Positions 1 to 53,712 of a stretch of 53,712 bases of DNA are shown here, one piece after another (the stretch's first letter is position 1; every line of letters begins with the position of its first letter). Position numbers and translations under genes: made by a program. Source of the stretch: Actinomycetes bacterium (GTDB lineage: Bacteria; Actinomycetota; Actinomycetes; Streptosporangiales; Streptosporangiaceae); the NCBI GenBank assembly GCA_021793235.1, contig JAJYTD010000029.1, forward strand, positions 1 through 53,712, read 5' to 3'. The notes below the pieces were generated by a model. That model had not been told where the DNA came from. It searched no databases and saw nothing but the letters and a program-made list of their open reading frames with translations.

Positions 1-875
1 TCTTCGGTTTCTCTGCCGAGAAGGGGCCCGAGATGGCCGAGTTGGCCGTGCAGATCCGGGACAGCGACCCCATGGTCGGCGCGCACGCCAAAGGGCAGTT
101 GTACACGCGGTTCATCGGGCTGATCAACGACAAGCGCCGTACTCCGGGCCAGGACCTGACGAGCCGGGTCATCGACGGAGCCGAACGGTACCGGTGGAGC
201 GACGACGAACTGATCTCCGGGCTGATGCAGTTGATCGGTGCGGGCCACGAACCCACGACCCATCTCATTGGCAACACCCTCTACACCATGCTGACCTGTA
301 CCGAGTCGGCCGCCGCGGCCAGGACCGCACCCGCCGGCGTAGAAGAGGTGCTGCAGCACGTCTGCTGGACGGATCCGCCCAGCACGGCCTGGCCGATCCG
401 GTACGCCACAACGGATACGCGCTTCGCTCCCCGAGGGGTCCCCGTGGTGATCGGGTTCGCCGCCGCCCATTCCGATCCCGAAGTGCACCACGGAAACGGG
501 TCCTGCGACCCCGGCCGCCACGCCGCACACCTGATATGGGGCGTGGGGCCGCACAAGTGCCCGGCCCGGTCGGTGGCCTGGGCCGCGGCCGTGGTGAGTG
601 TTGAGGCGCTGCTGCGGCGCGTGGACGGACTGCGCCTGGTGGACGGTGGCCACGGGCTCCAGCGGCAACCCGGATTCCTCGTCAATGGGTGGGTGAGTCT
701 ACCGGCCACGTTCCGTGCCCCGGAGAGCCGGCGTCCGCCCGAGCCCGAACCCGCCGCCACGCGGGCCGCGGTCTCCCACCCGTCCGCCGACACCGGGGCC
801 GAGGAGGAGGCCGCGGGCGGAAGCGGGCTTGTCACGCGGCTGCTGCGACGCCTGAACCGCGCGGGCGACAAGTGA
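1..875 (+). CDS. Cytochrome P450, 3' part, degenerate K-helix
   Basis: C-terminal two thirds or so of a cytochrome P450. The frame is open to the window's first base, so the start lies outside. Counting from the first in-frame ATG (base 33), the oxygen-binding I-helix GAGHEPTT is at residues 69-76, and the haem loop WGVGPHKCPAR, with the thiolate Cys176, is at 169-179. Two departures from the family stand out. The invariant ExxR of the K helix reads EVLQ (105-108), so the Arg is replaced by Gln, and the Phe opening the haem loop is Trp. The tail after about residue 215 is Pro/Ala/Arg-rich and probably disordered. Haem binding looks possible, but classical monooxygenase activity is doubtful. 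Such P450s are often accessory members of actinobacterial conservon-type clusters, but the upstream genes that would show this are not in view. Confidence 0.8.
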   Translation, partial: FGFSAEKGPEMAELAVQIRDSDPMVGAHAKGQLYTRFIGLINDKRRTPGQDLTSRVIDGAERYRWSDDELISGLMQLIGAGHEPTTHLIGNTLYTMLTCTESAAAARTAPAGVEEVLQHVCWTDPPSTAWPIRYATTDTRFAPRGVPVVIGFAAAHSDPEVHHGNGSCDPGRHAAHLIWGVGPHKCPARSVAWAAAVVSVEALLRRVDGLRLVDGGHGLQRQPGFLVNGWVSLPATFRAPESRRPPEPEPAATRAAVSHPSADTGAEEEAAGGSGLVTRLLRRLNRAGDK

Positions 876-1249
876 CGGTGGCGCCGCGTCCGATGCCGTG
901 GCGCCCGGCAAAGAAGGCCTTGCGGGGCTTGTGCCGTATTCGCCTAGGCTCGCTCCGGTTTCTCGGGGGGAGGTCCTGCACCGCGCAACGGCTGGGTCAT
1001 ATCGCCGAATGGCGGGGAGTCGCGAATCCGATTGGCGAATCTGCGAATCGCGCACTACATGGCCCCACACGCTGAAGATTCTTCGCCAATTTCGCTGGCA
1101 TGGCGAAAGATCGTTGGTGCATGCAGAATTCGCGTTGATACTTGTGCTAGCAAGGGCGGAGCATGATCGCGTCAGCGTCGACCCTGGAGCAAAGACCTCG
1201 AAACGTGCGGCGAGAAGGGTTCTGGTGGAAATTTCCGGGCCTATCCATC
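876..1249. promoter_or_regulatory. Gene-free stretch with GCGAATC repeats and a TTCGCCA dyad
   Basis: This 374-bp gap separates the convergent P450 and CopD-like genes and is more AT-rich than its surroundings. It holds three direct copies of GCGAATC (1022-1028, 1035-1041, 1043-1049). About 35 bp further on is an inverted pair, TTCGCCA (1082-1088) and TGGCGAA (1101-1107). I see no credible coding frame and no clean terminator hairpin. The repeats could be protein-binding sites, but since the region lies downstream of both genes, their role is unknown. Confidence 0.4.
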
Positions 1250-1687
1250 TCAGGTGGCGGGGAGAGCGGTGGCGAGGAGGACGACGCCCAGAGAGGTCAC
1301 CAGGGAAGTGACGGCGAGGACGCGGGCAAGGGTAGGGCGCCCCCGGCTGACGACGATGCCGTGCATCGTCGCGGCGACCATGACCACGCAGAACAGCGCG
1401 AGCTTGGCGGCCAGGATCCGGCCGTATCCCGGCTCGGCCAGCGACGCCCAGGTGACGCCCTTGTGCCAGGCCAAGGCGACGCCGGTGGTGATCTGCACCG
1501 GAAGGAAGAACGCGATGGTGAAGTGGCCGAAGCGTCGTCCGATCGCGCTCAGCATCGTCCCGCGCTGGTCGGCGGCGAGCCGCCGCCGGGCCAGCGGAAG
1601 GACGACCAGCGATACGGTGAGCTGCCCGCCGACCCAGAGCATGGCCGAGAGGACATGCAGGAACCGGACCACGGTCCACAGAGTCAT
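1250..1687 (-). CDS. CopD-like four-helix membrane protein
   Basis: A 145-residue integral membrane protein with four hydrophobic helices, resembling the CopD/DUF2269-type family of haem- or copper-associated membrane proteins. His residues sit in the first helix (RFLHVLSAMLWVGGQ), the second (RRFGHFTIAFFLP) and the third and fourth (WHKG, MHGIV), as in related proteins. The ATG at 1687 overlaps the nirK-fusion stop by one base (TGATG) and has AAGGAG six bases upstream, so I prefer it to the TTG one codon earlier. It is the last gene of the overlapping regulator/nnrS/nirK operon. A role in copper delivery or electron transfer to the nitrite reductase is inferred from position only. Confidence 0.75.
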   Translation of the reverse strand: MTLWTVVRFLHVLSAMLWVGGQLTVSLVVLPLARRRLAADQRGTMLSAIGRRFGHFTIAFFLPVQITTGVALAWHKGVTWASLAEPGYGRILAAKLALFCVVMVAATMHGIVVSRGRPTLARVLAVTSLVTSLGVVLLATALPAT

Positions 1688-4257
1688 CAATTCTCCTTGA
1701 CCTGGAAGATGCCGTGTGCGCCGTTCTCGGCGTGGCGCATGTCGTGGTCGACGAAGGGGTAGGTGCCGGCCTCGGGGAAGACGGTCTCGACGAAACCGCC
1801 CTGGGCGGGGGCCAGATCCAGTGCCTGCGCGCCCCCGTCGTCGTCGGGACGCAACAGGTAGGCGCCCTCCTTGTAGACGGTGTCGAACTGGGCGCCGACG
1901 ATGTGGAAGGAGGTGCCGCTGGTCGGCCCGGCGGCGACCACCCAGATCCGTACGCGCTCCCCCGGTGTTGCGGTGAGCGGGGCATGGTCGTATCCGGCCG
2001 CTGTGCCGTTGAACATCCAGGCGTCGGGGGCGGCCGCGCGCATGGCGTCGACTTGGGCCTCGCTTCCCGGCTCGCCGAGGTACAGCTCGCCCTGCACCAG
2101 GACATACTCCCGGTCGACGGGTTCCAGGTCCGGCGGATCAACGATCACCGCGCCGTACATGCCGTTGCCTATGTGCTGGAGCATGGGCGGTGTCGAGCAG
2201 TGGTACAGCCAGGCCCCGGCCTGCTCGGCGCGGAACTGGTAGGTGAGGGACTGGCCCGGTTCGATGGTGCGCATGGGCCGGTCGGGTGCGAGCGCACCGG
2301 CGTGGAAGTCCAGGCCGTGGCCCATGGTGCCGTCATTGGTGAAGGTCACCGTGAACACGTCGCCGACCTCGCCGCGCAGCACCGGGCCGGGCGCGGTCCC
2401 GTTGAACGTCCACACCGGTTGGTGCACACCGGGGGCGACCTCCTGCTCGACCTCGGTGGCCGTGATCTCGATCTCGTGCTCGGTCCCGCCGGGCGCCGGG
2501 CGCAGTTCGGCGTCGTAGGGGCGCCAATCCGGGCTCATCTCCCCGGACAGGTTCAGCGGCGCGGTGTCGTGGGCCTGGTGGTCGCCGTGGTCGGTTCCTT
2601 CCGCTGTGTCTGCTCCGCTGGAACCGTCGACGTCGATGCGCATCTCCATGCCCGCGGCACGGTGCCCCATGAGGGTGCACCAGCCCTCCATGGGTTCGGT
2701 CACGACCCCGGCCTCCAGCGTGGCGCTCTCGCCCGGACCGAGCCGCGGCGTGTGCGCGCCGTTGGCCAGCCGCAGATCGTGGGGTTGGGTGTCGCTGTTG
2801 CTGACCTGGAGTACCAGCTCGGTTCCTGGTTCGACGTCGATCACCCCGGGGTCGATCACCATGTCGCCGAGCACTACGTCCACGGTTCGGGTCTCACCGA
2901 TCGCGGCCCCGGTCTCGGCCGGGGCGCCGAAGCCGCTGCCCGCCACTCCGACGGCGAGTGCGGTCAGCACACCGCCCAGGGCGAGACCGATGGCGGTCGG
3001 CGAGGGGGTGAGTTCGCGTCCGCGTGAACGCAGGATAGCCACCGGCGCGAGCACCACGAATGCGGCGAGCGCGGTGAGCAGTACCGCCCATGCGGCCTGT
3101 TGTGCCCATGTCGGCACCGGAAGCGCGATCAGCGGCAGCGCGGCGTTGACCGCGGCCGTGCGTGTCTTCCAGCCCTGCTCCAGTAGGGCCGCGGTCCGCT
3201 TCAGCGCGGCGGGTCCGCCGCCCAGCACCACCGGGAGCAGAAAGGTCAGGGCGCCGATGAGCACCTGCCCGATGAAGCCCGCGAGGAGGAGCGGGAGGAG
3301 AGGCTCGACGGCTCCGGCGATCTCCTCCGGCGGGCGGGTCGCGACGATGGCCGCGTCAGCGGCGAGGGCCGCGACGAACCAGCCCACTCCGGCCGCGAGC
3401 ATCCAGGCGGCCCCGTTGTGCGGGCGCCGCTGGCGGGCGGTGCGGACGAAGGGGACGAGCGCGAGTACCGCCGCTGCGGCATACAGCACCACTCCGGCCG
3501 CGGCGGCCCAGCGGAGCCCGGCGGCGAGCCCGGCCACCGCGAGGGTCAGACCCGCGACGGCGAGGGGCAGCGCACGCCGCGCGGGCCCGGCGACACCGTC
3601 GACGATCCGGGTGCGCAGCACGGTCGGCCACAGCGTGAACAGGGTGCCCAGCACGGTCAGGCCGACCCAGCCGAACAGGTTGGTGTGGGCGTGTGCGGCC
3701 GTCAGCCGCTCCTCCCACACGCCCGGGAGCACCCCGGACACCAGCAATCCGCCCAGGGTCCCCCCGACCACCAGGGCGATCCCGGAGCAGGTGTACCAGT
3801 TCACCAGGTAGGCGAACCGGCCGCCGAGGGCGCGGCGCGCCTGCTTGATGAGCACGGCGGTGTGTCCGGCGACGACGCCGACGACGACCACCGCTCCGCC
3901 CACCGCCACCGCGGGGTACCCGGCGGCGGCGCCGAGGAGGACGGCCGCGATCCCGGCGTTCAGTGCGGCCAGACGCGCCACCGGCCACCACCGAGCCGGG
4001 GCGGGCAGCCGCAGGAGCGCGGTGGCGAAGTGCTCGGTCCAGGTCACGATGGCGTTGGTCACCGCGCCGAGCAGGAACACGTGGATGGCCAGCCAGGGCG
4101 CCACGGGGAGGTGGTCGCCGGCGGCCATGGCGGCCGCGGTCAGGGCGAGCCAGGCCAGTACGACCGCGTTCGCGCGGGCGTGCCAGGACGCACGTCGGCG
4201 GGGCGGCTCAGGCGGTGTGTGCGGATCCGTGCCGATCCGCACATCGGTCGACGTCAC
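1687..4257 (-). CDS. nirK: Membrane-anchored copper nitrite reductase (TM domain + cupredoxin + NirK)
   Basis: An 856-residue fusion that reduces nitrite to nitric oxide. Residues about 25-440 form some 12 membrane helices, including an HxHxNLFGW motif. Residues about 455-550 are a cupredoxin with a full type-1 site pattern (PHD...CTLMGH...M). Residues about 585-856 are a two-domain copper nitrite reductase. All active-site residues of classical NirK are present: type-1 Cu ligands His647, Cys687, His695 and Met700; type-2 Cu ligands His652, His686 and His838; catalytic Asp650 and His785. No signal peptide is needed because the helices would place the copper domains outside the membrane. The gene overlaps its upstream neighbour by ATGA and the downstream CopD-like gene by one base. 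The extra cupredoxin could pass electrons from quinol, the membrane domain or an external donor to the catalytic domain. Such membrane-fused NirKs are known in Actinobacteria, but the function of the membrane part is not settled. Confidence 0.93.
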   Translation of the reverse strand: MTSTDVRIGTDPHTPPEPPRRRASWHARANAVVLAWLALTAAAMAAGDHLPVAPWLAIHVFLLGAVTNAIVTWTEHFATALLRLPAPARWWPVARLAALNAGIAAVLLGAAAGYPAVAVGGAVVVVGVVAGHTAVLIKQARRALGGRFAYLVNWYTCSGIALVVGGTLGGLLVSGVLPGVWEERLTAAHAHTNLFGWVGLTVLGTLFTLWPTVLRTRIVDGVAGPARRALPLAVAGLTLAVAGLAAGLRWAAAAGVVLYAAAAVLALVPFVRTARQRRPHNGAAWMLAAGVGWFVAALAADAAIVATRPPEEIAGAVEPLLPLLLAGFIGQVLIGALTFLLPVVLGGGPAALKRTAALLEQGWKTRTAAVNAALPLIALPVPTWAQQAAWAVLLTALAAFVVLAPVAILRSRGRELTPSPTAIGLALGGVLTALAVGVAGSGFGAPAETGAAIGETRTVDVVLGDMVIDPGVIDVEPGTELVLQVSNSDTQPHDLRLANGAHTPRLGPGESATLEAGVVTEPMEGWCTLMGHRAAGMEMRIDVDGSSGADTAEGTDHGDHQAHDTAPLNLSGEMSPDWRPYDAELRPAPGGTEHEIEITATEVEQEVAPGVHQPVWTFNGTAPGPVLRGEVGDVFTVTFTNDGTMGHGLDFHAGALAPDRPMRTIEPGQSLTYQFRAEQAGAWLYHCSTPPMLQHIGNGMYGAVIVDPPDLEPVDREYVLVQGELYLGEPGSEAQVDAMRAAAPDAWMFNGTAAGYDHAPLTATPGERVRIWVVAAGPTSGTSFHIVGAQFDTVYKEGAYLLRPDDDGGAQALDLAPAQGGFVETVFPEAGTYPFVDHDMRHAENGAHGIFQVKEN

Positions 4258-5390
4258 GACGGCTCCGTTGGGACATGGGGACGAGACGGGCGGGACAGGT
4301 GGGACAGACGGGACACGGCCACGGCGCAGCCCGCGAAGGCGAGCAGCGACACCTCACCGAGTACGCCGCCGACCACCCGGAGTTCGGGCACGCCCGCGAG
4401 GTCGCCCGCGATCCGCACCAGGAGGGCGGCGTGCAGCAGGACGAGCGGCCCGTACAGCACCCGGTGGTAGGGCAGCCGTACGCCCAGGACAGCGGGCAGG
4501 ATCACCGGGGCGTGGCCGAACACCATGGAGACGACGAAGCCGAGGAACAGCGCGTGCAGCGCGGCGTCGTAGCCGCCCCCCTCAGCGGCGGGCAGGCCCA
4601 GCACCGACCACAGCACACCCGCAGCGGCCAGCCATACGTAGCCGGCCAGCAGGCAGGCCGCGGTGTAGCGCGGCAGGCCGCGCGCCCGCACGGTGTGGCG
4701 GGCGATGTCGTGGAGCGCCAGCCACCCGGCCAGTACCGCCATGCCCAGGCCGGTGATCCGCCAGCCCGCGTCCGTGTGGACGGTCGATGCGATGGCGCCG
4801 GCCCCGACCAGGGCCGCCGCCGCGAGCATGCCGTTGCTCGCCCCGCGCCGCAGGAATGCCACCCGCGCCAGTTCCAGCCGCTCTCCGGCGATCGTGAGCA
4901 CGAGGAACGCGGCCAGCCAGGGCACCATGTCGACGACCGAACCGCTGCGCATCCACAGCAGGCCGCCGATGTACCAGGCGACGGCGCCGGACAGTTGGAT
5001 GGCGGTGTCGCGGCCGATGCGGCGGCGCAGCAGCACCAGGTAGACGGCGATGAGCCAGCCGCCCGCGGCGGTGAGCAGCAGGCGCCCGGGCTGGGCGAAG
5101 CCGAACACGACGGTGAGCGCGCCCAGGGCGGCGAGTACGGGGGCGGTGAAGGCCCACGCCTTCTTGAGCGCGACCGCGCGTTCGAGGGAGATGAGCGTGC
5201 CGAGGAAGCCGAGCGCCATCAAGGGGCCGTGCTGGGCGGCAAGGGAGGCGCGGGGCTGCGGCACATCGAAACCGAGGAGCCCCAGACCGCCCCAGAGCCC
5301 GGCGGCAAGGGACAGCGCCGCGCCTGCGAGCAGCGGAAGCCGGTTGATTGAGACCCGGGAGCGTGCCGCCACACGCTCCCGGGCCGTCAC
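4254..5390 (-). CDS. NnrS-like 12-TM membrane protein
   Basis: A 378-residue protein with 12 predicted membrane helices and NnrS-like motifs: QHGPLMALGFLGT in helix 2, and a His-rich HALFLGF...FGHAPVILPAVLG in helix 10. NnrS proteins are haem/copper membrane proteins that relieve nitric-oxide stress in denitrifiers, which suits its place between a regulator and nirK. The start is taken as GTG at 5390, which overlaps the regulator's stop as GTGA and has GGGGAGGG just upstream. Extending the frame further would run inside the regulator gene. A 12-bp inverted repeat (5354-5365 with 5372-5383) lies within codons 3-12. The stop overlaps the nirK start by four bases. The sequence is divergent from classical proteobacterial NnrS, so the family call is tentative. 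Confidence 0.72.
   Translation of the reverse strand: MTARERVAARSRVSINRLPLLAGAALSLAAGLWGGLGLLGFDVPQPRASLAAQHGPLMALGFLGTLISLERAVALKKAWAFTAPVLAALGALTVVFGFAQPGRLLLTAAGGWLIAVYLVLLRRRIGRDTAIQLSGAVAWYIGGLLWMRSGSVVDMVPWLAAFLVLTIAGERLELARVAFLRRGASNGMLAAAALVGAGAIASTVHTDAGWRITGLGMAVLAGWLALHDIARHTVRARGLPRYTAACLLAGYVWLAAAGVLWSVLGLPAAEGGGYDAALHALFLGFVVSMVFGHAPVILPAVLGVRLPYHRVLYGPLVLLHAALLVRIAGDLAGVPELRVVGGVLGEVSLLAFAGCAVAVSRLSHLSRPSRPHVPTEPS
5354..5383 (-). promoter_or_regulatory. Hairpin at the start of the NnrS-like reading frame
   Basis: A perfect 12-bp stem (CCCGGGAGCGTG paired with CACGCTCCCGGG) with a 6-base loop begins about 7 bases after the GTG start. In the mRNA it would lie where the initiating ribosome sits, so it could restrain translation or couple it to the upstream gene. 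It may also be chance in GC-rich coding DNA. Confidence 0.35.
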
Positions 5391-6097
5391 CGGCCCTCCC
5401 CACTGTCCGTGCGCAGCTCCGCAACGCACCGGTCGGGCTCCACGAACGGCCGCAGGCCGGTGGCCTCGACCGGCGCCCCCAGTTCGGCCAGCGCGCCCCG
5501 CATGATGCCGAGGTGGACTCCGCACACGACATCGGGGGCGGTTTCGGCGATTTCGCGGAAGGGGCAGCGGTGCAGATCGATGTGGCCGTTGACGGCCTCC
5601 CGGGGTTCGAAGCCGATCTCGTCGAGCAGGCGCACGACCGTCCGGGTGGCCGCCGCGGCATCCACCTCCCCGAGCGGAGGCTGCCGACGGACGGCCTGCT
5701 GACCGTAGACGCGTCCGGCGGCGACCGCGGCCTCCTCCCGGTCATCGCTCTGCTCGGCGAGGTAGGTGACCAGTGCTTCGGCCAGCAGCCGGTAGTTGCG
5801 CCGCTCTCCGCTGCCGCCACCGCTGCCACCGCTGTCGTCCGGGACCGCCGAGTAGAGCAGGCGGGGCCGTCCCGGGCGGCTCCGATCCTCCGCTGCGGCC
5901 ACCACGTATCCGTGGTCGGTGAGCAGTGCCAGGTGGGACCGCACGGTGTTGGTGTGCAATCCGACTTCGGCGGCGATCTCGGGAACGGACAGCGGCCGCC
6001 CGGCACGCCGGACGGCTTCGAGGACGGCCACCCGGCTCACGTCCGCCAGGACCCGGTGGGCTCCCGGGTCGATGTTCTCGGCACGGTGATCGTTCAC
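5387..6097 (-). CDS. COG2345-type winged-helix regulator with conserved Cys motif
   Basis: A 236-residue transcriptional regulator. An N-terminal winged helix-turn-helix (about residues 12-80, including GLHTNTVRSHLALL) is followed by a sensor part. That part ends in LHRCPFREIAE...VVCGVHLGIMRG, the Cys pattern of the COG2345/SufR-like family, in which Cys residues hold an iron-sulfur cluster. The cluster would make it a plausible redox or nitric-oxide sensor. The GTG at 6097 is the best start in view but has only a closely spaced AAGG before it, so a near-leaderless message is possible. It leads the nnrS-nirK-copD operon and is divergent from the hemerythrin gene. Control of both from the intervening palindrome is inferred. 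Confidence 0.8.
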   Translation of the reverse strand: MNDHRAENIDPGAHRVLADVSRVAVLEAVRRAGRPLSVPEIAAEVGLHTNTVRSHLALLTDHGYVVAAAEDRSRPGRPRLLYSAVPDDSGGSGGGSGERRNYRLLAEALVTYLAEQSDDREEAAVAAGRVYGQQAVRRQPPLGEVDAAAATRTVVRLLDEIGFEPREAVNGHIDLHRCPFREIAETAPDVVCGVHLGIMRGALAELGAPVEATGLRPFVEPDRCVAELRTDSGEGR

Positions 6098-6110
6098 ACC
6101 TTGAGTTTGC

Positions 6111-6124
6111 ACGATATTGATCGT
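6111..6124. promoter_or_regulatory. Candidate operator in the divergent nir/hemerythrin promoter
   Basis: ACGAT-ATTG-ATCGT is a perfect 5-bp inverted repeat with a 4-bp spacer. It lies in an AT-rich island between the divergent regulator and hemerythrin genes, 14 bp upstream of the regulator start. A weaker symmetry extends to about 24 bp. The best candidate ligand is the adjacent COG2345 regulator. Confidence 0.5.
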
Positions 6125-6202
6125 AAATACAACGTAGGACGTAAAAAAGGATGGACGCCACACCGAACGGGCGACCGCCACCAGAGACGACACGAGGTCC
6201 GC

Positions 6203-7042
6203 ATGACCGACCACACCGCGCTCACGACAACCGCAGCCTCCCCGAGCGACAGCCGCCAACAGGCCACGATCACGGCGATCCGCTCCCACCACGCACAGCT
6301 CGGCCGGACGCTGGCCGACCACACCCTGACCATCCAAGACGCCATCGACCGGCTGTCGGTGCCCGCCGAACGCCGGGCACGGCTGGTCGACTTCTGCTCC
6401 ACCGAGGTGCTCCCGCACGCGGCCGCCGAGGAGGAGACCCTCTACAGCACCGCCGCGGAACTGCCGGAGCTTCGGCTGCTCGTGCGCGCCATGCGCGAGG
6501 AGCACACCGTGCTGCGCGACCTGGTCGGCAGACTCGAAGCCGCGCAGACCCAGGGCGAGATCGCCGGAACGGCCGCGGCGCTGAACGCGCTGTTCCAGAC
6601 CCACTTGGCCAAGGAGAACGATCTTCTGCTGCCCGCGCTCGCCGAGGCCGGTGTCGACCTCGACTCGCTGCTCACCGGGATGCACGACATCCTCGGCAGC
6701 ACCGAGTCCGGTGCCGGGGCAGCACCCGGCTCCGAGGACGCCGGGTGCTGCGGCCACGGTTGCACGTGCGGCGGCCACGACGCGGACGCGGGCGGCGGGG
6801 CCGACACCGCCGAACTCGTCGACAGCGAACTGGACGTGCGCACCCTGGCCCCCGCCCAGCGCCACCAGCAGATCTTCGCCGCCTTCGAGGCGCTCGCGGC
6901 GCACATGGCGTTCGTGCTCGTCAACGACCACGATCCCAAGCCGCTCTACTACCAGTTCGCGGCCGAGTACCCGGGCGAATTCACCTGGGACTACATCGAG
7001 TCCGGTCCGCAGGTGTGGCGAGTGCAGATCGGGCGTCCCTGA
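6203..7042 (+). CDS. Hemerythrin-DUF2249 protein with Cys-rich linker
   Basis: A 279-residue cytoplasmic protein in three parts. Residues about 22-150 are a hemerythrin (HHE) four-helix domain with candidate diiron ligands in SHH (29-30), VLPHAAAEEE (69-78), EEH (99-101) and THLAKE (133-138). A glycine-rich linker (about 181-198) carries four Cys and three His, beginning CCGHGCTC. Residues 209-279 are a DUF2249 domain. Hemerythrin proteins of the Ric/ScdA kind protect or repair iron centres during nitric-oxide stress, and DUF2249 is common next to nitrite and NO enzymes. The ATG at 6203 follows GAGG by five bases. The Cys/His linker may bind a metal. Function in handling NO made by the divergent nirK operon is inferred. 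Confidence 0.85.
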   Translation: MTDHTALTTTAASPSDSRQQATITAIRSHHAQLGRTLADHTLTIQDAIDRLSVPAERRARLVDFCSTEVLPHAAAEEETLYSTAAELPELRLLVRAMREEHTVLRDLVGRLEAAQTQGEIAGTAAALNALFQTHLAKENDLLLPALAEAGVDLDSLLTGMHDILGSTESGAGAAPGSEDAGCCGHGCTCGGHDADAGGGADTAELVDSELDVRTLAPAQRHQQIFAAFEALAAHMAFVLVNDHDPKPLYYQFAAEYPGEFTWDYIESGPQVWRVQIGRP

Positions 7043-7581
7043 CCGGCCGCAGCCGTGGACGCCAGGTCCCAAGAAGGGACCCGTGCAGGGGATGGCGTGT
7101 CTGGTTTCCCGGGGGCCTGTATCGGGTTGCGGCAGTGGGGCGCAGTTCGCGCGGCGGGCAAGTTGGTTTGCCGCCGGGTAGGCGGTCGCCTCGGAGCCGG
7201 CCGGTCACCGCGGTTTTGGGTGGGGCGCGGTGATCGTCTGGTGGGAAGGGGCGGGGTGTGTGCGGCGGCACACCGGCCGGGGCTCGCCGGCGCTCGCGCG
7301 TGGCCTCATTGCCGCGGCCCGGCTGATCCGCCACCCCCGACTTTCGTCGGGGGTGGCGGATCGCCGAAGGTGGTGGCGCGCGGCGGCGGCACGGCCGTCC
7401 GGCCATGGCGATATCAGCTTCACGGTCGAGGAATTCCTGGCGTAGGCGGAATTAGTGTTCTCAGCAGTTCCCGTCCGGCCCGCCCGGTAGGTCCGGTCTG
7501 CTCGGCCTATCTGGCCTGTTCTGGCGGGAAACCGGATGACAACACCGGTCAATCGATCCGCTAAGAGCATCAGGAGGGACC
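7043..7581. other. Gene-free interval upstream of the ABC transporter
   Basis: I see no convincing coding frame in these 539 bases. The only clear structure is the long hairpin at 7325-7362. The remaining sequence holds the promoter of the ABC transporter operon, which I cannot place with confidence. Confidence 0.5.
7325..7362. terminator. Long perfect hairpin, probable terminator
   Basis: A 17-bp perfect stem (7325-7341 with 7346-7362) closes on the tetraloop TTTC. There is no T-run on either side, as is usual for actinobacterial terminators. It lies about 280 bp after the hemerythrin gene and could end that transcript. Confidence 0.6.
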
Positions 7582-8355
7582 GTGCAGGAAGACGCCGCGG
7601 TCAGCGCGCCGCCATCCTCGAAGGGAGATCAGCCCGCAGCGGTGGTCACGCGTGGACTGACCAAGATTTACGACACCGATGGAACACCGGTGCGGGCACT
7701 GGATGGTGTGAACGTCAAATTCGACCGAGGGGCGTTCACCGCGATCATGGGACCGTCGGGTTCCGGAAAGTCAACCCTCATGCACTGCCTCGCCGGCCTG
7801 GACACGGCGAGCTCGGGCTCGGTGCACCTGGGCCGCACCAACATCACCACGCTGAAGGACAAGCAGCTCACCCTGCTGCGCCGCGACCGCATCGGCTTCA
7901 TCTTCCAGTCCTTCAACCTGCTGCCCATGCTCACCGCGCAGCAGAACATCCTGCTGCCGGCGCAGATCGCCAAGCGCAAAGTGGACATGGAGCGGTTCCA
8001 CCGCATCGTCGACGTGGTCGGTCTCAGTGACCGGCTGGACCACCTGCCCAGCAAGCTGTCCGGCGGCCAGCAGCAGCGCGTCGCCGTGGCGCGGGCCCTG
8101 CTGTCCGCACCCGAGGTGGTCTATGCCGACGAGCCCACCGGCAACCTCGACTCCCGATCGGGCACTGAGATCCTGTCCTTCCTGCGCGACTCCGCACGCC
8201 AGATGCGCCAGACCATCGTCATGGTCACCCACGACCCGGTCGCCGCCTCCTACTCCGACCGCGTGGTCTTCCTGCGCGACGGCAGGCTCGTGGACGAATT
8301 GGTCGCTCCCACTGCCGACGGTGTGCTCGACCGTTTGAAGAAGCTGGAGTCCTAG
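7582..8355 (+). CDS. ABC transporter ATP-binding protein (MacB/LolD type)
   Basis: A 257-residue ATPase. It has Walker A GPSGSGKS (57-64), Q-loop FQSFN (108-112), signature LSGGQQQR (159-166), Walker B VVYADEP (179-185) and an H-loop Thr-His near residue 217. The sequence places it in the MacB/LolD/FtsE branch, whose members work with FtsX-fold permeases to extrude or release peptides, antibiotics or lipoproteins by mechanotransmission. The GTG start at 7582 has AGGAGG at 7572-7577. The permease gene begins on the base after its stop codon, so the two are translated together. The substrate is unknown. Confidence 0.92.
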   Translation: MQEDAAVSAPPSSKGDQPAAVVTRGLTKIYDTDGTPVRALDGVNVKFDRGAFTAIMGPSGSGKSTLMHCLAGLDTASSGSVHLGRTNITTLKDKQLTLLRRDRIGFIFQSFNLLPMLTAQQNILLPAQIAKRKVDMERFHRIVDVVGLSDRLDHLPSKLSGGQQQRVAVARALLSAPEVVYADEPTGNLDSRSGTEILSFLRDSARQMRQTIVMVTHDPVAASYSDRVVFLRDGRLVDELVAPTADGVLDRLKKLES

Positions 8356-10896
8356 ATGCTGCGCACGACACTCGCCGGTCTGCGCATGCACAAGGGCAGG
8401 CTGGTCACCACCGCTCTGGCCATCATCCTGGGGGTCACCTTCGTGGCCGGGACGCTGGTCTTCACCGACACGATGGGCCAGAGCATCGAAAAGCAGGCCA
8501 TGGGGTCGGCCACAAGCGTGGACGTGCTGGTCACCCCAGAAGACCCGGAGCAGGCGCGCGAGGATGGGGAAAGTCCGCTCGGCGCAGACACTGTGGCCGC
8601 CATCAAGGAGCTGGCCGAAACCGGAGCCGTGCAGGGCATCATCACCGGCGATGCCCCGCTGCTGGATAAGGACGGCAAAGCGGTCGGAGACATGCCCAGC
8701 GCCGGCATGACCATCAGCGGTGCCGTTGACCGCTACGAGCCTTCCGAAGGACGCCTCCCCGAATCCGATAGCGAGATCATCCTGTCCACCCAGCTCGCCC
8801 GAAGCGCCGAATATCAGGTCGGCGACACAGCGCGGGTGCTGGATCACAACGGGGAGAAGCACTCCCTCGAAGTGGTCGGACTGGTGGATTTCGGTCTCGA
8901 CGGGGAAGCCGCCTACCGTGGCGCTGTCGGTTTCACACCCGAGATGGCCGAAGCCATCACCGGTGTCGACCACTACTCTGAGATCAATGTGCTGGGCGCC
9001 GAAGGCGTGCCGGACGAGGACCTGAAGTCGGCGATCGCCGGCGTGGTCGGCGATGACATCAAGGCCTGGACCGGCCAGGAGTACGGCGAGGAGATCGCCG
9101 AAAATTACGGTTTCATGGTCCAGACCTACAGGGTCGGCTTCATGGCGTTCGCCGCTGTCGCGGTGTTCGTCGCGAGCCTGGTCATCTTCAATACCTTCGC
9201 GATCCTCATCGCGCAGCGGCAGCGCGAGATGGCCATGCTGCGTTGTGTCGGTGCTACCCGCCGCCAGGTCTTTCGCAGTGTGCTCGGCGAGGCCGCGTTG
9301 ATCGGGCTTGTAGCGTCGGCGCTAGGGGTCGCGGCCGGTGCCGGTGCGGGGGTCGGAGGCATAGCGCTGATAGCGCAGTACGACTCGCTAATGGCAGCTG
9401 CCTCCCCTGTGATCAGCCCGACCACGATCATCATCGGGATGCTGGTCGGCACCCTGGTCACACTGGTATCGGCGCTGCTGCCCGCGGTCCGCGCGACCCG
9501 GGTCGCGCCGCTGACCGCCCTGCGCACCAGCGCGGCCTCTAATGCGGCCAAGGAGAACCGTATCGGCTGGGTGCGCATTTCCTTCGGCCTGCTGTTCGTC
9601 CTGGCCTCCGTCGGCACCGTGGCGTTCGCAATGAGCCTGGAACCCGGCGAATTGCCCATGATCATCGTCGTCGGCGCTGGTCTGGTCTGTTTCATCGGCG
9701 TGATGTTCGTCAGTCCCCTGCTGGTGCGGGCCCTGACGACGCTGGTGGGCTGGCCGCTGCGCATGATGTTCGGTGTGGCCACCGGGCTGGCCGTGGAGAA
9801 CGCGCAGCGCAGCCCCAAGCGCGCCGCCACCGCGATGATCGCGCTCACCGTGGGCGTCACGCTGATCAGCGGGTTCTCGGTGATCAGCGCGTCCCTGCAG
9901 ACGACAATGGACCGGCAGCTCGACGAGGAGTTCCCGGTGGACTACCTGGTCCACGGCCAGATGACCGAACAGGGAAGCACGGGCGTGCCCCCGAAGGTCG
10001 CTGAGGAGCTGCGCGACGCCCCCGGGATAGCCACGGTCTACACCGAGCGCGTGGCCCGCACCGAGGTCGGCGGGGAAGCCGGAAAAACCGTCGGCACGAT
10101 GACCGGGAGCGGTTTCGAGGCCGATATCGAGGAATCCGCGATCAAGGGCAGCCTGGACGGCCTCGCCCCCGACACGACCGCGATCAACGAGGCCGAGGCC
10201 GAGGAAATAGGGGCGGGCGTCGGCGACACGGTGTCGATCGCGGCCGACTCCGGCGCGCTCGACGTGGAGATCGTCGCGCTCCTCAACGAGCAGACCACGC
10301 TGCCTCCGATCTTGCTGGACCAGGAGACGTTCACCAGCGCCTTTCCCGAGGCGGACACGGACCAGAACGTCTATGTGAAGGTCGCCGACGGGGCCGCGCT
10401 GAGTGATGTGCGCACCGAGGTGGAAGACGCGATCGCCGACCACCCGACGGTGAGCATCAGCAGTGCGACGCAGCTCAAAGAGCAGTACGACCAGAACATG
10501 AGGAGCGTGTTCTACGTCATCGCGGCACTGCTGGCGCTGGCGATCATCATCGCGATCTTCGGTATCGCCAACACCATGGCCCTGTCGGTGCTGGAACGCA
10601 CCCGCGAATCGGCGCTGCTGCGGGCGCTGGGACTGGCGAAGTCCCAATTGCGGCGGATGCTGAGTGTGGAGGCCATCCTGGTCGCGGTGATCGGCGCGCT
10701 ACTGGGCGTCGGGCTGGGCATACTCTTCGGCTGGGCCGCCAGCCAGGTCATGATGGACGACATGGCCTTCAGCCTGCCCGTCCTGCAGGTGCTCTCCTTC
10801 ATCGCGGTGGCGATCGTGGCGGGCCTGCTGTCCGGCGTGTTGCCGTCCCGCCGGGCCGCCAAGACCTCCATCACCGGCGCGCTCGCCAGCGAGTAG
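8356..10896 (+). CDS. ABC transporter permease, duplicated FtsX/MacB fold
   Basis: An 846-residue permease partner of the preceding ATPase. An N-terminal helix (about 15-39) leads into an extracytoplasmic MacB-PCD-like domain. A first FtsX block (about 255-395) contains the coupling motif QREMAMLRCVGATRRQ. Two further helices follow, then a second extracytoplasmic domain and a second FtsX block (about 715-845) with the parallel RESALLRALGLAKSQ. This doubled arrangement is typical of actinobacterial permeases that pair with one ATPase, and the end motif LPSRRAAKTS is typical too. The ATG immediately follows the ATPase stop. Two hairpins downstream end the operon. Confidence 0.92.
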   Translation: MLRTTLAGLRMHKGRLVTTALAIILGVTFVAGTLVFTDTMGQSIEKQAMGSATSVDVLVTPEDPEQAREDGESPLGADTVAAIKELAETGAVQGIITGDAPLLDKDGKAVGDMPSAGMTISGAVDRYEPSEGRLPESDSEIILSTQLARSAEYQVGDTARVLDHNGEKHSLEVVGLVDFGLDGEAAYRGAVGFTPEMAEAITGVDHYSEINVLGAEGVPDEDLKSAIAGVVGDDIKAWTGQEYGEEIAENYGFMVQTYRVGFMAFAAVAVFVASLVIFNTFAILIAQRQREMAMLRCVGATRRQVFRSVLGEAALIGLVASALGVAAGAGAGVGGIALIAQYDSLMAAASPVISPTTIIIGMLVGTLVTLVSALLPAVRATRVAPLTALRTSAASNAAKENRIGWVRISFGLLFVLASVGTVAFAMSLEPGELPMIIVVGAGLVCFIGVMFVSPLLVRALTTLVGWPLRMMFGVATGLAVENAQRSPKRAATAMIALTVGVTLISGFSVISASLQTTMDRQLDEEFPVDYLVHGQMTEQGSTGVPPKVAEELRDAPGIATVYTERVARTEVGGEAGKTVGTMTGSGFEADIEESAIKGSLDGLAPDTTAINEAEAEEIGAGVGDTVSIAADSGALDVEIVALLNEQTTLPPILLDQETFTSAFPEADTDQNVYVKVADGAALSDVRTEVEDAIADHPTVSISSATQLKEQYDQNMRSVFYVIAALLALAIIIAIFGIANTMALSVLERTRESALLRALGLAKSQLRRMLSVEAILVAVIGALLGVGLGILFGWAASQVMMDDMAFSLPVLQVLSFIAVAIVAGLLSGVLPSRRAAKTSITGALASE

Positions 10897-10920
10897 CGGC
10901 GTGCGTCGCCGCACATCCTT

Positions 10921-10967
10921 CGTGGGCTTGTCGCCGACCGCCCCTCCCCGGCGGCGATAAGCCCACG
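10921..10967 (+). terminator. Hairpin after the ABC permease gene
   Basis: 16-bp arms 10921-10936 and 10952-10967 pair with a single G-T exception. It begins 25 bp after the permease stop and is the first of two stacked hairpins between convergent genes. Confidence 0.7.
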
Positions 10968-10981
10968 ATCCCCTCTACGCG

Positions 10982-11017
10982 ACCGCCGCCCGCACCCGTA
11001 CGGGTGCGGGCGGCGGT
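10982..11017. terminator. 36-bp perfect palindrome, bidirectional terminator
   Basis: A perfect 36-bp palindrome centred on GT|AC and rich in GC. It lies between the permease and the convergent DUF3618 gene, so it can serve both strands. Confidence 0.72.
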
Positions 11018-11052
11018 GTCATCGCGGCCCGCCTATCGTGCGGCCGGGGCCA

Positions 11053-11709
11053 CTACCGGCGCCGCTGCTCGGCCACGGCCTGGCCCGACTCCCGCGCCTT
11101 GCCGGCGACCTGCTGGGCGTCCTGCTGGGCCTGCTGGCCCGTGGTCCGGGCGGCTTCCTGAGCGGTGCCCTTGACCTGCTCGGCGGCCTCCTGGGTGACC
11201 TCCTTGGCCTGTCCCTTGAGGCGCTGGGCCGACTCGGTGACGGCGCCTTGCACCGACTCGGTCGCTCCGCTGGCCGTGAGCCGCTGGGCGGCCTGCCGCT
11301 CCATCTTGCTCTCCGAGATCAGCGACGCCGCCAGTAGGCCGGCACCGAACGCCACCAGACCCGCCGCAATCGGGTTGCCCTGGGCCTGATGCGCCACCTG
11401 GCCGGGGACCGACTTCACGGTCTCCATCGCCTCTCCGGTGCTCTCCTTGGCCGACTGGGCGGCCTCCCGCGTGCGCTCGCCCATCTGCTGGGCGGTGCCC
11501 TGCGCGCGCTCGCTCATCTGGTGGCGGCTGTCCGAGGTGCTGCCCATGACACGCTCACGCATCTGGCGCGCCTTGTCGCGCACCTGCTGGACGCGCCGCT
11601 GCGCCATGCGGCGCGGGCTCGTGCGGTCGGTGAGCCGGTCCACGTCATCGGTCAGTTCGGCGCGCGTGCGATCGATGTCGCTTCTTATCTGGTCGGGTGT
11701 CGTGCCCAT
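11053..11709 (-). CDS. DUF3618 family envelope-stress protein
   Basis: A 218-residue protein opening with the DUF3618 signature (TPDQIRSDIDRTRAELTDDV, residues 4-23). Long charged helices rich in Gln, Ala and Glu follow, then one membrane helix near residues 113-130 (IAAGLVAFGAGLLAASL), then another charged helical tail. The domain is widespread in Actinobacteria next to phage-holin-family and other small amphipathic membrane genes, as here, but its biochemical role is unknown. The ATG at 11709 has AAGGAGGA upstream and overlaps the preceding gene by 25 bp. The frame could be extended upstream, but that part lies inside the neighbour and lacks a ribosome site. Confidence 0.82.
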   Translation of the reverse strand: MGTTPDQIRSDIDRTRAELTDDVDRLTDRTSPRRMAQRRVQQVRDKARQMRERVMGSTSDSRHQMSERAQGTAQQMGERTREAAQSAKESTGEAMETVKSVPGQVAHQAQGNPIAAGLVAFGAGLLAASLISESKMERQAAQRLTASGATESVQGAVTESAQRLKGQAKEVTQEAAEQVKGTAQEAARTTGQQAQQDAQQVAGKARESGQAVAEQRRR

Positions 11710-12125
11710 TGCGCGTCCTCCTTCAACGTCTCGATGGTCTGTTCGGGCTTGGACACAGCACGCATCCGGCTGCGCCCCATGACGAACAGAACCGCACCGA
11801 TCACGGCCCACACGGCGGCGATCACCAGCGTGGACCAGCCCAGACCAAGCCACTGGTCCAGGGCGAACACGGCCGCAAGGCTCAGCAGTACGGCGACCAT
11901 GTAGGCGGCGAACCCGGCGCCGCCCAACATGCCGGCGGCCTTGCCCGCCTTGGTCGCCTCCTCGCGGATCTCTGCCTTGGCCAGCGCGACCTCTTGGCGG
12001 AACAGCTTCTGCAGGTCCTGGGTCACCTCACCGATGAGGTCCCCCAGCGAACGGTCCTGCGTGCCGTCCTCTATCGTGTGCGCGCCGTGCTCGCTCTTCT
12101 GAGGTGGCACATGTGCGGCCGACAT
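11685..12125 (-). CDS. Phage-holin-family (Phage_holin_3_6-like) membrane protein
   Basis: A 146-residue protein. An amphipathic helix with the family motif SLGDLIGEVTQDLQKLFRQE (26-45) and a basic-acidic stretch come first. Two membrane helices (about 68-88 and 95-117) and a short tail follow. Despite the family name, these chromosomal proteins sit with DUF3618 genes in housekeeping or stress loci and not in prophages, and no phage gene is nearby. It starts one base after the stop of the upstream gene and overlaps the downstream DUF3618 gene, so the three form one operon. Confidence 0.82.
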   Translation of the reverse strand: MSAAHVPPQKSEHGAHTIEDGTQDRSLGDLIGEVTQDLQKLFRQEVALAKAEIREEATKAGKAAGMLGGAGFAAYMVAVLLSLAAVFALDQWLGLGWSTLVIAAVWAVIGAVLFVMGRSRMRAVSKPEQTIETLKEDAQWARHPTR

Positions 12126-12126
12126 C

Positions 12127-12720
12127 TCACCTCACCTCGCGGTACTGCGGCGGAACGTCCGGGCTGATCTGTCCCTGAGGCGCCTCGGCGGGCGCCTGGC
12201 CCGGCCCCTGGTCCGGTTCCGGCTGCTTCTGGGCTTCCTGTGCCGACTTGACCAGCCGACCGATCGCGAACCCGGCTATCGCGGCTCCGGCCAGGAACAA
12301 TCCGGGACGGCGGCGCGCGAACATCTGCGCCTCGTCGAGCAGCCCTTGAACGCCTCGGTCCTCGAGGTAGTCGGCTGCTCCGTGGCCGCGTTCGGCGACC
12401 TGGCGCACCATGCTGCGGGCCGGTGAATCCGACTCCGCATTCTCGGCCATCGACGACAAATCCTCTGACCACTGCCGCAGATTGGCCGAAGCGCGGCGTG
12501 TCTGCTCTTCAGCCTCATCGGCGATTCGGTTTCCCATAGTGCTCGCTGCGGCACGGGCCTGCGACCGGGACTCTTCGGCGACAGTGCGTGCCTGGCCCCG
12601 TGCGGTCTCCATCACGTCAGAGGCCGCTGAACGCGCCTGTCCGGCCGTCTGCGACGCCTGCTCCTTTGCGACCTGGCCGGTCTGCTGCTCCGGCCCGGTG
12701 GTCCTGGTCTCGGATTCCAT
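12127..12720 (-). CDS. DUF883/ElaB-like helical membrane-associated protein
   Basis: A 197-residue protein, nearly all helix. Residues 1-135 are heptad-like Ala/Gln/Glu-rich sequence. A short hydrophobic segment introduced by RRRPGLFLAGAAIAGFAIG (about 136-156) is a pattern seen in ElaB/DUF883-type proteins. A Pro/Gln-rich tail ends the chain. The ATG at 12720 has GAGGAGG upstream. It is the first gene of the three-gene minus-strand operon and is divergent from narG across 240 bp. The operon probably makes envelope-stress proteins. The exact function is unknown. Confidence 0.75.
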   Translation of the reverse strand: MESETRTTGPEQQTGQVAKEQASQTAGQARSAASDVMETARGQARTVAEESRSQARAAASTMGNRIADEAEEQTRRASANLRQWSEDLSSMAENAESDSPARSMVRQVAERGHGAADYLEDRGVQGLLDEAQMFARRRPGLFLAGAAIAGFAIGRLVKSAQEAQKQPEPDQGPGQAPAEAPQGQISPDVPPQYREVR

Positions 12721-12906
12721 CACCGGTGCCTCCTCAATGCAGTCCGATTCCTCCGATAACACCCGGCTACCCATTGATCCCCTGGTGATTCACGTCAACG
12801 GCGGTTACTTCCGCAGCCGGTGCGGCAAGCGGCATGCAGCGCCGCGTCGGCCGATCCCGGTGTATCCGCGACACGCGGTCCGGTCGCCCGGGAATCGGCG
12901 GCACCG

Positions 12907-12918
12907 GACCCTAGGGTC
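12907..12918. promoter_or_regulatory. 12-bp palindrome upstream of narG
   Basis: GACCCTAGGGTC is a perfect palindrome 42 bp before the narG start. It contains TAGGGT, an acceptable actinobacterial -10 hexamer, so it may be an operator overlaid on a promoter. I see no convincing -35 element. A second small palindrome, AGGGGACCCCT (12950-12960), covers the narG ribosome site. Confidence 0.35.
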
Positions 12919-12960
12919 GAAGCGATCCCCCCACGCAACCCACGGCGAGAGGGGACCCCT

Positions 12961-15900
12961 ATGGCGTACCGCCCGCAGCGGCAGGATCGGCACGGCAATC
13001 CGCACAGTCCGGGGTTGGACGACCAGGTCACCGAAGCACTACTGCGGACCCGAAAGTTCCTGCGGGAGAAGTCGGTATCGGCCGACCTGCGCAGCCTGCA
13101 CCAGATCGGCGGCCGCGACGCCGACGCCTTCTACCGGGACCGGTGGAGCCACGACAAGGTGGTGCGCTCCACGCACGGGATCAACTGCACCGGCTCGTGC
13201 TCGTGGAAGGTCTACGTCAAGGACGGGATCATCACCTGGGAGGCCCAGCAGACCGATTACCCGTCGGTGGGCCCGGACCGGCCGGAGTACGAACCGCGCG
13301 GCTGCCAGCGGGGAGCGGCGTTCTCCTGGTACACCTACTCGCCCACCCGGGTGCGCTACCCCTACGTCCGCGGGCTGCTGCTGGAGATGTACCGCCAAGC
13401 CAAGGCCCGCACCGGCGACCCCGTTCTGGCCTGGGCCGACATCGTGTCCGACCCCGAGCGCTGCCGCCGCTACAAAAGCGCCCGCGGCAAAGGCGGCCTG
13501 GTGCGCACCACGTGGGATGAGGCCGTGGAGATGGCCGCGGCCGCGCACGTGCACACGACCAAGGAGTTCGGTCCGGACCGGATCGCCGGCTTCTCCCCGA
13601 TCCCCGCGATGTCGATGGTCTCGCACGCGGCCGGGTCGCGGTTCTACTCGCTGATCGGCGGGGCGATGCTGTCCTTCTACGACTGGTATGCCGATCTCCC
13701 GGTGGCCTCGCCCCAGGTGTTCGGCGACCAGACCGATGTCCCCGAATCCGGTGACTGGTGGGACGCCGGTTACCTCATCATGTGGGGTTCCAACCTCCCG
13801 GTGACCCGCACCCCCGATGCCCATTGGATGATCGAGGCCCGCTACCGGGGCCAGAAGGTCATCGCCGTCTCACCCGACTACGCCGACAACACCAAGTTCG
13901 CCGACGAATGGCTGCCCGCACAGCCGGGCACCGACGGTGCGCTGGCCATGTCCATGGGGCACGTCGTGCTCAAGGAGTTCTTCGTCGACCGGACCGTCCC
14001 CTACTTCGACGACTACGTCAAGCGCTACACCGACCTGCCGTTCCTCGTCCGCCTCCAGCGGGGCGGGGAGTCCTACCTTCCCGGCAAGTTCCTCACCGCC
14101 GCCGACCTCGGCGACACCGGCGAACACGCCGCGTTCAAAACCGTGCTGCTGGACGAGAGCACCGGCGAACCCACCGTGCCCAACGGCTCCCTCGGCTTCC
14201 GCTACGGCGACGAGGGGGTCGGCCGGTGGAACCTCGAACTCGGCGATACCACGCCGCTGCTCAGCGTCTACGGCTCGGACAGCGACGCGGTCACAGTCGA
14301 ACTGCCCCGCTTCGACGCCGCCGACGGCGCCGCGGACTCCCTCCTGCGAGGCGTCCCCGTCCGCCGGGTCGGCGACCACCTCGTCACCACGGTCTTCGAC
14401 CTCCTACTCGCCCAGTACGGCGTCGCCCGCGACGGACTGCCCGGCCAGTGGCCCAGCGGATACGACGACGCCACCCAGCCCTACACCCCGGCCTGGCAGG
14501 CCCCGATCACCGGCGTCGCCGCGGACAAGGCCGAGCGGATCGGCCGGGAGTTCGCGGCCAACGCCGAAGAGTCCCGCGGCCGCTCCATGATCATCATGGG
14601 GGCGGGGACCAACCACTGGTTCCACTCCGACACCATCTACCGGGCTTTCCTCACCCTGACGACCTTGACCGGCTGCCAGGGGGTCAACGGCGGCGGCTGG
14701 GCGCACTACGTCGGACAGGAGAAGGTCCGCCCCATTACCGGCTACAACCAACTGGCCGGTGCCTTGGACTGGTCGCGTCCGCCACGGCAGATGATCCAGA
14801 CCGCCTACTGGTATCTGCACACCGACCAGTTCCGCTACGACCGGTTCGGCGCCGACACCCTCGCCGCCGCCACCGCCGGGGGGCAGTTGGCCGACAAGTC
14901 CACCGCCGATGTGATCGCCCAGTCCGCCCGCCTGGGCTGGATGCCGTCCCACCCGACCTTCGACCGCAACCCCCTCCGGCTCGCCGACGACGCCGAGCAG
15001 GCCGGGATGCCGGTGGCCGAGTACATCCCGCAGGAGCTGAAAGCCGGACGGCTGCGCTTTGCCTGCGAGGACCCCGACTCCCCGGAGAACTTCCCCCGCG
15101 TCCTCACCATCTGGCGGGCCAACCTGTTCGGCAGCTCCGGCAAGGGCAACGAGTACTTCCTCAAACACCTGCTCGGCGCCGACTCCGCTGTCCGCGCCGA
15201 GGAGACCCCGCCCGATATGCGGTCGGCCGAGGTCGTCTGGCACGAAGATGCGCCGACCGGCAAGCTCGACCTGCTGCTGTCGCTGGACTTCCGCATGACC
15301 AGCACCACCCTCTTCTCCGACATCGTCCTGCCCGCTGCGACCTGGTACGAGAAGTACGACCTCAACACCACCGACATGCACCCCTTCGTGCACCCGTTCA
15401 ACCCGGCGATCGCCCCGCCCTGGCAGTCCCGCACCGACTTCGACGCCTTCGCCGCACTCGGACGCGAGTTCAGCCGACTGGCTGAGCGCCACCTCGGGGT
15501 CCGCACAGACGTCGTCGCGGTCCCCCTGACCCACGACACCCCCGACGAACTCGCCACCCCGCACGGCCAGGTCCTGGACTGGAAGCTGGGGGAGTGCGAC
15601 CCGGTGCCGGGGGTGACGATGCCCAAGCTGGTGACCGTGGAGCGCGACTACACCGCGATCGCGGAGAAGATGGGCGCGCTCGGCCCGCTCCTGGACGACC
15701 TGGGGGCGACGACAAAGGGCGTGACGTTCGACGTCAGCCGGGAGGTGGACTACCTCCGGCACAAGAACGGCGCCGTGCGCGGCGGGGCGGCCGACGGGCG
15801 CCCCGCCCTGACCCGGGACTTTCACGCCTGCGAGGCGATCCTCGCGCTCTCGGGGACCACCAACGGGCATCTGGCCACGCAGGGGTTCACCACCCTCGAA

Positions 15901-16677
15901 GCGCGTACCGGGACCCGGCTCGCCGACCTCGCAGCCGAACACGAAGGCAAACAGATCACCTTCGCCGATATTCAGCAGGCCCCGGTCCCGGTCATCACCT
16001 CACCGGAGTGGTCGGGCAGCGAGAGCGGCGGGCGCCGGTACTCCGCGTTCACCATCAACGTCGAACGCCGCAAACCCTGGCACACCCTCACCGGGCGCCA
16101 GCACTTCTTCCTCGACCACGACTGGATGGCCGAACTCGGGGAGACCCTGCCGGTGTTCCGCCCCCCGCTGAACATGAACGCCCTCTTCGCCGAGCCCCGC
16201 ATCGGCGACACGGGCGAACTGGGGGTCACCGTGCGCTACCTCACCCCGCACAACAAGTGGTCGATCCACTCCGAATACCAGGACAACCTGCTGATGCTGA
16301 GCCTCTCCCGCGGCGGACCCACGATCTGGATGAGCGTCGAGGACGCGGCCAAGGTCGGGGTGGCCGACAACGACTGGATCGAGGCGGTCAACCGCAACGG
16401 GGTCGTGGTGGCCCGCGCCATCGTCTCCCACCGGATGCCCGAGGGGACGGTCTACATGTACCACGCCCAAGACCGGCTCATCGATGTCCCGCGGTCGGAG
16501 ACCTCCGGCAAACGCGGCGGCATCCACAATTCCCTGACCCGCCTGCTCATCAAGCCCAGCCACCTCATCGGCGGCTACGCCCAACTGTCCTTCGCCTTCA
16601 ACTACCTCGGCCCCACCGGCAACCAGCGCGACGAAGTGACCGTGATCCGCCGCCGTTCCCAGGAGGTGCTGTACTGA
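12961..16677 (+). CDS. narG: Respiratory nitrate reductase alpha subunit
   Basis: The 1238-residue molybdopterin catalytic subunit of the membrane-bound quinol:nitrate oxidoreductase, which reduces nitrate to nitrite at the cytoplasmic face. Near the N-terminus THGINCTGSCSW supplies the His and Cys residues of the FS0 [4Fe-4S] cluster, and ITWEAQQTDYP follows as in NarG proteins. YDWYADLP (about residue 240) contains the Asp that ligates molybdenum, followed by GDQTDVPESGDWWDAGY. The C-terminal molybdopterin dinucleotide-binding domain includes LTGRQHFFLDHDWM. No Tat signal is present, which fits a cytoplasmic-facing NarG. The ATG at 12961 follows GAGAGGGG. The narH start overlaps its stop by one base. 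Length and motifs indicate an intact gene. Confidence 0.97.
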   Translation: MAYRPQRQDRHGNPHSPGLDDQVTEALLRTRKFLREKSVSADLRSLHQIGGRDADAFYRDRWSHDKVVRSTHGINCTGSCSWKVYVKDGIITWEAQQTDYPSVGPDRPEYEPRGCQRGAAFSWYTYSPTRVRYPYVRGLLLEMYRQAKARTGDPVLAWADIVSDPERCRRYKSARGKGGLVRTTWDEAVEMAAAAHVHTTKEFGPDRIAGFSPIPAMSMVSHAAGSRFYSLIGGAMLSFYDWYADLPVASPQVFGDQTDVPESGDWWDAGYLIMWGSNLPVTRTPDAHWMIEARYRGQKVIAVSPDYADNTKFADEWLPAQPGTDGALAMSMGHVVLKEFFVDRTVPYFDDYVKRYTDLPFLVRLQRGGESYLPGKFLTAADLGDTGEHAAFKTVLLDESTGEPTVPNGSLGFRYGDEGVGRWNLELGDTTPLLSVYGSDSDAVTVELPRFDAADGAADSLLRGVPVRRVGDHLVTTVFDLLLAQYGVARDGLPGQWPSGYDDATQPYTPAWQAPITGVAADKAERIGREFAANAEESRGRSMIIMGAGTNHWFHSDTIYRAFLTLTTLTGCQGVNGGGWAHYVGQEKVRPITGYNQLAGALDWSRPPRQMIQTAYWYLHTDQFRYDRFGADTLAAATAGGQLADKSTADVIAQSARLGWMPSHPTFDRNPLRLADDAEQAGMPVAEYIPQELKAGRLRFACEDPDSPENFPRVLTIWRANLFGSSGKGNEYFLKHLLGADSAVRAEETPPDMRSAEVVWHEDAPTGKLDLLLSLDFRMTSTTLFSDIVLPAATWYEKYDLNTTDMHPFVHPFNPAIAPPWQSRTDFDAFAALGREFSRLAERHLGVRTDVVAVPLTHDTPDELATPHGQVLDWKLGECDPVPGVTMPKLVTVERDYTAIAEKMGALGPLLDDLGATTKGVTFDVSREVDYLRHKNGAVRGGAADGRPALTRDFHACEAILALSGTTNGHLATQGFTTLEARTGTRLADLAAEHEGKQITFADIQQAPVPVITSPEWSGSESGGRRYSAFTINVERRKPWHTLTGRQHFFLDHDWMAELGETLPVFRPPLNMNALFAEPRIGDTGELGVTVRYLTPHNKWSIHSEYQDNLLMLSLSRGGPTIWMSVEDAAKVGVADNDWIEAVNRNGVVVARAIVSHRMPEGTVYMYHAQDRLIDVPRSETSGKRGGIHNSLTRLLIKPSHLIGGYAQLSFAFNYLGPTGNQRDEVTVIRRRSQEVLY

Positions 16678-18395
16678 TGCGCGTCATGGCCCAAATGGCG
16701 ATGGTGATGAACCTCGACAAGTGCATCGGCTGCCACACGTGCTCGGTCACGTGCAAGCAGACGTGGACCAACCGCAGCGGCATGGAGTACGTGTGGTTCA
16801 ACAACGTCGAGACCCGACCCGGCCAAGGCTACCCCCGCACCTACGAGGACCAGGAGCGCTGGGAAGGCGGCTGGAAGCTGAACAAGCGGGGCCGGCTCAC
16901 CCTCAAGTCCGGCAGTCGGCTGAAGAACCTGCTGACCATCTTCTCCAGCCCCAACATGCCCACGATCCAGGACTACTACGAACCCTGGACCTACGACTAC
17001 GAGACCCTGACCAACGCCCCGCTGCAGGAACACACCCCGGTCGCCCGCCCCAAATCGCTGATCAGCGGTAAGGACATGCACGTGTCCTGGAGCGGCAACT
17101 GGGACGACGACCTCGCCGGCGCCCCCGAACTCACCTCCGACGACCCGGTGCTGAAGGAGGTCTCGGACAAGGTCAAGCTCGAATTCGAGCAGACCTTCAT
17201 GTTCTACCTGCCCCGTATTTGCGAACACTGCCTCAACCCGCCCTGCGTGGCGAGCTGCCCCAGCGGCGCGCTGTACAAGCGCAGCGAAGACGGTGTCGTG
17301 CTCGTCGACCAGGACCGGTGCCGGGGCTGGCGCAAATGCGTCACCGGCTGCCCCTACAAGAAGGTCTACTTCAACCACCGCACCGGCAAAGCCGAGAAGT
17401 GCACGTTCTGCTTTCCCCGCGTCGAGGTCGGCCTGCCCACGGTGTGCGCGGAGACGTGCGTCGGGCGGCTGCGCTACATCGGGCTCGTCCTCTACGACGC
17501 CGACGCGGTCCTCGATGCCGCATCGGTCCAGGACGAACGCGAACTGTTCGCCGCCCAGCGACGCGTCCTGCTCGACCCCGACGACCCCGACGTCGTTCGC
17601 GAGGCCGAACGCGCCGGCATCCCGCACGACTGGATCGAGGCCGCCCAGCGCTCCCCGATCTGGAGCCTGATCAACCGCTACGAAGTGGCGCTGCCGCTGC
17701 ACCCGGAGTACCGCACCATGCCGATGGTCTGGTACATCCCGCCGCTGTCGCCCGTGGTCGACGTGGTCTCCGACACCGGTTCGGACGCCGAAGACCGGCA
17801 CAACCTCTTCGCCGCCATCGACAGCCTGCGCATCCCCGTGGAATACCTCGCCGAACTGTTCACCGCCGGGGACACCGCCCCGGTGACCGCCGTACTCAAA
17901 CGGCTCGCGGCGATGCGCTCCTACATGCGCGACATCAACCTGGGCCGCGAACCCGACGACTCCATCCCCGCCGCGGTCGGTATGAGCGGAGCAGACCTCT
18001 ACGACATGTACCGGCTGCTCGCACTGGCCAAGTACGAGGAGCGCTACGTCATCCCCCCCGCGCACGCCGAACAGGCCCACGGCCTCGAAGAGCTCGCCAC
18101 CGAGTGCAGCCTCGACTACGAGGGCGGCCCCGGCATGGGTGGTTGGGGACCGTTCGGGGAGGGCTCCGGCGGCAGCACGCCCATCGCGGTGGAGAGCTTC
18201 CACTCGCTCAAACAGCGCCAGACCACCAACACCCTCACCGACCCCGAGAACAAGGAGAAGCGCGTCAACCTGCTCAACTGGGACGGCAAAGGGGCGCCGG
18301 AAGGCCTGTTCCCGCCCCGCCCCGGCCAGGAGCGCGGCGCGCCGGAAGTCATGGAAGGCACCGACCCCGACGATGACGCGGAGCCCAAGCCATGA
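16677..18395 (+). CDS. narH: Respiratory nitrate reductase beta subunit
   Basis: A 572-residue electron-transfer subunit that carries electrons from NarI haems to NarG. Four Cys clusters are intact: CIGCHTCSVTCKQTW (about 16-30), CEHCLNPPCVASCP, CRGWRKCVTGCP, and CTFCFPR...CAETC. The Trp in CRGWRKC marks the position where nitrate reductases hold a [3Fe-4S] cluster. The ATG at 16677 overlaps the narG stop (TGATG) and has AGGAGGTG nine bases upstream. The chain is somewhat longer than the enterobacterial form (about 512 residues), with an acidic C-terminal extension. The stop overlaps narJ by ATGA. Confidence 0.97.
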   Translation: MRVMAQMAMVMNLDKCIGCHTCSVTCKQTWTNRSGMEYVWFNNVETRPGQGYPRTYEDQERWEGGWKLNKRGRLTLKSGSRLKNLLTIFSSPNMPTIQDYYEPWTYDYETLTNAPLQEHTPVARPKSLISGKDMHVSWSGNWDDDLAGAPELTSDDPVLKEVSDKVKLEFEQTFMFYLPRICEHCLNPPCVASCPSGALYKRSEDGVVLVDQDRCRGWRKCVTGCPYKKVYFNHRTGKAEKCTFCFPRVEVGLPTVCAETCVGRLRYIGLVLYDADAVLDAASVQDERELFAAQRRVLLDPDDPDVVREAERAGIPHDWIEAAQRSPIWSLINRYEVALPLHPEYRTMPMVWYIPPLSPVVDVVSDTGSDAEDRHNLFAAIDSLRIPVEYLAELFTAGDTAPVTAVLKRLAAMRSYMRDINLGREPDDSIPAAVGMSGADLYDMYRLLALAKYEERYVIPPAHAEQAHGLEELATECSLDYEGGPGMGGWGPFGEGSGGSTPIAVESFHSLKQRQTTNTLTDPENKEKRVNLLNWDGKGAPEGLFPPRPGQERGAPEVMEGTDPDDDAEPKP

Positions 18396-19051
18396 GCCGC
18401 ATCGCACGCCTGCTCAAAAACCACCGGATCTCCGCCCGCCAACGGGCGGTGGTCCACCGCATCGCCGCCCTCGTCCTGGACTACCCCGACGAGCAGCTCC
18501 GCGCCGACCTGCCGCACCTGCGCACCGCCGCACAGCGGCTCCCCGAGCCCGTGCGCGGCCACCTCGGCGGCGTACTCGACCACCTCGAACAGACACCCCT
18601 GCGGCGCCTGACCGAAGACTACGTCGCAACCTTCGACCTGCGGCGGCGCTGCTGCCTCTACCTCACCTACTACGCCCACGGCGACACCCGAAAACGCGGG
18701 GTGGCCCTGCTCGGCTTCAAACACGCCTACCGCGCCGCCGGCCTCGAACCGGCGACCGAGGAGCTACCCGACCACCTGTGCGTCCTACTGGAGTTCAGCG
18801 CCACCACCGACCCTGACGCCGGAGCGCGCCTGCTGGTGCGGTACCGGGCCGGGCTGGAGCTGCTGCGCCTGGCCCTCATCGACGCCGACTCCCCCTATGC
18901 GGGAGCCCTGGCGGCGGTGAGCGCGACGTTGCCGCCGCTGACCGGACGCGACCGGGACGCCGTGGCCCGCCTCGTCGCGGAGGGCCCGCCGGAAGAAGAG
19001 AACGGTCCGGCGCCCTTTGCCCTACCGGACTACATAGGAGCACGCACGTGA
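18392..19051 (+). CDS. narJ: Nitrate reductase molybdenum cofactor assembly chaperone
   Basis: A 219-residue all-helical TorD/NarJ-family chaperone that binds apo-NarG and lets molybdenum cofactor and FS0 be inserted before the complex joins NarI. Family sequence is visible in ALVLDYPDEQL (about 27-37), LTEDYVATFDLRRRCCLYLTY and GDTRKRGVALL. It overlaps narH by ATGA and narI by GTGA, which favours co-translation in the usual GHJI order. Confidence 0.95.
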   Translation: MSRIARLLKNHRISARQRAVVHRIAALVLDYPDEQLRADLPHLRTAAQRLPEPVRGHLGGVLDHLEQTPLRRLTEDYVATFDLRRRCCLYLTYYAHGDTRKRGVALLGFKHAYRAAGLEPATEELPDHLCVLLEFSATTDPDAGARLLVRYRAGLELLRLALIDADSPYAGALAAVSATLPPLTGRDRDAVARLVAEGPPEEENGPAPFALPDYIGART

Positions 19052-19791
19052 CCAACGCACTCGACATCGTGCTGTGGGTGGCCGTTCCCTACGCCTGCCT
19101 CGCCGTGTTCATCATCGGCCACTACTGGCGCTACCGCTACGACAAGTTCGGCTGGACCACCCGATCCTCCCAGCTGTACGAGCGGCGGCTGCTGCGGTGG
19201 GGCAGCCCGCTGTTCCACTTCGGCATTCTCGCGGTGTTCCTCGGCCACGTCATGGGCCTGGGCATCCCCAAAAGCTGGACGGAGGCCGTCGGTGTTTCCG
19301 AAGGGGTCTACCATTTCCTGGCGATCAGCATCGGGGCGATCGCCGGGTTCGGCACCCTGGTCGGCATGGCCGTCCTCATCTACCGCCGCCGCACCGTAGG
19401 GCCGGTGTTCAGCGCCACGACGCGCATGGACAAGGCCATGTACCTCGTCCTCGCCGTGGTCATCCTGCTCGGCCTGTGGAACACGCTGGTCGCCAACGTC
19501 GTCGACTACTACGACTACCGCGAGGGCCTGTCGGTGTGGTTCCGCCACTTCTTCTTCCTCGACCCGCGCCCCGAACTCATGGCCGCGGCCCCGATCGGCT
19601 TCCAGGCCCATGCGCTCACCGCGTTCCTGCTCTTCGCGCTGTGGCCCTTCACCCGCCTCGTGCACGTATTCAGCGCACCCATCGGCTACCTGTGGCGGCC
19701 CTACATCGTCTACCGCAGCAAGGACGAGGGCCTGGGCACCCGGTCACAGCGCCGCGGATGGGAACGGATCGGCGCGGGCAGTCGCCGGTGA
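19048..19791 (+). CDS. narI: Respiratory nitrate reductase gamma subunit (cytochrome b)
   Basis: A 247-residue membrane subunit that oxidises quinol and holds two b-type haems. Five membrane helices are visible. Candidate haem ligands are the His residues in HFGILAVFLGHVMG (second helix) and in FQAHALTAF and TRLVHVFSAP (last helix). The GTG start at 19048 overlaps narJ and is preceded by AGGAG. The stop overlaps the narK ATG by one base. Confidence 0.95.
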   Translation: MTNALDIVLWVAVPYACLAVFIIGHYWRYRYDKFGWTTRSSQLYERRLLRWGSPLFHFGILAVFLGHVMGLGIPKSWTEAVGVSEGVYHFLAISIGAIAGFGTLVGMAVLIYRRRTVGPVFSATTRMDKAMYLVLAVVILLGLWNTLVANVVDYYDYREGLSVWFRHFFFLDPRPELMAAAPIGFQAHALTAFLLFALWPFTRLVHVFSAPIGYLWRPYIVYRSKDEGLGTRSQRRGWERIGAGSRR

Positions 19792-20969
19792 TGGCCCAAA
19801 GCAGGGGAGGGGCGGGCATCAACCTCGCCCTGGCGACCGCCGCGTTCACGCTGACGTTCTGGGCGTGGAACCTGGTCGGGCCGCTGGCCACCACCTACAG
19901 CGACGACCTGGGCCTGTCCCCCACCCAGACCTCCCTGATCATCGCGTTCCCGGTGCTGGTCGGGTCCGTGGGGCGCATCCCGGTGGGCGCGCTGACCGAC
20001 CGCTACGGCGGCCGGGTGATGATGGCCGCGATCTGCTTCGTCTCGATCGTCCCGGTGCTGCTGGTCGGCCTCTTCGGCGGCTCCTTCACCCTGCTGCTGG
20101 TGTGGGGGTTCCTCCTCGGCATCGCCGGGACGTCGTTCGCCGTGGGCATCCCGTTCGTGAACGCCTGGCACGCGCCGCACCGCCGCGGTCTCGCCACCGG
20201 TGTGTTCGGCGCCGGCATGGGCGGCACCGCGCTGTCCGCGTTCTTCACCCCGGCCCTGGTCGCCGCGGTCGGCCTGGCGGAAGCGCACGTCCTCATGGCC
20301 GTCGCCCTGGCGGCGATGGGCGTGATCATGCTCGTGTTCAGCCGGGACGCACCCGACTGGCGGCCCAGCACCGACCCGGTGCTGCCGCGGATGACCGACG
20401 CGCTCCGCCTCAAGGCCACCTGGCAGACCATGGTGCTGTACGCGGTCGCCTTCGGCGGGTTCGTGGCGTTCTCCACCTACCTGCCGACACTGCTGCAGGC
20501 CGCCTACGGCTTCGCCCAGACCGAAGCGGGGCTGCGCACCGCGGGCTTTTCCATCGTCGCGGTGGTCGCCCGGCCGATCGGCGGCTTACTGTCGGACCGG
20601 ATCGGCCCGGTACGGGTCTGCCTGGCCTCGTTCGCCATCACGGCGGCCATGGCGATCGCCCTCGCCTTCGACCCGCCCGCGGAGATCCGCGCCGGGGTGG
20701 TGTTCGTCCTCATGGCGTTCGCGCTGGGCCTGGGCACCGGCGGTGTGTTCGCGCTGGTCGCCAAGCTCGTCGACCCCTCCCGGGTCGGCGCCGTGACGGG
20801 CCTGGTCGGGGCCGCGGGCGGCCTCGGCGGCTACTTCCCGCCCCTGCTGATGGGGGTGGTCCTGCAGGCCACCGGCACCTACACCACCGGCTTCGTCCTG
20901 CTGGCGATCGTCGCCGCGGTCACGGCCCTGTACACGGTCCGCGCCTTCACCGAGTTCGGGCGCAGATAG
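19791..20969 (+). CDS. narK: Nitrate/nitrite transporter, NarK family
   Basis: A 392-residue, 12-helix MFS protein of the NarK/NasA family that moves nitrate in and/or nitrite out. The chain shows the MFS loop LTDRYGGRVM after helix 2. The family-typical Gly-rich nitrate signature region reads GIAGTSFAVGIPFVNAW followed by GVFGAGMGGTALSAF, and its second-half counterpart lies near GLVGAAGGLGGYFPP. It is translationally coupled to narI (TGATG), so uptake and reduction are made together. Whether it is a nitrate-proton symporter (NarK1-like) or an antiporter cannot be told from sequence inspection. Confidence 0.93.
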   Translation: MAQSRGGAGINLALATAAFTLTFWAWNLVGPLATTYSDDLGLSPTQTSLIIAFPVLVGSVGRIPVGALTDRYGGRVMMAAICFVSIVPVLLVGLFGGSFTLLLVWGFLLGIAGTSFAVGIPFVNAWHAPHRRGLATGVFGAGMGGTALSAFFTPALVAAVGLAEAHVLMAVALAAMGVIMLVFSRDAPDWRPSTDPVLPRMTDALRLKATWQTMVLYAVAFGGFVAFSTYLPTLLQAAYGFAQTEAGLRTAGFSIVAVVARPIGGLLSDRIGPVRVCLASFAITAAMAIALAFDPPAEIRAGVVFVLMAFALGLGTGGVFALVAKLVDPSRVGAVTGLVGAAGGLGGYFPPLLMGVVLQATGTYTTGFVLLAIVAAVTALYTVRAFTEFGRR

Positions 20970-21066
20970 CGCGCGGGGCCTGGCAAGCTCCTATGCGATC
21001 GAGTGCTGCAACGCCGGCGCAGTGGCCGCGTGCGCGCGCTGGGATCCGGCATTCGGTGCTCGGGCG

Positions 21067-21100
21067 GGGTCTCCTCCTCCGCGTGCGGGGAGGAGGCCCC
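21067..21100 (-). terminator. Hairpin after DUF397 copy 1
   Basis: Arms of the GTCTCCTCC / GGAGGAGGCC type around CCGC-GT-GCGG form a strong hairpin just downstream of the first DUF397 stop on the minus strand. Similar hairpins follow copies 2 (about 21379-21412), 3 (about 21867-21899) and 4 (22174-22208). Confidence 0.6.
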
Positions 21101-21108
21101 ATTGGGGG

Positions 21109-21291
21109 TTATCGGTTGTCGGTGCGCACGTGGGCGAGGAAGGCGGCCCATTCTGCTGCGGGTACGGTCAGGTGCCCCAGGTGGCGGTTCCGGGTGTCGC
21201 GGATGTCTACTTGAATGCCGTCCGGGATTCGGCATTCGACACAATTGGGGTCATTTCCTCCGCTGTAGCTGCTTTTGATCCACATCTCCAT
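21109..21291 (-). CDS. DUF397 protein, copy 1
   Basis: A 60-residue DUF397 protein. WIKSSYSGG (4-12) is the family opening, NCVECR follows, and the end TVPAAEWAAFLAHVR is typical. DUF397 genes are nearly confined to Actinobacteria and normally accompany an XRE/DUF5753 regulator, probably as its small antagonist or partner (BldB-related). This copy has no regulator directly upstream; copy 2 lies there instead. Its middle resembles copy 4 and its end resembles copy 3, so it is a mosaic. Confidence 0.85.
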   Translation of the reverse strand: MEMWIKSSYSGGNDPNCVECRIPDGIQVDIRDTRNRHLGHLTVPAAEWAAFLAHVRTDNR

Positions 21292-21378
21292 ACCGGTCTC
21301 TGTTGATCTTGCGTAGCGGGTGGACGGATGCGGGAACCGGGTACGGGTTGGCGTGTGCCGGTTTCTGCCCGGGTGTGT

Positions 21379-21412
21379 GGGGTCTCCTTCCCCGTGTGCG
21401 GGGAGGAGGCCC
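21379..21412 (-). terminator. Hairpin after DUF397 copy 2
   Basis: GGGTCTCC...CCCCGTGTGCGGGG...GGAGGCCCC forms a stem-loop directly downstream of the frameshifted DUF397 gene, equivalent to the hairpins of the other copies. Confidence 0.55.
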
Positions 21413-21420
21413 CTCGGGGG

Positions 21421-21608
21421 TCATCGGTCGTCGGTGCGCAGGTGGGCGAGGAAGGCGGCCCATTCTGCTGTGGGTACGGTCAGGTGCCCCAGGTGGCGGT
21501 TCTGGGTGTCGCGGATCTTGACGCTCTCGGGGTCTCGCAGACCTCGACGCAGTTCGAGTTGTTCGGAGCGCTGTAGCTAGATTTGTGCCAGCCGAGTTCA
21601 ATGGTCAT
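21421..21608 (-). pseudogene. DUF397 copy 2, frameshifted
   Basis: It opens normally (M-T-I-E-L-G-W-H-K-S-S-Y-S) and reads NCVEVCETP. It then loses frame because a C-run is one base short: four G on the plus strand at 21529-21532, against five at 22015-22019 in copy 3. The shifted frame stops after about 42 residues. The original frame downstream still encodes an intact VPTAEWAAFLAHLRTDDR end. Length confirms it: 188 bp here, 189 bp in the intact copy 4. The start overlaps the stop of the truncated regulator by ATGA. A sequencing error in the homopolymer would give the same picture. Confidence 0.8.
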
Positions 21609-21802
21609 GAGAGGGCGCCTCTTATCTGCTGAACCAGGTCTGCCGACGCACCGGGAGACAGGGCTTCTGACTGTAGATTCTCGAAGTAGCTGAGCATGTC
21701 GCTTACCTGCGGAGGGTGGTCTATTACGGCTTCCCCCATCAAGTGCTCAGCGTGTGCCACCATACGGCCGGTCGGAAGGCTCATGATGCGGAATCTGCCA
21801 CC
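21605..21802 (-). pseudogene. XRE/DUF5753 regulator, C-terminal remnant
   Basis: About 65 codons that match the C-terminus of the intact regulator at 22401-23204: FRIM-L--GR-V-HAEH--G-AVI, then F-N-Q-EAL---ASADL-QIR. The DNA-binding domain and most of DUF5753 are missing. Upstream the frame runs into the hairpin and DUF397 copy 3 of the neighbouring unit. No ribosome site or suitable start is present. It is best explained as the truncated end of a duplicated module. Confidence 0.8.
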
Positions 21803-21866
21803 GACAAGTGGGCGTTCTGGTGCATGGTCCGCGTGTGCTAGGACCCGGCATTCGGTGCTTGGGTGG

Positions 21867-21899
21867 GTCTCCTTCCCCGTGTGCGGGGAGGAGGCCCCA
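21867..21899 (-). terminator. Hairpin after DUF397 copy 3
   Basis: Stem-loop of the same CCCCGTGTGCGGGG core type as after copy 2, placed just downstream of DUF397 copy 3 on the minus strand. Confidence 0.5.
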
Positions 21900-21906
21900 T
21901 TGGGGG

Positions 21907-22086
21907 TTATCGGTTGTCGGTGCGCAGGTGGGCGAGGAAGGCGGCCCATTCTGCTGCGGGTACGGTCAGGTGCCCCAGGTGGCGGTTCTGGGTGTCGCGG
22001 ATCTTGACGCTCTCGGGGGTCTCGCAGACCTCGACGCAGTTGCCACCGCTGGCATCGCTGTAGCTGCTTTTAATCCACATCTCCAT
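21907..22086 (-). CDS. DUF397 protein, copy 3
   Basis: A 59-residue DUF397 protein (MEMWIKSSYSDASGGNCVEV at the start, a RTDNR end). It starts with ATG at 22086 and stops with TAA at 21907. The centre, CETPESVKIRDTQNR, matches frameshifted copy 2, while its last third matches copy 1. It is the intact reference that exposes the frameshift in copy 2. No dedicated regulator gene abuts it, so it may be transcribed with copy 4 from the regulator promoter. Confidence 0.82.
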   Translation of the reverse strand: MEMWIKSSYSDASGGNCVEVCETPESVKIRDTQNRHLGHLTVPAAEWAAFLAHLRTDNR

Positions 22087-22173
22087 ACCGGTCTCCGTTG
22101 ATCTTGCGTAGCGGGTGGACGGATGCGGGAACCGGGTGCGGCTTGGCGTGTGTCGATTTCTGCCCGGGTGTGC

Positions 22174-22208
22174 GGGGCCTCCTCCTCCGCGTGCGGGGAG
22201 GAGGCCCC
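22174..22208 (-). terminator. Hairpin after DUF397 copy 4
   Basis: GGGGCCTCCTCC and GGAGGAGGCCCC pair around an inner CCGC-GT-GCGG stem, immediately after the copy 4 stop. It probably ends or attenuates the regulator-DUF397 transcript before copy 3. Confidence 0.6.
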
Positions 22209-22215
22209 TCGGGGG

Positions 22216-22404
22216 TCATCGGTCGTCGGTGCGCAGGTGGGCGAGGAAGGCGGCCCATTCTGCTGTGGGTACGGTCAGGTGTCCCAGGTGGCGGTTCCGG
22301 GTGTCGCGGATGTCTACTTGAATGCCGTCCGGAGATCGGCATTCGACACAATTGGGGTTATTTCCTCCGCTGTAGCTGGATGTGCGCCACGACTCGTTCA
22401 TCAC
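22216..22404 (-). CDS. DUF397 protein, copy 4 (paired with intact regulator)
   Basis: A 62-residue DUF397 protein with WRTSSYSGG, NCVECRSPDG and the TVPTAEWAAFLAHLR end. Its ATG overlaps the regulator stop by ATGA, the classic XRE-DUF397 arrangement, in which the small protein is thought to modulate the regulator. This pair is the intact parental-type module of the duplication. Confidence 0.88.
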   Translation of the reverse strand: MMNESWRTSSYSGGNNPNCVECRSPDGIQVDIRDTRNRHLGHLTVPTAEWAAFLAHLRTDDR

Positions 22405-23204
22405 ATGAGTCCCTTTCGTATCTGTGCGAGCAGGTCCGCCGACGCCCGAAGGGGGAGGGCTTCCGCCTGAATGTTCCCAAATGTCGTGCCGAGTTGGTTC
22501 ACGTGCCTGGGGTTGCTGATCACCGCCTGCCCGCCCCAGTGCTCGGCGTGGCCGACGATTCGGCCATCGTGCAGGTTCATAATCCGAAACGAGCCGGACA
22601 GGCCCGGGTGGCTGGTGGTATCCGATGGCACCACGGCGATCCGTATCCGCCAGTCCTCCGTCAGGGTCAGCAAGCGCTCTAATTGCTCCCGCATGATCTC
22701 ATGTGAGCCCAGGACGCGGCGCACCGCGCTTTCATCCACGATGAAGTGCAGCGGTGTGCGCGGCAGTTCGGCCAGGCGTGCGGTTCTGGACTTGACGAGC
22801 TGGTCCACCCGCTCGTCGGTGTCCCAGGAGCGTTCGGCGCGGATGAGTGCGCGGGCGTACTTCGCTGTCTGGAGCAGGCCCGGCACCACCATCATCTGGT
22901 ATTCGCGTATCTCCGTTGCCTGCCGTTCGAGCAGCGCGAAGTCGCGCCACGAATCAGGGATGTCGCGCGTATCGTTCAGCCGGATCCAGAGCTGGGTGAG
23001 GGTCCCGCCTGTAGAAAGTGCGGAATCCGCCGCTTCCGCATGATCCCGTTTCGGGGTGCGTGTCCCTCTTTCGAAAGCGCTCACAGTGGGGGTCGAGACG
23101 AGCATCTTACGGCCCAGTTGGTTCTGTGAAATTCCAGCTAGACTTCGCGCCCGCCGTAATTCGTTGCCCCATGGCCGCCATATCTCATTCGTAGTATTGC
23201 TCAT
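22401..23204 (-). CDS. XRE-family regulator with DUF5753 domain
   Basis: A 267-residue DNA-binding protein. The helix-turn-helix (about residues 12-66) includes SLAGISQNQLGRKMLVSTPT, and a DUF5753 domain (about 85-262) follows with VVPGLLQTAKYARA, the family's hallmark. These regulators occur in many copies in filamentous Actinobacteria with DUF397 partners and affect morphology and secondary metabolism. The ligand is unknown. Divergent transcription from the ATPase gene leaves about 250 bp of AT-richer DNA that probably contains both promoters. Confidence 0.92.
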   Translation of the reverse strand: MSNTTNEIWRPWGNELRRARSLAGISQNQLGRKMLVSTPTVSAFERGTRTPKRDHAEAADSALSTGGTLTQLWIRLNDTRDIPDSWRDFALLERQATEIREYQMMVVPGLLQTAKYARALIRAERSWDTDERVDQLVKSRTARLAELPRTPLHFIVDESAVRRVLGSHEIMREQLERLLTLTEDWRIRIAVVPSDTTSHPGLSGSFRIMNLHDGRIVGHAEHWGGQAVISNPRHVNQLGTTFGNIQAEALPLRASADLLAQIRKGLM

Positions 23205-23453
23205 GGCAAACGTCGTATACCACGTTGCTACATATGTCTACACGTTCTCGGAAAGATTTGATGACTGTAGCTTCCATGGCAGGTCGCAGAAGTGGCCGTC
23301 ATCGTGGGATGGGAAAGACCCCGGCGAGTGCTGCTGACACTCCCGGGGCGTGGTCCCAACCTGAAGAGGCAGGTGGAACGAGACGATGCTATCCGTACCT
23401 CCGCGGCGTACCGCTCGTGTTCGGCCCTATGTGGTGTGGGGGAGGGGTCGGTG

Positions 23454-23948
23454 ATGGCGGCCCTGTATCAGGCGCACCGCTGTTTTACCGGGGTGCCGCG
23501 CAGTGTTAAAGCCGCGCGTGATTGGCTCCGGGCCGAGCTGGCGCCCATGGTGCCCGATGAGCGTGTGGCGACGGCCGTGCTGCTGGCCTCGGAGGCGGCC
23601 ACCAACAGCCTTTGCCACACCGCCTCCGGGAGAGGCGGGACGTTCACCGTGGCCCTGGTCATCCTCGACCGGTGGATCCATATCGACATCGAGGACGGCC
23701 CCAGCGGAACAGTGCCCCACCTGGCCGCAACCGGTCTCGAAGACGAGCACGGGCGCGGCCTGGCCCTGGTCGACGCCCTCGCCGACGACTGGGGGTGGTC
23801 GCACACCGGCCTGTTCTTCCGCTTGGCCCTGCCCGATCCGGTGCCTCAGGAGCGGGAGCGCCGTTTGTCCGACATGTCCATGGGTAGCCGCCCTCCCACG
23901 TCAATGCTGTGGCAGGGGTACGGGTCGCCGCAGCAGATGAACGGATGA
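23454..23948 (+). CDS. RsbW-like histidine-kinase-fold ATPase
   Basis: A 164-residue protein of the HATPase_c_2/anti-sigma kinase family. The N-box EAATNSLCHT (47-56, Asn51), the ATP-binding DIEDG (78-82) and the GRGLALVDALADDWGW lid region (100-115) are present. Streptomyces-type genomes have many such proteins, which bind ATP and act as switch kinases or sequester partners. The one next to XRE-DUF397 genes is a recurrent arrangement. The ATG at 23454 follows GGAGGGG. The frame is open further upstream, but that part does not resemble the family. Confidence 0.85.
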   Translation: MAALYQAHRCFTGVPRSVKAARDWLRAELAPMVPDERVATAVLLASEAATNSLCHTASGRGGTFTVALVILDRWIHIDIEDGPSGTVPHLAATGLEDEHGRGLALVDALADDWGWSHTGLFFRLALPDPVPQERERRLSDMSMGSRPPTSMLWQGYGSPQQMNG

Positions 23949-23957
23949 GGAGGCGAG

Positions 23958-24173
23958 ATGGCTGCCGAACAGGCGACGAAGACACGCGATGAGCACTACA
24001 ACGCGGTGAGCGTGCTCTACCACGTGTTGCAGGAGGGCGACACGGCCGACCAGTACATCAAGGACGCGCGCCAGGCGGGGGACGAGGAGCTCGCCGAGTT
24101 CTTCACCCAGGTGCAGAGCGAGGACCGGGAACGCGCCCAGCGCGCCAAGGAGCTGCTCAAGGCCCGTCTGTGA
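23958..24173 (+). CDS. Small conserved helical protein, unknown function
   Basis: A 71-residue, highly charged, probably two-helix protein without signal peptide or membrane segment (DEHYNAVSVLYHVLQEG; YIKDARQAGDEELAEFF; RERAQRAKELL). The GAGG upstream and ATG at 23958, 9 bp after the ATPase gene, suggest co-transcription. Small proteins of this make-up are common in Actinobacteria and some other phyla, but I know no function. The codon usage fits a real gene. Confidence 0.72.
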   Translation: MAAEQATKTRDEHYNAVSVLYHVLQEGDTADQYIKDARQAGDEELAEFFTQVQSEDRERAQRAKELLKARL

Positions 24174-24223
24174 GCAGACCCCGGTGCGGGGGAACCCATC
24201 CGCGGCCGGGGCCGCGCGAAGAC

Positions 24224-24261
24224 GCCGAGGGCCGCCGAGACCATTCTCGGCGGCCCTCGGC
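24224..24261. terminator. Bidirectional terminator hairpin
   Basis: A perfect 17-bp stem (24224-24240 with 24245-24261) on a 4-base loop between two convergent genes. Confidence 0.75.
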
Positions 24262-24292
24262 CGTGTCCGGACGCGGTCGAGCGGGGTCGGGC

Positions 24293-25699
24293 TCAGCGGT
24301 CGGTGCCGTGATCGGCCGCTTCAGTGGGTTCGATTGCCGCGGCCGATACGGGTGCGTGCCGCTTCCGGGGAGACCGGGCCAAGGGCGCGGCGATCGCGAT
24401 GACGGCGGGCAGCACCGCCAGCGCCAAAACGACGGGCCGGTAGGAGCCGGTGATGTCATGGCCCACTGACAGCAGCAGCGGACCGGCAGCCGTGGAAGCC
24501 ACGGCGATGGACTGGGTCAGCCCGCGCAGGGTGCCCAGGCTCGCGGTGCCGTAGTAGTAGGGGAAGGCCGCGGCCTCCACCGCCCGCGCACCCGCCGCAG
24601 CGGCGCCGAGGGAAGCGCCGTAGGCGACCGCGGTGACACCGGGGGACACCAGGGGCAGCAGGGCGAGCGTGACGGCGTGGGCGGCCATGGCCCCGCCGAT
24701 GAGCAGCTTCGGCGGGAACCGGTCGGTGGCCGAACTGAACACCAGGGAGGCCGCCAGCCCGGCCAGGGTCTGCGGCAGGAAGTTGGCCGCGGCCTCGGTG
24801 GAGGTCAGGCCCTGCTCGCCCAGTACCGCGACCTGGTGGAAGAACACCGCGGTGCTCACCAGGCCGCTGCACGCCACCGCGCTGGTGATCGCCCAGAACA
24901 TCGAGGTGCGCACGATCGCGCGCAGCGGCCACTCCGGAACGGCCGTGCTCTCGGATGGGCCTTCGGCCGCGCCGTCGGATGTCTCGCCCTCGTCGGGTAC
25001 GCGGCGCACCCCGCGCATCCCCCACCAGGCGATCGGCAGGACGATCAGCCACACCAGGCCCGCTTCGGCGAGGAAGGCGTAACGCCAGCCGATCTCGGCG
25101 GTCAGGCGTTCGCCCAGCAGCGGGAACAGCGAGATGCCGGCGGTCCCGGCCGCAGTGGTGATGCCCAGCGCGGTACCGCGCTTGCGGGTCACCGCGATCG
25201 CCACAGCGGTGGTGGCGATCATGGTCATGCCGCCCTGGCCCATCGCGCGTGCGCCGACGAACCCGGCGGTCAGCCCGATCAGCTCCCGCGCCCCCGCCAG
25301 CAGCACCAGGAACACCCCGAACAGCAGGGCGACGAGGGCGAGCACGCGGCGGATGCCGAACCGGTCCAGGGCGCGGCCGATCCACGGCAGCGCGGCCGCT
25401 CCGGTGAGCGTCCCGATCATGTAGGCGGTGGATACGGCCGACCGGCTGACGTCGAGGTCGGTGATCAGATGGTCGACGAAGACCGACATGCCCGCGGTCT
25501 GACCGGGGCCGCTCAGCGCCATGACCACGCCGGACATGGCTACGAGCGCAGCGGTGCGCGGTGCCGCGGGTGTCGCGCGGTGGGGTGGGGCAGGGGCGGT
25601 TCCGTGTGCGGCGCTGGAAGACAGCGGATTCCTCCGTGGGTGGATCGCGGATAAGCGAGAAAAAGATGGGTTCATCCGACTTCTGTGTCGGTGACCCAT
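24293..25699 (-). CDS. MFS transporter
   Basis: A 468-residue, 12-helix major facilitator. The loop after helix 2 reads GRALDRFGIRRV (the MFS motif A). The helix 4-5 region has GQGGMTMIATTAVAIAVTRKRG. A long hydrophilic centre separates the two halves. The overall style is like the oxalate/formate-antiporter and CynX/monocarboxylate-like groups, but the substrate is unknown. I chose ATG 25699 because AAAGGAG lies 4 bp upstream. Its N-terminal extension of about 45 residues is basic and low in complexity. The gene stands alone between two hairpin-bounded intervals. Confidence 0.85.
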   Translation of the reverse strand: MGHRHRSRMNPSFSRLSAIHPRRNPLSSSAAHGTAPAPPHRATPAAPRTAALVAMSGVVMALSGPGQTAGMSVFVDHLITDLDVSRSAVSTAYMIGTLTGAAALPWIGRALDRFGIRRVLALVALLFGVFLVLLAGARELIGLTAGFVGARAMGQGGMTMIATTAVAIAVTRKRGTALGITTAAGTAGISLFPLLGERLTAEIGWRYAFLAEAGLVWLIVLPIAWWGMRGVRRVPDEGETSDGAAEGPSESTAVPEWPLRAIVRTSMFWAITSAVACSGLVSTAVFFHQVAVLGEQGLTSTEAAANFLPQTLAGLAASLVFSSATDRFPPKLLIGGAMAAHAVTLALLPLVSPGVTAVAYGASLGAAAAGARAVEAAAFPYYYGTASLGTLRGLTQSIAVASTAAGPLLLSVGHDITGSYRPVVLALAVLPAVIAIAAPLARSPRKRHAPVSAAAIEPTEAADHGTDR

Positions 25700-25993
25700 T
25701 GCGCTCCTTTGGGCGGAAACGGCCGTGTTCATAGCCCCGTGGGGCATGTTCGGTGGCTGTGACCGGTGGTGCATGGTGGCCGGTGCACCGGTGTCGGCGG
25801 CGGTGCCGACACGGCAACCGACGGTTCAGATCCTATGCCGCGTGGAGTCAGGCGGCTGCGGCCGCGTGATCGGGGTTTCCAGCGGCCCAGACCCCCGGAT
25901 TCAGCCGCGGGGACGCACGCCCCGGCGGTCGGATCGGCGGGGCGGTGACCGCCGGTCCGGTGGTGCGGTTCGCCGAGGGCGCCCTGGGGCGGG

Positions 25994-26293
25994 CTAGTCG
26001 ACGGGGATCCCCGGGAAGCAGTCGCCGTCCTGCACGTTTCCGGTGATCGGGTCGGTCGCGCAGGGGTCGTATGCGGGCTCCGGGGGAGGGTCAGGAGGGG
26101 CGTATGGAGCGTCCATTGTCGTGGTAGCCGTGAGGAGCCCCGAGGGCGGCTCGGCGGAGGTGGGAGCGGCCGCAGGGGAGGAGCTGGGAGGCGGGGCGTC
26201 GGTGCCCTCTGTCTGCTGCGGGGCGGTCGACCCCTGCGCGCAGCCTGCGGCCAGTACCGCGAGGATCAGGAGGGACATGCACGACCGGAACAT
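25994..26293 (-). CDS. Small Pro/Thr-rich lipoprotein
   Basis: A protein of about 99 residues. It has a short basic start, a hydrophobic stretch and a lipobox LAAGC (about 14-18), then a Pro/Ser/Thr-rich spacer and a short Cys-containing end (DPCATDP, GDCFPGIP) that may form one disulfide. It should be exported, lipidated and anchored outside the membrane. Either ATG 26293 or ATG 26278 could start it and neither has a clear ribosome site. An AT-rich TACATAAT just upstream may be a -10 element, giving a nearly leaderless message. No function is recognised. Confidence 0.6.
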   Translation of the reverse strand: MFRSCMSLLILAVLAAGCAQGSTAPQQTEGTDAPPPSSSPAAAPTSAEPPSGLLTATTTMDAPYAPPDPPPEPAYDPCATDPITGNVQDGDCFPGIPVD

Positions 26294-26495
26294 ACAGCGA
26301 TTATGTAATACGGGTGTTCTGCCTGGATACGTGGGTCGGGTCCATGGGTTTCCCCGGCCTCGTGGAGCTTCGATCCGGACCAGGCCGCGCAACGATGACG
26401 GGGTTGGCCCGGGGCGCGGAGGGTAGCCGCCCGAAGAACCACACCAATTCCGGGCCGCGGAACCGCGGCGGCCGATCGGACCAAGGGAGCCGACG

Positions 26496-26711
26496 ATGTC
26501 CCAGCAGTTCGCCGAGGATGACCCGCGCCACCACACCGTGCGCGCCCGCCAGAAATTCGACGAGCTCGTGACCCATCTGCGCGAGGACGTGGGAAAGGTC
26601 GACGATGCCCAGGCCCGCGCGCTGTTCGAGACGAGCGCGGAGGTGCTGATCGGGCTGTCGACGGCTTTTTCCCACTTCGAGGAGGGTAACGAGCCGGCCT
26701 GGCGCAGGTGA
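26496..26711 (+). CDS. Small conserved hypothetical protein
   Basis: A 71-residue soluble, helical protein (RHHTVRARQKFDELVTHLRE; ALFETSAEVLIGLSTAFSHFEEG). AGGGAG lies nine bases before the ATG. It has no recognisable domain. The DDxQARALFETSAEVLxGL pattern recurs in small actinobacterial proteins of unknown role. It ends at a hairpin that faces the GpgS gene. Confidence 0.68.
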   Translation: MSQQFAEDDPRHHTVRARQKFDELVTHLREDVGKVDDAQARALFETSAEVLIGLSTAFSHFEEGNEPAWRR

Positions 26712-26714
26712 CGG

Positions 26715-26750
26715 CACCGGCTGCCCAGGGCGCGGCCCGGGCATCCGGTG
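26715..26750. terminator. Terminator hairpin between convergent genes
   Basis: CACCGGCTGCCC (26715-26726) pairs with GGGCATCCGGTG (26739-26750) with one mismatch. It lies between the stop codons of the small protein gene and gpgS. Confidence 0.55.
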
Positions 26751-26757
26751 GGCGCTG

Positions 26758-27750
26758 TCAGGACCAGCGTGGCTCACGGGATGGCACGGTTCGCTCGTGG
26801 AGTGGGGCGATCTCGGCCATGGGCGGGTGCTCGGCGGAGACGATGTCGTAGCAGTTCGGCTCGTAGTGCCGTTCGGTCCGGGCGAACTGGGTGAGCAGGG
26901 CTGAAGGCGGTGCGTCCGGGACCGTCAGCCCCCGGTGGTGCAGCCGCGTCCACGCGGTGGCGATGATCTGGGCGGACATGCGCCCCAGATCCGCCGTTGC
27001 CTGGTTGGTGTGCTCCCGCGCGCCCAAGTCCACCTGGGCCATACCGTCCAGCCCGAACCCGGCCGCCAGGTCGACCAGCAGCCCGAACTCCACGCCGTAG
27101 CCGCAGACGAACGGAACGGACTCCAGCGCATCCCTGCGGCCGGCGTACTCGCCCGCCAAGGGCTGCAGCAGGCCTGACAACTCCGGCCAGCACATGTTGA
27201 GCAGGGGGCGCGCGACCAGTTCGGTGACACGTCCCCCATCGCATGGCGAGGTAGTGGCACCGTCATCCAGCGGGCGGTCGTAGCAGCCCTTGACGTAGAA
27301 CACGGAGGGGTCGGCGAGCAGCGGCCCGACCAGACCGGTCACAAAATGCGGGCCGAAGTTGCGGATGTCGGCGTCGACGAAGGCGATGATGTCGCCCGTT
27401 GTCACCGCGAGCGATTTCCACAGGGCCTCCCCCTTACCCCCTCGCGGAGGGACCTCCGGCAGGACGGAATCCTGGTCGGCGACCGTGGCACCGGCCGCGG
27501 CGGCCACCGCGGCGGTGTTGTCGCTGGAGTAGGAGTCGATCACGACGAGCTCGTCGACCAGGGCGGTCTCCTCCATCAACGCGTGCCGGATCGCCGCGAC
27601 GATCCCGCCGACGGTGGCCTCCTCGTTCCTCGCCGGCAGCACCACACTGATACGGGTGCCGCCCTTGGCGGCCGCGGCGGTGTCCGGCGGCCACTGCTCG
27701 AAGGAGCTGGTCCGGCGCGCGAACCAGTCGGAGATGTTCGCTGGCAGCAT
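26758..27750 (-). CDS. gpgS: Glucosyl-3-phosphoglycerate synthase
   Basis: A 330-residue GT81-family retaining glycosyltransferase. It transfers glucose from an NDP-glucose donor to 3-phosphoglycerate, the first step towards glucosylglycerate (a compatible solute) and, in mycobacteria, methylglucose lipopolysaccharides. The Rossmann start SVVLPARNEEATVGG (about 35-49), the metal-binding DAD (126-128, in FVDADIRNFG), the substrate loop GGRVTEL and LAGEYAGRR are those of GpgS. ATG 27750 follows AAAGAGG. No phosphatase (gpgP) is adjacent. Confidence 0.92.
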   Translation of the reverse strand: MLPANISDWFARRTSSFEQWPPDTAAAAKGGTRISVVLPARNEEATVGGIVAAIRHALMEETALVDELVVIDSYSSDNTAAVAAAAGATVADQDSVLPEVPPRGGKGEALWKSLAVTTGDIIAFVDADIRNFGPHFVTGLVGPLLADPSVFYVKGCYDRPLDDGATTSPCDGGRVTELVARPLLNMCWPELSGLLQPLAGEYAGRRDALESVPFVCGYGVEFGLLVDLAAGFGLDGMAQVDLGAREHTNQATADLGRMSAQIIATAWTRLHHRGLTVPDAPPSALLTQFARTERHYEPNCYDIVSAEHPPMAEIAPLHERTVPSREPRWS

Positions 27751-27993
27751 GGAGTACCTCTTTTCGCGCCCCTCGGGGACTCCCCAGATTCCGGGCGCTC
27801 CGGGCGTGCACGGCCGTGGATGGACGGCGTGACGGCGCGGGTACCGCTGCATCACGACACCCGGCAACAGGTACGTCTGCCCGCAAACGGGCGTATCGAA
27901 CCGAAAAGCCGCAGATGGGCGGTGGGCCGGACGCGGTCCGTTCCCGGGTGCGAGCCGGGGGCGGCAGAAGTGCCGCGCCCCGGGACCGGCACC

Positions 27994-29259
27994 TCAGGCG
28001 GCCGGCGACTCCTTCTCGCTCTCACGGTTGGCGGTCGCCGTCGCCCCGGCGTTGAGCATCACTCCGACCATCAGTACGAGCAGGAACCCGAGAGTCCAGG
28101 TGAGCCCGATCCACTCCGCCAGCCAGCCGATGACCGCCGGACCCATCAGGAGGCCGGAGTAGGTCATCGTGGTGAACCTGGACAGTGCCACGGCCGCGTT
28201 GTGCGTGCCGGAGTCGCTCGCGCCGCTGTGTCCCACGGCGCTGAAGACCACGGGGAGCAGGACCGAGACCCCGGCGCCGACGACAGTGAACCCGGCGATG
28301 ACCGGTACCGGCGATGGGCCGAATACGACGAGCGCCATGCCGAGGATCGCTATGGCACTGCTCCAGCGGACCAGGGCCGGGGCCCCGTACCGTTCGTGCA
28401 GCCGGTCGCCGACCAGCCGCCCGGCCACCTGCAGGACCGTGAAACCGATGTAGCCCGTCGACGCCACCGCGAGCGGGGCGCCGTGGTCCTCGTGCAGGAA
28501 GACGCCGCTCCAGTTGCCGATGGCTCCCTCGCAGAGGAGAACGGTGGCGCCCATCGCTCCGAGCAGCACCACACGGCCGGTCCAGCCGGTGCGCCACCCC
28601 ACGCGCTCGCTGCCCTTATCCGCCTGCTCCGGAGCGCGGTCGGCCCCGGCGGGCAGGGTCCACCGGCCCGCCACCGCGGCCACGAGGGCCAGGAACGCAC
28701 CGGCCAGCAGGTAGTGCTGGGCGATGGACCACTCCAGCCGCATCGCGAGCCCGCCGAACGAGGAGCCGATGACGGCCCCGATGCTCCACGCCGCGTGGCA
28801 GCTGTTCATGATCGGCCGTTTCGCGGCGCGTTCCACGGCGACCGCCTGGGCGTTCATGGAGACATCGAGGAGACCGTCGATCAGGCCGAACACCACGAGG
28901 GCCAGCACCAGGTACACGACGCTGTCGGCCGCGCCGATGCCGAACATCGACAACGACAGCCCCACCGCGGTCACGCGGGCGATCCAGGCGCTGCCGACGC
29001 GTGCCGTCAGGTTCCCCGCGAGCTGCATGCTGAGCAGCGCCGAGACCGGCATGACGATGAGGAGCAGTCCCAGTTGGCCTTCAGTCAGGCCGTGCTCGAC
29101 CTTCAGTGAAGGTACGCGAACGAAGTAGCTCGCCATGATCATGCCGTTGACGAAGAAGATGGCGGCCATGGCCCAGCGGGCGGCCGTAGGCTCTCCGCGG
29201 GCGCCGGCGGAGGCGCCTGTTGGCGAGGCGGGTGTGGGGCTGGTGTCGTGTTCAGGCAC
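27994..29259 (-). CDS. MFS transporter at the end of the biosynthetic operon
   Basis: A 421-residue, 12-helix MFS protein resembling the YbjJ/FucP-like group. Visible motifs are FFVNGMIMASYFVRVPSLK in helix 1, the NAQAVAVERAAKRPIMNSCHAAWSIGAVIG region around helices 5-6, and GRLVGDRLHERYGAPALVR after helix 8. The GTG start at 29259 overlaps the dioxygenase stop by 8 bp and has AGGAG. As the last gene of the left arm it is a reasonable candidate exporter of the cluster product, although sugar or metabolite uptake is equally possible for this subfamily. Confidence 0.85.
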   Translation of the reverse strand: MPEHDTSPTPASPTGASAGARGEPTAARWAMAAIFFVNGMIMASYFVRVPSLKVEHGLTEGQLGLLLIVMPVSALLSMQLAGNLTARVGSAWIARVTAVGLSLSMFGIGAADSVVYLVLALVVFGLIDGLLDVSMNAQAVAVERAAKRPIMNSCHAAWSIGAVIGSSFGGLAMRLEWSIAQHYLLAGAFLALVAAVAGRWTLPAGADRAPEQADKGSERVGWRTGWTGRVVLLGAMGATVLLCEGAIGNWSGVFLHEDHGAPLAVASTGYIGFTVLQVAGRLVGDRLHERYGAPALVRWSSAIAILGMALVVFGPSPVPVIAGFTVVGAGVSVLLPVVFSAVGHSGASDSGTHNAAVALSRFTTMTYSGLLMGPAVIGWLAEWIGLTWTLGFLLVLMVGVMLNAGATATANRESEKESPAA

Positions 29260-30121
29260 CGTCGTCTCCTGACCATTGCTTGGTCCACCGGCTGTCCACG
29301 GCCTCACCGTCACGGACGAAGCGCACGTCAGCAGAGACCCGCATGCGCTTGGACCAGGAGTCCAGGGACGCGTGGACGACATGCGGGCTGTGCACGACCA
29401 CGTCTCCGGCCCGGTAGTCGGCCCACAGCCAGCGGAGCCCCAGTGTGCGCGCGGTCCAGCCCAGATCGTGGCTGAGGGGGCGGCTGTCGCCCGGCCGGTC
29501 CGAGCGCTCGCGTACGGTGTCGAGGCGCTCCTGGGTCACCGTGTGCGAGTTCTCCAGGTAGACCAGGCCGCCGCATTCGAAGGGGCAGTCACCGATGGGA
29601 ATCCACATGGTGACGGCGTTCTCTGTTCCTTGGTCCATGTAGGCGTAATCGGTGTGGGCACGGGAGGCGCGGTCCGATCCGGCGTAGAAGTGGCGCAGGA
29701 TACGGCGCGGCAGCAGGCGCGCGGCGCCGCCCAGCAGTGTCTCCGCGAGCCGGGTGAGCGCGGGGTCGCCGATGAACGACGTGAACTCCGCCGAGCGTAC
29801 GAACGTGTGCGCGGGGTGCCCCGCGACCCCGTGCGCCGGTAGTCGGTCGGGGATGTGGCCGGAGAAGACCCCCTCTTCCAGTGGAGTCCCGGGCATGATC
29901 ATGCCGGGTGGGAGGGTCGAGAGGTAACTCCTGCGCAGGCCGATGACCGTTGAGGGGGAAAGCACCCCGCGCAGCCGGACGACGCCCGCTTCCTGGAAGC
30001 GCCGCCGCAGCGCCCGCGGGTCGCCAAGCAGGTCCGTGCTGTCCGGTAAGGGGGCGAAGTGTCGTTCGTCGACGCTGATCGCGACACCGTTGGAGTAGGC
30101 CGTGTGCAGATCGGGAAGCAT
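29252..30121 (-). CDS. Phytanoyl-CoA dioxygenase (PhyH)-family oxygenase
   Basis: A 289-residue non-haem Fe(II)/2-oxoglutarate oxygenase. The iron triad is His156 and Asp158 (HTDYAYMDQ) with a distal His, most likely His250 in SPHVVHAS, and Arg261 (KRMRVS) is placed to hold 2-oxoglutarate. MWIPIGDCPFECGGLVYLENSH is the PhyH core strand pattern. Family members hydroxylate or desaturate small molecules in natural-product pathways. Its ATG overlaps the stop of the adenylating-enzyme gene (TGATG). Substrate unknown. Confidence 0.88.
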   Translation of the reverse strand: MLPDLHTAYSNGVAISVDERHFAPLPDSTDLLGDPRALRRRFQEAGVVRLRGVLSPSTVIGLRRSYLSTLPPGMIMPGTPLEEGVFSGHIPDRLPAHGVAGHPAHTFVRSAEFTSFIGDPALTRLAETLLGGAARLLPRRILRHFYAGSDRASRAHTDYAYMDQGTENAVTMWIPIGDCPFECGGLVYLENSHTVTQERLDTVRERSDRPGDSRPLSHDLGWTARTLGLRWLWADYRAGDVVVHSPHVVHASLDSWSKRMRVSADVRFVRDGEAVDSRWTKQWSGDDGA

Positions 30122-31230
30122 CAGTAAACCCCCGGTGTGGTCTCGTTGTCGGCTTCGGTCCGGTGGTGTCCGATCTCGGCGACGCCGTCCCAGGGGAACC
30201 AGGGGTGCGGTCCGGTCCGCACAGCGGTGTCCCGCTCCAGCAGGTTGGGCAGGAACAGGTCGTCCAGCAGCGTGGTGACGAGGACCCGCCCCCGGGTTCC
30301 GTGGGGGACCTCCCGCTCGTGGTCCGCGGGGTCGACGATTCGGATCGCGGCGAAGGGCGGCGGCAGGTGGTAGCTGACCGGTTCGCCGTGTGTCGGTGGG
30401 TCGGCCTGCAGAGCGTGCCCCATCAGCGTGTTGCCGTAGGTGTCGATCCAGCAGACCCCGGACAGGTACTCCTGTCGCAGGTACCGGGCCTCTTCCGCGG
30501 TGCACATCGTGCCCCCGGTGCAGACCGCGCGCACACCGTAGTCCGCGAGCGACTTGGGCAGGGCCGGGGCGAGGGAGAGCAGCAGTTGCGATGTGGTGAA
30601 CAGCAGGGCGGGCCCCTCGTCCTCCAGGAGCACGCGCGTCTGGTCGACCAGGTGGCCGATGTAGTCGTCGGCGGTGGAGGAGGTGCGAAGGAGGGACTTC
30701 ACCCAGCGCGGGTCGAAGTCGATGGCGCACACCGCCCCGGCCCAACTGTCGGCCAGCAGTTTGACGAAGTGCCCGTAGGCGTGCGGCCCGCTCGGCGTCA
30801 TGGCGAGCACGTCCTCGCCCGCCAGCCCGCGGGCCTCCAGCATCACGCGGTACATCGCGACGTCGTAGGAGGCGCGGGTGACGTCGACGACGCGGCACGG
30901 GGGACCCGATGTCCCGCCCGTTTCCACGACCCGGAACGGCCGGTCCGCGAAGCCGCGCGGCAGCAGGTCGCGGACGCGGGCGGCGCGCAGGTCCGCTACG
31001 TCGAACAGGCCGAACATCTGCAGTGAGGCGAAGTCGGTGATGTCGCGGAGCGGGTCGAAGGGGAGCTTCCGCTTGCGCGCCAGCCAGAACGGGGAGCCGG
31101 TCTGTTCCGAGAAGTGCCAGTGCATCATGCGCACGGTCCACTCATCGAGCGAGTAGCCCATCTCGGGCACACGCTCCCGCATGGCCTCCAGTAGCGAGGC
31201 GTCGCGCGTGGGATGGTCTGTGGTGTTCAG
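30121..31230 (-). CDS. LuxE/PaaK-like adenylating enzyme, probable CTG start
   Basis: A 369-residue ANL-superfamily protein related to LuxE acyl-protein synthetases and PaaK/F390-synthetase-like ligases, which activate a carboxylate as acyl-AMP. The P-loop-like ETGGTSGPP, the YGNTLMGH core and the late TRGRVLVTTLLDD and PWFPWDGVAEIG motifs are visible. Like LuxE it lacks the long C-terminal swivel domain. The frame opens most naturally at CTG 31230. That codon forms a CTGA overlap with the preceding luxC-like stop, like the ATGA/GTGA overlaps around it, and AAAGGAGGG lies six bases upstream. The next in-frame ATG (31182) has a ribosome site only two bases away. It probably hands its acyl group to the LuxC-like reductase next door. 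Confidence 0.8.
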   Translation of the reverse strand: MNTTDHPTRDASLLEAMRERVPEMGYSLDEWTVRMMHWHFSEQTGSPFWLARKRKLPFDPLRDITDFASLQMFGLFDVADLRAARVRDLLPRGFADRPFRVVETGGTSGPPCRVVDVTRASYDVAMYRVMLEARGLAGEDVLAMTPSGPHAYGHFVKLLADSWAGAVCAIDFDPRWVKSLLRTSSTADDYIGHLVDQTRVLLEDEGPALLFTTSQLLLSLAPALPKSLADYGVRAVCTGGTMCTAEEARYLRQEYLSGVCWIDTYGNTLMGHALQADPPTHGEPVSYHLPPPFAAIRIVDPADHEREVPHGTRGRVLVTTLLDDLFLPNLLERDTAVRTGPHPWFPWDGVAEIGHHRTEADNETTPGVY

Positions 31231-32450
31231 CGCGGCCCTCCTTTCTCGTGGGTCAGGAAAGGTGCGGTGTAGACGAAGTGCGCGCGTTCGGCCACGCTCT
31301 GGGCGCCCGCGTCGTCGGCGGTCGTGGCGACCGCGAAGGGGAAGGGCAGCTCGCACCCGATGAGGGGGTGGCCGACATCGCCGACGTGCAGGAGCGTGGG
31401 CGGGAGGAACGCTGTCTCGCCCGCGACGATGGGAAGCCGGCGCTGTGTGGCGATCCGGCCTCCCGCGGCCAGCCCGTCCTCGATGAGCGCCGCGGTCCTT
31501 CTCCCGTCGTCCACAGTGCAGTGGGCTACCGGCCAGCGGTGGTCGGGAGGGTCCAGGGAGATGCCGTCGAGCAGGTCGCCCAGGGCGCCTACCAGCGGAC
31601 CGGCGTCACCGAGGCAGACGATGGTGCACACGTTGCTGCAGAAGCGGCCGCTGTCCGCCGCGACCAGGGGCGCGATCCGGCGGGCGGTGCGGGCCGGATC
31701 GGCCAGGGCGTGTGCGTCCACGATCGCGCACGCCCGGCCGGGGCCGCGGAGGTCGAGCGAGTCGCTGCGGGCCGCCGCGGCGGCGAGGCCGTCGCCGCCG
31801 TAGACGGTCTGCCTGGTCGTCACCTGGATGAGCGCGGTGAGTCCGCCCGGATCCGTCGGGTAGTACCCGAGCCGTTCCGGCGGCCAGCCCGCGTCGATCA
31901 GCGCCCCCACCAGCCGGGCCGACGACACGGGTTCACGTCGGCTCGGTCTGATCCACACCGCCCCGCTGGTCAGGGCCGCTTCCAGAACCGACTCCAGGCA
32001 GGTGAAGGTGTTGGCGGGCAGGGAGACCAGGGCCAGCGCGGTCTCGTCGACGGCACCGTCGGCCGATGCGGCCAGCTCCTTCAGGTGTTCACGCAGCATT
32101 GCCGACCAGCGGCGGACCAGGGCACCGGGCAGCCCGGTGGTGCACAGCATCGCGGCGGAGAACTCCGCGGGACCCTGGCGGCCCCAGCCCGTGACCGTCA
32201 CGTGGCCGTCGCAGAACAGGTCGACGGCCCGGCTGAGGAGGTCGACACGGGTCTGCGGGTCCAGCGGCGGCAGCGCGGGCAGCCGGTCGCGCAGCCGCCG
32301 GGCGTCGTCGCGGATGAGGATCTTCGGTGCGAGCGAGAGGCGCGGCCCCGTGGTGCCGTACCCGGGAACGGGCTCGGTGTCGTGGGATTCGTACCACTGT
32401 CCGGCCCGCAGCAGCGGCAGGACCGCGCCCCCTGGGCTGTCGGCGCTCAT
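31227..32450 (-). CDS. LuxC-like acyl reductase (aldehyde dehydrogenase fold)
   Basis: A 407-residue protein of the LuxC/acyl-CoA reductase branch of the aldehyde dehydrogenase superfamily, which reduces an activated acyl thioester to an aldehyde with NADPH. SLPANTFTCLESVLEAAL (143-160) and VWIRPSRREP match the cofactor-binding part, and SGRFCSNVCTIV contains the likely nucleophile Cys271. The ATG at 32450 overlaps the aminotransferase-fusion stop by ATGA, and its own stop overlaps the LuxE-like start. No luciferase genes are nearby, so this is a biosynthetic reductase, not a light system. Confidence 0.8.
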   Translation of the reverse strand: MSADSPGGAVLPLLRAGQWYESHDTEPVPGYGTTGPRLSLAPKILIRDDARRLRDRLPALPPLDPQTRVDLLSRAVDLFCDGHVTVTGWGRQGPAEFSAAMLCTTGLPGALVRRWSAMLREHLKELAASADGAVDETALALVSLPANTFTCLESVLEAALTSGAVWIRPSRREPVSSARLVGALIDAGWPPERLGYYPTDPGGLTALIQVTTRQTVYGGDGLAAAAARSDSLDLRGPGRACAIVDAHALADPARTARRIAPLVAADSGRFCSNVCTIVCLGDAGPLVGALGDLLDGISLDPPDHRWPVAHCTVDDGRRTAALIEDGLAAGGRIATQRRLPIVAGETAFLPPTLLHVGDVGHPLIGCELPFPFAVATTADDAGAQSVAERAHFVYTAPFLTHEKGGPR

Positions 32451-34543
32451 GAGAGCTCGCTTTGCAGCGCGTCGACGACGAGCTCCTGTTCGCGCTCTGC
32501 CATACCGGGAAAGAGGGGAAGGCACACGTGGCGGGCGGCGAACCATTCGGCGTTGCCGAACACGCGCCCGGGGAAGGCGTCCGCGAAGAAGGGCTGCTGG
32601 TTGAGGAGGGTGTCGTAGACCTCCCCGGCCAGCGCCACTCCCCGTTTGCGCAGCCGCTGCTTCAGCGCGGACCGGTCGACGCCGTCGGGCAGGTAGGCGA
32701 CGTACTTGTAGTAGTTCCCGCGGACTCCGGGCGGAACGGTGTAGGGGGTCAGCGCGGGAACGTCGGCGAGGCGGGCGTCGTACCCGGCGGCGAGCCGCCG
32801 GCGCTCCTCCAGGACGGCATCGAGCCGGGGCAGGTGGGTCGCTCCGACAGCGGCGTGCAGTTCGCTCATGCGCCAGTTGCTGCCCAGGAACGCGTGCACG
32901 TTCTCCTCGAACGAGCGCTTGCCGTGGTCGCGCAGGCGCCGCACAAGGTCCAGGTCGTCCGCGTCCGCGGTGACGAGCCCGCCCTCGCCGCTGGTGATCA
33001 CCTTGGTGGGGTAGAGGGAGAACGCGGCGAGTCGGCCGAAGGCGCCCGCGTTCGTGCCGTCGAGAGCCGACCCCAGGGCGTGCGCGGCGTCTTCGACGAC
33101 GGGTATGCCGCGGGCCGCGCATTCGGCGAGGACCTCGGTGAGCGCGGGTGAGACCACGCCCGCGATGTGGACGAGGACCACAGCGGCCACATCGTCGTGC
33201 TCTGCCAGGGCGGCGCGCAGCGCACCGGGATCCATGCCGAGGCCGTCCAGTTCCATGTCGACGGCATCGATCCGGGCGCCGGCGCGGATGGCGCCGGCCG
33301 CGGTGGCGAAGAAGGTGTTCACCGGGACGAGCACGGTTCGGCCGGCCACACCGATGACGCGGAGCGCGATCTCCAGCGCGGCCGATCCGGAACTCACCGC
33401 GGCGCTGCCGCGCCCGATCCGCTGCCGGGCCAGCTCTTCCAGGCGGGCGCCGACCGGCCCCAAGGTCAGCGTGCCGGAGGCCAGCGCGTTGTCGACCAGG
33501 TCGGTGATCTCCTCCCGGGCCTCGGCGTCGAATCCCACGCGCGCCGCCGGCACCTCCGCGCGAACCCGCACAGGGGCCGCCAGGGAGCGGGAGAAGAAGG
33601 CGGCGGCCTGGTCGATCGCGGTGCCGTGGCCCATGTCCACCGGCAGCACCTCGACCGCGGTACCGGCCCCCACTGCGGAGTAGCCGTCCTGAACCCGGTT
33701 TCCCGCGGCCGCGGCGTCGGCGGGATCGAGGAGGTGGTCGTTTCGCCCGTACTGGATCTGCAGCGGGGCGGGGGCGAGAGCGGAGTAGAGGTCGGGCAGG
33801 TCCGCGTAGCGGAGGATCGACGGGAGGGCCGCGAACTGGTCCCATGTCGCGAGCCGCCCGAACATGGTCGGGTAGCCGCCGAGATGGCTCGCCGCGCAGA
33901 CGGGGACCGGTTCTTCGTAGAGCAGCGCGGCGTGCAGAGCGACGGCGGCCCCGAGGCTGTGCCCGAACAGGCCGATCCGCTCCGGCTCCACGTCGGGGCG
34001 TCCGGCCAGCCAGGTGAGGGCGGCTACGGCGGTATCGGCCAGCAGAGCGAGCACGCTGTCGCCGTGCAACCGCAACTCGCCGTCCAGCACGATCGCGGGG
34101 TCGCGGCCGTCCGGCCGCGCGGCGCTGTCGCCGCGGGCCAGGCCGTGGTCCAGGGTGAGGGTGAGGTATCCCGCGCGGGCCAGGTGGACGGCCACGTCCC
34201 GGTCGGGGTGGTCCGGGGCGGACAGGCCGGTGACCGCCTCCAGTCGGGCGTTGCGTCCGGGGCAGACCAGTACGGCCGGCCACGGGCCGGCCGTGTCCGG
34301 CGAGAGCGCCACGGCGCGGATGCCTTCGCGTCGGGGGTGGTCGAAGGTGTAGTAGCGACGGCGCAGTCCCTGGTGTTCCTCCTCGCTGCTCTCCCGTGCC
34401 CGGAGCGCGGCGCGGTGGACCGGCGCCAGGCGGGCGACGGCCGCGCGCGTCCGTCGGTTGCGCGCGGCCTGCTCGGCTTCCCGCCCGTCCGCGCGCGGCT
34501 CGGGGGAGCGGCGGGACAGGCGGGCACCCGGATCGATCCGCAC
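32447..34543 (-). CDS. Alpha/beta-hydrolase fused to DegT-family aminotransferase
   Basis: A 698-residue two-enzyme fusion. Residues about 60-325 are an alpha/beta hydrolase of the dienelactone hydrolase/acetyl-esterase kind with a complete triad: Ser196 in GHSLG, Asp269 in GRNDHLLD, His306 in MGHGT. Residues about 335-698 are a DegT/DnrJ/EryC1/StrS PLP aminotransferase with Asp485 (VVEDAAHALG) and the Schiff-base Lys514 (YPTKVITSGEGG). Both halves look catalytically intact. Starting at GTG 34543 (AAAGGGG upstream) leaves 10 bp to the radical SAM gene. DegT enzymes usually aminate keto-sugars or cyclitols, some aminate aldehydes. Here the neighbouring reductase pair could supply the aldehyde, and the hydrolase could remove a protecting acyl group or release the product. 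Confidence 0.88.
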   Translation of the reverse strand: MRIDPGARLSRRSPEPRADGREAEQAARNRRTRAAVARLAPVHRAALRARESSEEEHQGLRRRYYTFDHPRREGIRAVALSPDTAGPWPAVLVCPGRNARLEAVTGLSAPDHPDRDVAVHLARAGYLTLTLDHGLARGDSAARPDGRDPAIVLDGELRLHGDSVLALLADTAVAALTWLAGRPDVEPERIGLFGHSLGAAVALHAALLYEEPVPVCAASHLGGYPTMFGRLATWDQFAALPSILRYADLPDLYSALAPAPLQIQYGRNDHLLDPADAAAAGNRVQDGYSAVGAGTAVEVLPVDMGHGTAIDQAAAFFSRSLAAPVRVRAEVPAARVGFDAEAREEITDLVDNALASGTLTLGPVGARLEELARQRIGRGSAAVSSGSAALEIALRVIGVAGRTVLVPVNTFFATAAGAIRAGARIDAVDMELDGLGMDPGALRAALAEHDDVAAVVLVHIAGVVSPALTEVLAECAARGIPVVEDAAHALGSALDGTNAGAFGRLAAFSLYPTKVITSGEGGLVTADADDLDLVRRLRDHGKRSFEENVHAFLGSNWRMSELHAAVGATHLPRLDAVLEERRRLAAGYDARLADVPALTPYTVPPGVRGNYYKYVAYLPDGVDRSALKQRLRKRGVALAGEVYDTLLNQQPFFADAFPGRVFGNAEWFAARHVCLPLFPGMAEREQELVVDALQSELS

Positions 34544-34553
34544 AGTGCCCCTT

Positions 34554-35762
34554 TCAGATGAAGTCGGCGTGCAGGGTCTTGGGGATTTCCAGCCGGTAGT
34601 CGTTCAGTGCCTGGTCGAGTTTGACCCGCCCGTTCTTCAGCCACTCCAGCAGCTCGTTCTGGGGCCGGTAGAAGCAGGACTTGCACAGGTCGGTGCGTAG
34701 CGGGTTGGAGTTCTCCCATTCATCCCGCGGCCCGCTCTCGAGGACGTTCAGGTAGCCGTCCTCCACGACATTGCCGATCCGGTACCGGCTGTTGAGGTGG
34801 ACCTGCGGGCACGGGTAGAGGTTGCCGTCCGCTCCGACAGCGGTCACAAACCGGCTGTAATGGCAGTGGTCGAAATCGCCTTCGACCGAGGTGACCTGGT
34901 CCATCGGTCCCCGGTCGAGCTTGGGAACAGATACCTCGAACTCTTCTGTCCCGAGTTGGGCGACCTCGTCGAGAGCGGCGGAGATCTCCGCCATCTCGTT
35001 TTCGATGGTCTCGTGGCCCATGGCGCTGTAGAACTCCGGCTCGAAGCGGATGTAATGGGCGCCGGAGTCGCGTGCCACGCGGGCGGCCTCGCGGATCTCC
35101 CGGAAGTTCTGCTGGGTGATGACGTAGTTGAAGCCGATGCGGAACTCGGGGTCGACCGCTGCCGCGCGCAGCTGTCCGACCGAGTCCATGAAGGAGGCGA
35201 ACGTGTGCTCGCGGTCGCGGGTGATGTCTTCGAACGTCTCCGCGGTACCGGCGTTGAGGCCCATCCGGACCCAGGTGTGCGTCCGTGCCACGCACTCCGC
35301 GAGCGCCTCGCGCCGCAGGCGGGACCCGTTGGTGATCAGGCCGATGCGCAGGCCGGCGGCGTGGGCCGCGTAGGCGATCTGCGTATAGCCGGGATGGATG
35401 GTGCATTCCCCGCTGCCGCAGAATGTGACCGCGCGGCCGCCCGACTCCGCGAACTCCTCCATCAGGGCGACGCTCTTGTCGGTCGAAAGGGCGTCCTTGA
35501 ACGAGAAGAGGTCGTAGAACTGCTCCTCATTGGGGGAGTGGAAGTTGCAGAAATTGCAGCGCATGTTGCATGCGCCCATGATTCCGATGCGCATGTGGAT
35601 CGGGCGGAACTTCTCGCCGTTGACGAACTTGCGTAGCAGGTCGTCGTGGGCGAGGACTTTATCCGGTGAGTGCGCCTCATCAAGAGATACGTCGACCAGG
35701 CCATCCCGGTTGCTGGGTCGGGCTGTCGTGTAGTCCACTCCTGTGCTGTCCTGGCCGGGCAT
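34554..35762 (-). CDS. Radical SAM enzyme with SPASM-like Cys-rich C-terminus
   Basis: A 402-residue radical S-adenosylmethionine enzyme. The cluster motif is Cys65, Cys69 and Cys72 (GACNMRCNFC). GSGECTIHPGY and LRIGLITNGSRL fit the partial TIM barrel. The C-terminal part has further Cys residues (DHCHYSRF, LYPCPQVHL, LCKSCFYRPQ), the spacing style of SPASM/twitch auxiliary clusters. Such enzymes oxidise alcohols on aminocyclitols (BtrN), mature peptides or make new C-C bonds. No precursor peptide was found, so a small-molecule substrate is favoured. ATG 35762 follows GGGGAG. It is the first gene of the left arm. Confidence 0.88.
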   Translation of the reverse strand: MPGQDSTGVDYTTARPSNRDGLVDVSLDEAHSPDKVLAHDDLLRKFVNGEKFRPIHMRIGIMGACNMRCNFCNFHSPNEEQFYDLFSFKDALSTDKSVALMEEFAESGGRAVTFCGSGECTIHPGYTQIAYAAHAAGLRIGLITNGSRLRREALAECVARTHTWVRMGLNAGTAETFEDITRDREHTFASFMDSVGQLRAAAVDPEFRIGFNYVITQQNFREIREAARVARDSGAHYIRFEPEFYSAMGHETIENEMAEISAALDEVAQLGTEEFEVSVPKLDRGPMDQVTSVEGDFDHCHYSRFVTAVGADGNLYPCPQVHLNSRYRIGNVVEDGYLNVLESGPRDEWENSNPLRTDLCKSCFYRPQNELLEWLKNGRVKLDQALNDYRLEIPKTLHADFI

Positions 35763-35932
35763 GAGATCTCCCCTAGATGTCTCCGTGGTGACGTGCAGGT
35801 ATGTCGGAATGGAATCGATCTGCTGCGGCGAGTGAAGCGAGTTCGTCGAAAGGAGAAGAGGTATAGAGAATTGGATCGGCCATGAGAATTTTGTGCGGAA
35901 CGATCTCTGAGTGCGGATATTCAGGATCACTT

Positions 35933-35946
35933 TGGAAGCGCTCCCA
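35933..35946. promoter_or_regulatory. CebR/CelR-type LacI-family operator
   Basis: TGGAAGCGCTCCCA differs at one position from TGGGAGCGCTCCCA, the 14-bp palindrome bound by the cellobiose-responsive LacI-family repressors CebR (Streptomyces) and CelR (Thermobifida). It lies in the 242-bp divergent promoter region, about 170 bp before the radical SAM gene and 59-98 bp before the glycosyltransferase gene, so it could control both arms. Confidence 0.65.
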
Positions 35947-36004
35947 TGGGGAACCTAGTTGTCGCTCTAATGCCTGTCAATCCCTCTTGTCAGGAGCTTT
36001 CCGG

Positions 36005-37264
36005 ATGTGTATCGTCCAATCATCGAAACGGGATGGGGGCCTGATGACCAGGAATTCCGTCGTGCCGGAAGATCGGTTTGTCGGCACGCCGCTCGGCGTT
36101 CGACTCGCCCAGTACGCGGTTCTCGCCAATGACCCTTCGGTCCCCGAGATCGCCGCCGACTGGTGGAAGATCTGCGAACCGCACTACCGCTCCGTGGTGG
36201 AGCCGCTCGCCGCCGCCACCGATGGGGACCGGTCGGGCGAGGACCTCGCGCGGCTGGCCGCGGCACCGTCGGACGAGTCCAGGGAACGGGCGCTCGCCGA
36301 CTCCCTCGGCGACTTCCTGGAACGATTCCCCGACACCGCCTCCCGGATGGCCGGCCTGGTGGCGGCGGCAGACCCCCACCTGCTCATCGACTACCGCCGG
36401 GGCGCACGGCCCGATCCGCCGGCGGCCGAGGTCGACCTCGCGACCGTGCTCGCCTGGCGACCGCCTCCCGCGGAGCAGTCCGCAGCGGTGCGCACGGTCG
36501 TGGTGATCCCCTTCCGCGACCGGACCAATGGCGCGCGCACCCGCAACCTGCTCGCCTGCCTGGCATCGTTGCGCGCCCAGCGCCGCAGGGTCGACGACGT
36601 GACCGTCACCGTCGTGGAATCCGACGACGAGCCCCGCTGGGAGGAGGCCATCCGCCCCTGGGTCGACCACTATGTCTTCGCGCGGCACTCCGGCCACTTC
36701 AACAAGTCATGGGCGGTCAACGTGGGGGTGCGCCAGACCCCGGGAACGCCCGAGCTGATCTGCATGCTCGACGCGGACGTCCTGGTGGACGAACTGTTCC
36801 TGGAGCGCAACCTGGCCCGCGCCGAGCGCGGCGGCCCCTCCTCTTTCCTGCCGTACCAGGACATGTTCTGCCTCGACGCCGCCTCCAGTCACGCCGCGAT
36901 CAGGCGGCGCTGTGAGCAAGGGGCCCCGGACGTCCCGCTGGACAGCTTCCGCGCCCTCATCCTGCGCGAACCCCCGGGCGCCAACCTGTGGGTGCGCGCC
37001 GATGTCTTCCACCGGATCGGCGGGTTCGACGAGCGCTACACGGGCTGGGGCGGGGAGGACGACGACATGGTCGCGCGGCTGGTCCGCGCCGGAGGGTTCG
37101 CACGCTTCGCCGATCCGCTCCTGCACCTGTCCCACCCGCGCCCGCAGATGACGCTGGACGGAGCACCGTTCAACGCCCATATCGAACCAGGAAGCTGGGA
37201 CCCCGGCCACGGCTACGGGCAGCTTCACGGACCCGCGGCCGCCGCGGCCGCTGGTCGGCCATGA
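36005..37264 (+). CDS. GT27/GT2-type glycosyltransferase (GT-A fold)
   Basis: A glycosyltransferase of about 419 residues (406 if the ATG at 36044 is used). Numbered from the second ATG, residues 151-160 open the GT-A domain (TVVVIPFRDR), DAD at 243-245 is the metal/nucleotide-sugar site, and GGFDERYTGWGGEDDDM (326-342) is the galactosyltransferase-7C/GalNAc-transferase-like acceptor motif. A 130-residue helical N-terminal region has no recognisable domain. The start at 36005 is preferred because AGGAG lies eight bases upstream; 36044 has only a G-run. It leads the right arm and overlaps the next gene by ATGA. Donor and acceptor are unknown. Confidence 0.85.
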   Translation: MCIVQSSKRDGGLMTRNSVVPEDRFVGTPLGVRLAQYAVLANDPSVPEIAADWWKICEPHYRSVVEPLAAATDGDRSGEDLARLAAAPSDESRERALADSLGDFLERFPDTASRMAGLVAAADPHLLIDYRRGARPDPPAAEVDLATVLAWRPPPAEQSAAVRTVVVIPFRDRTNGARTRNLLACLASLRAQRRRVDDVTVTVVESDDEPRWEEAIRPWVDHYVFARHSGHFNKSWAVNVGVRQTPGTPELICMLDADVLVDELFLERNLARAERGGPSSFLPYQDMFCLDAASSHAAIRRRCEQGAPDVPLDSFRALILREPPGANLWVRADVFHRIGGFDERYTGWGGEDDDMVARLVRAGGFARFADPLLHLSHPRPQMTLDGAPFNAHIEPGSWDPGHGYGQLHGPAAAAAAGRP

Positions 37265-39096
37265 GCCCGGCCCTGTCCGCCTACGCCGCGCGCACCTCCG
37301 CGGCTCCGGGCGAGACGCTGGTGTTCCGACTGGAGGGTGCCGAACACGGGCGCGCGCACGTCCGCGACGCGGTGACCGACGCGCCCATGGCCGAGTACGA
37401 CGTCGCAGCCCCCGACTGGCGACTGCGCATCCCCGAGGACTGGCCGAGTTCGCTTTACGCGGCCACCTTCACACCGGGCGGCCAGGAGGTCTACTTCGCC
37501 CTCCGCGTCGCACGTCCCGGAGCGCACAGCACCATCCTGGTCTCGGTTCCTTTTCTCACCTGGCAGGCCTACAACCGGGCAGGAGTGCCGGGAGAAGGGC
37601 TCTACCCGGCGGAAGGGCCGCAGCGCGCCACGCGAGTGAGCTTCGACCGGCCCGGCGGAGGACCGGCCGGCTACTGGGAGGACCGCTTCTACCGCTGGCT
37701 GGCCGAATGCGGCTACCGGGTCGAGTTCTGCTCCAATCTGGACCTGCACGGCGACGCGGAACTGCTGGCGCACTACCGCCTGCTGGTCTGCGCGGGCCAT
37801 GACGAGTACTGGACGCTGGAGATGCGCGACGCCGTCGAGGGGTTCGTCGCCTCGGGAGGGAACGCCGCCTTCTTCTGCGGCAACACCTGCTGGTGGCAGG
37901 TGCGCCTGGAGGACAGCGGGCGCACTCTGGTCTGCTATCGCGACGCGGTCAGCGACCCGCTGGCCGCGGCCGATCCCGCCCGCGCCACGGTCGAATGGTC
38001 CAGCGCTCCGGTGAACCGGCCGGAGAACACGCTCACCGGTGTCAGCTTCAAAAACGGTGCCGGCTGCTGGGAGAACATGGCGGCGATGGAGAAGGAGGCG
38101 TTCACCGTCTCCTTCGCCGAGCACTGGGTCTATGACGGCACCGGCCTGTACAGCGGAGAGGTGTTCGGCACCGGCGCGGTCGGCTACGAAACCGACGCCG
38201 CCGACTTCCGCGAGGTCGACGGGGTTCCCGTGGTGACCGGGCAGGACGGCACCAGCGCGGACTTCGTCGTCCTCGCAACGGCCGACCTCCGGCACTGGCG
38301 AAAGTACGGCAAAGGCGGGCACGCCACGATGGGGATCCTGCGCGCGGGCGCGGGAACGGTGTTCAACGCCGCCACGGTCGGCTGGTCGAACGCGCTCGAC
38401 GACCCGGTCATCGGGCGTATCACCGCCAACGTACTCGACCGCCTCGGCGGCGACCCGCCTGAATGGGAGACGATGGGCGCCGCCCCCCGTGCCGCGGTGT
38501 CGCTGGCCGCCTGCGAACACCACCTGTTCGCGGTCTCCGATGACGGCGCGCTGTCCGCCCGGCCCAACCGCACCCAGAACCTGCCCTGGCACCAGGTCGA
38601 CACGGCCCCCGGACTGCGGGCGCTGGCGGCGCCGGCGGCCTCGGTGCCCGGTTGCCCGGTGGTCCTGTACGGCCTGTTCGCCGACGGGCGGGTGCGCTGC
38701 CGCGAACCCGTCACCCACCCGGCCGACTGGGCCGACCTCTACCCCGCGCCCCCCGGCGCCATCGCCCTGGAACCGGTCGACACGGCCATGTACGTCCTGA
38801 CCGTGGACGGCGGCCTATGGCGCCGTGCGCTGAACGGCGACCACGACGCGGAGTGGACCTATGTCGGTCCCGGGCGCGACCTCATCGACCTATCGGGCAT
38901 GAACGGCCGCCTGTTCGCGCTCTCCAGCGACAACGACCTGCTCACCCGGGTTCCGGAGGAAGACGACTGGGTCAGGCTGTGCCCCACCCCCAAGATCGCC
39001 TCCCTGACCGCAGCGGCGGGTCGGATCATCGGCGCCACCGGCGGGGGAGCACTGCTCTGGCAAGACGTGACGACCATGAACACCGCTGAGAGGTAG
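37261..39096 (+). CDS. N,N-dimethylformamidase large-subunit-like protein with tectonin-like tail
   Basis: A 611-residue protein. An N-terminal beta-sandwich (about 1-95) is followed by a domain like the C-terminal half of the N,N-dimethylformamidase beta subunit (about 95-405). Its hallmark is GHDEYWTLEMRDAVEGF followed by NAAFFCGNTCWWQVRLE. The tail (about 410-600) carries repeated Trp-ending blades (ALSARPNRTQNLPWHQVD; LWRRALNGDHDAEWTYV; LLTRVPEEDDWVRL) resembling tectonin/beta-propeller lectin repeats. There is no signal peptide. The iron-dependent formamidase activity of the family is not proven for such homologues. Carbohydrate binding by the tail and amide hydrolysis by the core are inferences. 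It overlaps the genes around it in the right arm. Confidence 0.75.
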   Translation: MSPALSAYAARTSAAPGETLVFRLEGAEHGRAHVRDAVTDAPMAEYDVAAPDWRLRIPEDWPSSLYAATFTPGGQEVYFALRVARPGAHSTILVSVPFLTWQAYNRAGVPGEGLYPAEGPQRATRVSFDRPGGGPAGYWEDRFYRWLAECGYRVEFCSNLDLHGDAELLAHYRLLVCAGHDEYWTLEMRDAVEGFVASGGNAAFFCGNTCWWQVRLEDSGRTLVCYRDAVSDPLAAADPARATVEWSSAPVNRPENTLTGVSFKNGAGCWENMAAMEKEAFTVSFAEHWVYDGTGLYSGEVFGTGAVGYETDAADFREVDGVPVVTGQDGTSADFVVLATADLRHWRKYGKGGHATMGILRAGAGTVFNAATVGWSNALDDPVIGRITANVLDRLGGDPPEWETMGAAPRAAVSLAACEHHLFAVSDDGALSARPNRTQNLPWHQVDTAPGLRALAAPAASVPGCPVVLYGLFADGRVRCREPVTHPADWADLYPAPPGAIALEPVDTAMYVLTVDGGLWRRALNGDHDAEWTYVGPGRDLIDLSGMNGRLFALSSDNDLLTRVPEEDDWVRLCPTPKIASLTAAAGRIIGATGGGALLWQDVTTMNTAER

Positions 39097-39102
39097 GCCG
39101 CT

Positions 39103-40107
39103 GTGCGCCGGTTCGAACTCGTTGGCCGCCACGAAACCGTCCTGAGGACGGACGTTCCGGTACCGGCCCCCGGCCCCGGGGAAGTGCTGGTCCGCGTTGG
39201 AGCATGCACCGTGTGCAACCGCAGCGACCTGGCCTACTTCCACTACCTGGGGCTGCGCGACCACTGCGCCGTCGGCTGCTTCGGGCACGAGATCGCGGGA
39301 ACCGTCGCGGAGGTCGGCGAAGGGGTCACCCGGACCGCACCCGGACGCCGGGTGTTCATCCGCACCCCACTCACCTCCGGGTTCGCCGAATTCGCCACCG
39401 CCCGCGAGGTCGCAGTGGGAGCCCTTCCCGACCACATCCCCTTCGAGCAGGGCGCCATCCTGCAACTCCTCCCCCTTGCCGTGCACGCGACACGTGGGGT
39501 ACGGCTCGGCGACCGGGTCGCGATCCTCGGGCAGGGGCCGGTCGGACTGATGGCCCTGCAGGCCGCCCGGCTGCGCGGTGCCGCCGAGATCGCCGTCGCC
39601 GACCTGGACCCGTGGCGCCTGGAACGCTCAGCACTGCTGGGGGCGGACCGCTGCGTCGCCGCTGACGGCACTCGTGCGTCACTGGAAGCGCTCGGCGGTG
39701 GCTTCGACGTAGCGGTCGAGGCGGTGGGTGTGCCGGGAACCGCCAACGCCTGTGTGGATCTGGTCCGCCAGAACGGGCTGGTGGTCCTCCTCGGCACCCA
39801 CCATGTCGACACCCACGTGACCGTTGACCTGGTGGCCTGGGAGAAGAAAGGGCTGCGGGTGCACACTGCGGCCGAACCGACAGACGCGGCACGGGCTGCG
39901 GCCATGCGCACCGCCGAGCGGCTCGCCGCCACGGGCCGGGTCCGCCTGGAGGAGCTGCTCACCCACGTCCACCCCCTGGAGGAGCTGCCCGCCGCCATGG
40001 AACGGCTCTCACAGAACCCGACACTGTTCCCGGCCGACGCGCCGGGACCGTTCACCGCGCCGCCGGGCGAAACACTGAAGGTCGCGATGCGCCCGGCTCC
40101 GTCGTGA
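39103..40107 (+). CDS. Zinc-type alcohol dehydrogenase (MDR superfamily)
   Basis: A 334-residue medium-chain dehydrogenase. The catalytic-zinc region has Cys38 (TVCNRSD) and GHEIAGTV, and the NAD(P) fold has GQGPVGLMALQAA. The four-Cys structural-zinc loop of classical alcohol dehydrogenases is missing. The style resembles sorbitol, threonine and 2-deoxy-scyllo-inosamine dehydrogenases that act on sugar-like secondary alcohols. The GTG start at 39103 follows GAGAGG, six bases after the previous stop, and the end overlaps the MocA gene by GTGA. Possible role: oxidise a hydroxyl to the ketone that another enzyme then modifies. Confidence 0.88.
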   Translation: MRRFELVGRHETVLRTDVPVPAPGPGEVLVRVGACTVCNRSDLAYFHYLGLRDHCAVGCFGHEIAGTVAEVGEGVTRTAPGRRVFIRTPLTSGFAEFATAREVAVGALPDHIPFEQGAILQLLPLAVHATRGVRLGDRVAILGQGPVGLMALQAARLRGAAEIAVADLDPWRLERSALLGADRCVAADGTRASLEALGGGFDVAVEAVGVPGTANACVDLVRQNGLVVLLGTHHVDTHVTVDLVAWEKKGLRVHTAAEPTDAARAAAMRTAERLAATGRVRLEELLTHVHPLEELPAAMERLSQNPTLFPADAPGPFTAPPGETLKVAMRPAPS

Positions 40108-41063
40108 GGTGGGGAATCGCGGGATACGGGGACATCGTCCGACGGCGGGCCCTGCCAGCGCTGCTGTCCCTCTCGGAGACGGTGGCCTGTGTGTGGGGCC
40201 GCGACTTCGACCGTGCTCGGTCACTGTGCGACGAGTACGGCATCGCCTCCGCGACGTCGGACTTCACGGCCCTGCTGAACTCGGTCGACGCCGTCTACGT
40301 CGCCACTCCGGTCGTCGCGCACGCGCCCCTGGCCGCAGCAGCGCTGCGCGCCGGCCGCCATGTCCTGATCGAAAAGCCGGTGCGGGGTGCCCTGGCCCCG
40401 GCCGCGACACTCCCCGCTGCGGGGGACCTCCGGGCCGGCGTCGCCTACTACCGCCGACTGGCTCCCGCGTTCCTGCGGCTACGCGAGCTTCTGGGGCGGC
40501 GCAGAGTCGACCGGGTGGCCGTGTCCTTTCGCGGCGCCTTCGATCCCGCCCCCGACGATCCGAAGTACTGGCGCACCGACCCGGCCCTGGCCGGCGGCGG
40601 CGTACTGGCGGACGCGGGCAGCCACCGGATCGACCTGCTCTGCCGGCTCCTGGGGGAACCCGGATCCGTCAGCGCGACCACGGCGCGGCACTTCCCCCAA
40701 GGCGCGGAACGCAGCGCGCGAATGCGCCTGGAATGGCCGTCCGGGACGGTCGCCGACCTCGAATTCGCCTGGGACGACACTCCGGCACGCGACCACCTGT
40801 CGTTGAGCTTCGACGGCGGACACCTGACACTGGACCCGCTGGACTCCGGGCACATCACCGGTACCGTCGACGCGGCGCCGGTGGACACCTGCCTGCCGCC
40901 GAACGAGAACCCCCACCTCCCGCTCATGGCCGATTTCGCCGACAGCGTCCGGAACATGACCGAGCCGGTCTGCCCGGTCGAGGACGCGCTGGCCGTCGAC
41001 CGGCTGATCGCGGACGCTTACACCGCAGCGTCAACACAACCCGTCAGGAGACCCAATGAATGA
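40104..41063 (+). CDS. Gfo/Idh/MocA-family oxidoreductase
   Basis: A 319-residue NAD(P)-dependent sugar/cyclitol dehydrogenase. The nucleotide fold opens with GIAGYGDI (4-11), the EKP signature follows near residue 93, and GGGVLADAGSHRIDLL carries the catalytic Asp/His region. Members oxidise or reduce hydroxyls of glucose, inositol or UDP-sugars. It starts at a GTG overlapping the alcohol dehydrogenase stop and ends 8 bp inside the DUF1349 gene. Together with the preceding dehydrogenase it could perform an oxidation-reduction pair, for example an epimerisation. Confidence 0.9.
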   Translation: MRWGIAGYGDIVRRRALPALLSLSETVACVWGRDFDRARSLCDEYGIASATSDFTALLNSVDAVYVATPVVAHAPLAAAALRAGRHVLIEKPVRGALAPAATLPAAGDLRAGVAYYRRLAPAFLRLRELLGRRRVDRVAVSFRGAFDPAPDDPKYWRTDPALAGGGVLADAGSHRIDLLCRLLGEPGSVSATTARHFPQGAERSARMRLEWPSGTVADLEFAWDDTPARDHLSLSFDGGHLTLDPLDSGHITGTVDAAPVDTCLPPNENPHLPLMADFADSVRNMTEPVCPVEDALAVDRLIADAYTAASTQPVRRPNE

Positions 41064-41655
41064 CCCGGTCCAGATCCCCGCTTTCCCCACGCCGCTGCGC
41101 TGGCTCAACCACCCCGAACATTGGGAACTCCAGGACAGCAGCACACTCGTGGTGCGAGCGGGCGCCGGCACCGACCTGTTCACCGACCCCGGCGGCGACG
41201 CCCAGTTCGCCAACGCCCCCGCCCTGGTCGGATCGGTCGACGGGGACTTCATGCTGAGCGCCCGGGTCCGCCTCGACCTCACCTCGACCTACGACGCCGC
41301 GGTGCTGCTGCTGTACACCGGCGAGGACACATGGGCGAAACTGTGCCTGGAGCTCTCCCCCCAGGGCAAGCCGACGATCGTGTCGGTGGTGAACCGGGGG
41401 GTGTCCGACGACTGCAACTCCTTCCCGGTCGAGAGCGACGACGTCCGGCTGCGGATCTCCCGCCTCGGTTCCGCCTTCGCCTTCCACGTGCGAACCGATG
41501 GCCACTTCTGGCACCTCATCCGCTACTTCGCCCTCGACGGTGCGCCTGAGGTGGGGTTCTGCGCCCAGAGCCCGCTCGGTGACGGCCGCACCGTCCGGTT
41601 CGAGGACATCGAATACTCCGCCAAGACCCTCACCGACCCGCGCAGCGGCGTCTGA
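41056..41655 (+). CDS. DUF1349 concanavalin-like protein
   Basis: A 199-residue beta-jelly-roll protein of the DUF1349 (concanavalin-like/'regulation of enolase 1') family. WELQDSSTLVVRAGAGTDLF (about 23-42), DAAVLLLYTGEDTWAKLCLE and GFCAQSP are family strands. No signal peptide is present. The fold is shared with sugar-binding lectin domains, but members are mostly uncharacterised. The ATG follows AGGAG and lies inside the end of the MocA gene, so it is the last gene of the right-arm operon, which a hairpin closes. Confidence 0.85.
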   Translation: MNDPVQIPAFPTPLRWLNHPEHWELQDSSTLVVRAGAGTDLFTDPGGDAQFANAPALVGSVDGDFMLSARVRLDLTSTYDAAVLLLYTGEDTWAKLCLELSPQGKPTIVSVVNRGVSDDCNSFPVESDDVRLRISRLGSAFAFHVRTDGHFWHLIRYFALDGAPEVGFCAQSPLGDGRTVRFEDIEYSAKTLTDPRSGV

Positions 41656-41673
41656 CACAGCACCGCCCCGCCC

Positions 41674-41709
41674 AAGCGCCCATCCCGCCCGCACGCGGGA
41701 TGGGCGCTT
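41674..41709 (+). terminator. Terminator closing the right-arm operon
   Basis: A perfect 15-bp stem (41674-41688 with 41695-41709) with a 6-base loop, 18 bp after the DUF1349 stop. Confidence 0.75.
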
Positions 41710-41839
41710 AGTCGCTTCAGGGCGACAAGAACAGTTCGCAGCGGCAACCGTGCCGCTAACAGCACGAACGTCGAAAGCACCAGCCTTCTACGGCGGACCG
41801 GCGCATTCCACCCCGGGAAAGCATTTAGGCTCATTTAGT

Positions 41840-42745
41840 ATGTCTTTTCGACGCAAGCTGAACGCGGCGCTCGCCGCAGCCACGGGCTATGAGATCCGAA
41901 AGGCACGGCCGAGCAAACCCCCCGCCACGGCGAAGCCGGCGGCCAAGCCCAAACCCGCGTCGGCAGCCTTCACCGAGCCCACGGACCTGGCGGTCGACCG
42001 GCTGCTGACCAAACCGGTCTTCATCATTTCGCCGGTGCGTTCCGGGTCGACCCTGCTGCGGCTGCTGCTGGACGGGCATTCGCTGCTGCACGCCCCCCAT
42101 GAGCTGCACATCCGCCGACTCGAAGTGAAGTGCTCGACATCGCTGGCCACCAGGGCCATGCGGGAGCTCGGCCTGGAGCGCGGCGACCTCGAGCACCTGC
42201 TGTGGGACCGGGTCATGCACCGCGAACTGGTGAAGGCGGGCAAGTCCTTCATCGTCGAGAAGACACCGAGCAACGCCTTCGTGTGGCAGCGCATCGCCGC
42301 CTGCTGGCCCGATGCGCGGTTCATCTTCCTGCTCCGCCACCCCGTGTCGATCGCCAAATCCTGGCACGAGGCGGATCCGCAGAAGCGCAACGAGGAAGAG
42401 GCCGCGACCGACGCGCTCCGCTACATGAAAGCCGTGCAGAAGGCGCGTGAAGGGCGGCCCGGCCACGTCGTCCACTACGAGGACCTCACCGCCGACCCGA
42501 GCGGCGAACTGCGGCGCATCTGCGAATTCCTGGAAATCGGCTGGGAACCGGAGATGGCCGAGTACGGCGGCCGCCAGGGGGACCTGCAGAAAGGGCTCGG
42601 CGACTGGAAGGACAAGATCCGCTCCGGCAGCGTCCAGCCCGGCAGGGAGCTGCCCGCCCCCGGCGAGATCCCCGAATCCCTGCGCGCGATGTGCGACGCC
42701 TGGGGCTACACCGGGGTGCGGAGCCGCGAGGAAGCACGGACGTGA
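41840..42745 (+). CDS. Sulfotransferase, PAPS-dependent
   Basis: A 301-residue protein. After a basic, Pro/Lys/Ala-rich start (1-45) comes the PAPS 5'-phosphosulfate loop IISPVRSGSTLLRLLL (62-77). FIFLLRHPVSIAKSWHEAD supplies the 3'-phosphate-binding Arg/Ser region. Members transfer sulfate to sugars, lipids or natural products. No ribosome site precedes ATG 41840, but TAGGCT (41826-41831) sits 8 bp upstream, so a leaderless message is likely. It begins the third transcription unit of the island and overlaps the next gene by TGATG. Confidence 0.85.
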   Translation: MSFRRKLNAALAAATGYEIRKARPSKPPATAKPAAKPKPASAAFTEPTDLAVDRLLTKPVFIISPVRSGSTLLRLLLDGHSLLHAPHELHIRRLEVKCSTSLATRAMRELGLERGDLEHLLWDRVMHRELVKAGKSFIVEKTPSNAFVWQRIAACWPDARFIFLLRHPVSIAKSWHEADPQKRNEEEAATDALRYMKAVQKAREGRPGHVVHYEDLTADPSGELRRICEFLEIGWEPEMAEYGGRQGDLQKGLGDWKDKIRSGSVQPGRELPAPGEIPESLRAMCDAWGYTGVRSREEART

Positions 42746-43200
42746 TGGGCACACACGCAGAGATCACCGAGGTCTGGCCGCGCGACGGCCGCATCCGGGT
42801 GGTGGGCCATATCGTCGGCGACCCCGTCGACACCGGCCCCGTGCCGTGGCGGCTGCTGCTGACCCTCCGGGAACACGAGGAGCACCAGCTCTCCTACGAC
42901 AGCCCGCTGGGGGAGGGACGCCGCTTTGACGTGGCGGTGCCGATCGGCGACCTCGTCTGGGAAGGGATGTCCGATTCCGTGAAGTGGGACCTCCACCTCG
43001 CCACGGAAACCGGGGCGCGGCTGCGCGTGGGACGCCGGCTGGACGGCATCCACGGCAAGAAGGAGATCATGGTCTTTCCCGCCCAGCAGGTGACGAGCGG
43101 CGGTGTCGACATCTCGGTGAAGCCGTTCTACACGGTCAAGGACAACCTGTCGGTGAAGTGCCGCCCGCTCGCGCTCGAAGCACAGGGGCACGCGGCCTGA
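42745..43200 (+). CDS. Small beta-rich protein of unknown function
   Basis: A 151-residue soluble protein built of alternating beta strands (IRVVGHIVGD, WRLLLTLREH, VKWDLHLATETG, VDISVKPFYTVKDNLSVK). I recognise no catalytic motif. The strand pattern and the PFYTVKDNLSVK end resemble accessory beta-sandwich modules found on wall-polymer or glycan glycosyltransferases, an impression and not an assignment. One-base overlaps with the sulfotransferase before it and the GT4 gene after it suggest that it works with them, perhaps as a binding subunit. Confidence 0.65.
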   Translation: MGTHAEITEVWPRDGRIRVVGHIVGDPVDTGPVPWRLLLTLREHEEHQLSYDSPLGEGRRFDVAVPIGDLVWEGMSDSVKWDLHLATETGARLRVGRRLDGIHGKKEIMVFPAQQVTSGGVDISVKPFYTVKDNLSVKCRPLALEAQGHAA

Positions 43201-44411
43201 TGCGGATCCGTTATCTACTGCTGCACGCCTACGGGACCGGCGGCACCATCCGCACCGTGATCAACCAGGCCAACTCCATGGTCGCGGTGGGCCACGACGT
43301 CCAACTGGTGAGTGTGCTGCGGCGCAGGGACGAACCGGCGTTCCCCCTCGATCCGCGCGTGGGCATCACCACGATCGTCGACCAGCGCGACGGCGCCGAG
43401 GACGCCCGGCCCGACCACGGGCCGCTGGCGCGCTACCGGGCGTGGAGCCGCGCCCGACTGGCCCAGCAGCAGCCCAAGGTGATCCCGCAGGGCGAGTTCG
43501 GCATCGATTACTTCGACCGGCACGTCGAAAAGGAGGTGGCCCGCTACCTCCGCGGGCTCTCCGCCGGAATCCTCGTCACCACCAGGCCGGCGCTGAACAT
43601 CCTCGCCGCACGCTATGCCCCCGCGAGCGTGACCCGGGTCGGCCAGGAGCACATGAACCTGAGCACCCACAGAAAGGACGTGCGCGCGGCGATCGCCCGC
43701 TACTATCCGCGCTTGGATGCCATCGCCGTACTCACCCACCGTGACCGGGAAGAGTACGAGCAACTGCTCCCCGGAACGCGGATCGTGCGGATCCCCAACG
43801 CCATCCACTCCCTGGATCAGGAGCCGGCCGACCACACCGCCAAGGTGGCGGTGGCAGCGGGCCGGCTCGTCCCCCAGAAGGGGTTCGACATGCTGATCCC
43901 CGCCTTCGAACAGGTCGTCGAGCACCATCCCGACTGGCAGCTTCGGATCTACGGAGCCGGGAAGAAGAAGGCGGAGCTGCGCGCCCTGATCGAGGAGCAC
44001 CACCTCTACAACAACGTCTTCTTGATGGGGCACACCTCCCATCTCGACGACGAGCTCGCCAAGGCGTCGTTCTACGTGCTCAGCTCCCGTTTCGAGGGGC
44101 TGCCCATGGTCATGATCGAAGCGATGGCCCACGCCCTGCCCGTGGTGAGCTTCGACTGCCCCACCGGCCCCGCCGACGTCCTCACCGACGGCACGGAGGG
44201 CTTCCTCGTCCCCGCCCAGGACGTTGCCGGGCTCGCGCACGCGATGGGCCGCCTCATGGCCGACGAGTCCCTGCGGGCGAAGATGGGGACGGCCGCGGTG
44301 GCCACCGCCCGCAACTTCTCCGAAGCCGTGGTACGCCCCCAATGGGAAGAGCTGTTCGCCGAGCTCACCGGGGCAGACGCGGCCGACACCCCGGAGGCCG
44401 TCGGCCGGTGA
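43200..44411 (+). CDS. GT4-family glycosyltransferase (GT-B fold)
   Basis: A 403-residue retaining glycosyltransferase. The N-terminal Rossmann half begins RIRYLLLHAYGTGGTIRTV with the acceptor Gly-rich loop. The C-terminal half has AAGRLVPQKGFDMLI (donor loop) and the EGLPMVMIEAMAHALPVVSFD motif, with the conserved Glu pair that contacts the sugar nucleotide. It resembles enzymes of poly(glycerol/ribitol-phosphate) and exopolysaccharide decoration. The overlap with the preceding gene (TGATG) makes it the last gene of the sulfotransferase unit. The large hairpin at 44683-44750 lies downstream. Confidence 0.92.
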   Translation: MRIRYLLLHAYGTGGTIRTVINQANSMVAVGHDVQLVSVLRRRDEPAFPLDPRVGITTIVDQRDGAEDARPDHGPLARYRAWSRARLAQQQPKVIPQGEFGIDYFDRHVEKEVARYLRGLSAGILVTTRPALNILAARYAPASVTRVGQEHMNLSTHRKDVRAAIARYYPRLDAIAVLTHRDREEYEQLLPGTRIVRIPNAIHSLDQEPADHTAKVAVAAGRLVPQKGFDMLIPAFEQVVEHHPDWQLRIYGAGKKKAELRALIEEHHLYNNVFLMGHTSHLDDELAKASFYVLSSRFEGLPMVMIEAMAHALPVVSFDCPTGPADVLTDGTEGFLVPAQDVAGLAHAMGRLMADESLRAKMGTAAVATARNFSEAVVRPQWEELFAELTGADAADTPEAVGR

Positions 44412-44800
44412 CGCGCCGCTGGCCGGGAGGGACCGGTCAGCGGCCCGTCCCTCCCCGGTACCCGGCTCCCTGTATGCCCGACCGAAGCGCGCGGTCGGGA
44501 GGGTGCGGCCGTCACGTGCCCCTGCGCGTGGCATGTTTGGAGGAGGCGACCGCTTCGGCGGCGGCCTTGCGTTGGGCGGGCCGCCGCTGCCTGAGGTGGT
44601 CATGGACGCAGTTCCCGCGGATTCCCCGGAGCGTCGGTGATCGTCGCCCCGGAAGGAAGCGTGACCGCGTCGGAGAACACCCCGCGCTGATCTCGGGCGA
44701 ACTTCCCTTTCACGCGTCGTTGAGAGGGAAGTTCGCCCGAGATCAGCGCGAATTTTGCCGCTCCCGCCATAGAAGCGTCAACGGAACCTGGCCGTGCGGG
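44412..44800. other. Gene-free interval with a large hairpin
   Basis: These 389 bases separate the convergent GT4 and kinase genes. I see no plausible gene. The only strong feature is the 25-bp inverted repeat listed separately. Confidence 0.5.
44683..44750. terminator. 25-bp inverted repeat, probable bidirectional terminator
   Basis: Perfect arms of 25 bp (44683-44707 and 44726-44750), extendable by several pairs with one mismatch, around an 18-base loop. TTTT follows on the plus side. It is unusually long for a simple terminator. It lies about 270 bp past the GT4 stop and 50 bp before the kinase stop. Confidence 0.65.
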
Positions 44801-47812
<3,012 letters not shown>

Positions 47813-47955
47813 CGGGTGCTCCGGGACGTGTCGTAGGGGCGGATGCGGGAACGCGGGCAGTCGGTGCGGTCGGGCTCCCCTGGTTATATCGGATCGCGCA
47901 CCGGCCCGCAGAACGCAGTCTCGCGCAGATACCGGCCCGAGGGCACGGCGGCGGG

Positions 47956-48909
47956 CTATGTCTCGTTGGCGGGCCGCGTCGGGTGTGCTGATCGGCCGCG
48001 GCGCGGAAGGTGGGGTTCGAGGTAGATCAACCGGGCGATCGGGACGGCCGCACGGATCCGTTCCTCAGCGCCGTTGATGGCCTGGGTGATATCGCGCGCG
48101 TCATCTTCGGCGTCGATAGCGATCTTGGCCGCCACCAGCAGTTCTTCGGGACCCAAGTGCATGGTGCGCATGTGGATCACGGCGGTGACGTCGCCGCGAT
48201 CCACGATCGCCTGCTTGATCAGCCGCACGTGCTCCTTGGTAGCCGACTCTCCGACCAGCAGGCTGTTCATCTCCAGCGCGAGCACGATCGCGATCACCAC
48301 CAGCAGGATCCCGATCGCGGCGGTGCCCAGCCCGTCCCACACGCCGTTTCCGGTGATCAGCGTCAACCCCACGCTCACCAACGCGAACATCAGGCCGATC
48401 AATGCCCCGGTGTCCTCCAGTAGGACCACCGGAAGCTCCGGCGATTTGGAACGGCGGATGAACCGCACCCAACCGGAGTCGCCGCGTACCGCGTTGGATT
48501 CCTGCACCGCCGTCCGCAGTGATGCGGCCTCCAGGACCATCGCGACCAGCAGCACCGCGATCGGTACCCATTGCCACGTGGTGATCGGGTGCGGGTCGCG
48601 GATCTTGTGCCAGGCCTCGTACAGCGCGAACAAGCCGCCGAGACTGAACAGTACGATCGCCACGAGGAAGGCGTAGACATAGCGTTCTCGCCCGTAGCCG
48701 AACGGGTGCTCAGGCGTGGCATGCCGCCGGGCCCGCTTGCCGCCGAGCAGCAGTAGCACCTGGTTACCGGAGTCGGCGACCGAGTGGATCGACTCGGCCA
48801 GCATTGCCGACGATCCCGTCAACAGGTAGGCCACGAACTTGGTGACCGCGATCCCCAGGTTGGCGCCCAACGCGGCGAAGATGGCTTTCGTACTTCCCTC
48901 AGTACTCAC
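47956..48909 (-). CDS. Cation diffusion facilitator (CDF) transporter
   Basis: A 317-residue divalent-metal:proton antiporter with six membrane helices. Helix 2 has the metal site HSVADSGNQ (about 42-50) and helix 5 has EDTGALIG. After helix 6 a cytoplasmic domain with MHLGPEELLVAAKIAID resembles the CDF dimerisation domain. The pattern is that of the ZnT9-like bacterial subgroup, so zinc, manganese or cobalt efflux are possible. The GTG start at 48909 has AAGGGG six bases upstream. No metal regulator is adjacent. Confidence 0.92.
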   Translation of the reverse strand: MSTEGSTKAIFAALGANLGIAVTKFVAYLLTGSSAMLAESIHSVADSGNQVLLLLGGKRARRHATPEHPFGYGRERYVYAFLVAIVLFSLGGLFALYEAWHKIRDPHPITTWQWVPIAVLLVAMVLEAASLRTAVQESNAVRGDSGWVRFIRRSKSPELPVVLLEDTGALIGLMFALVSVGLTLITGNGVWDGLGTAAIGILLVVIAIVLALEMNSLLVGESATKEHVRLIKQAIVDRGDVTAVIHMRTMHLGPEELLVAAKIAIDAEDDARDITQAINGAEERIRAAVPIARLIYLEPHLPRRGRSAHPTRPANET

Positions 48910-49057
48910 GAACGCCCCTTCGCCTGTGCTTCTTACGCGACGGATGCCCTACAAGAGACCCGCGGTGGCCTTCCTGGCGATGCGCGGTACGGCGGCTCGT
49001 CTGCACGCTTGCCGCGTGATCGGCGAATAAACCCCATGGGGCGGACATACGCCCCGG

Positions 49058-49366
49058 TCAAGGGGCCGGTGAGGTGCTGAGGCAGACAACACGCCGGGGG
49101 GATGTGGCGCCCGGCGCCGGGCCGTGGGCGCGTTCGACCGTCACCGTGTCCGGCCGCTGGCCGAAGGGGCCCGCCACCGATCCGAACCCGCGCTTGCGCG
49201 CGACGTACATGGCCGCTCCACCGCCGCCGACCGCGAGCACCGCGGCCGAGACCAGACCGGCCAGCGCCGCGCCGGTCACCGGCAGCCCGCCGCCGTCCTC
49301 CTCGCCGGGCGCGGGGGCCGGGTCGGCGGACGGCTGCGCCGGCCCGTCATCGACCGACCCCGCCGC
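49058..49366 (-). pseudogene. Orphan LPXTG cell-wall sorting signal (C-terminal remnant)
   Basis: Read from 49366 the frame gives an acidic Pro/Ala linker (DDGPAQPSADPAPAPGEEDG), then LPVTG (codons ending near 49272). A 20-residue hydrophobic helix (LAGLVSAAVLAVGGGGAAMY) and the positive stop-transfer ARKRG follow. This is a textbook sortase sorting signal, yet a TGA at 49367-49369 precedes it and no start codon or ribosome site lies before LPVTG. Only about 40 bp separate it from the DsbA-like gene upstream, which ends in another frame. After the anchor about 35 more residues follow, longer than usual. It is most easily read as the end of a lost surface protein, but a frameshift error upstream cannot be excluded. 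Confidence 0.6.
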
Positions 49367-49409
49367 TCACGGCGCCGGGCCACGGCGGGGCGCGGGCCGC
49401 TGGGCGGGC

Positions 49410-50159
49410 TCAGTCCGCCTGGTCTTCGACCTCCTCGATCCGCTCCTCGAACTCCTCGATCGGCTGGGCGCCGAAGAACGCTTCTCCACCGATCAGGAAG
49501 GCCGGAGTCCCGGGGACGCCGAGCCCCAGAGCGAAGTCCATATCCTCCTCGACCGCTTTGCTCAGTGCCGGATCGTCCATGTCCTTCCCGAAGCGGTCGG
49601 TGTCCAGGCCCAGGTCCGCGGCGACGCGGGTCAGGGCCTCATCCGAGGCGTCTTCGGCGGTCCAGGTGGTCGGGGCCGCGTACAGGGCGTCGGCGTAGTC
49701 CCAGAACGCGCCTTGGCGGCCGGCGGCCCGGGCCGCCACGGCCGCCCGTTCGGAGGCCTCCCCGTAGTAGGGGTAGTCGCGCCAGACCAGGCGCAGCCGC
49801 CCCGTCTCCACGTAGTCGCGCACCAGTTGCGGCTGCTGGTCTTGGGAGAACTCGGCGCAGTAGGGGCACTGGTAGTCGCTGAAGATGACCATGGTCACGG
49901 GGGCATCGTCGGATCCGCGCATCAGCTCCGGCTCCACCGGGGGCGGTGTGGGGCCCTGCAATTCGGGCGGCGAGGAAGAGGCCGACGGAGACGGATTCGG
50001 GGAGGCGGTCGACGCCTCCGGGGCGGTATCGGGTCCGGTGGTGGTGCGGACCAGGGCGGCGACGGCGATGAGCAGCAGCGCCGCCGCCACCACCAGGGCT
50101 GTGCGGCCAAGCCGCGGTACCCTGCGTGTTCCGGTGGCTTCGGTGCCCGCACCGGTCAT
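49410..50159 (-). CDS. Membrane-tethered DsbA-like thioredoxin-fold protein
   Basis: A 249-residue protein with one N-terminal membrane helix (about 20-37) and a Ser/Pro-rich spacer (50-75). The extracytoplasmic thioredoxin domain (DsbA/BdbD-like, Thioredoxin_4) has active-site CPYC (98-101) after FSDYQ and the cis-Pro loop GVPGTPAFLIGG near the end. It should form or shuffle disulfides in secreted proteins. ATG 50159 overlaps the methyltransferase stop by ATGA. Confidence 0.9.
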   Translation of the reverse strand: MTGAGTEATGTRRVPRLGRTALVVAAALLLIAVAALVRTTTGPDTAPEASTASPNPSPSASSSPPELQGPTPPPVEPELMRGSDDAPVTMVIFSDYQCPYCAEFSQDQQPQLVRDYVETGRLRLVWRDYPYYGEASERAAVAARAAGRQGAFWDYADALYAAPTTWTAEDASDEALTRVAADLGLDTDRFGKDMDDPALSKAVEEDMDFALGLGVPGTPAFLIGGEAFFGAQPIEEFEERIEEVEDQAD

Positions 50160-50788
50160 GTCGGCTCGCCCGGCCGGTGGGCGACCACCAGGGTGTCGAT
50201 GGCTGTTTCCGTGCGCCCCTCGACGGTCACGGGGCGCCGCACCCGTTCGGCCCGCGAGACGCGCAGCGGGATGCCTTCGGCTGTCGCCGCGGCGGAGAGG
50301 TCCGCGGTGATCTGCTCCGCATCGTGCAGGATGGCGGGGTCCTGGGGGCCGCCCGTCCCGTGGTCGAGGTTGGTGCGGTCGTGGCCGATGCTCACCAGGC
50401 GCGCGCCCGGCGCCATCGCGTGCACCGCATGTCCCAATGCGCGGGCCCACTCATCGTGCGGCAGGTGCAGGTAGGCGAGTAAGACGAGATCGTAGCCGCC
50501 GTCCTCGGGTACGTGTTCGCGGACATCGGCCACCACCCAGTCGATGTCCACCCCGCGTTCGGCGGCGATGCGCCTACCCCGTTCCACGGCCACCGGGGAG
50601 AACTCGGTGGCCGTGACCCGCCACCCCTGTTCGGCGAGCCACACCGCGTTGCGCCCTTCGCCCGCTGCCACGTCCAGGGCCCGTCCCGGCGGAAGATCGG
50701 TGGTCTGCTCGACCACGAACCGGTTCGGGGCGGCGCCCCACACGAGTGGAGATGAACGGTACCGCTCGTCCCACATGTCCTGGTCCAT
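50156..50788 (-). CDS. Class I SAM-dependent methyltransferase (TehB-like)
   Basis: A 210-residue methyltransferase. Motif I is ALDVAAGEGRNAVWLA (about 37-52). Acidic motif II is VTATEFSP, and VVADVREHVPEDGGYDLV covers motifs III-IV. The N-terminal WDERYRSSPLVWGAAPN is typical of the TehB/thiopurine-methyltransferase-like group that methylates small or oxyanion substrates. ATG 50788 has GGGGAGG upstream; a second ATG four codons on is less likely. Coupled to the DsbA-like gene. Confidence 0.88.
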   Translation of the reverse strand: MDQDMWDERYRSSPLVWGAAPNRFVVEQTTDLPPGRALDVAAGEGRNAVWLAEQGWRVTATEFSPVAVERGRRIAAERGVDIDWVVADVREHVPEDGGYDLVLLAYLHLPHDEWARALGHAVHAMAPGARLVSIGHDRTNLDHGTGGPQDPAILHDAEQITADLSAAATAEGIPLRVSRAERVRRPVTVEGRTETAIDTLVVAHRPGEPT

Positions 50789-50860
50789 GTCCTCCCCTTC
50801 TCGGCCGCCGCGGCGCGATCCGCGCGCGGCCGTCTCCTTCCTCCTGGTCCTCTGGTCATC

Positions 50861-51823
50861 TCAGATCGTGCACGCGCATTGGGTGGCCGCCACGCCGACC
50901 GTGGTCCACACCAGCATCAGTACCGGTGGAACGAGCAGGGCGGCCAGTGCCGCGGTGGTGACCAGGGGGCACCGTGCCGTCGCCGTGCACGGGGTGTCCG
51001 GGCGCAGGAGTCTGCGCACGCGCTGCACGGTGCACGCGCCCGAGGCCGCCAGTGCCGCAGTGGAGCGGTCGGCGGTCGCCGTGGCCACCATGGCGCCGAT
51101 GGCGTGCACGAGGGGGCGCACTCCGGCGGATCGCGCCGCCTGGTCGTCCGCGGCCCATTCGACCAGCACCGGGACCTCTCGTGCGGCGGCTCTGAGCAGG
51201 GGAACGCGCGGGAAGGCGGAGTCGAGCAGGTCCACCCAGGCCACCAGCAGGTGGTGGCGGCCGCGCAGGTGCGCCTGCTCGTGGGCCAGAACGGCGCGCA
51301 TCTCCGCAGCGGAGAGCGCCTCGGCGGCGCCCCGGGTGACGACGATCCCCGCCCCTCGACCGGGAACGCAGTAGACGTCCGGCCGGTCGTTCTCCACCAG
51401 CCAGACGCGTCGGCCGCCGACGGCCCCGACGCGGCCGCGGGCGGTCAGGCCGCGGTGGTGGTCCCGGCGCCAGCGGCGGGAGCCGCGGGCCCGGCGCAGC
51501 CCGACCCAGGCCAACCGGACGGCGGCGACAGCGGCCCCCAGTACTGTCAGGGCGACCGCGGATTCGGCGCCGTTGCGGTGCAGCGCCTGCAGCAGTGTGA
51601 CGCAGGCGGTGATGACCCCCTTGAGGCCCGGCCCCATGGTCTGGGCCACCAGCGTCACCACCAGCGCTACCCAGGTCAGCAGCCAGGCGACGGTGGCGAG
51701 GGTCCACACCGCCAGTAGACCGCCCGGCGCCAGGCCGCTCACGCGGCCGAGTCGGCGCAGCAGCGTCGGCCCGGCGACGGTGAGGAGCAGGGCCGTGGCC
51801 AGAGGGAGCGCGGCCGCGGTCAT
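50861..51823 (-). CDS. M56-family membrane metallopeptidase (BlaR1-like)
   Basis: A 320-residue membrane protein. Hydrophobic helices flank a cytoplasmic zinc-protease domain with HEQAH (181-185) and a downstream E-W-A-A-D that supplies the third ligand (EVPVLVEWAADDQAA). It ends in a membrane helix without the penicillin-binding sensor domain of true BlaR1. M56 proteins paired with BlaI regulators cleave or inactivate the repressor on an unknown signal. The start overlaps the BlaI stop by ATGA. Confidence 0.9.
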   Translation of the reverse strand: MTAAALPLATALLLTVAGPTLLRRLGRVSGLAPGGLLAVWTLATVAWLLTWVALVVTLVAQTMGPGLKGVITACVTLLQALHRNGAESAVALTVLGAAVAAVRLAWVGLRRARGSRRWRRDHHRGLTARGRVGAVGGRRVWLVENDRPDVYCVPGRGAGIVVTRGAAEALSAAEMRAVLAHEQAHLRGRHHLLVAWVDLLDSAFPRVPLLRAAAREVPVLVEWAADDQAARSAGVRPLVHAIGAMVATATADRSTAALAASGACTVQRVRRLLRPDTPCTATARCPLVTTAALAALLVPPVLMLVWTTVGVAATQCACTI

Positions 51824-52197
51824 GCCGGGTCCTCGCGGGGGACCTCGGCGAGCAGCGAGCGCAGCATGTCGGCGTCCTCAGGAGACATGCCGTCGACGAA
51901 CCGCAGAAGCGTGGCGCGGGGGTTGCCGCTGTCGGTCAGTGCCCCGTGCATGCGCTGGGCGGCGTAGGCGGCCCGGTCGCGCAGAGCACGGTAGAACCAC
52001 AGGCGGCCGATGCGTTCGCGGTCCACCCACCCCTTGCGCCGCAGGTTCTCCAGCACGGTGGAGATCGTGGTGTAGGCGTGTGTCCGGCCCGGCAGGGCCT
52101 CCAGTGTTTGGCGGACGCTCATCTCACGGCCGGCGCTCCACAGGGCGTCCAGGACGGCCGACTCCAACGGCCCCAGCGCCGACTGGGCCTCCCGCAT
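51820..52197 (-). CDS. BlaI/MecI/CopY-family repressor
   Basis: A 125-residue winged-helix repressor. LGPLESAVLDALWSAGREMSV (8-28) and HAYTTISTVLENLRRKGWVDRE (40-61) are the family's helix-turn-helix signature, followed by a dimerisation tail. It controls itself and the M56 peptidase next to it and probably other wall or stress genes. No beta-lactamase gene is nearby. Confidence 0.93.
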   Translation of the reverse strand: MREAQSALGPLESAVLDALWSAGREMSVRQTLEALPGRTHAYTTISTVLENLRRKGWVDRERIGRLWFYRALRDRAAYAAQRMHGALTDSGNPRATLLRFVDGMSPEDADMLRSLLAEVPREDPA

Positions 52198-52232
52198 CGG
52201 GCATCACACTCCGGAATCGCTTTCTGTCCAGC

Positions 52233-52248
52233 ATAGAAGTCCCACTAT
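52233..52248. promoter_or_regulatory. Possible BlaI operator
   Basis: ATAG-N8-CTAT, an inverted repeat in the 47-bp gap before blaI, overlaps the end of the lipoprotein gene. Autoregulation at such a dyad is usual for BlaI proteins, but this sequence only loosely resembles the TACA-N-TGTA core. Confidence 0.3.
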
Positions 52249-53528
52249 CGTGCGTAGAACCGGGCGGATCCTGCGTTCCGCAGGGCGACGAACGCCTCTC
52301 CCGGCCCCTTTGACTCCACCGGGAGCAGCGCAGTGCCGTCACCGGTGGCGGCGGTGGGAGTGGTCCACGTGCCCTCTCCAAGGTCCGCGCCCGTCTCCAT
52401 GTCGAGGGCGCGGACGGTATCGCCGCCGGAGAGGTAGAGCACGCCGCCGGTGACGGCCTCGGGCGTGGCTTCGGAACGGTTCGCCCGCCAGGCCGGACCC
52501 GTTCCGGCGGACCCCAGTCCGGTGACCCCCAGGAGGATGCCCGTGCCGTCCTCGGCGCTGAGCCCGCTGATGGCCGCCTCTCCCGTGGAGGTCCCCACGA
52601 TCCGGGGCTCCTCCCGGCCCGACAGTTCGGCGATCGGCTCACCGGTGCGCAGGTCGTTGATGGTGTAGACGGTCTGGTCGCGGTGGTCGGCGCTCCACTC
52701 CAGCGCGACGGCCCCGCTGGCGTCGGACACGGGGCGCGGGCCGTATTCGGGCGTGGGGTCCCCGGATGCCGCGCCGAGACTCTCCGGGGGCGTGAGGTCG
52801 CGGCCGTTCCACAGTTCCTCCCCCGTGCCGGTGTCCACGGCGCGCAACCGCCCTTCGCGCCGGACCAGCAGTGTGCCCTGGTACTCGTGGAACACGCGGT
52901 CATCGGCCTCCTCATCGGCCGCGACGCCGCCGGTGGAGGGGTCCAACGCGAGGCGGGGGCCGCTCTGGTCGCTCATGACCGTGTGTTCGACGGCGGCGAA
53001 GACCAGGCCGGGACCGACCATCGTGCCGGGGACCTCGACCGGGCCCCACATCAGAGTGCCCTCCCGCGGCTCGTAGGCGGCCGCCGTCACCCGGGTGGCC
53101 AGGGCGCCGCGCTCGGGATCGGCGTCGCTGTCCAGGAGCACCAGGAGTTCGCGGCCGTCCGCGTCGCGGGTCACGGCGAAAGCCGTGCAACTGGGGTTGC
53201 GCGGAGTGGACCAGCGGGTGGTTCCGTCCCCGTCGACGCCGAGGAACATCAGGTCGCCGCCCTCCTCGTCGGGGAGGACCGGCCCGACGAACCCGTCGGT
53301 GGTCGCCTTCGGCGCCGAAGAGAACGGGGCCTGCCACAGGGGGTCCGGCTCCAGGGTGGGCGGGATCGCCGCGGCCGGGACGGAGGGGGCGGGGGCGGGC
53401 GGGTCGTCCCGGGGAGAGGCGTCGGCGGGCTCGGCGGGCCCGCGGCCCCCGCACGCGCTGAGGAGTAGTACCGCGGCCACGCCGACGGCCGTGGCGCGGA
53501 TGCGGGCGGAGTCACACGTGTTCGCCAT
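52245..53528 (-). CDS. Beta-propeller-like lipoprotein
   Basis: A 427-residue exported lipoprotein. Its signal peptide ends at the lipobox LLSAC (22-26) and is followed by a Pro/Ala/Asp-rich linker (30-60). The rest has PQQ-like repeats of the form 'VDTGTGEELWNGRD' and 'LDMETGADLGEGTW', spaced about 40-60 residues apart, typical of a WD/PQQ-type propeller. There is no obvious catalytic residue. It may be an outer-face scaffold or ligand-binding protein. Its ATG lies 17 bases inside the end of the preceding small membrane protein gene. Confidence 0.8.
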   Translation of the reverse strand: MANTCDSARIRATAVGVAAVLLLSACGGRGPAEPADASPRDDPPAPAPSVPAAAIPPTLEPDPLWQAPFSSAPKATTDGFVGPVLPDEEGGDLMFLGVDGDGTTRWSTPRNPSCTAFAVTRDADGRELLVLLDSDADPERGALATRVTAAAYEPREGTLMWGPVEVPGTMVGPGLVFAAVEHTVMSDQSGPRLALDPSTGGVAADEEADDRVFHEYQGTLLVRREGRLRAVDTGTGEELWNGRDLTPPESLGAASGDPTPEYGPRPVSDASGAVALEWSADHRDQTVYTINDLRTGEPIAELSGREEPRIVGTSTGEAAISGLSAEDGTGILLGVTGLGSAGTGPAWRANRSEATPEAVTGGVLYLSGGDTVRALDMETGADLGEGTWTTPTAATGDGTALLPVESKGPGEAFVALRNAGSARFYAR

Positions 53529-53706
53529 CGGACCGTTCCTCCTTGTGCCTCCGGTCGCTGCGGAGGCGGAGCCCGGCGAACCCGAGCACCACCGCGGCGA
53601 GTACGGCGAGGAAGCCGAGATCGGCGCGGGCCCCCAGCCGCGAGAGCGGCTTTTGCGCCTGGTAGGCGGCTTCCTCCAGCCACCCCATCCCCGGCAGGGC
53701 GGTCAT
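53512..53706 (-). CDS. Small single-helix membrane protein, start uncertain
   Basis: At least 64 residues, with one membrane helix (about 30-47, LGFLAVLAAVVLGFAGLRL) and a basic cytoplasmic end (RSDRRHKEERSDG). The ATG at 53706 is only 6 bases from the window edge, the frame is open to the edge and no ribosome site is visible, so the real start may be further out. It overlaps the lipoprotein gene by 17 bp, so they are probably co-transcribed. Function unknown. Confidence 0.5.
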   Translation of the reverse strand: MTALPGMGWLEEAAYQAQKPLSRLGARADLGFLAVLAAVVLGFAGLRLRSDRRHKEERSDGEHV

Positions 53707-53712
53707 CGAGGC

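Follow-up and report, generated by a model that had tools for sequence, protein, structure and literature searches.

One gene in the window (the whole stretch of DNA that was analysed, 53,712 nucleotides) encodes two complete enzyme domains in a single chain, an alpha/beta-hydrolase and a DegT aminotransferase. We consider it about an even bet (roughly 0.5) that this fusion catalyses two reactions in an actinobacterial biosynthetic cluster, as yet uncharacterised, whose product resembles an amino sugar or an aminocyclitol; the finding of the same fusion beside the same radical SAM gene in related actinobacteria points to an uncharacterised pathway with an amino-sugar-like product. Both catalytic activities, the order of the steps, the substrate and the product are predictions. 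The C-terminal aminotransferase would put an amino group on a carbonyl supplied by neighbouring dehydrogenases or by a LuxC-like reductase, the N-terminal Ser-His-Asp esterase would remove an ester (O-acyl or uronate-type) from the same substrate, its immediate precursor or its product, and the fusion would hold the two steps together, in equimolar amounts.

Two enzyme domains in one reading frame

The gene occupies positions 32447..34543 of the minus strand (34543→32447). Its frame runs through 698 codons without a stop and encodes 698 amino acids, starting at a GTG with a ribosome-binding-like AAAGGGG that ends four bases 5' of it. An earlier note on this DNA had given these coordinates and this length, which are correct if read on the minus strand, but it named no strand; a plus-strand reading of the interval was rejected, as frame 1 contains two stops. 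The hydrolase spans residues ~40-322, a linker ~323-330, and the DegT/DnrJ/EryC1/StrS aminotransferase residues 331-697, the predicted catalytic residues being Ser196, Asp269 and His306 in the former and Asp485 and Lys514 in the latter.

As to the aminotransferase, residues 343-694 match Pfam DegT_DnrJ_EryC1 (PF01041) with 261.9 bits, where the cut-off is 19.8, and an E-value of 1.3e-77, over profile positions 4-360 of 360, which places them in the family by its curated score. The motifs around Lys514 and Asp485 align with SFHAIK and EDAAHA of ArnB (1mdo). The whole C-terminal half is like ArnB, PseC, DesI and NtdA, with the PLP lysine and the PLP-N1 aspartate kept, but the solved relatives among the PDB matches, which include ArnB, perosamine synthase and NtdA, cover only this half of the fusion. 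None of the NCBIfam models listed for it reaches its cut-off, PseC scoring 189.9 of 423.5 bits. These similarities suggest a PLP-dependent sugar-type aminotransferase, PLP binding and transamination being predicted from sequence. The genome that carries the fusion has no second strong DegT match; the remaining four stand at 6.7e-6 or weaker. Nine standalone proteins (L027-L035) are related to the DegT half, at 42-49% identity, and in 5/5 of their loci scanned (L027, L028, L029, L033, L034) a gene for an NAD-dependent epimerase/dehydratase directly adjoins the standalone DegT gene; in D. aurantiacum, one of the fusion genomes, such a gene comes after that for a PhyH-family oxygenase.

For the hydrolase half, residues 75-209 match Pfam DLH (dienelactone hydrolase, PF01738) at E 4.7e-5, with 23.5 bits against a cut-off of 21; among the other copies tested, L074 scores 23.6 bits, also above it, but L065 12.7 and L075 17.5, both below. 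Two other families, both with a cut-off of 21 bits, give no match to the window at E 0.001, these being AXE1 (PF05448, carbohydrate esterase family 7; L065 12.1 and L075 10.5 bits) and Abhydrolase_7 (PF12715; L065 20.5, L074 20.0 and L075 13.4 bits). In a structure model of this half (mean pLDDT 73.7), Ser196 sits at a nucleophile elbow, where strand 185-195 gives way directly to helix 197-208, and Asp269 and His306 come after strands 261-266 and 297-302, respectively; the elbow, GHS(L/M)G, is found together with Asp269 and His306 in 12/12 fusions, in the canonical Ser-Asp-His order of an alpha/beta-hydrolase fold. The closest structures to the model are 3nuz (Z 26.1), 3g8y (Z 26.0) and the methylesterase BT1017 (Z 22.9), with CE15 glucuronoyl esterases at Z about 22 and the thioesterase DcsB at Z 18.2. 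A profile of seven fused and three standalone hydrolases, the latter possibly pulling it towards their own families, matches 3nuz (2.1e-15), 3g8y and the CE7 acetyl xylan esterases, and the window's own sequence, by itself, finds a solved carbohydrate esterase at no better than 5.8e-5. By both model and profile, the hydrolase half is closer to carbohydrate esterases than to thioesterases of the chain-releasing kind. It has the fold and the Ser-Asp-His order in common with 3nuz/3g8y, CE7, CE15 and BT1017, but is only about 14-22% identical to them, is joined to an aminotransferase and lacks the Ser-Arg motif: in CE15 the nucleophilic Ser is followed by Arg, whereas all 12 fusions have Leu or Met after Ser196. 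The same fold also serves thioesterases and lactonases.

The similarity to CE7 deacetylases would also suit a hydrolase acting mainly as a tailoring or self-protection deacylase, in late removal of an O- or N-acyl group, with the fusion to DegT only securing co-expression, and an MFS transporter (27994..29382, minus strand; MFS_1 3.3e-26; 56% in G409 and N. glycinis) is indeed encoded in the same operon. We regard this role as unlikely: none of the cluster genes scanned, small ORFs excepted, was recognisable as an acyltransferase, and a protection step would need no aminotransferase fusion kept in 12 genomes. A full-length AlphaFold model of the fusion (pLDDT 50, a low value probably due to an input of only 4 sequences) is too poor to judge whether the two active sites face each other.

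Recurrence and conservation of the fusion

Full-length copies of the same architecture are found in the window and in 11 other genomes, at 56-70% identity in six of these, with five further copies in the genus of G665. The merging of two genes by a frameshift, read-through or an assembly error, named in the earlier note as what would undo its claim, is excluded for practical purposes because the same open architecture, of 689-732 amino acids, recurs in these 12 independent assemblies from several families; nothing was found in favour of such an error. Ser196, Asp269, His306, Asp485 and Lys514, all numbered correctly in that note, are identical in 12/12 copies in the alignment. In a tree built with all but one of 18 standalone rows (the one left out being a short match), the fused DegT domains stand together on one side of a branch with support of 100/99, consistent with one fusion event. 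Over the 14 closest of 66 fusion pairs (those with DegT identity >0.72), omega (dN/dS) ranges over 0.22-0.44 in the hydrolase domain and 0.20-0.34 in the DegT domain, and both halves look to be under purifying selection. With the five residues invariant and dN/dS <0.45 in both halves, the earlier proposal of a single bifunctional chain, both sites apparently intact, is well supported at the level of sequence.

The hydrolase half is the less conserved one, with 68/295 invariant columns among the fusions versus 121/386 in DegT, as might be expected of a catalytically idle domain serving as a scaffold or a substrate-binding domain for the aminotransferase. The identity of Ser, Asp and His in all copies and the maintenance of the elbow would be unexpected in such a domain, and we hold an idle domain to be improbable.

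A phylum-wide sample of 396 genomes contains the fusion once, in the window's own genome, and of 72,556 plasmid records 736 match the fusion query, none covering 80% of it, with the 15 matches listed all falling within the DegT half. No characterised counterpart was found in PDB sequences or in the literature searched (open-licence PMC papers), and none of the best 60 of 61 PDB matches is a solved chain long enough for both halves, leaving uncontradicted, within these sources, the earlier statement that no characterised enzyme has this pairing.

The neighbourhood and a proposed role

Directly upstream of the fusion lies the gene for a radical SAM/SPASM enzyme (34554..35930, minus strand; Pfam Radical_SAM 4.3e-19, SPASM 1.2e-6), its stop separated from the fusion GTG by 10 bases and its true start probably near 35762, where its relatives begin. 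It adjoins the fusion in 12/12 genomes, and its product is 70-79% identical in six other fusion clusters, the best solved-structure match being only 1.5e-4. A radical SAM match (E 7.6e-31) was also seen for L100 in G064.

On the other side, still on the minus strand, the fusion is followed by the gene for a LuxC-like reductase of the aldehyde-dehydrogenase superfamily (31227..32450), whose ATG overlaps the fusion stop (ATGA), and then by that for an EhpF-like adenylate-forming enzyme (30121..31230), with a candidate CTG start at 31230 (overlap CTGA). The reductase reaches neither the LuxC nor the Aldedh cut-off of Pfam (four copies score 10.6, 17.3, 20.4 and 19.2 bits with LuxC, PF05893, cut-off 21) and is therefore a divergent member. 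The EhpF-like enzyme is a full-length homolog of EhpF (3hgu; profile E 1.2e-51, positions 29-370 of 370), and the profiles of the reductase and the ligase show no relation to each other. Next comes a PhyH-family (2-oxoglutarate/Fe type) oxygenase (29252..30121, minus strand; PhyH 3.1e-11 on the longer ORF containing the gene). Divergent from the radical SAM operon, on the plus strand, are genes for a family-2/Glyco_transf_7C-type glycosyltransferase (35882..37264), a protein with an N,N-dimethylformamidase-beta-like C-terminal domain (DMFA2_C, 36988..39096; PF20254 7.5e-74), found also in G409, N. glycinis and D. aurantiacum, a zinc-dependent medium-chain dehydrogenase (39103..40107; ADH_zinc_N 7.4e-18), 66-80% identical in the eight other clusters where it was found, a GFO/IDH/MocA oxidoreductase (40104..41063) and a DUF1349 protein (41056..41655; PF07081 1.5e-46), seen elsewhere only in G409 and N. 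glycinis. The oxidoreductases of the cluster score under the cut-off with every dehydrogenase model that they match (threonine, inosose, inositol and levoglucosan).

Across the fusion genomes, LuxC-like, EhpF-like, PhyH, zinc dehydrogenase and GFO/IDH genes are the usual company, with varying content: counting matches of at least 60 amino acids, and with some neighbourhoods ending at the edge of the fetched stretch or contig, the LuxC-like reductase is present in 12/12, the EhpF-like enzyme in 11/12, the zinc dehydrogenase and GFO/IDH in 9/12, the glycosyltransferase in 5/12 and DMFA2_C in 4/12. In G616 the reductase match covers only 114 amino acids, and no ligase, PhyH, zinc dehydrogenase or GFO/IDH gene was seen in the neighbourhood.

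In fatty-acid reduction, LuxD, LuxE and LuxC hand over, adenylate and reduce an acid, and luxCDE likewise encodes a hydrolase, an adenylating enzyme and a LuxC-like reductase together. The overlapping consecutive genes in the window and the near-constant company of the reductase and the EhpF-like enzyme would fit a hydrolase half acting as a LuxD-like acyl transferase or thioesterase that passes a carboxylic acid to the latter two, with DegT aminating the resulting aldehyde, the unit converting a carboxyl to an aminomethyl group. A phenazine operon of Proteus mirabilis likewise has ehpF adjoining ehpG, annotated as an aldehyde dehydrogenase family protein (PMC11278526). The clear EhpF relative and its aldehyde-dehydrogenase-like neighbour resemble this EhpF/EhpG pair, which belongs to griseoluteic acid biosynthesis, but the neighbours scanned include no recognisable core genes for a phenazine, and a different substrate is expected. 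We find a LuxD-like role doubtful, as D. aurantiacum has the genes for the reductase and the ligase on the opposite strand, some 7 kb away from the fusion, the hydrolase, here joined to an aminotransferase, matches carbohydrate esterases better than thioesterases, DegT relatives are located with sugar genes, and the reductase is under the LuxC cut-off.

The coupled transamination and ester/amide cleavage or release proposed in the earlier note is plausible; rather than product release, the better fit is ester cleavage on a sugar-like substrate, because the hydrolase is carbohydrate-esterase-like and the cluster contains sugar-type oxidoreductases. NtdA/NtdC, the kanosamine pathway, likewise pairs a DegT aminotransferase with a GFO/IDH oxidoreductase, but the cluster described here adds radical SAM, EhpF-like, LuxC-like and hydrolase steps. 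A more far-reaching reading, which we advance as a long shot, places the fusion at the centre of a module that turns carboxyl into aminomethyl groups without a template and yields aminated carbohydrates as a new class of natural product: the hydrolase would cleave an ester to release the carboxylate of a sugar or cyclitol, which the EhpF-like enzyme would adenylate and the LuxC-like enzyme would reduce to an aldehyde, the fused aminotransferase would turn this into an amine, and the radical SAM enzyme would work on the same skeleton.

No match to a LuxE/LuxC/DegT/radical SAM biosynthetic gene cluster was found in the open-licence literature searched, and within those PMC papers the fusion, intact across genera and families, and its conserved radical SAM gene mark a biosynthetic logic that is undescribed. 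Together with the EhpF-like and LuxC-like genes they provide a genome-mining handle for the cluster family, and the fusion is a defined protein in which to test directly whether an esterase and a PLP enzyme are coupled through their substrate. Nocardiopsis trehalosi produces 3-trehalosamine, and a tentative lead is that this compound may come from the cluster described here.

The fusion and its active sites

Read on the minus strand, the fusion gene (32447–34543) stays open for 698 codons. Its GTG start lies 10 bases past the stop of the preceding gene and has an AAAGGGG sequence ending 4 bases ahead of it; the fusion's own stop and the ATG of the downstream gene overlap as ATGA. Residues 343–694 match the Pfam family DegT_DnrJ_EryC1 (1.3e-77), and residues 75–209 match DLH marginally. 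The DegT half opens with VPAAR, a motif type that also marks the beginning of standalone DegT relatives, and the hydrolase half forms a whole α/β-hydrolase in its predicted model; the chain thus consists of two complete proteins with a short linker between them (window residues 320 to 331; 11–23 residues across the 12 copies). The genome holds no other strong DegT match: four more were found, at 6.7e-6 or weaker.

The earlier note had read this gene as a single chain carrying both domains with both active sites intact, and both points are borne out by the 12 full-length fusions collected (689–732 aa, all free of stops), in every one of which Ser196, Asp269 and His306 of the hydrolase triad, and Asp485 and Lys514 of the DegT half, are invariant, with the GHS(L/M)G elbow and the PTK motif likewise retained. 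In the 14 closest of 66 pairs, omega (Nei–Gojobori) was 0.22–0.44 for the hydrolase half and 0.20–0.34 for the DegT half, well below 1 for both, the absolute values being rough due to strong GC bias. In a tree of DegT domains (12 fused, 17 standalone), a branch supported at 100/99 has all the fused sequences on one side, with one change of label between fused and standalone, a pattern consistent with, though not proof of, a single fusion event.

Occurrence among genomes

Among 198 relatives, the whole-protein search returned one further full-length match, in G055 (70% identity), taken to be Nocardiopsis trehalosi NBRC 14201 from a shared contig. The hydrolase half, searched against 345 genomes of the order, produced four strong matches (E < 1e-100), in the window's genome (G000), N. 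trehalosi, G409 and G287 (taken likewise to be Nonomuraea glycinis), all in open frames of at least 695 aa; the remaining matches, 3.8e-11 at best, look like general α/β-hydrolases. Dactylosporangium aurantiacum NRRL B-8018 also carries the fusion. Seven of the 394 genomes sampled across the class passed 1e-15, with four fusions (G000, G055, G616, G665) and three standalone hydrolases; across the phylum, the only one of 396 sampled genomes to pass was the window's own. Standalone hydrolase relatives at 25–31% identity are found in three genomes of one genus (loci L077, L078 and L079), with a GFO/IDH-like gene at most about 7 kb away in L077 and L078.

A profile of the neighbouring radical SAM protein matched nine of 295 genomes in the genus of G665: six possess the complete fusion, in one the contig stops shortly past the start of the hydrolase half, and in two the fusion was not found within the 20 kb fetched. 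Of 355 genomes sampled from the class it matched four at 1e-30, three of them with the fusion (G000, G055, G616); the fourth, L100 (G064), is weaker (E 7.6e-31) and belongs to another genus of the family. In the two genomes of G665's genus with no fusion in the 20 kb fetched (G1281, G1105), the radical SAM gene is itself degenerate (L095 10815–12095 and L096 11347–12585): the CxxxCxxC motif has lost its first cysteine in one and all three in the other. Both loci resemble what would be left of the cluster after decay.

The gene cluster and a proposed role

In the operon the radical SAM/SPASM gene comes first, followed by the fusion, the LuxC-like reductase, the EhpF-like adenylating enzyme, PhyH and MFS; genes for a glycosyltransferase, a DMFA2_C protein, Zn-ADH, GFO/IDH and DUF1349 are divergent from it. 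In the stretches fetched for the 12 fusion loci, the radical SAM gene is present and adjacent to the fusion in all, the reductase is present in all (the G616 match being only 114 aa), EhpF-like and PhyH genes in 11 each, ADH and GFO/IDH in nine each, the glycosyltransferase in five and DMFA2_C in four. Gene order varies: D. aurantiacum has its reductase and ligase genes some 7 kb away, on the strand opposite to the fusion, and an epimerase-family gene after PhyH. The ligase is clearly related to EhpF (3hgu, 1.2e-51); PMC11278526 lists ehpG, an aldehyde dehydrogenase family protein, next to ehpF in a Proteus mirabilis phenazine operon. ADH and GFO/IDH match models of threonine, inosose, inositol and levoglucosan dehydrogenases, all far under cut-off.

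Hydrolases and DegT enzymes of these types are each well known. Among solved structures, the DegT half is related to DegT-family enzymes, most of them sugar aminotransferases, and none of the NCBIfam models listed reaches cut-off; an epimerase/dehydratase-family gene directly adjoins the DegT gene in all five standalone loci scanned, a subset of the nine standalone relatives compared. With the hydrolase profile, matches were obtained to 3nuz and 3g8y, to acetyl xylan esterases of CE7 and to glucuronoyl esterases of CE15, in agreement with structural matches of the hydrolase model (Z 26.1 for 3nuz, 26.0 for 3g8y, 22.9 for the methylesterase BT1017 and about 22 for CE15). The hydrolase falls outside CE7 and Abhydrolase_7 by Pfam score, and outside CE15 by the residue following the nucleophile, where the CE15 motif has Arg.

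We propose that a carbonyl would be formed on a sugar- or cyclitol-like skeleton by the dehydrogenases or by the adenylation–reduction pair, that the DegT half would aminate it, and that the hydrolase half would remove an ester from the same compound shortly before or after amination; the full-length predicted model is of too poor quality for judging a shared cleft. The radical SAM enzyme probably works on the fusion's substrate or product. What is new relative to the sources searched is the domain pairing, together with the single clade it forms and the cluster around it; no description of the pairing was found in the open-licence PMC papers searched, and one may exist elsewhere.

Start of the EhpF-like gene and flanking genes

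A CTG is a possible start codon of the EhpF-like gene (window 31230, minus strand). Four loci from the window's family (the window, N. trehalosi, G409 and N. glycinis; besides the window, L026 2006, L059 and L061) have CTG AAC behind an AAGGAG-type ribosome-binding sequence, and in L059 an in-frame stop lies five codons upstream, with no ATG, GTG or TTG between. A start further downstream, at an ATG that is codon 17 in the window, is a possible alternative. In more distant loci ATG or GTG occurs near the start in six of the seven read, L091 being ambiguous.

Sulfotransferase and glycosyltransferase-group-1 genes to the right of the cluster (41498–44411, plus strand), and a GT2 gene and a second MFS gene to its left (24293–27867, minus strand), were not found (at least 60 aa) in the fetched stretches of the other fusion loci, and thus are possibly strain-specific additions. 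Respiratory nitrate reductase genes, for a molybdopterin oxidoreductase and the delta and gamma subunits, are located at 12820–19791 on the plus strand.
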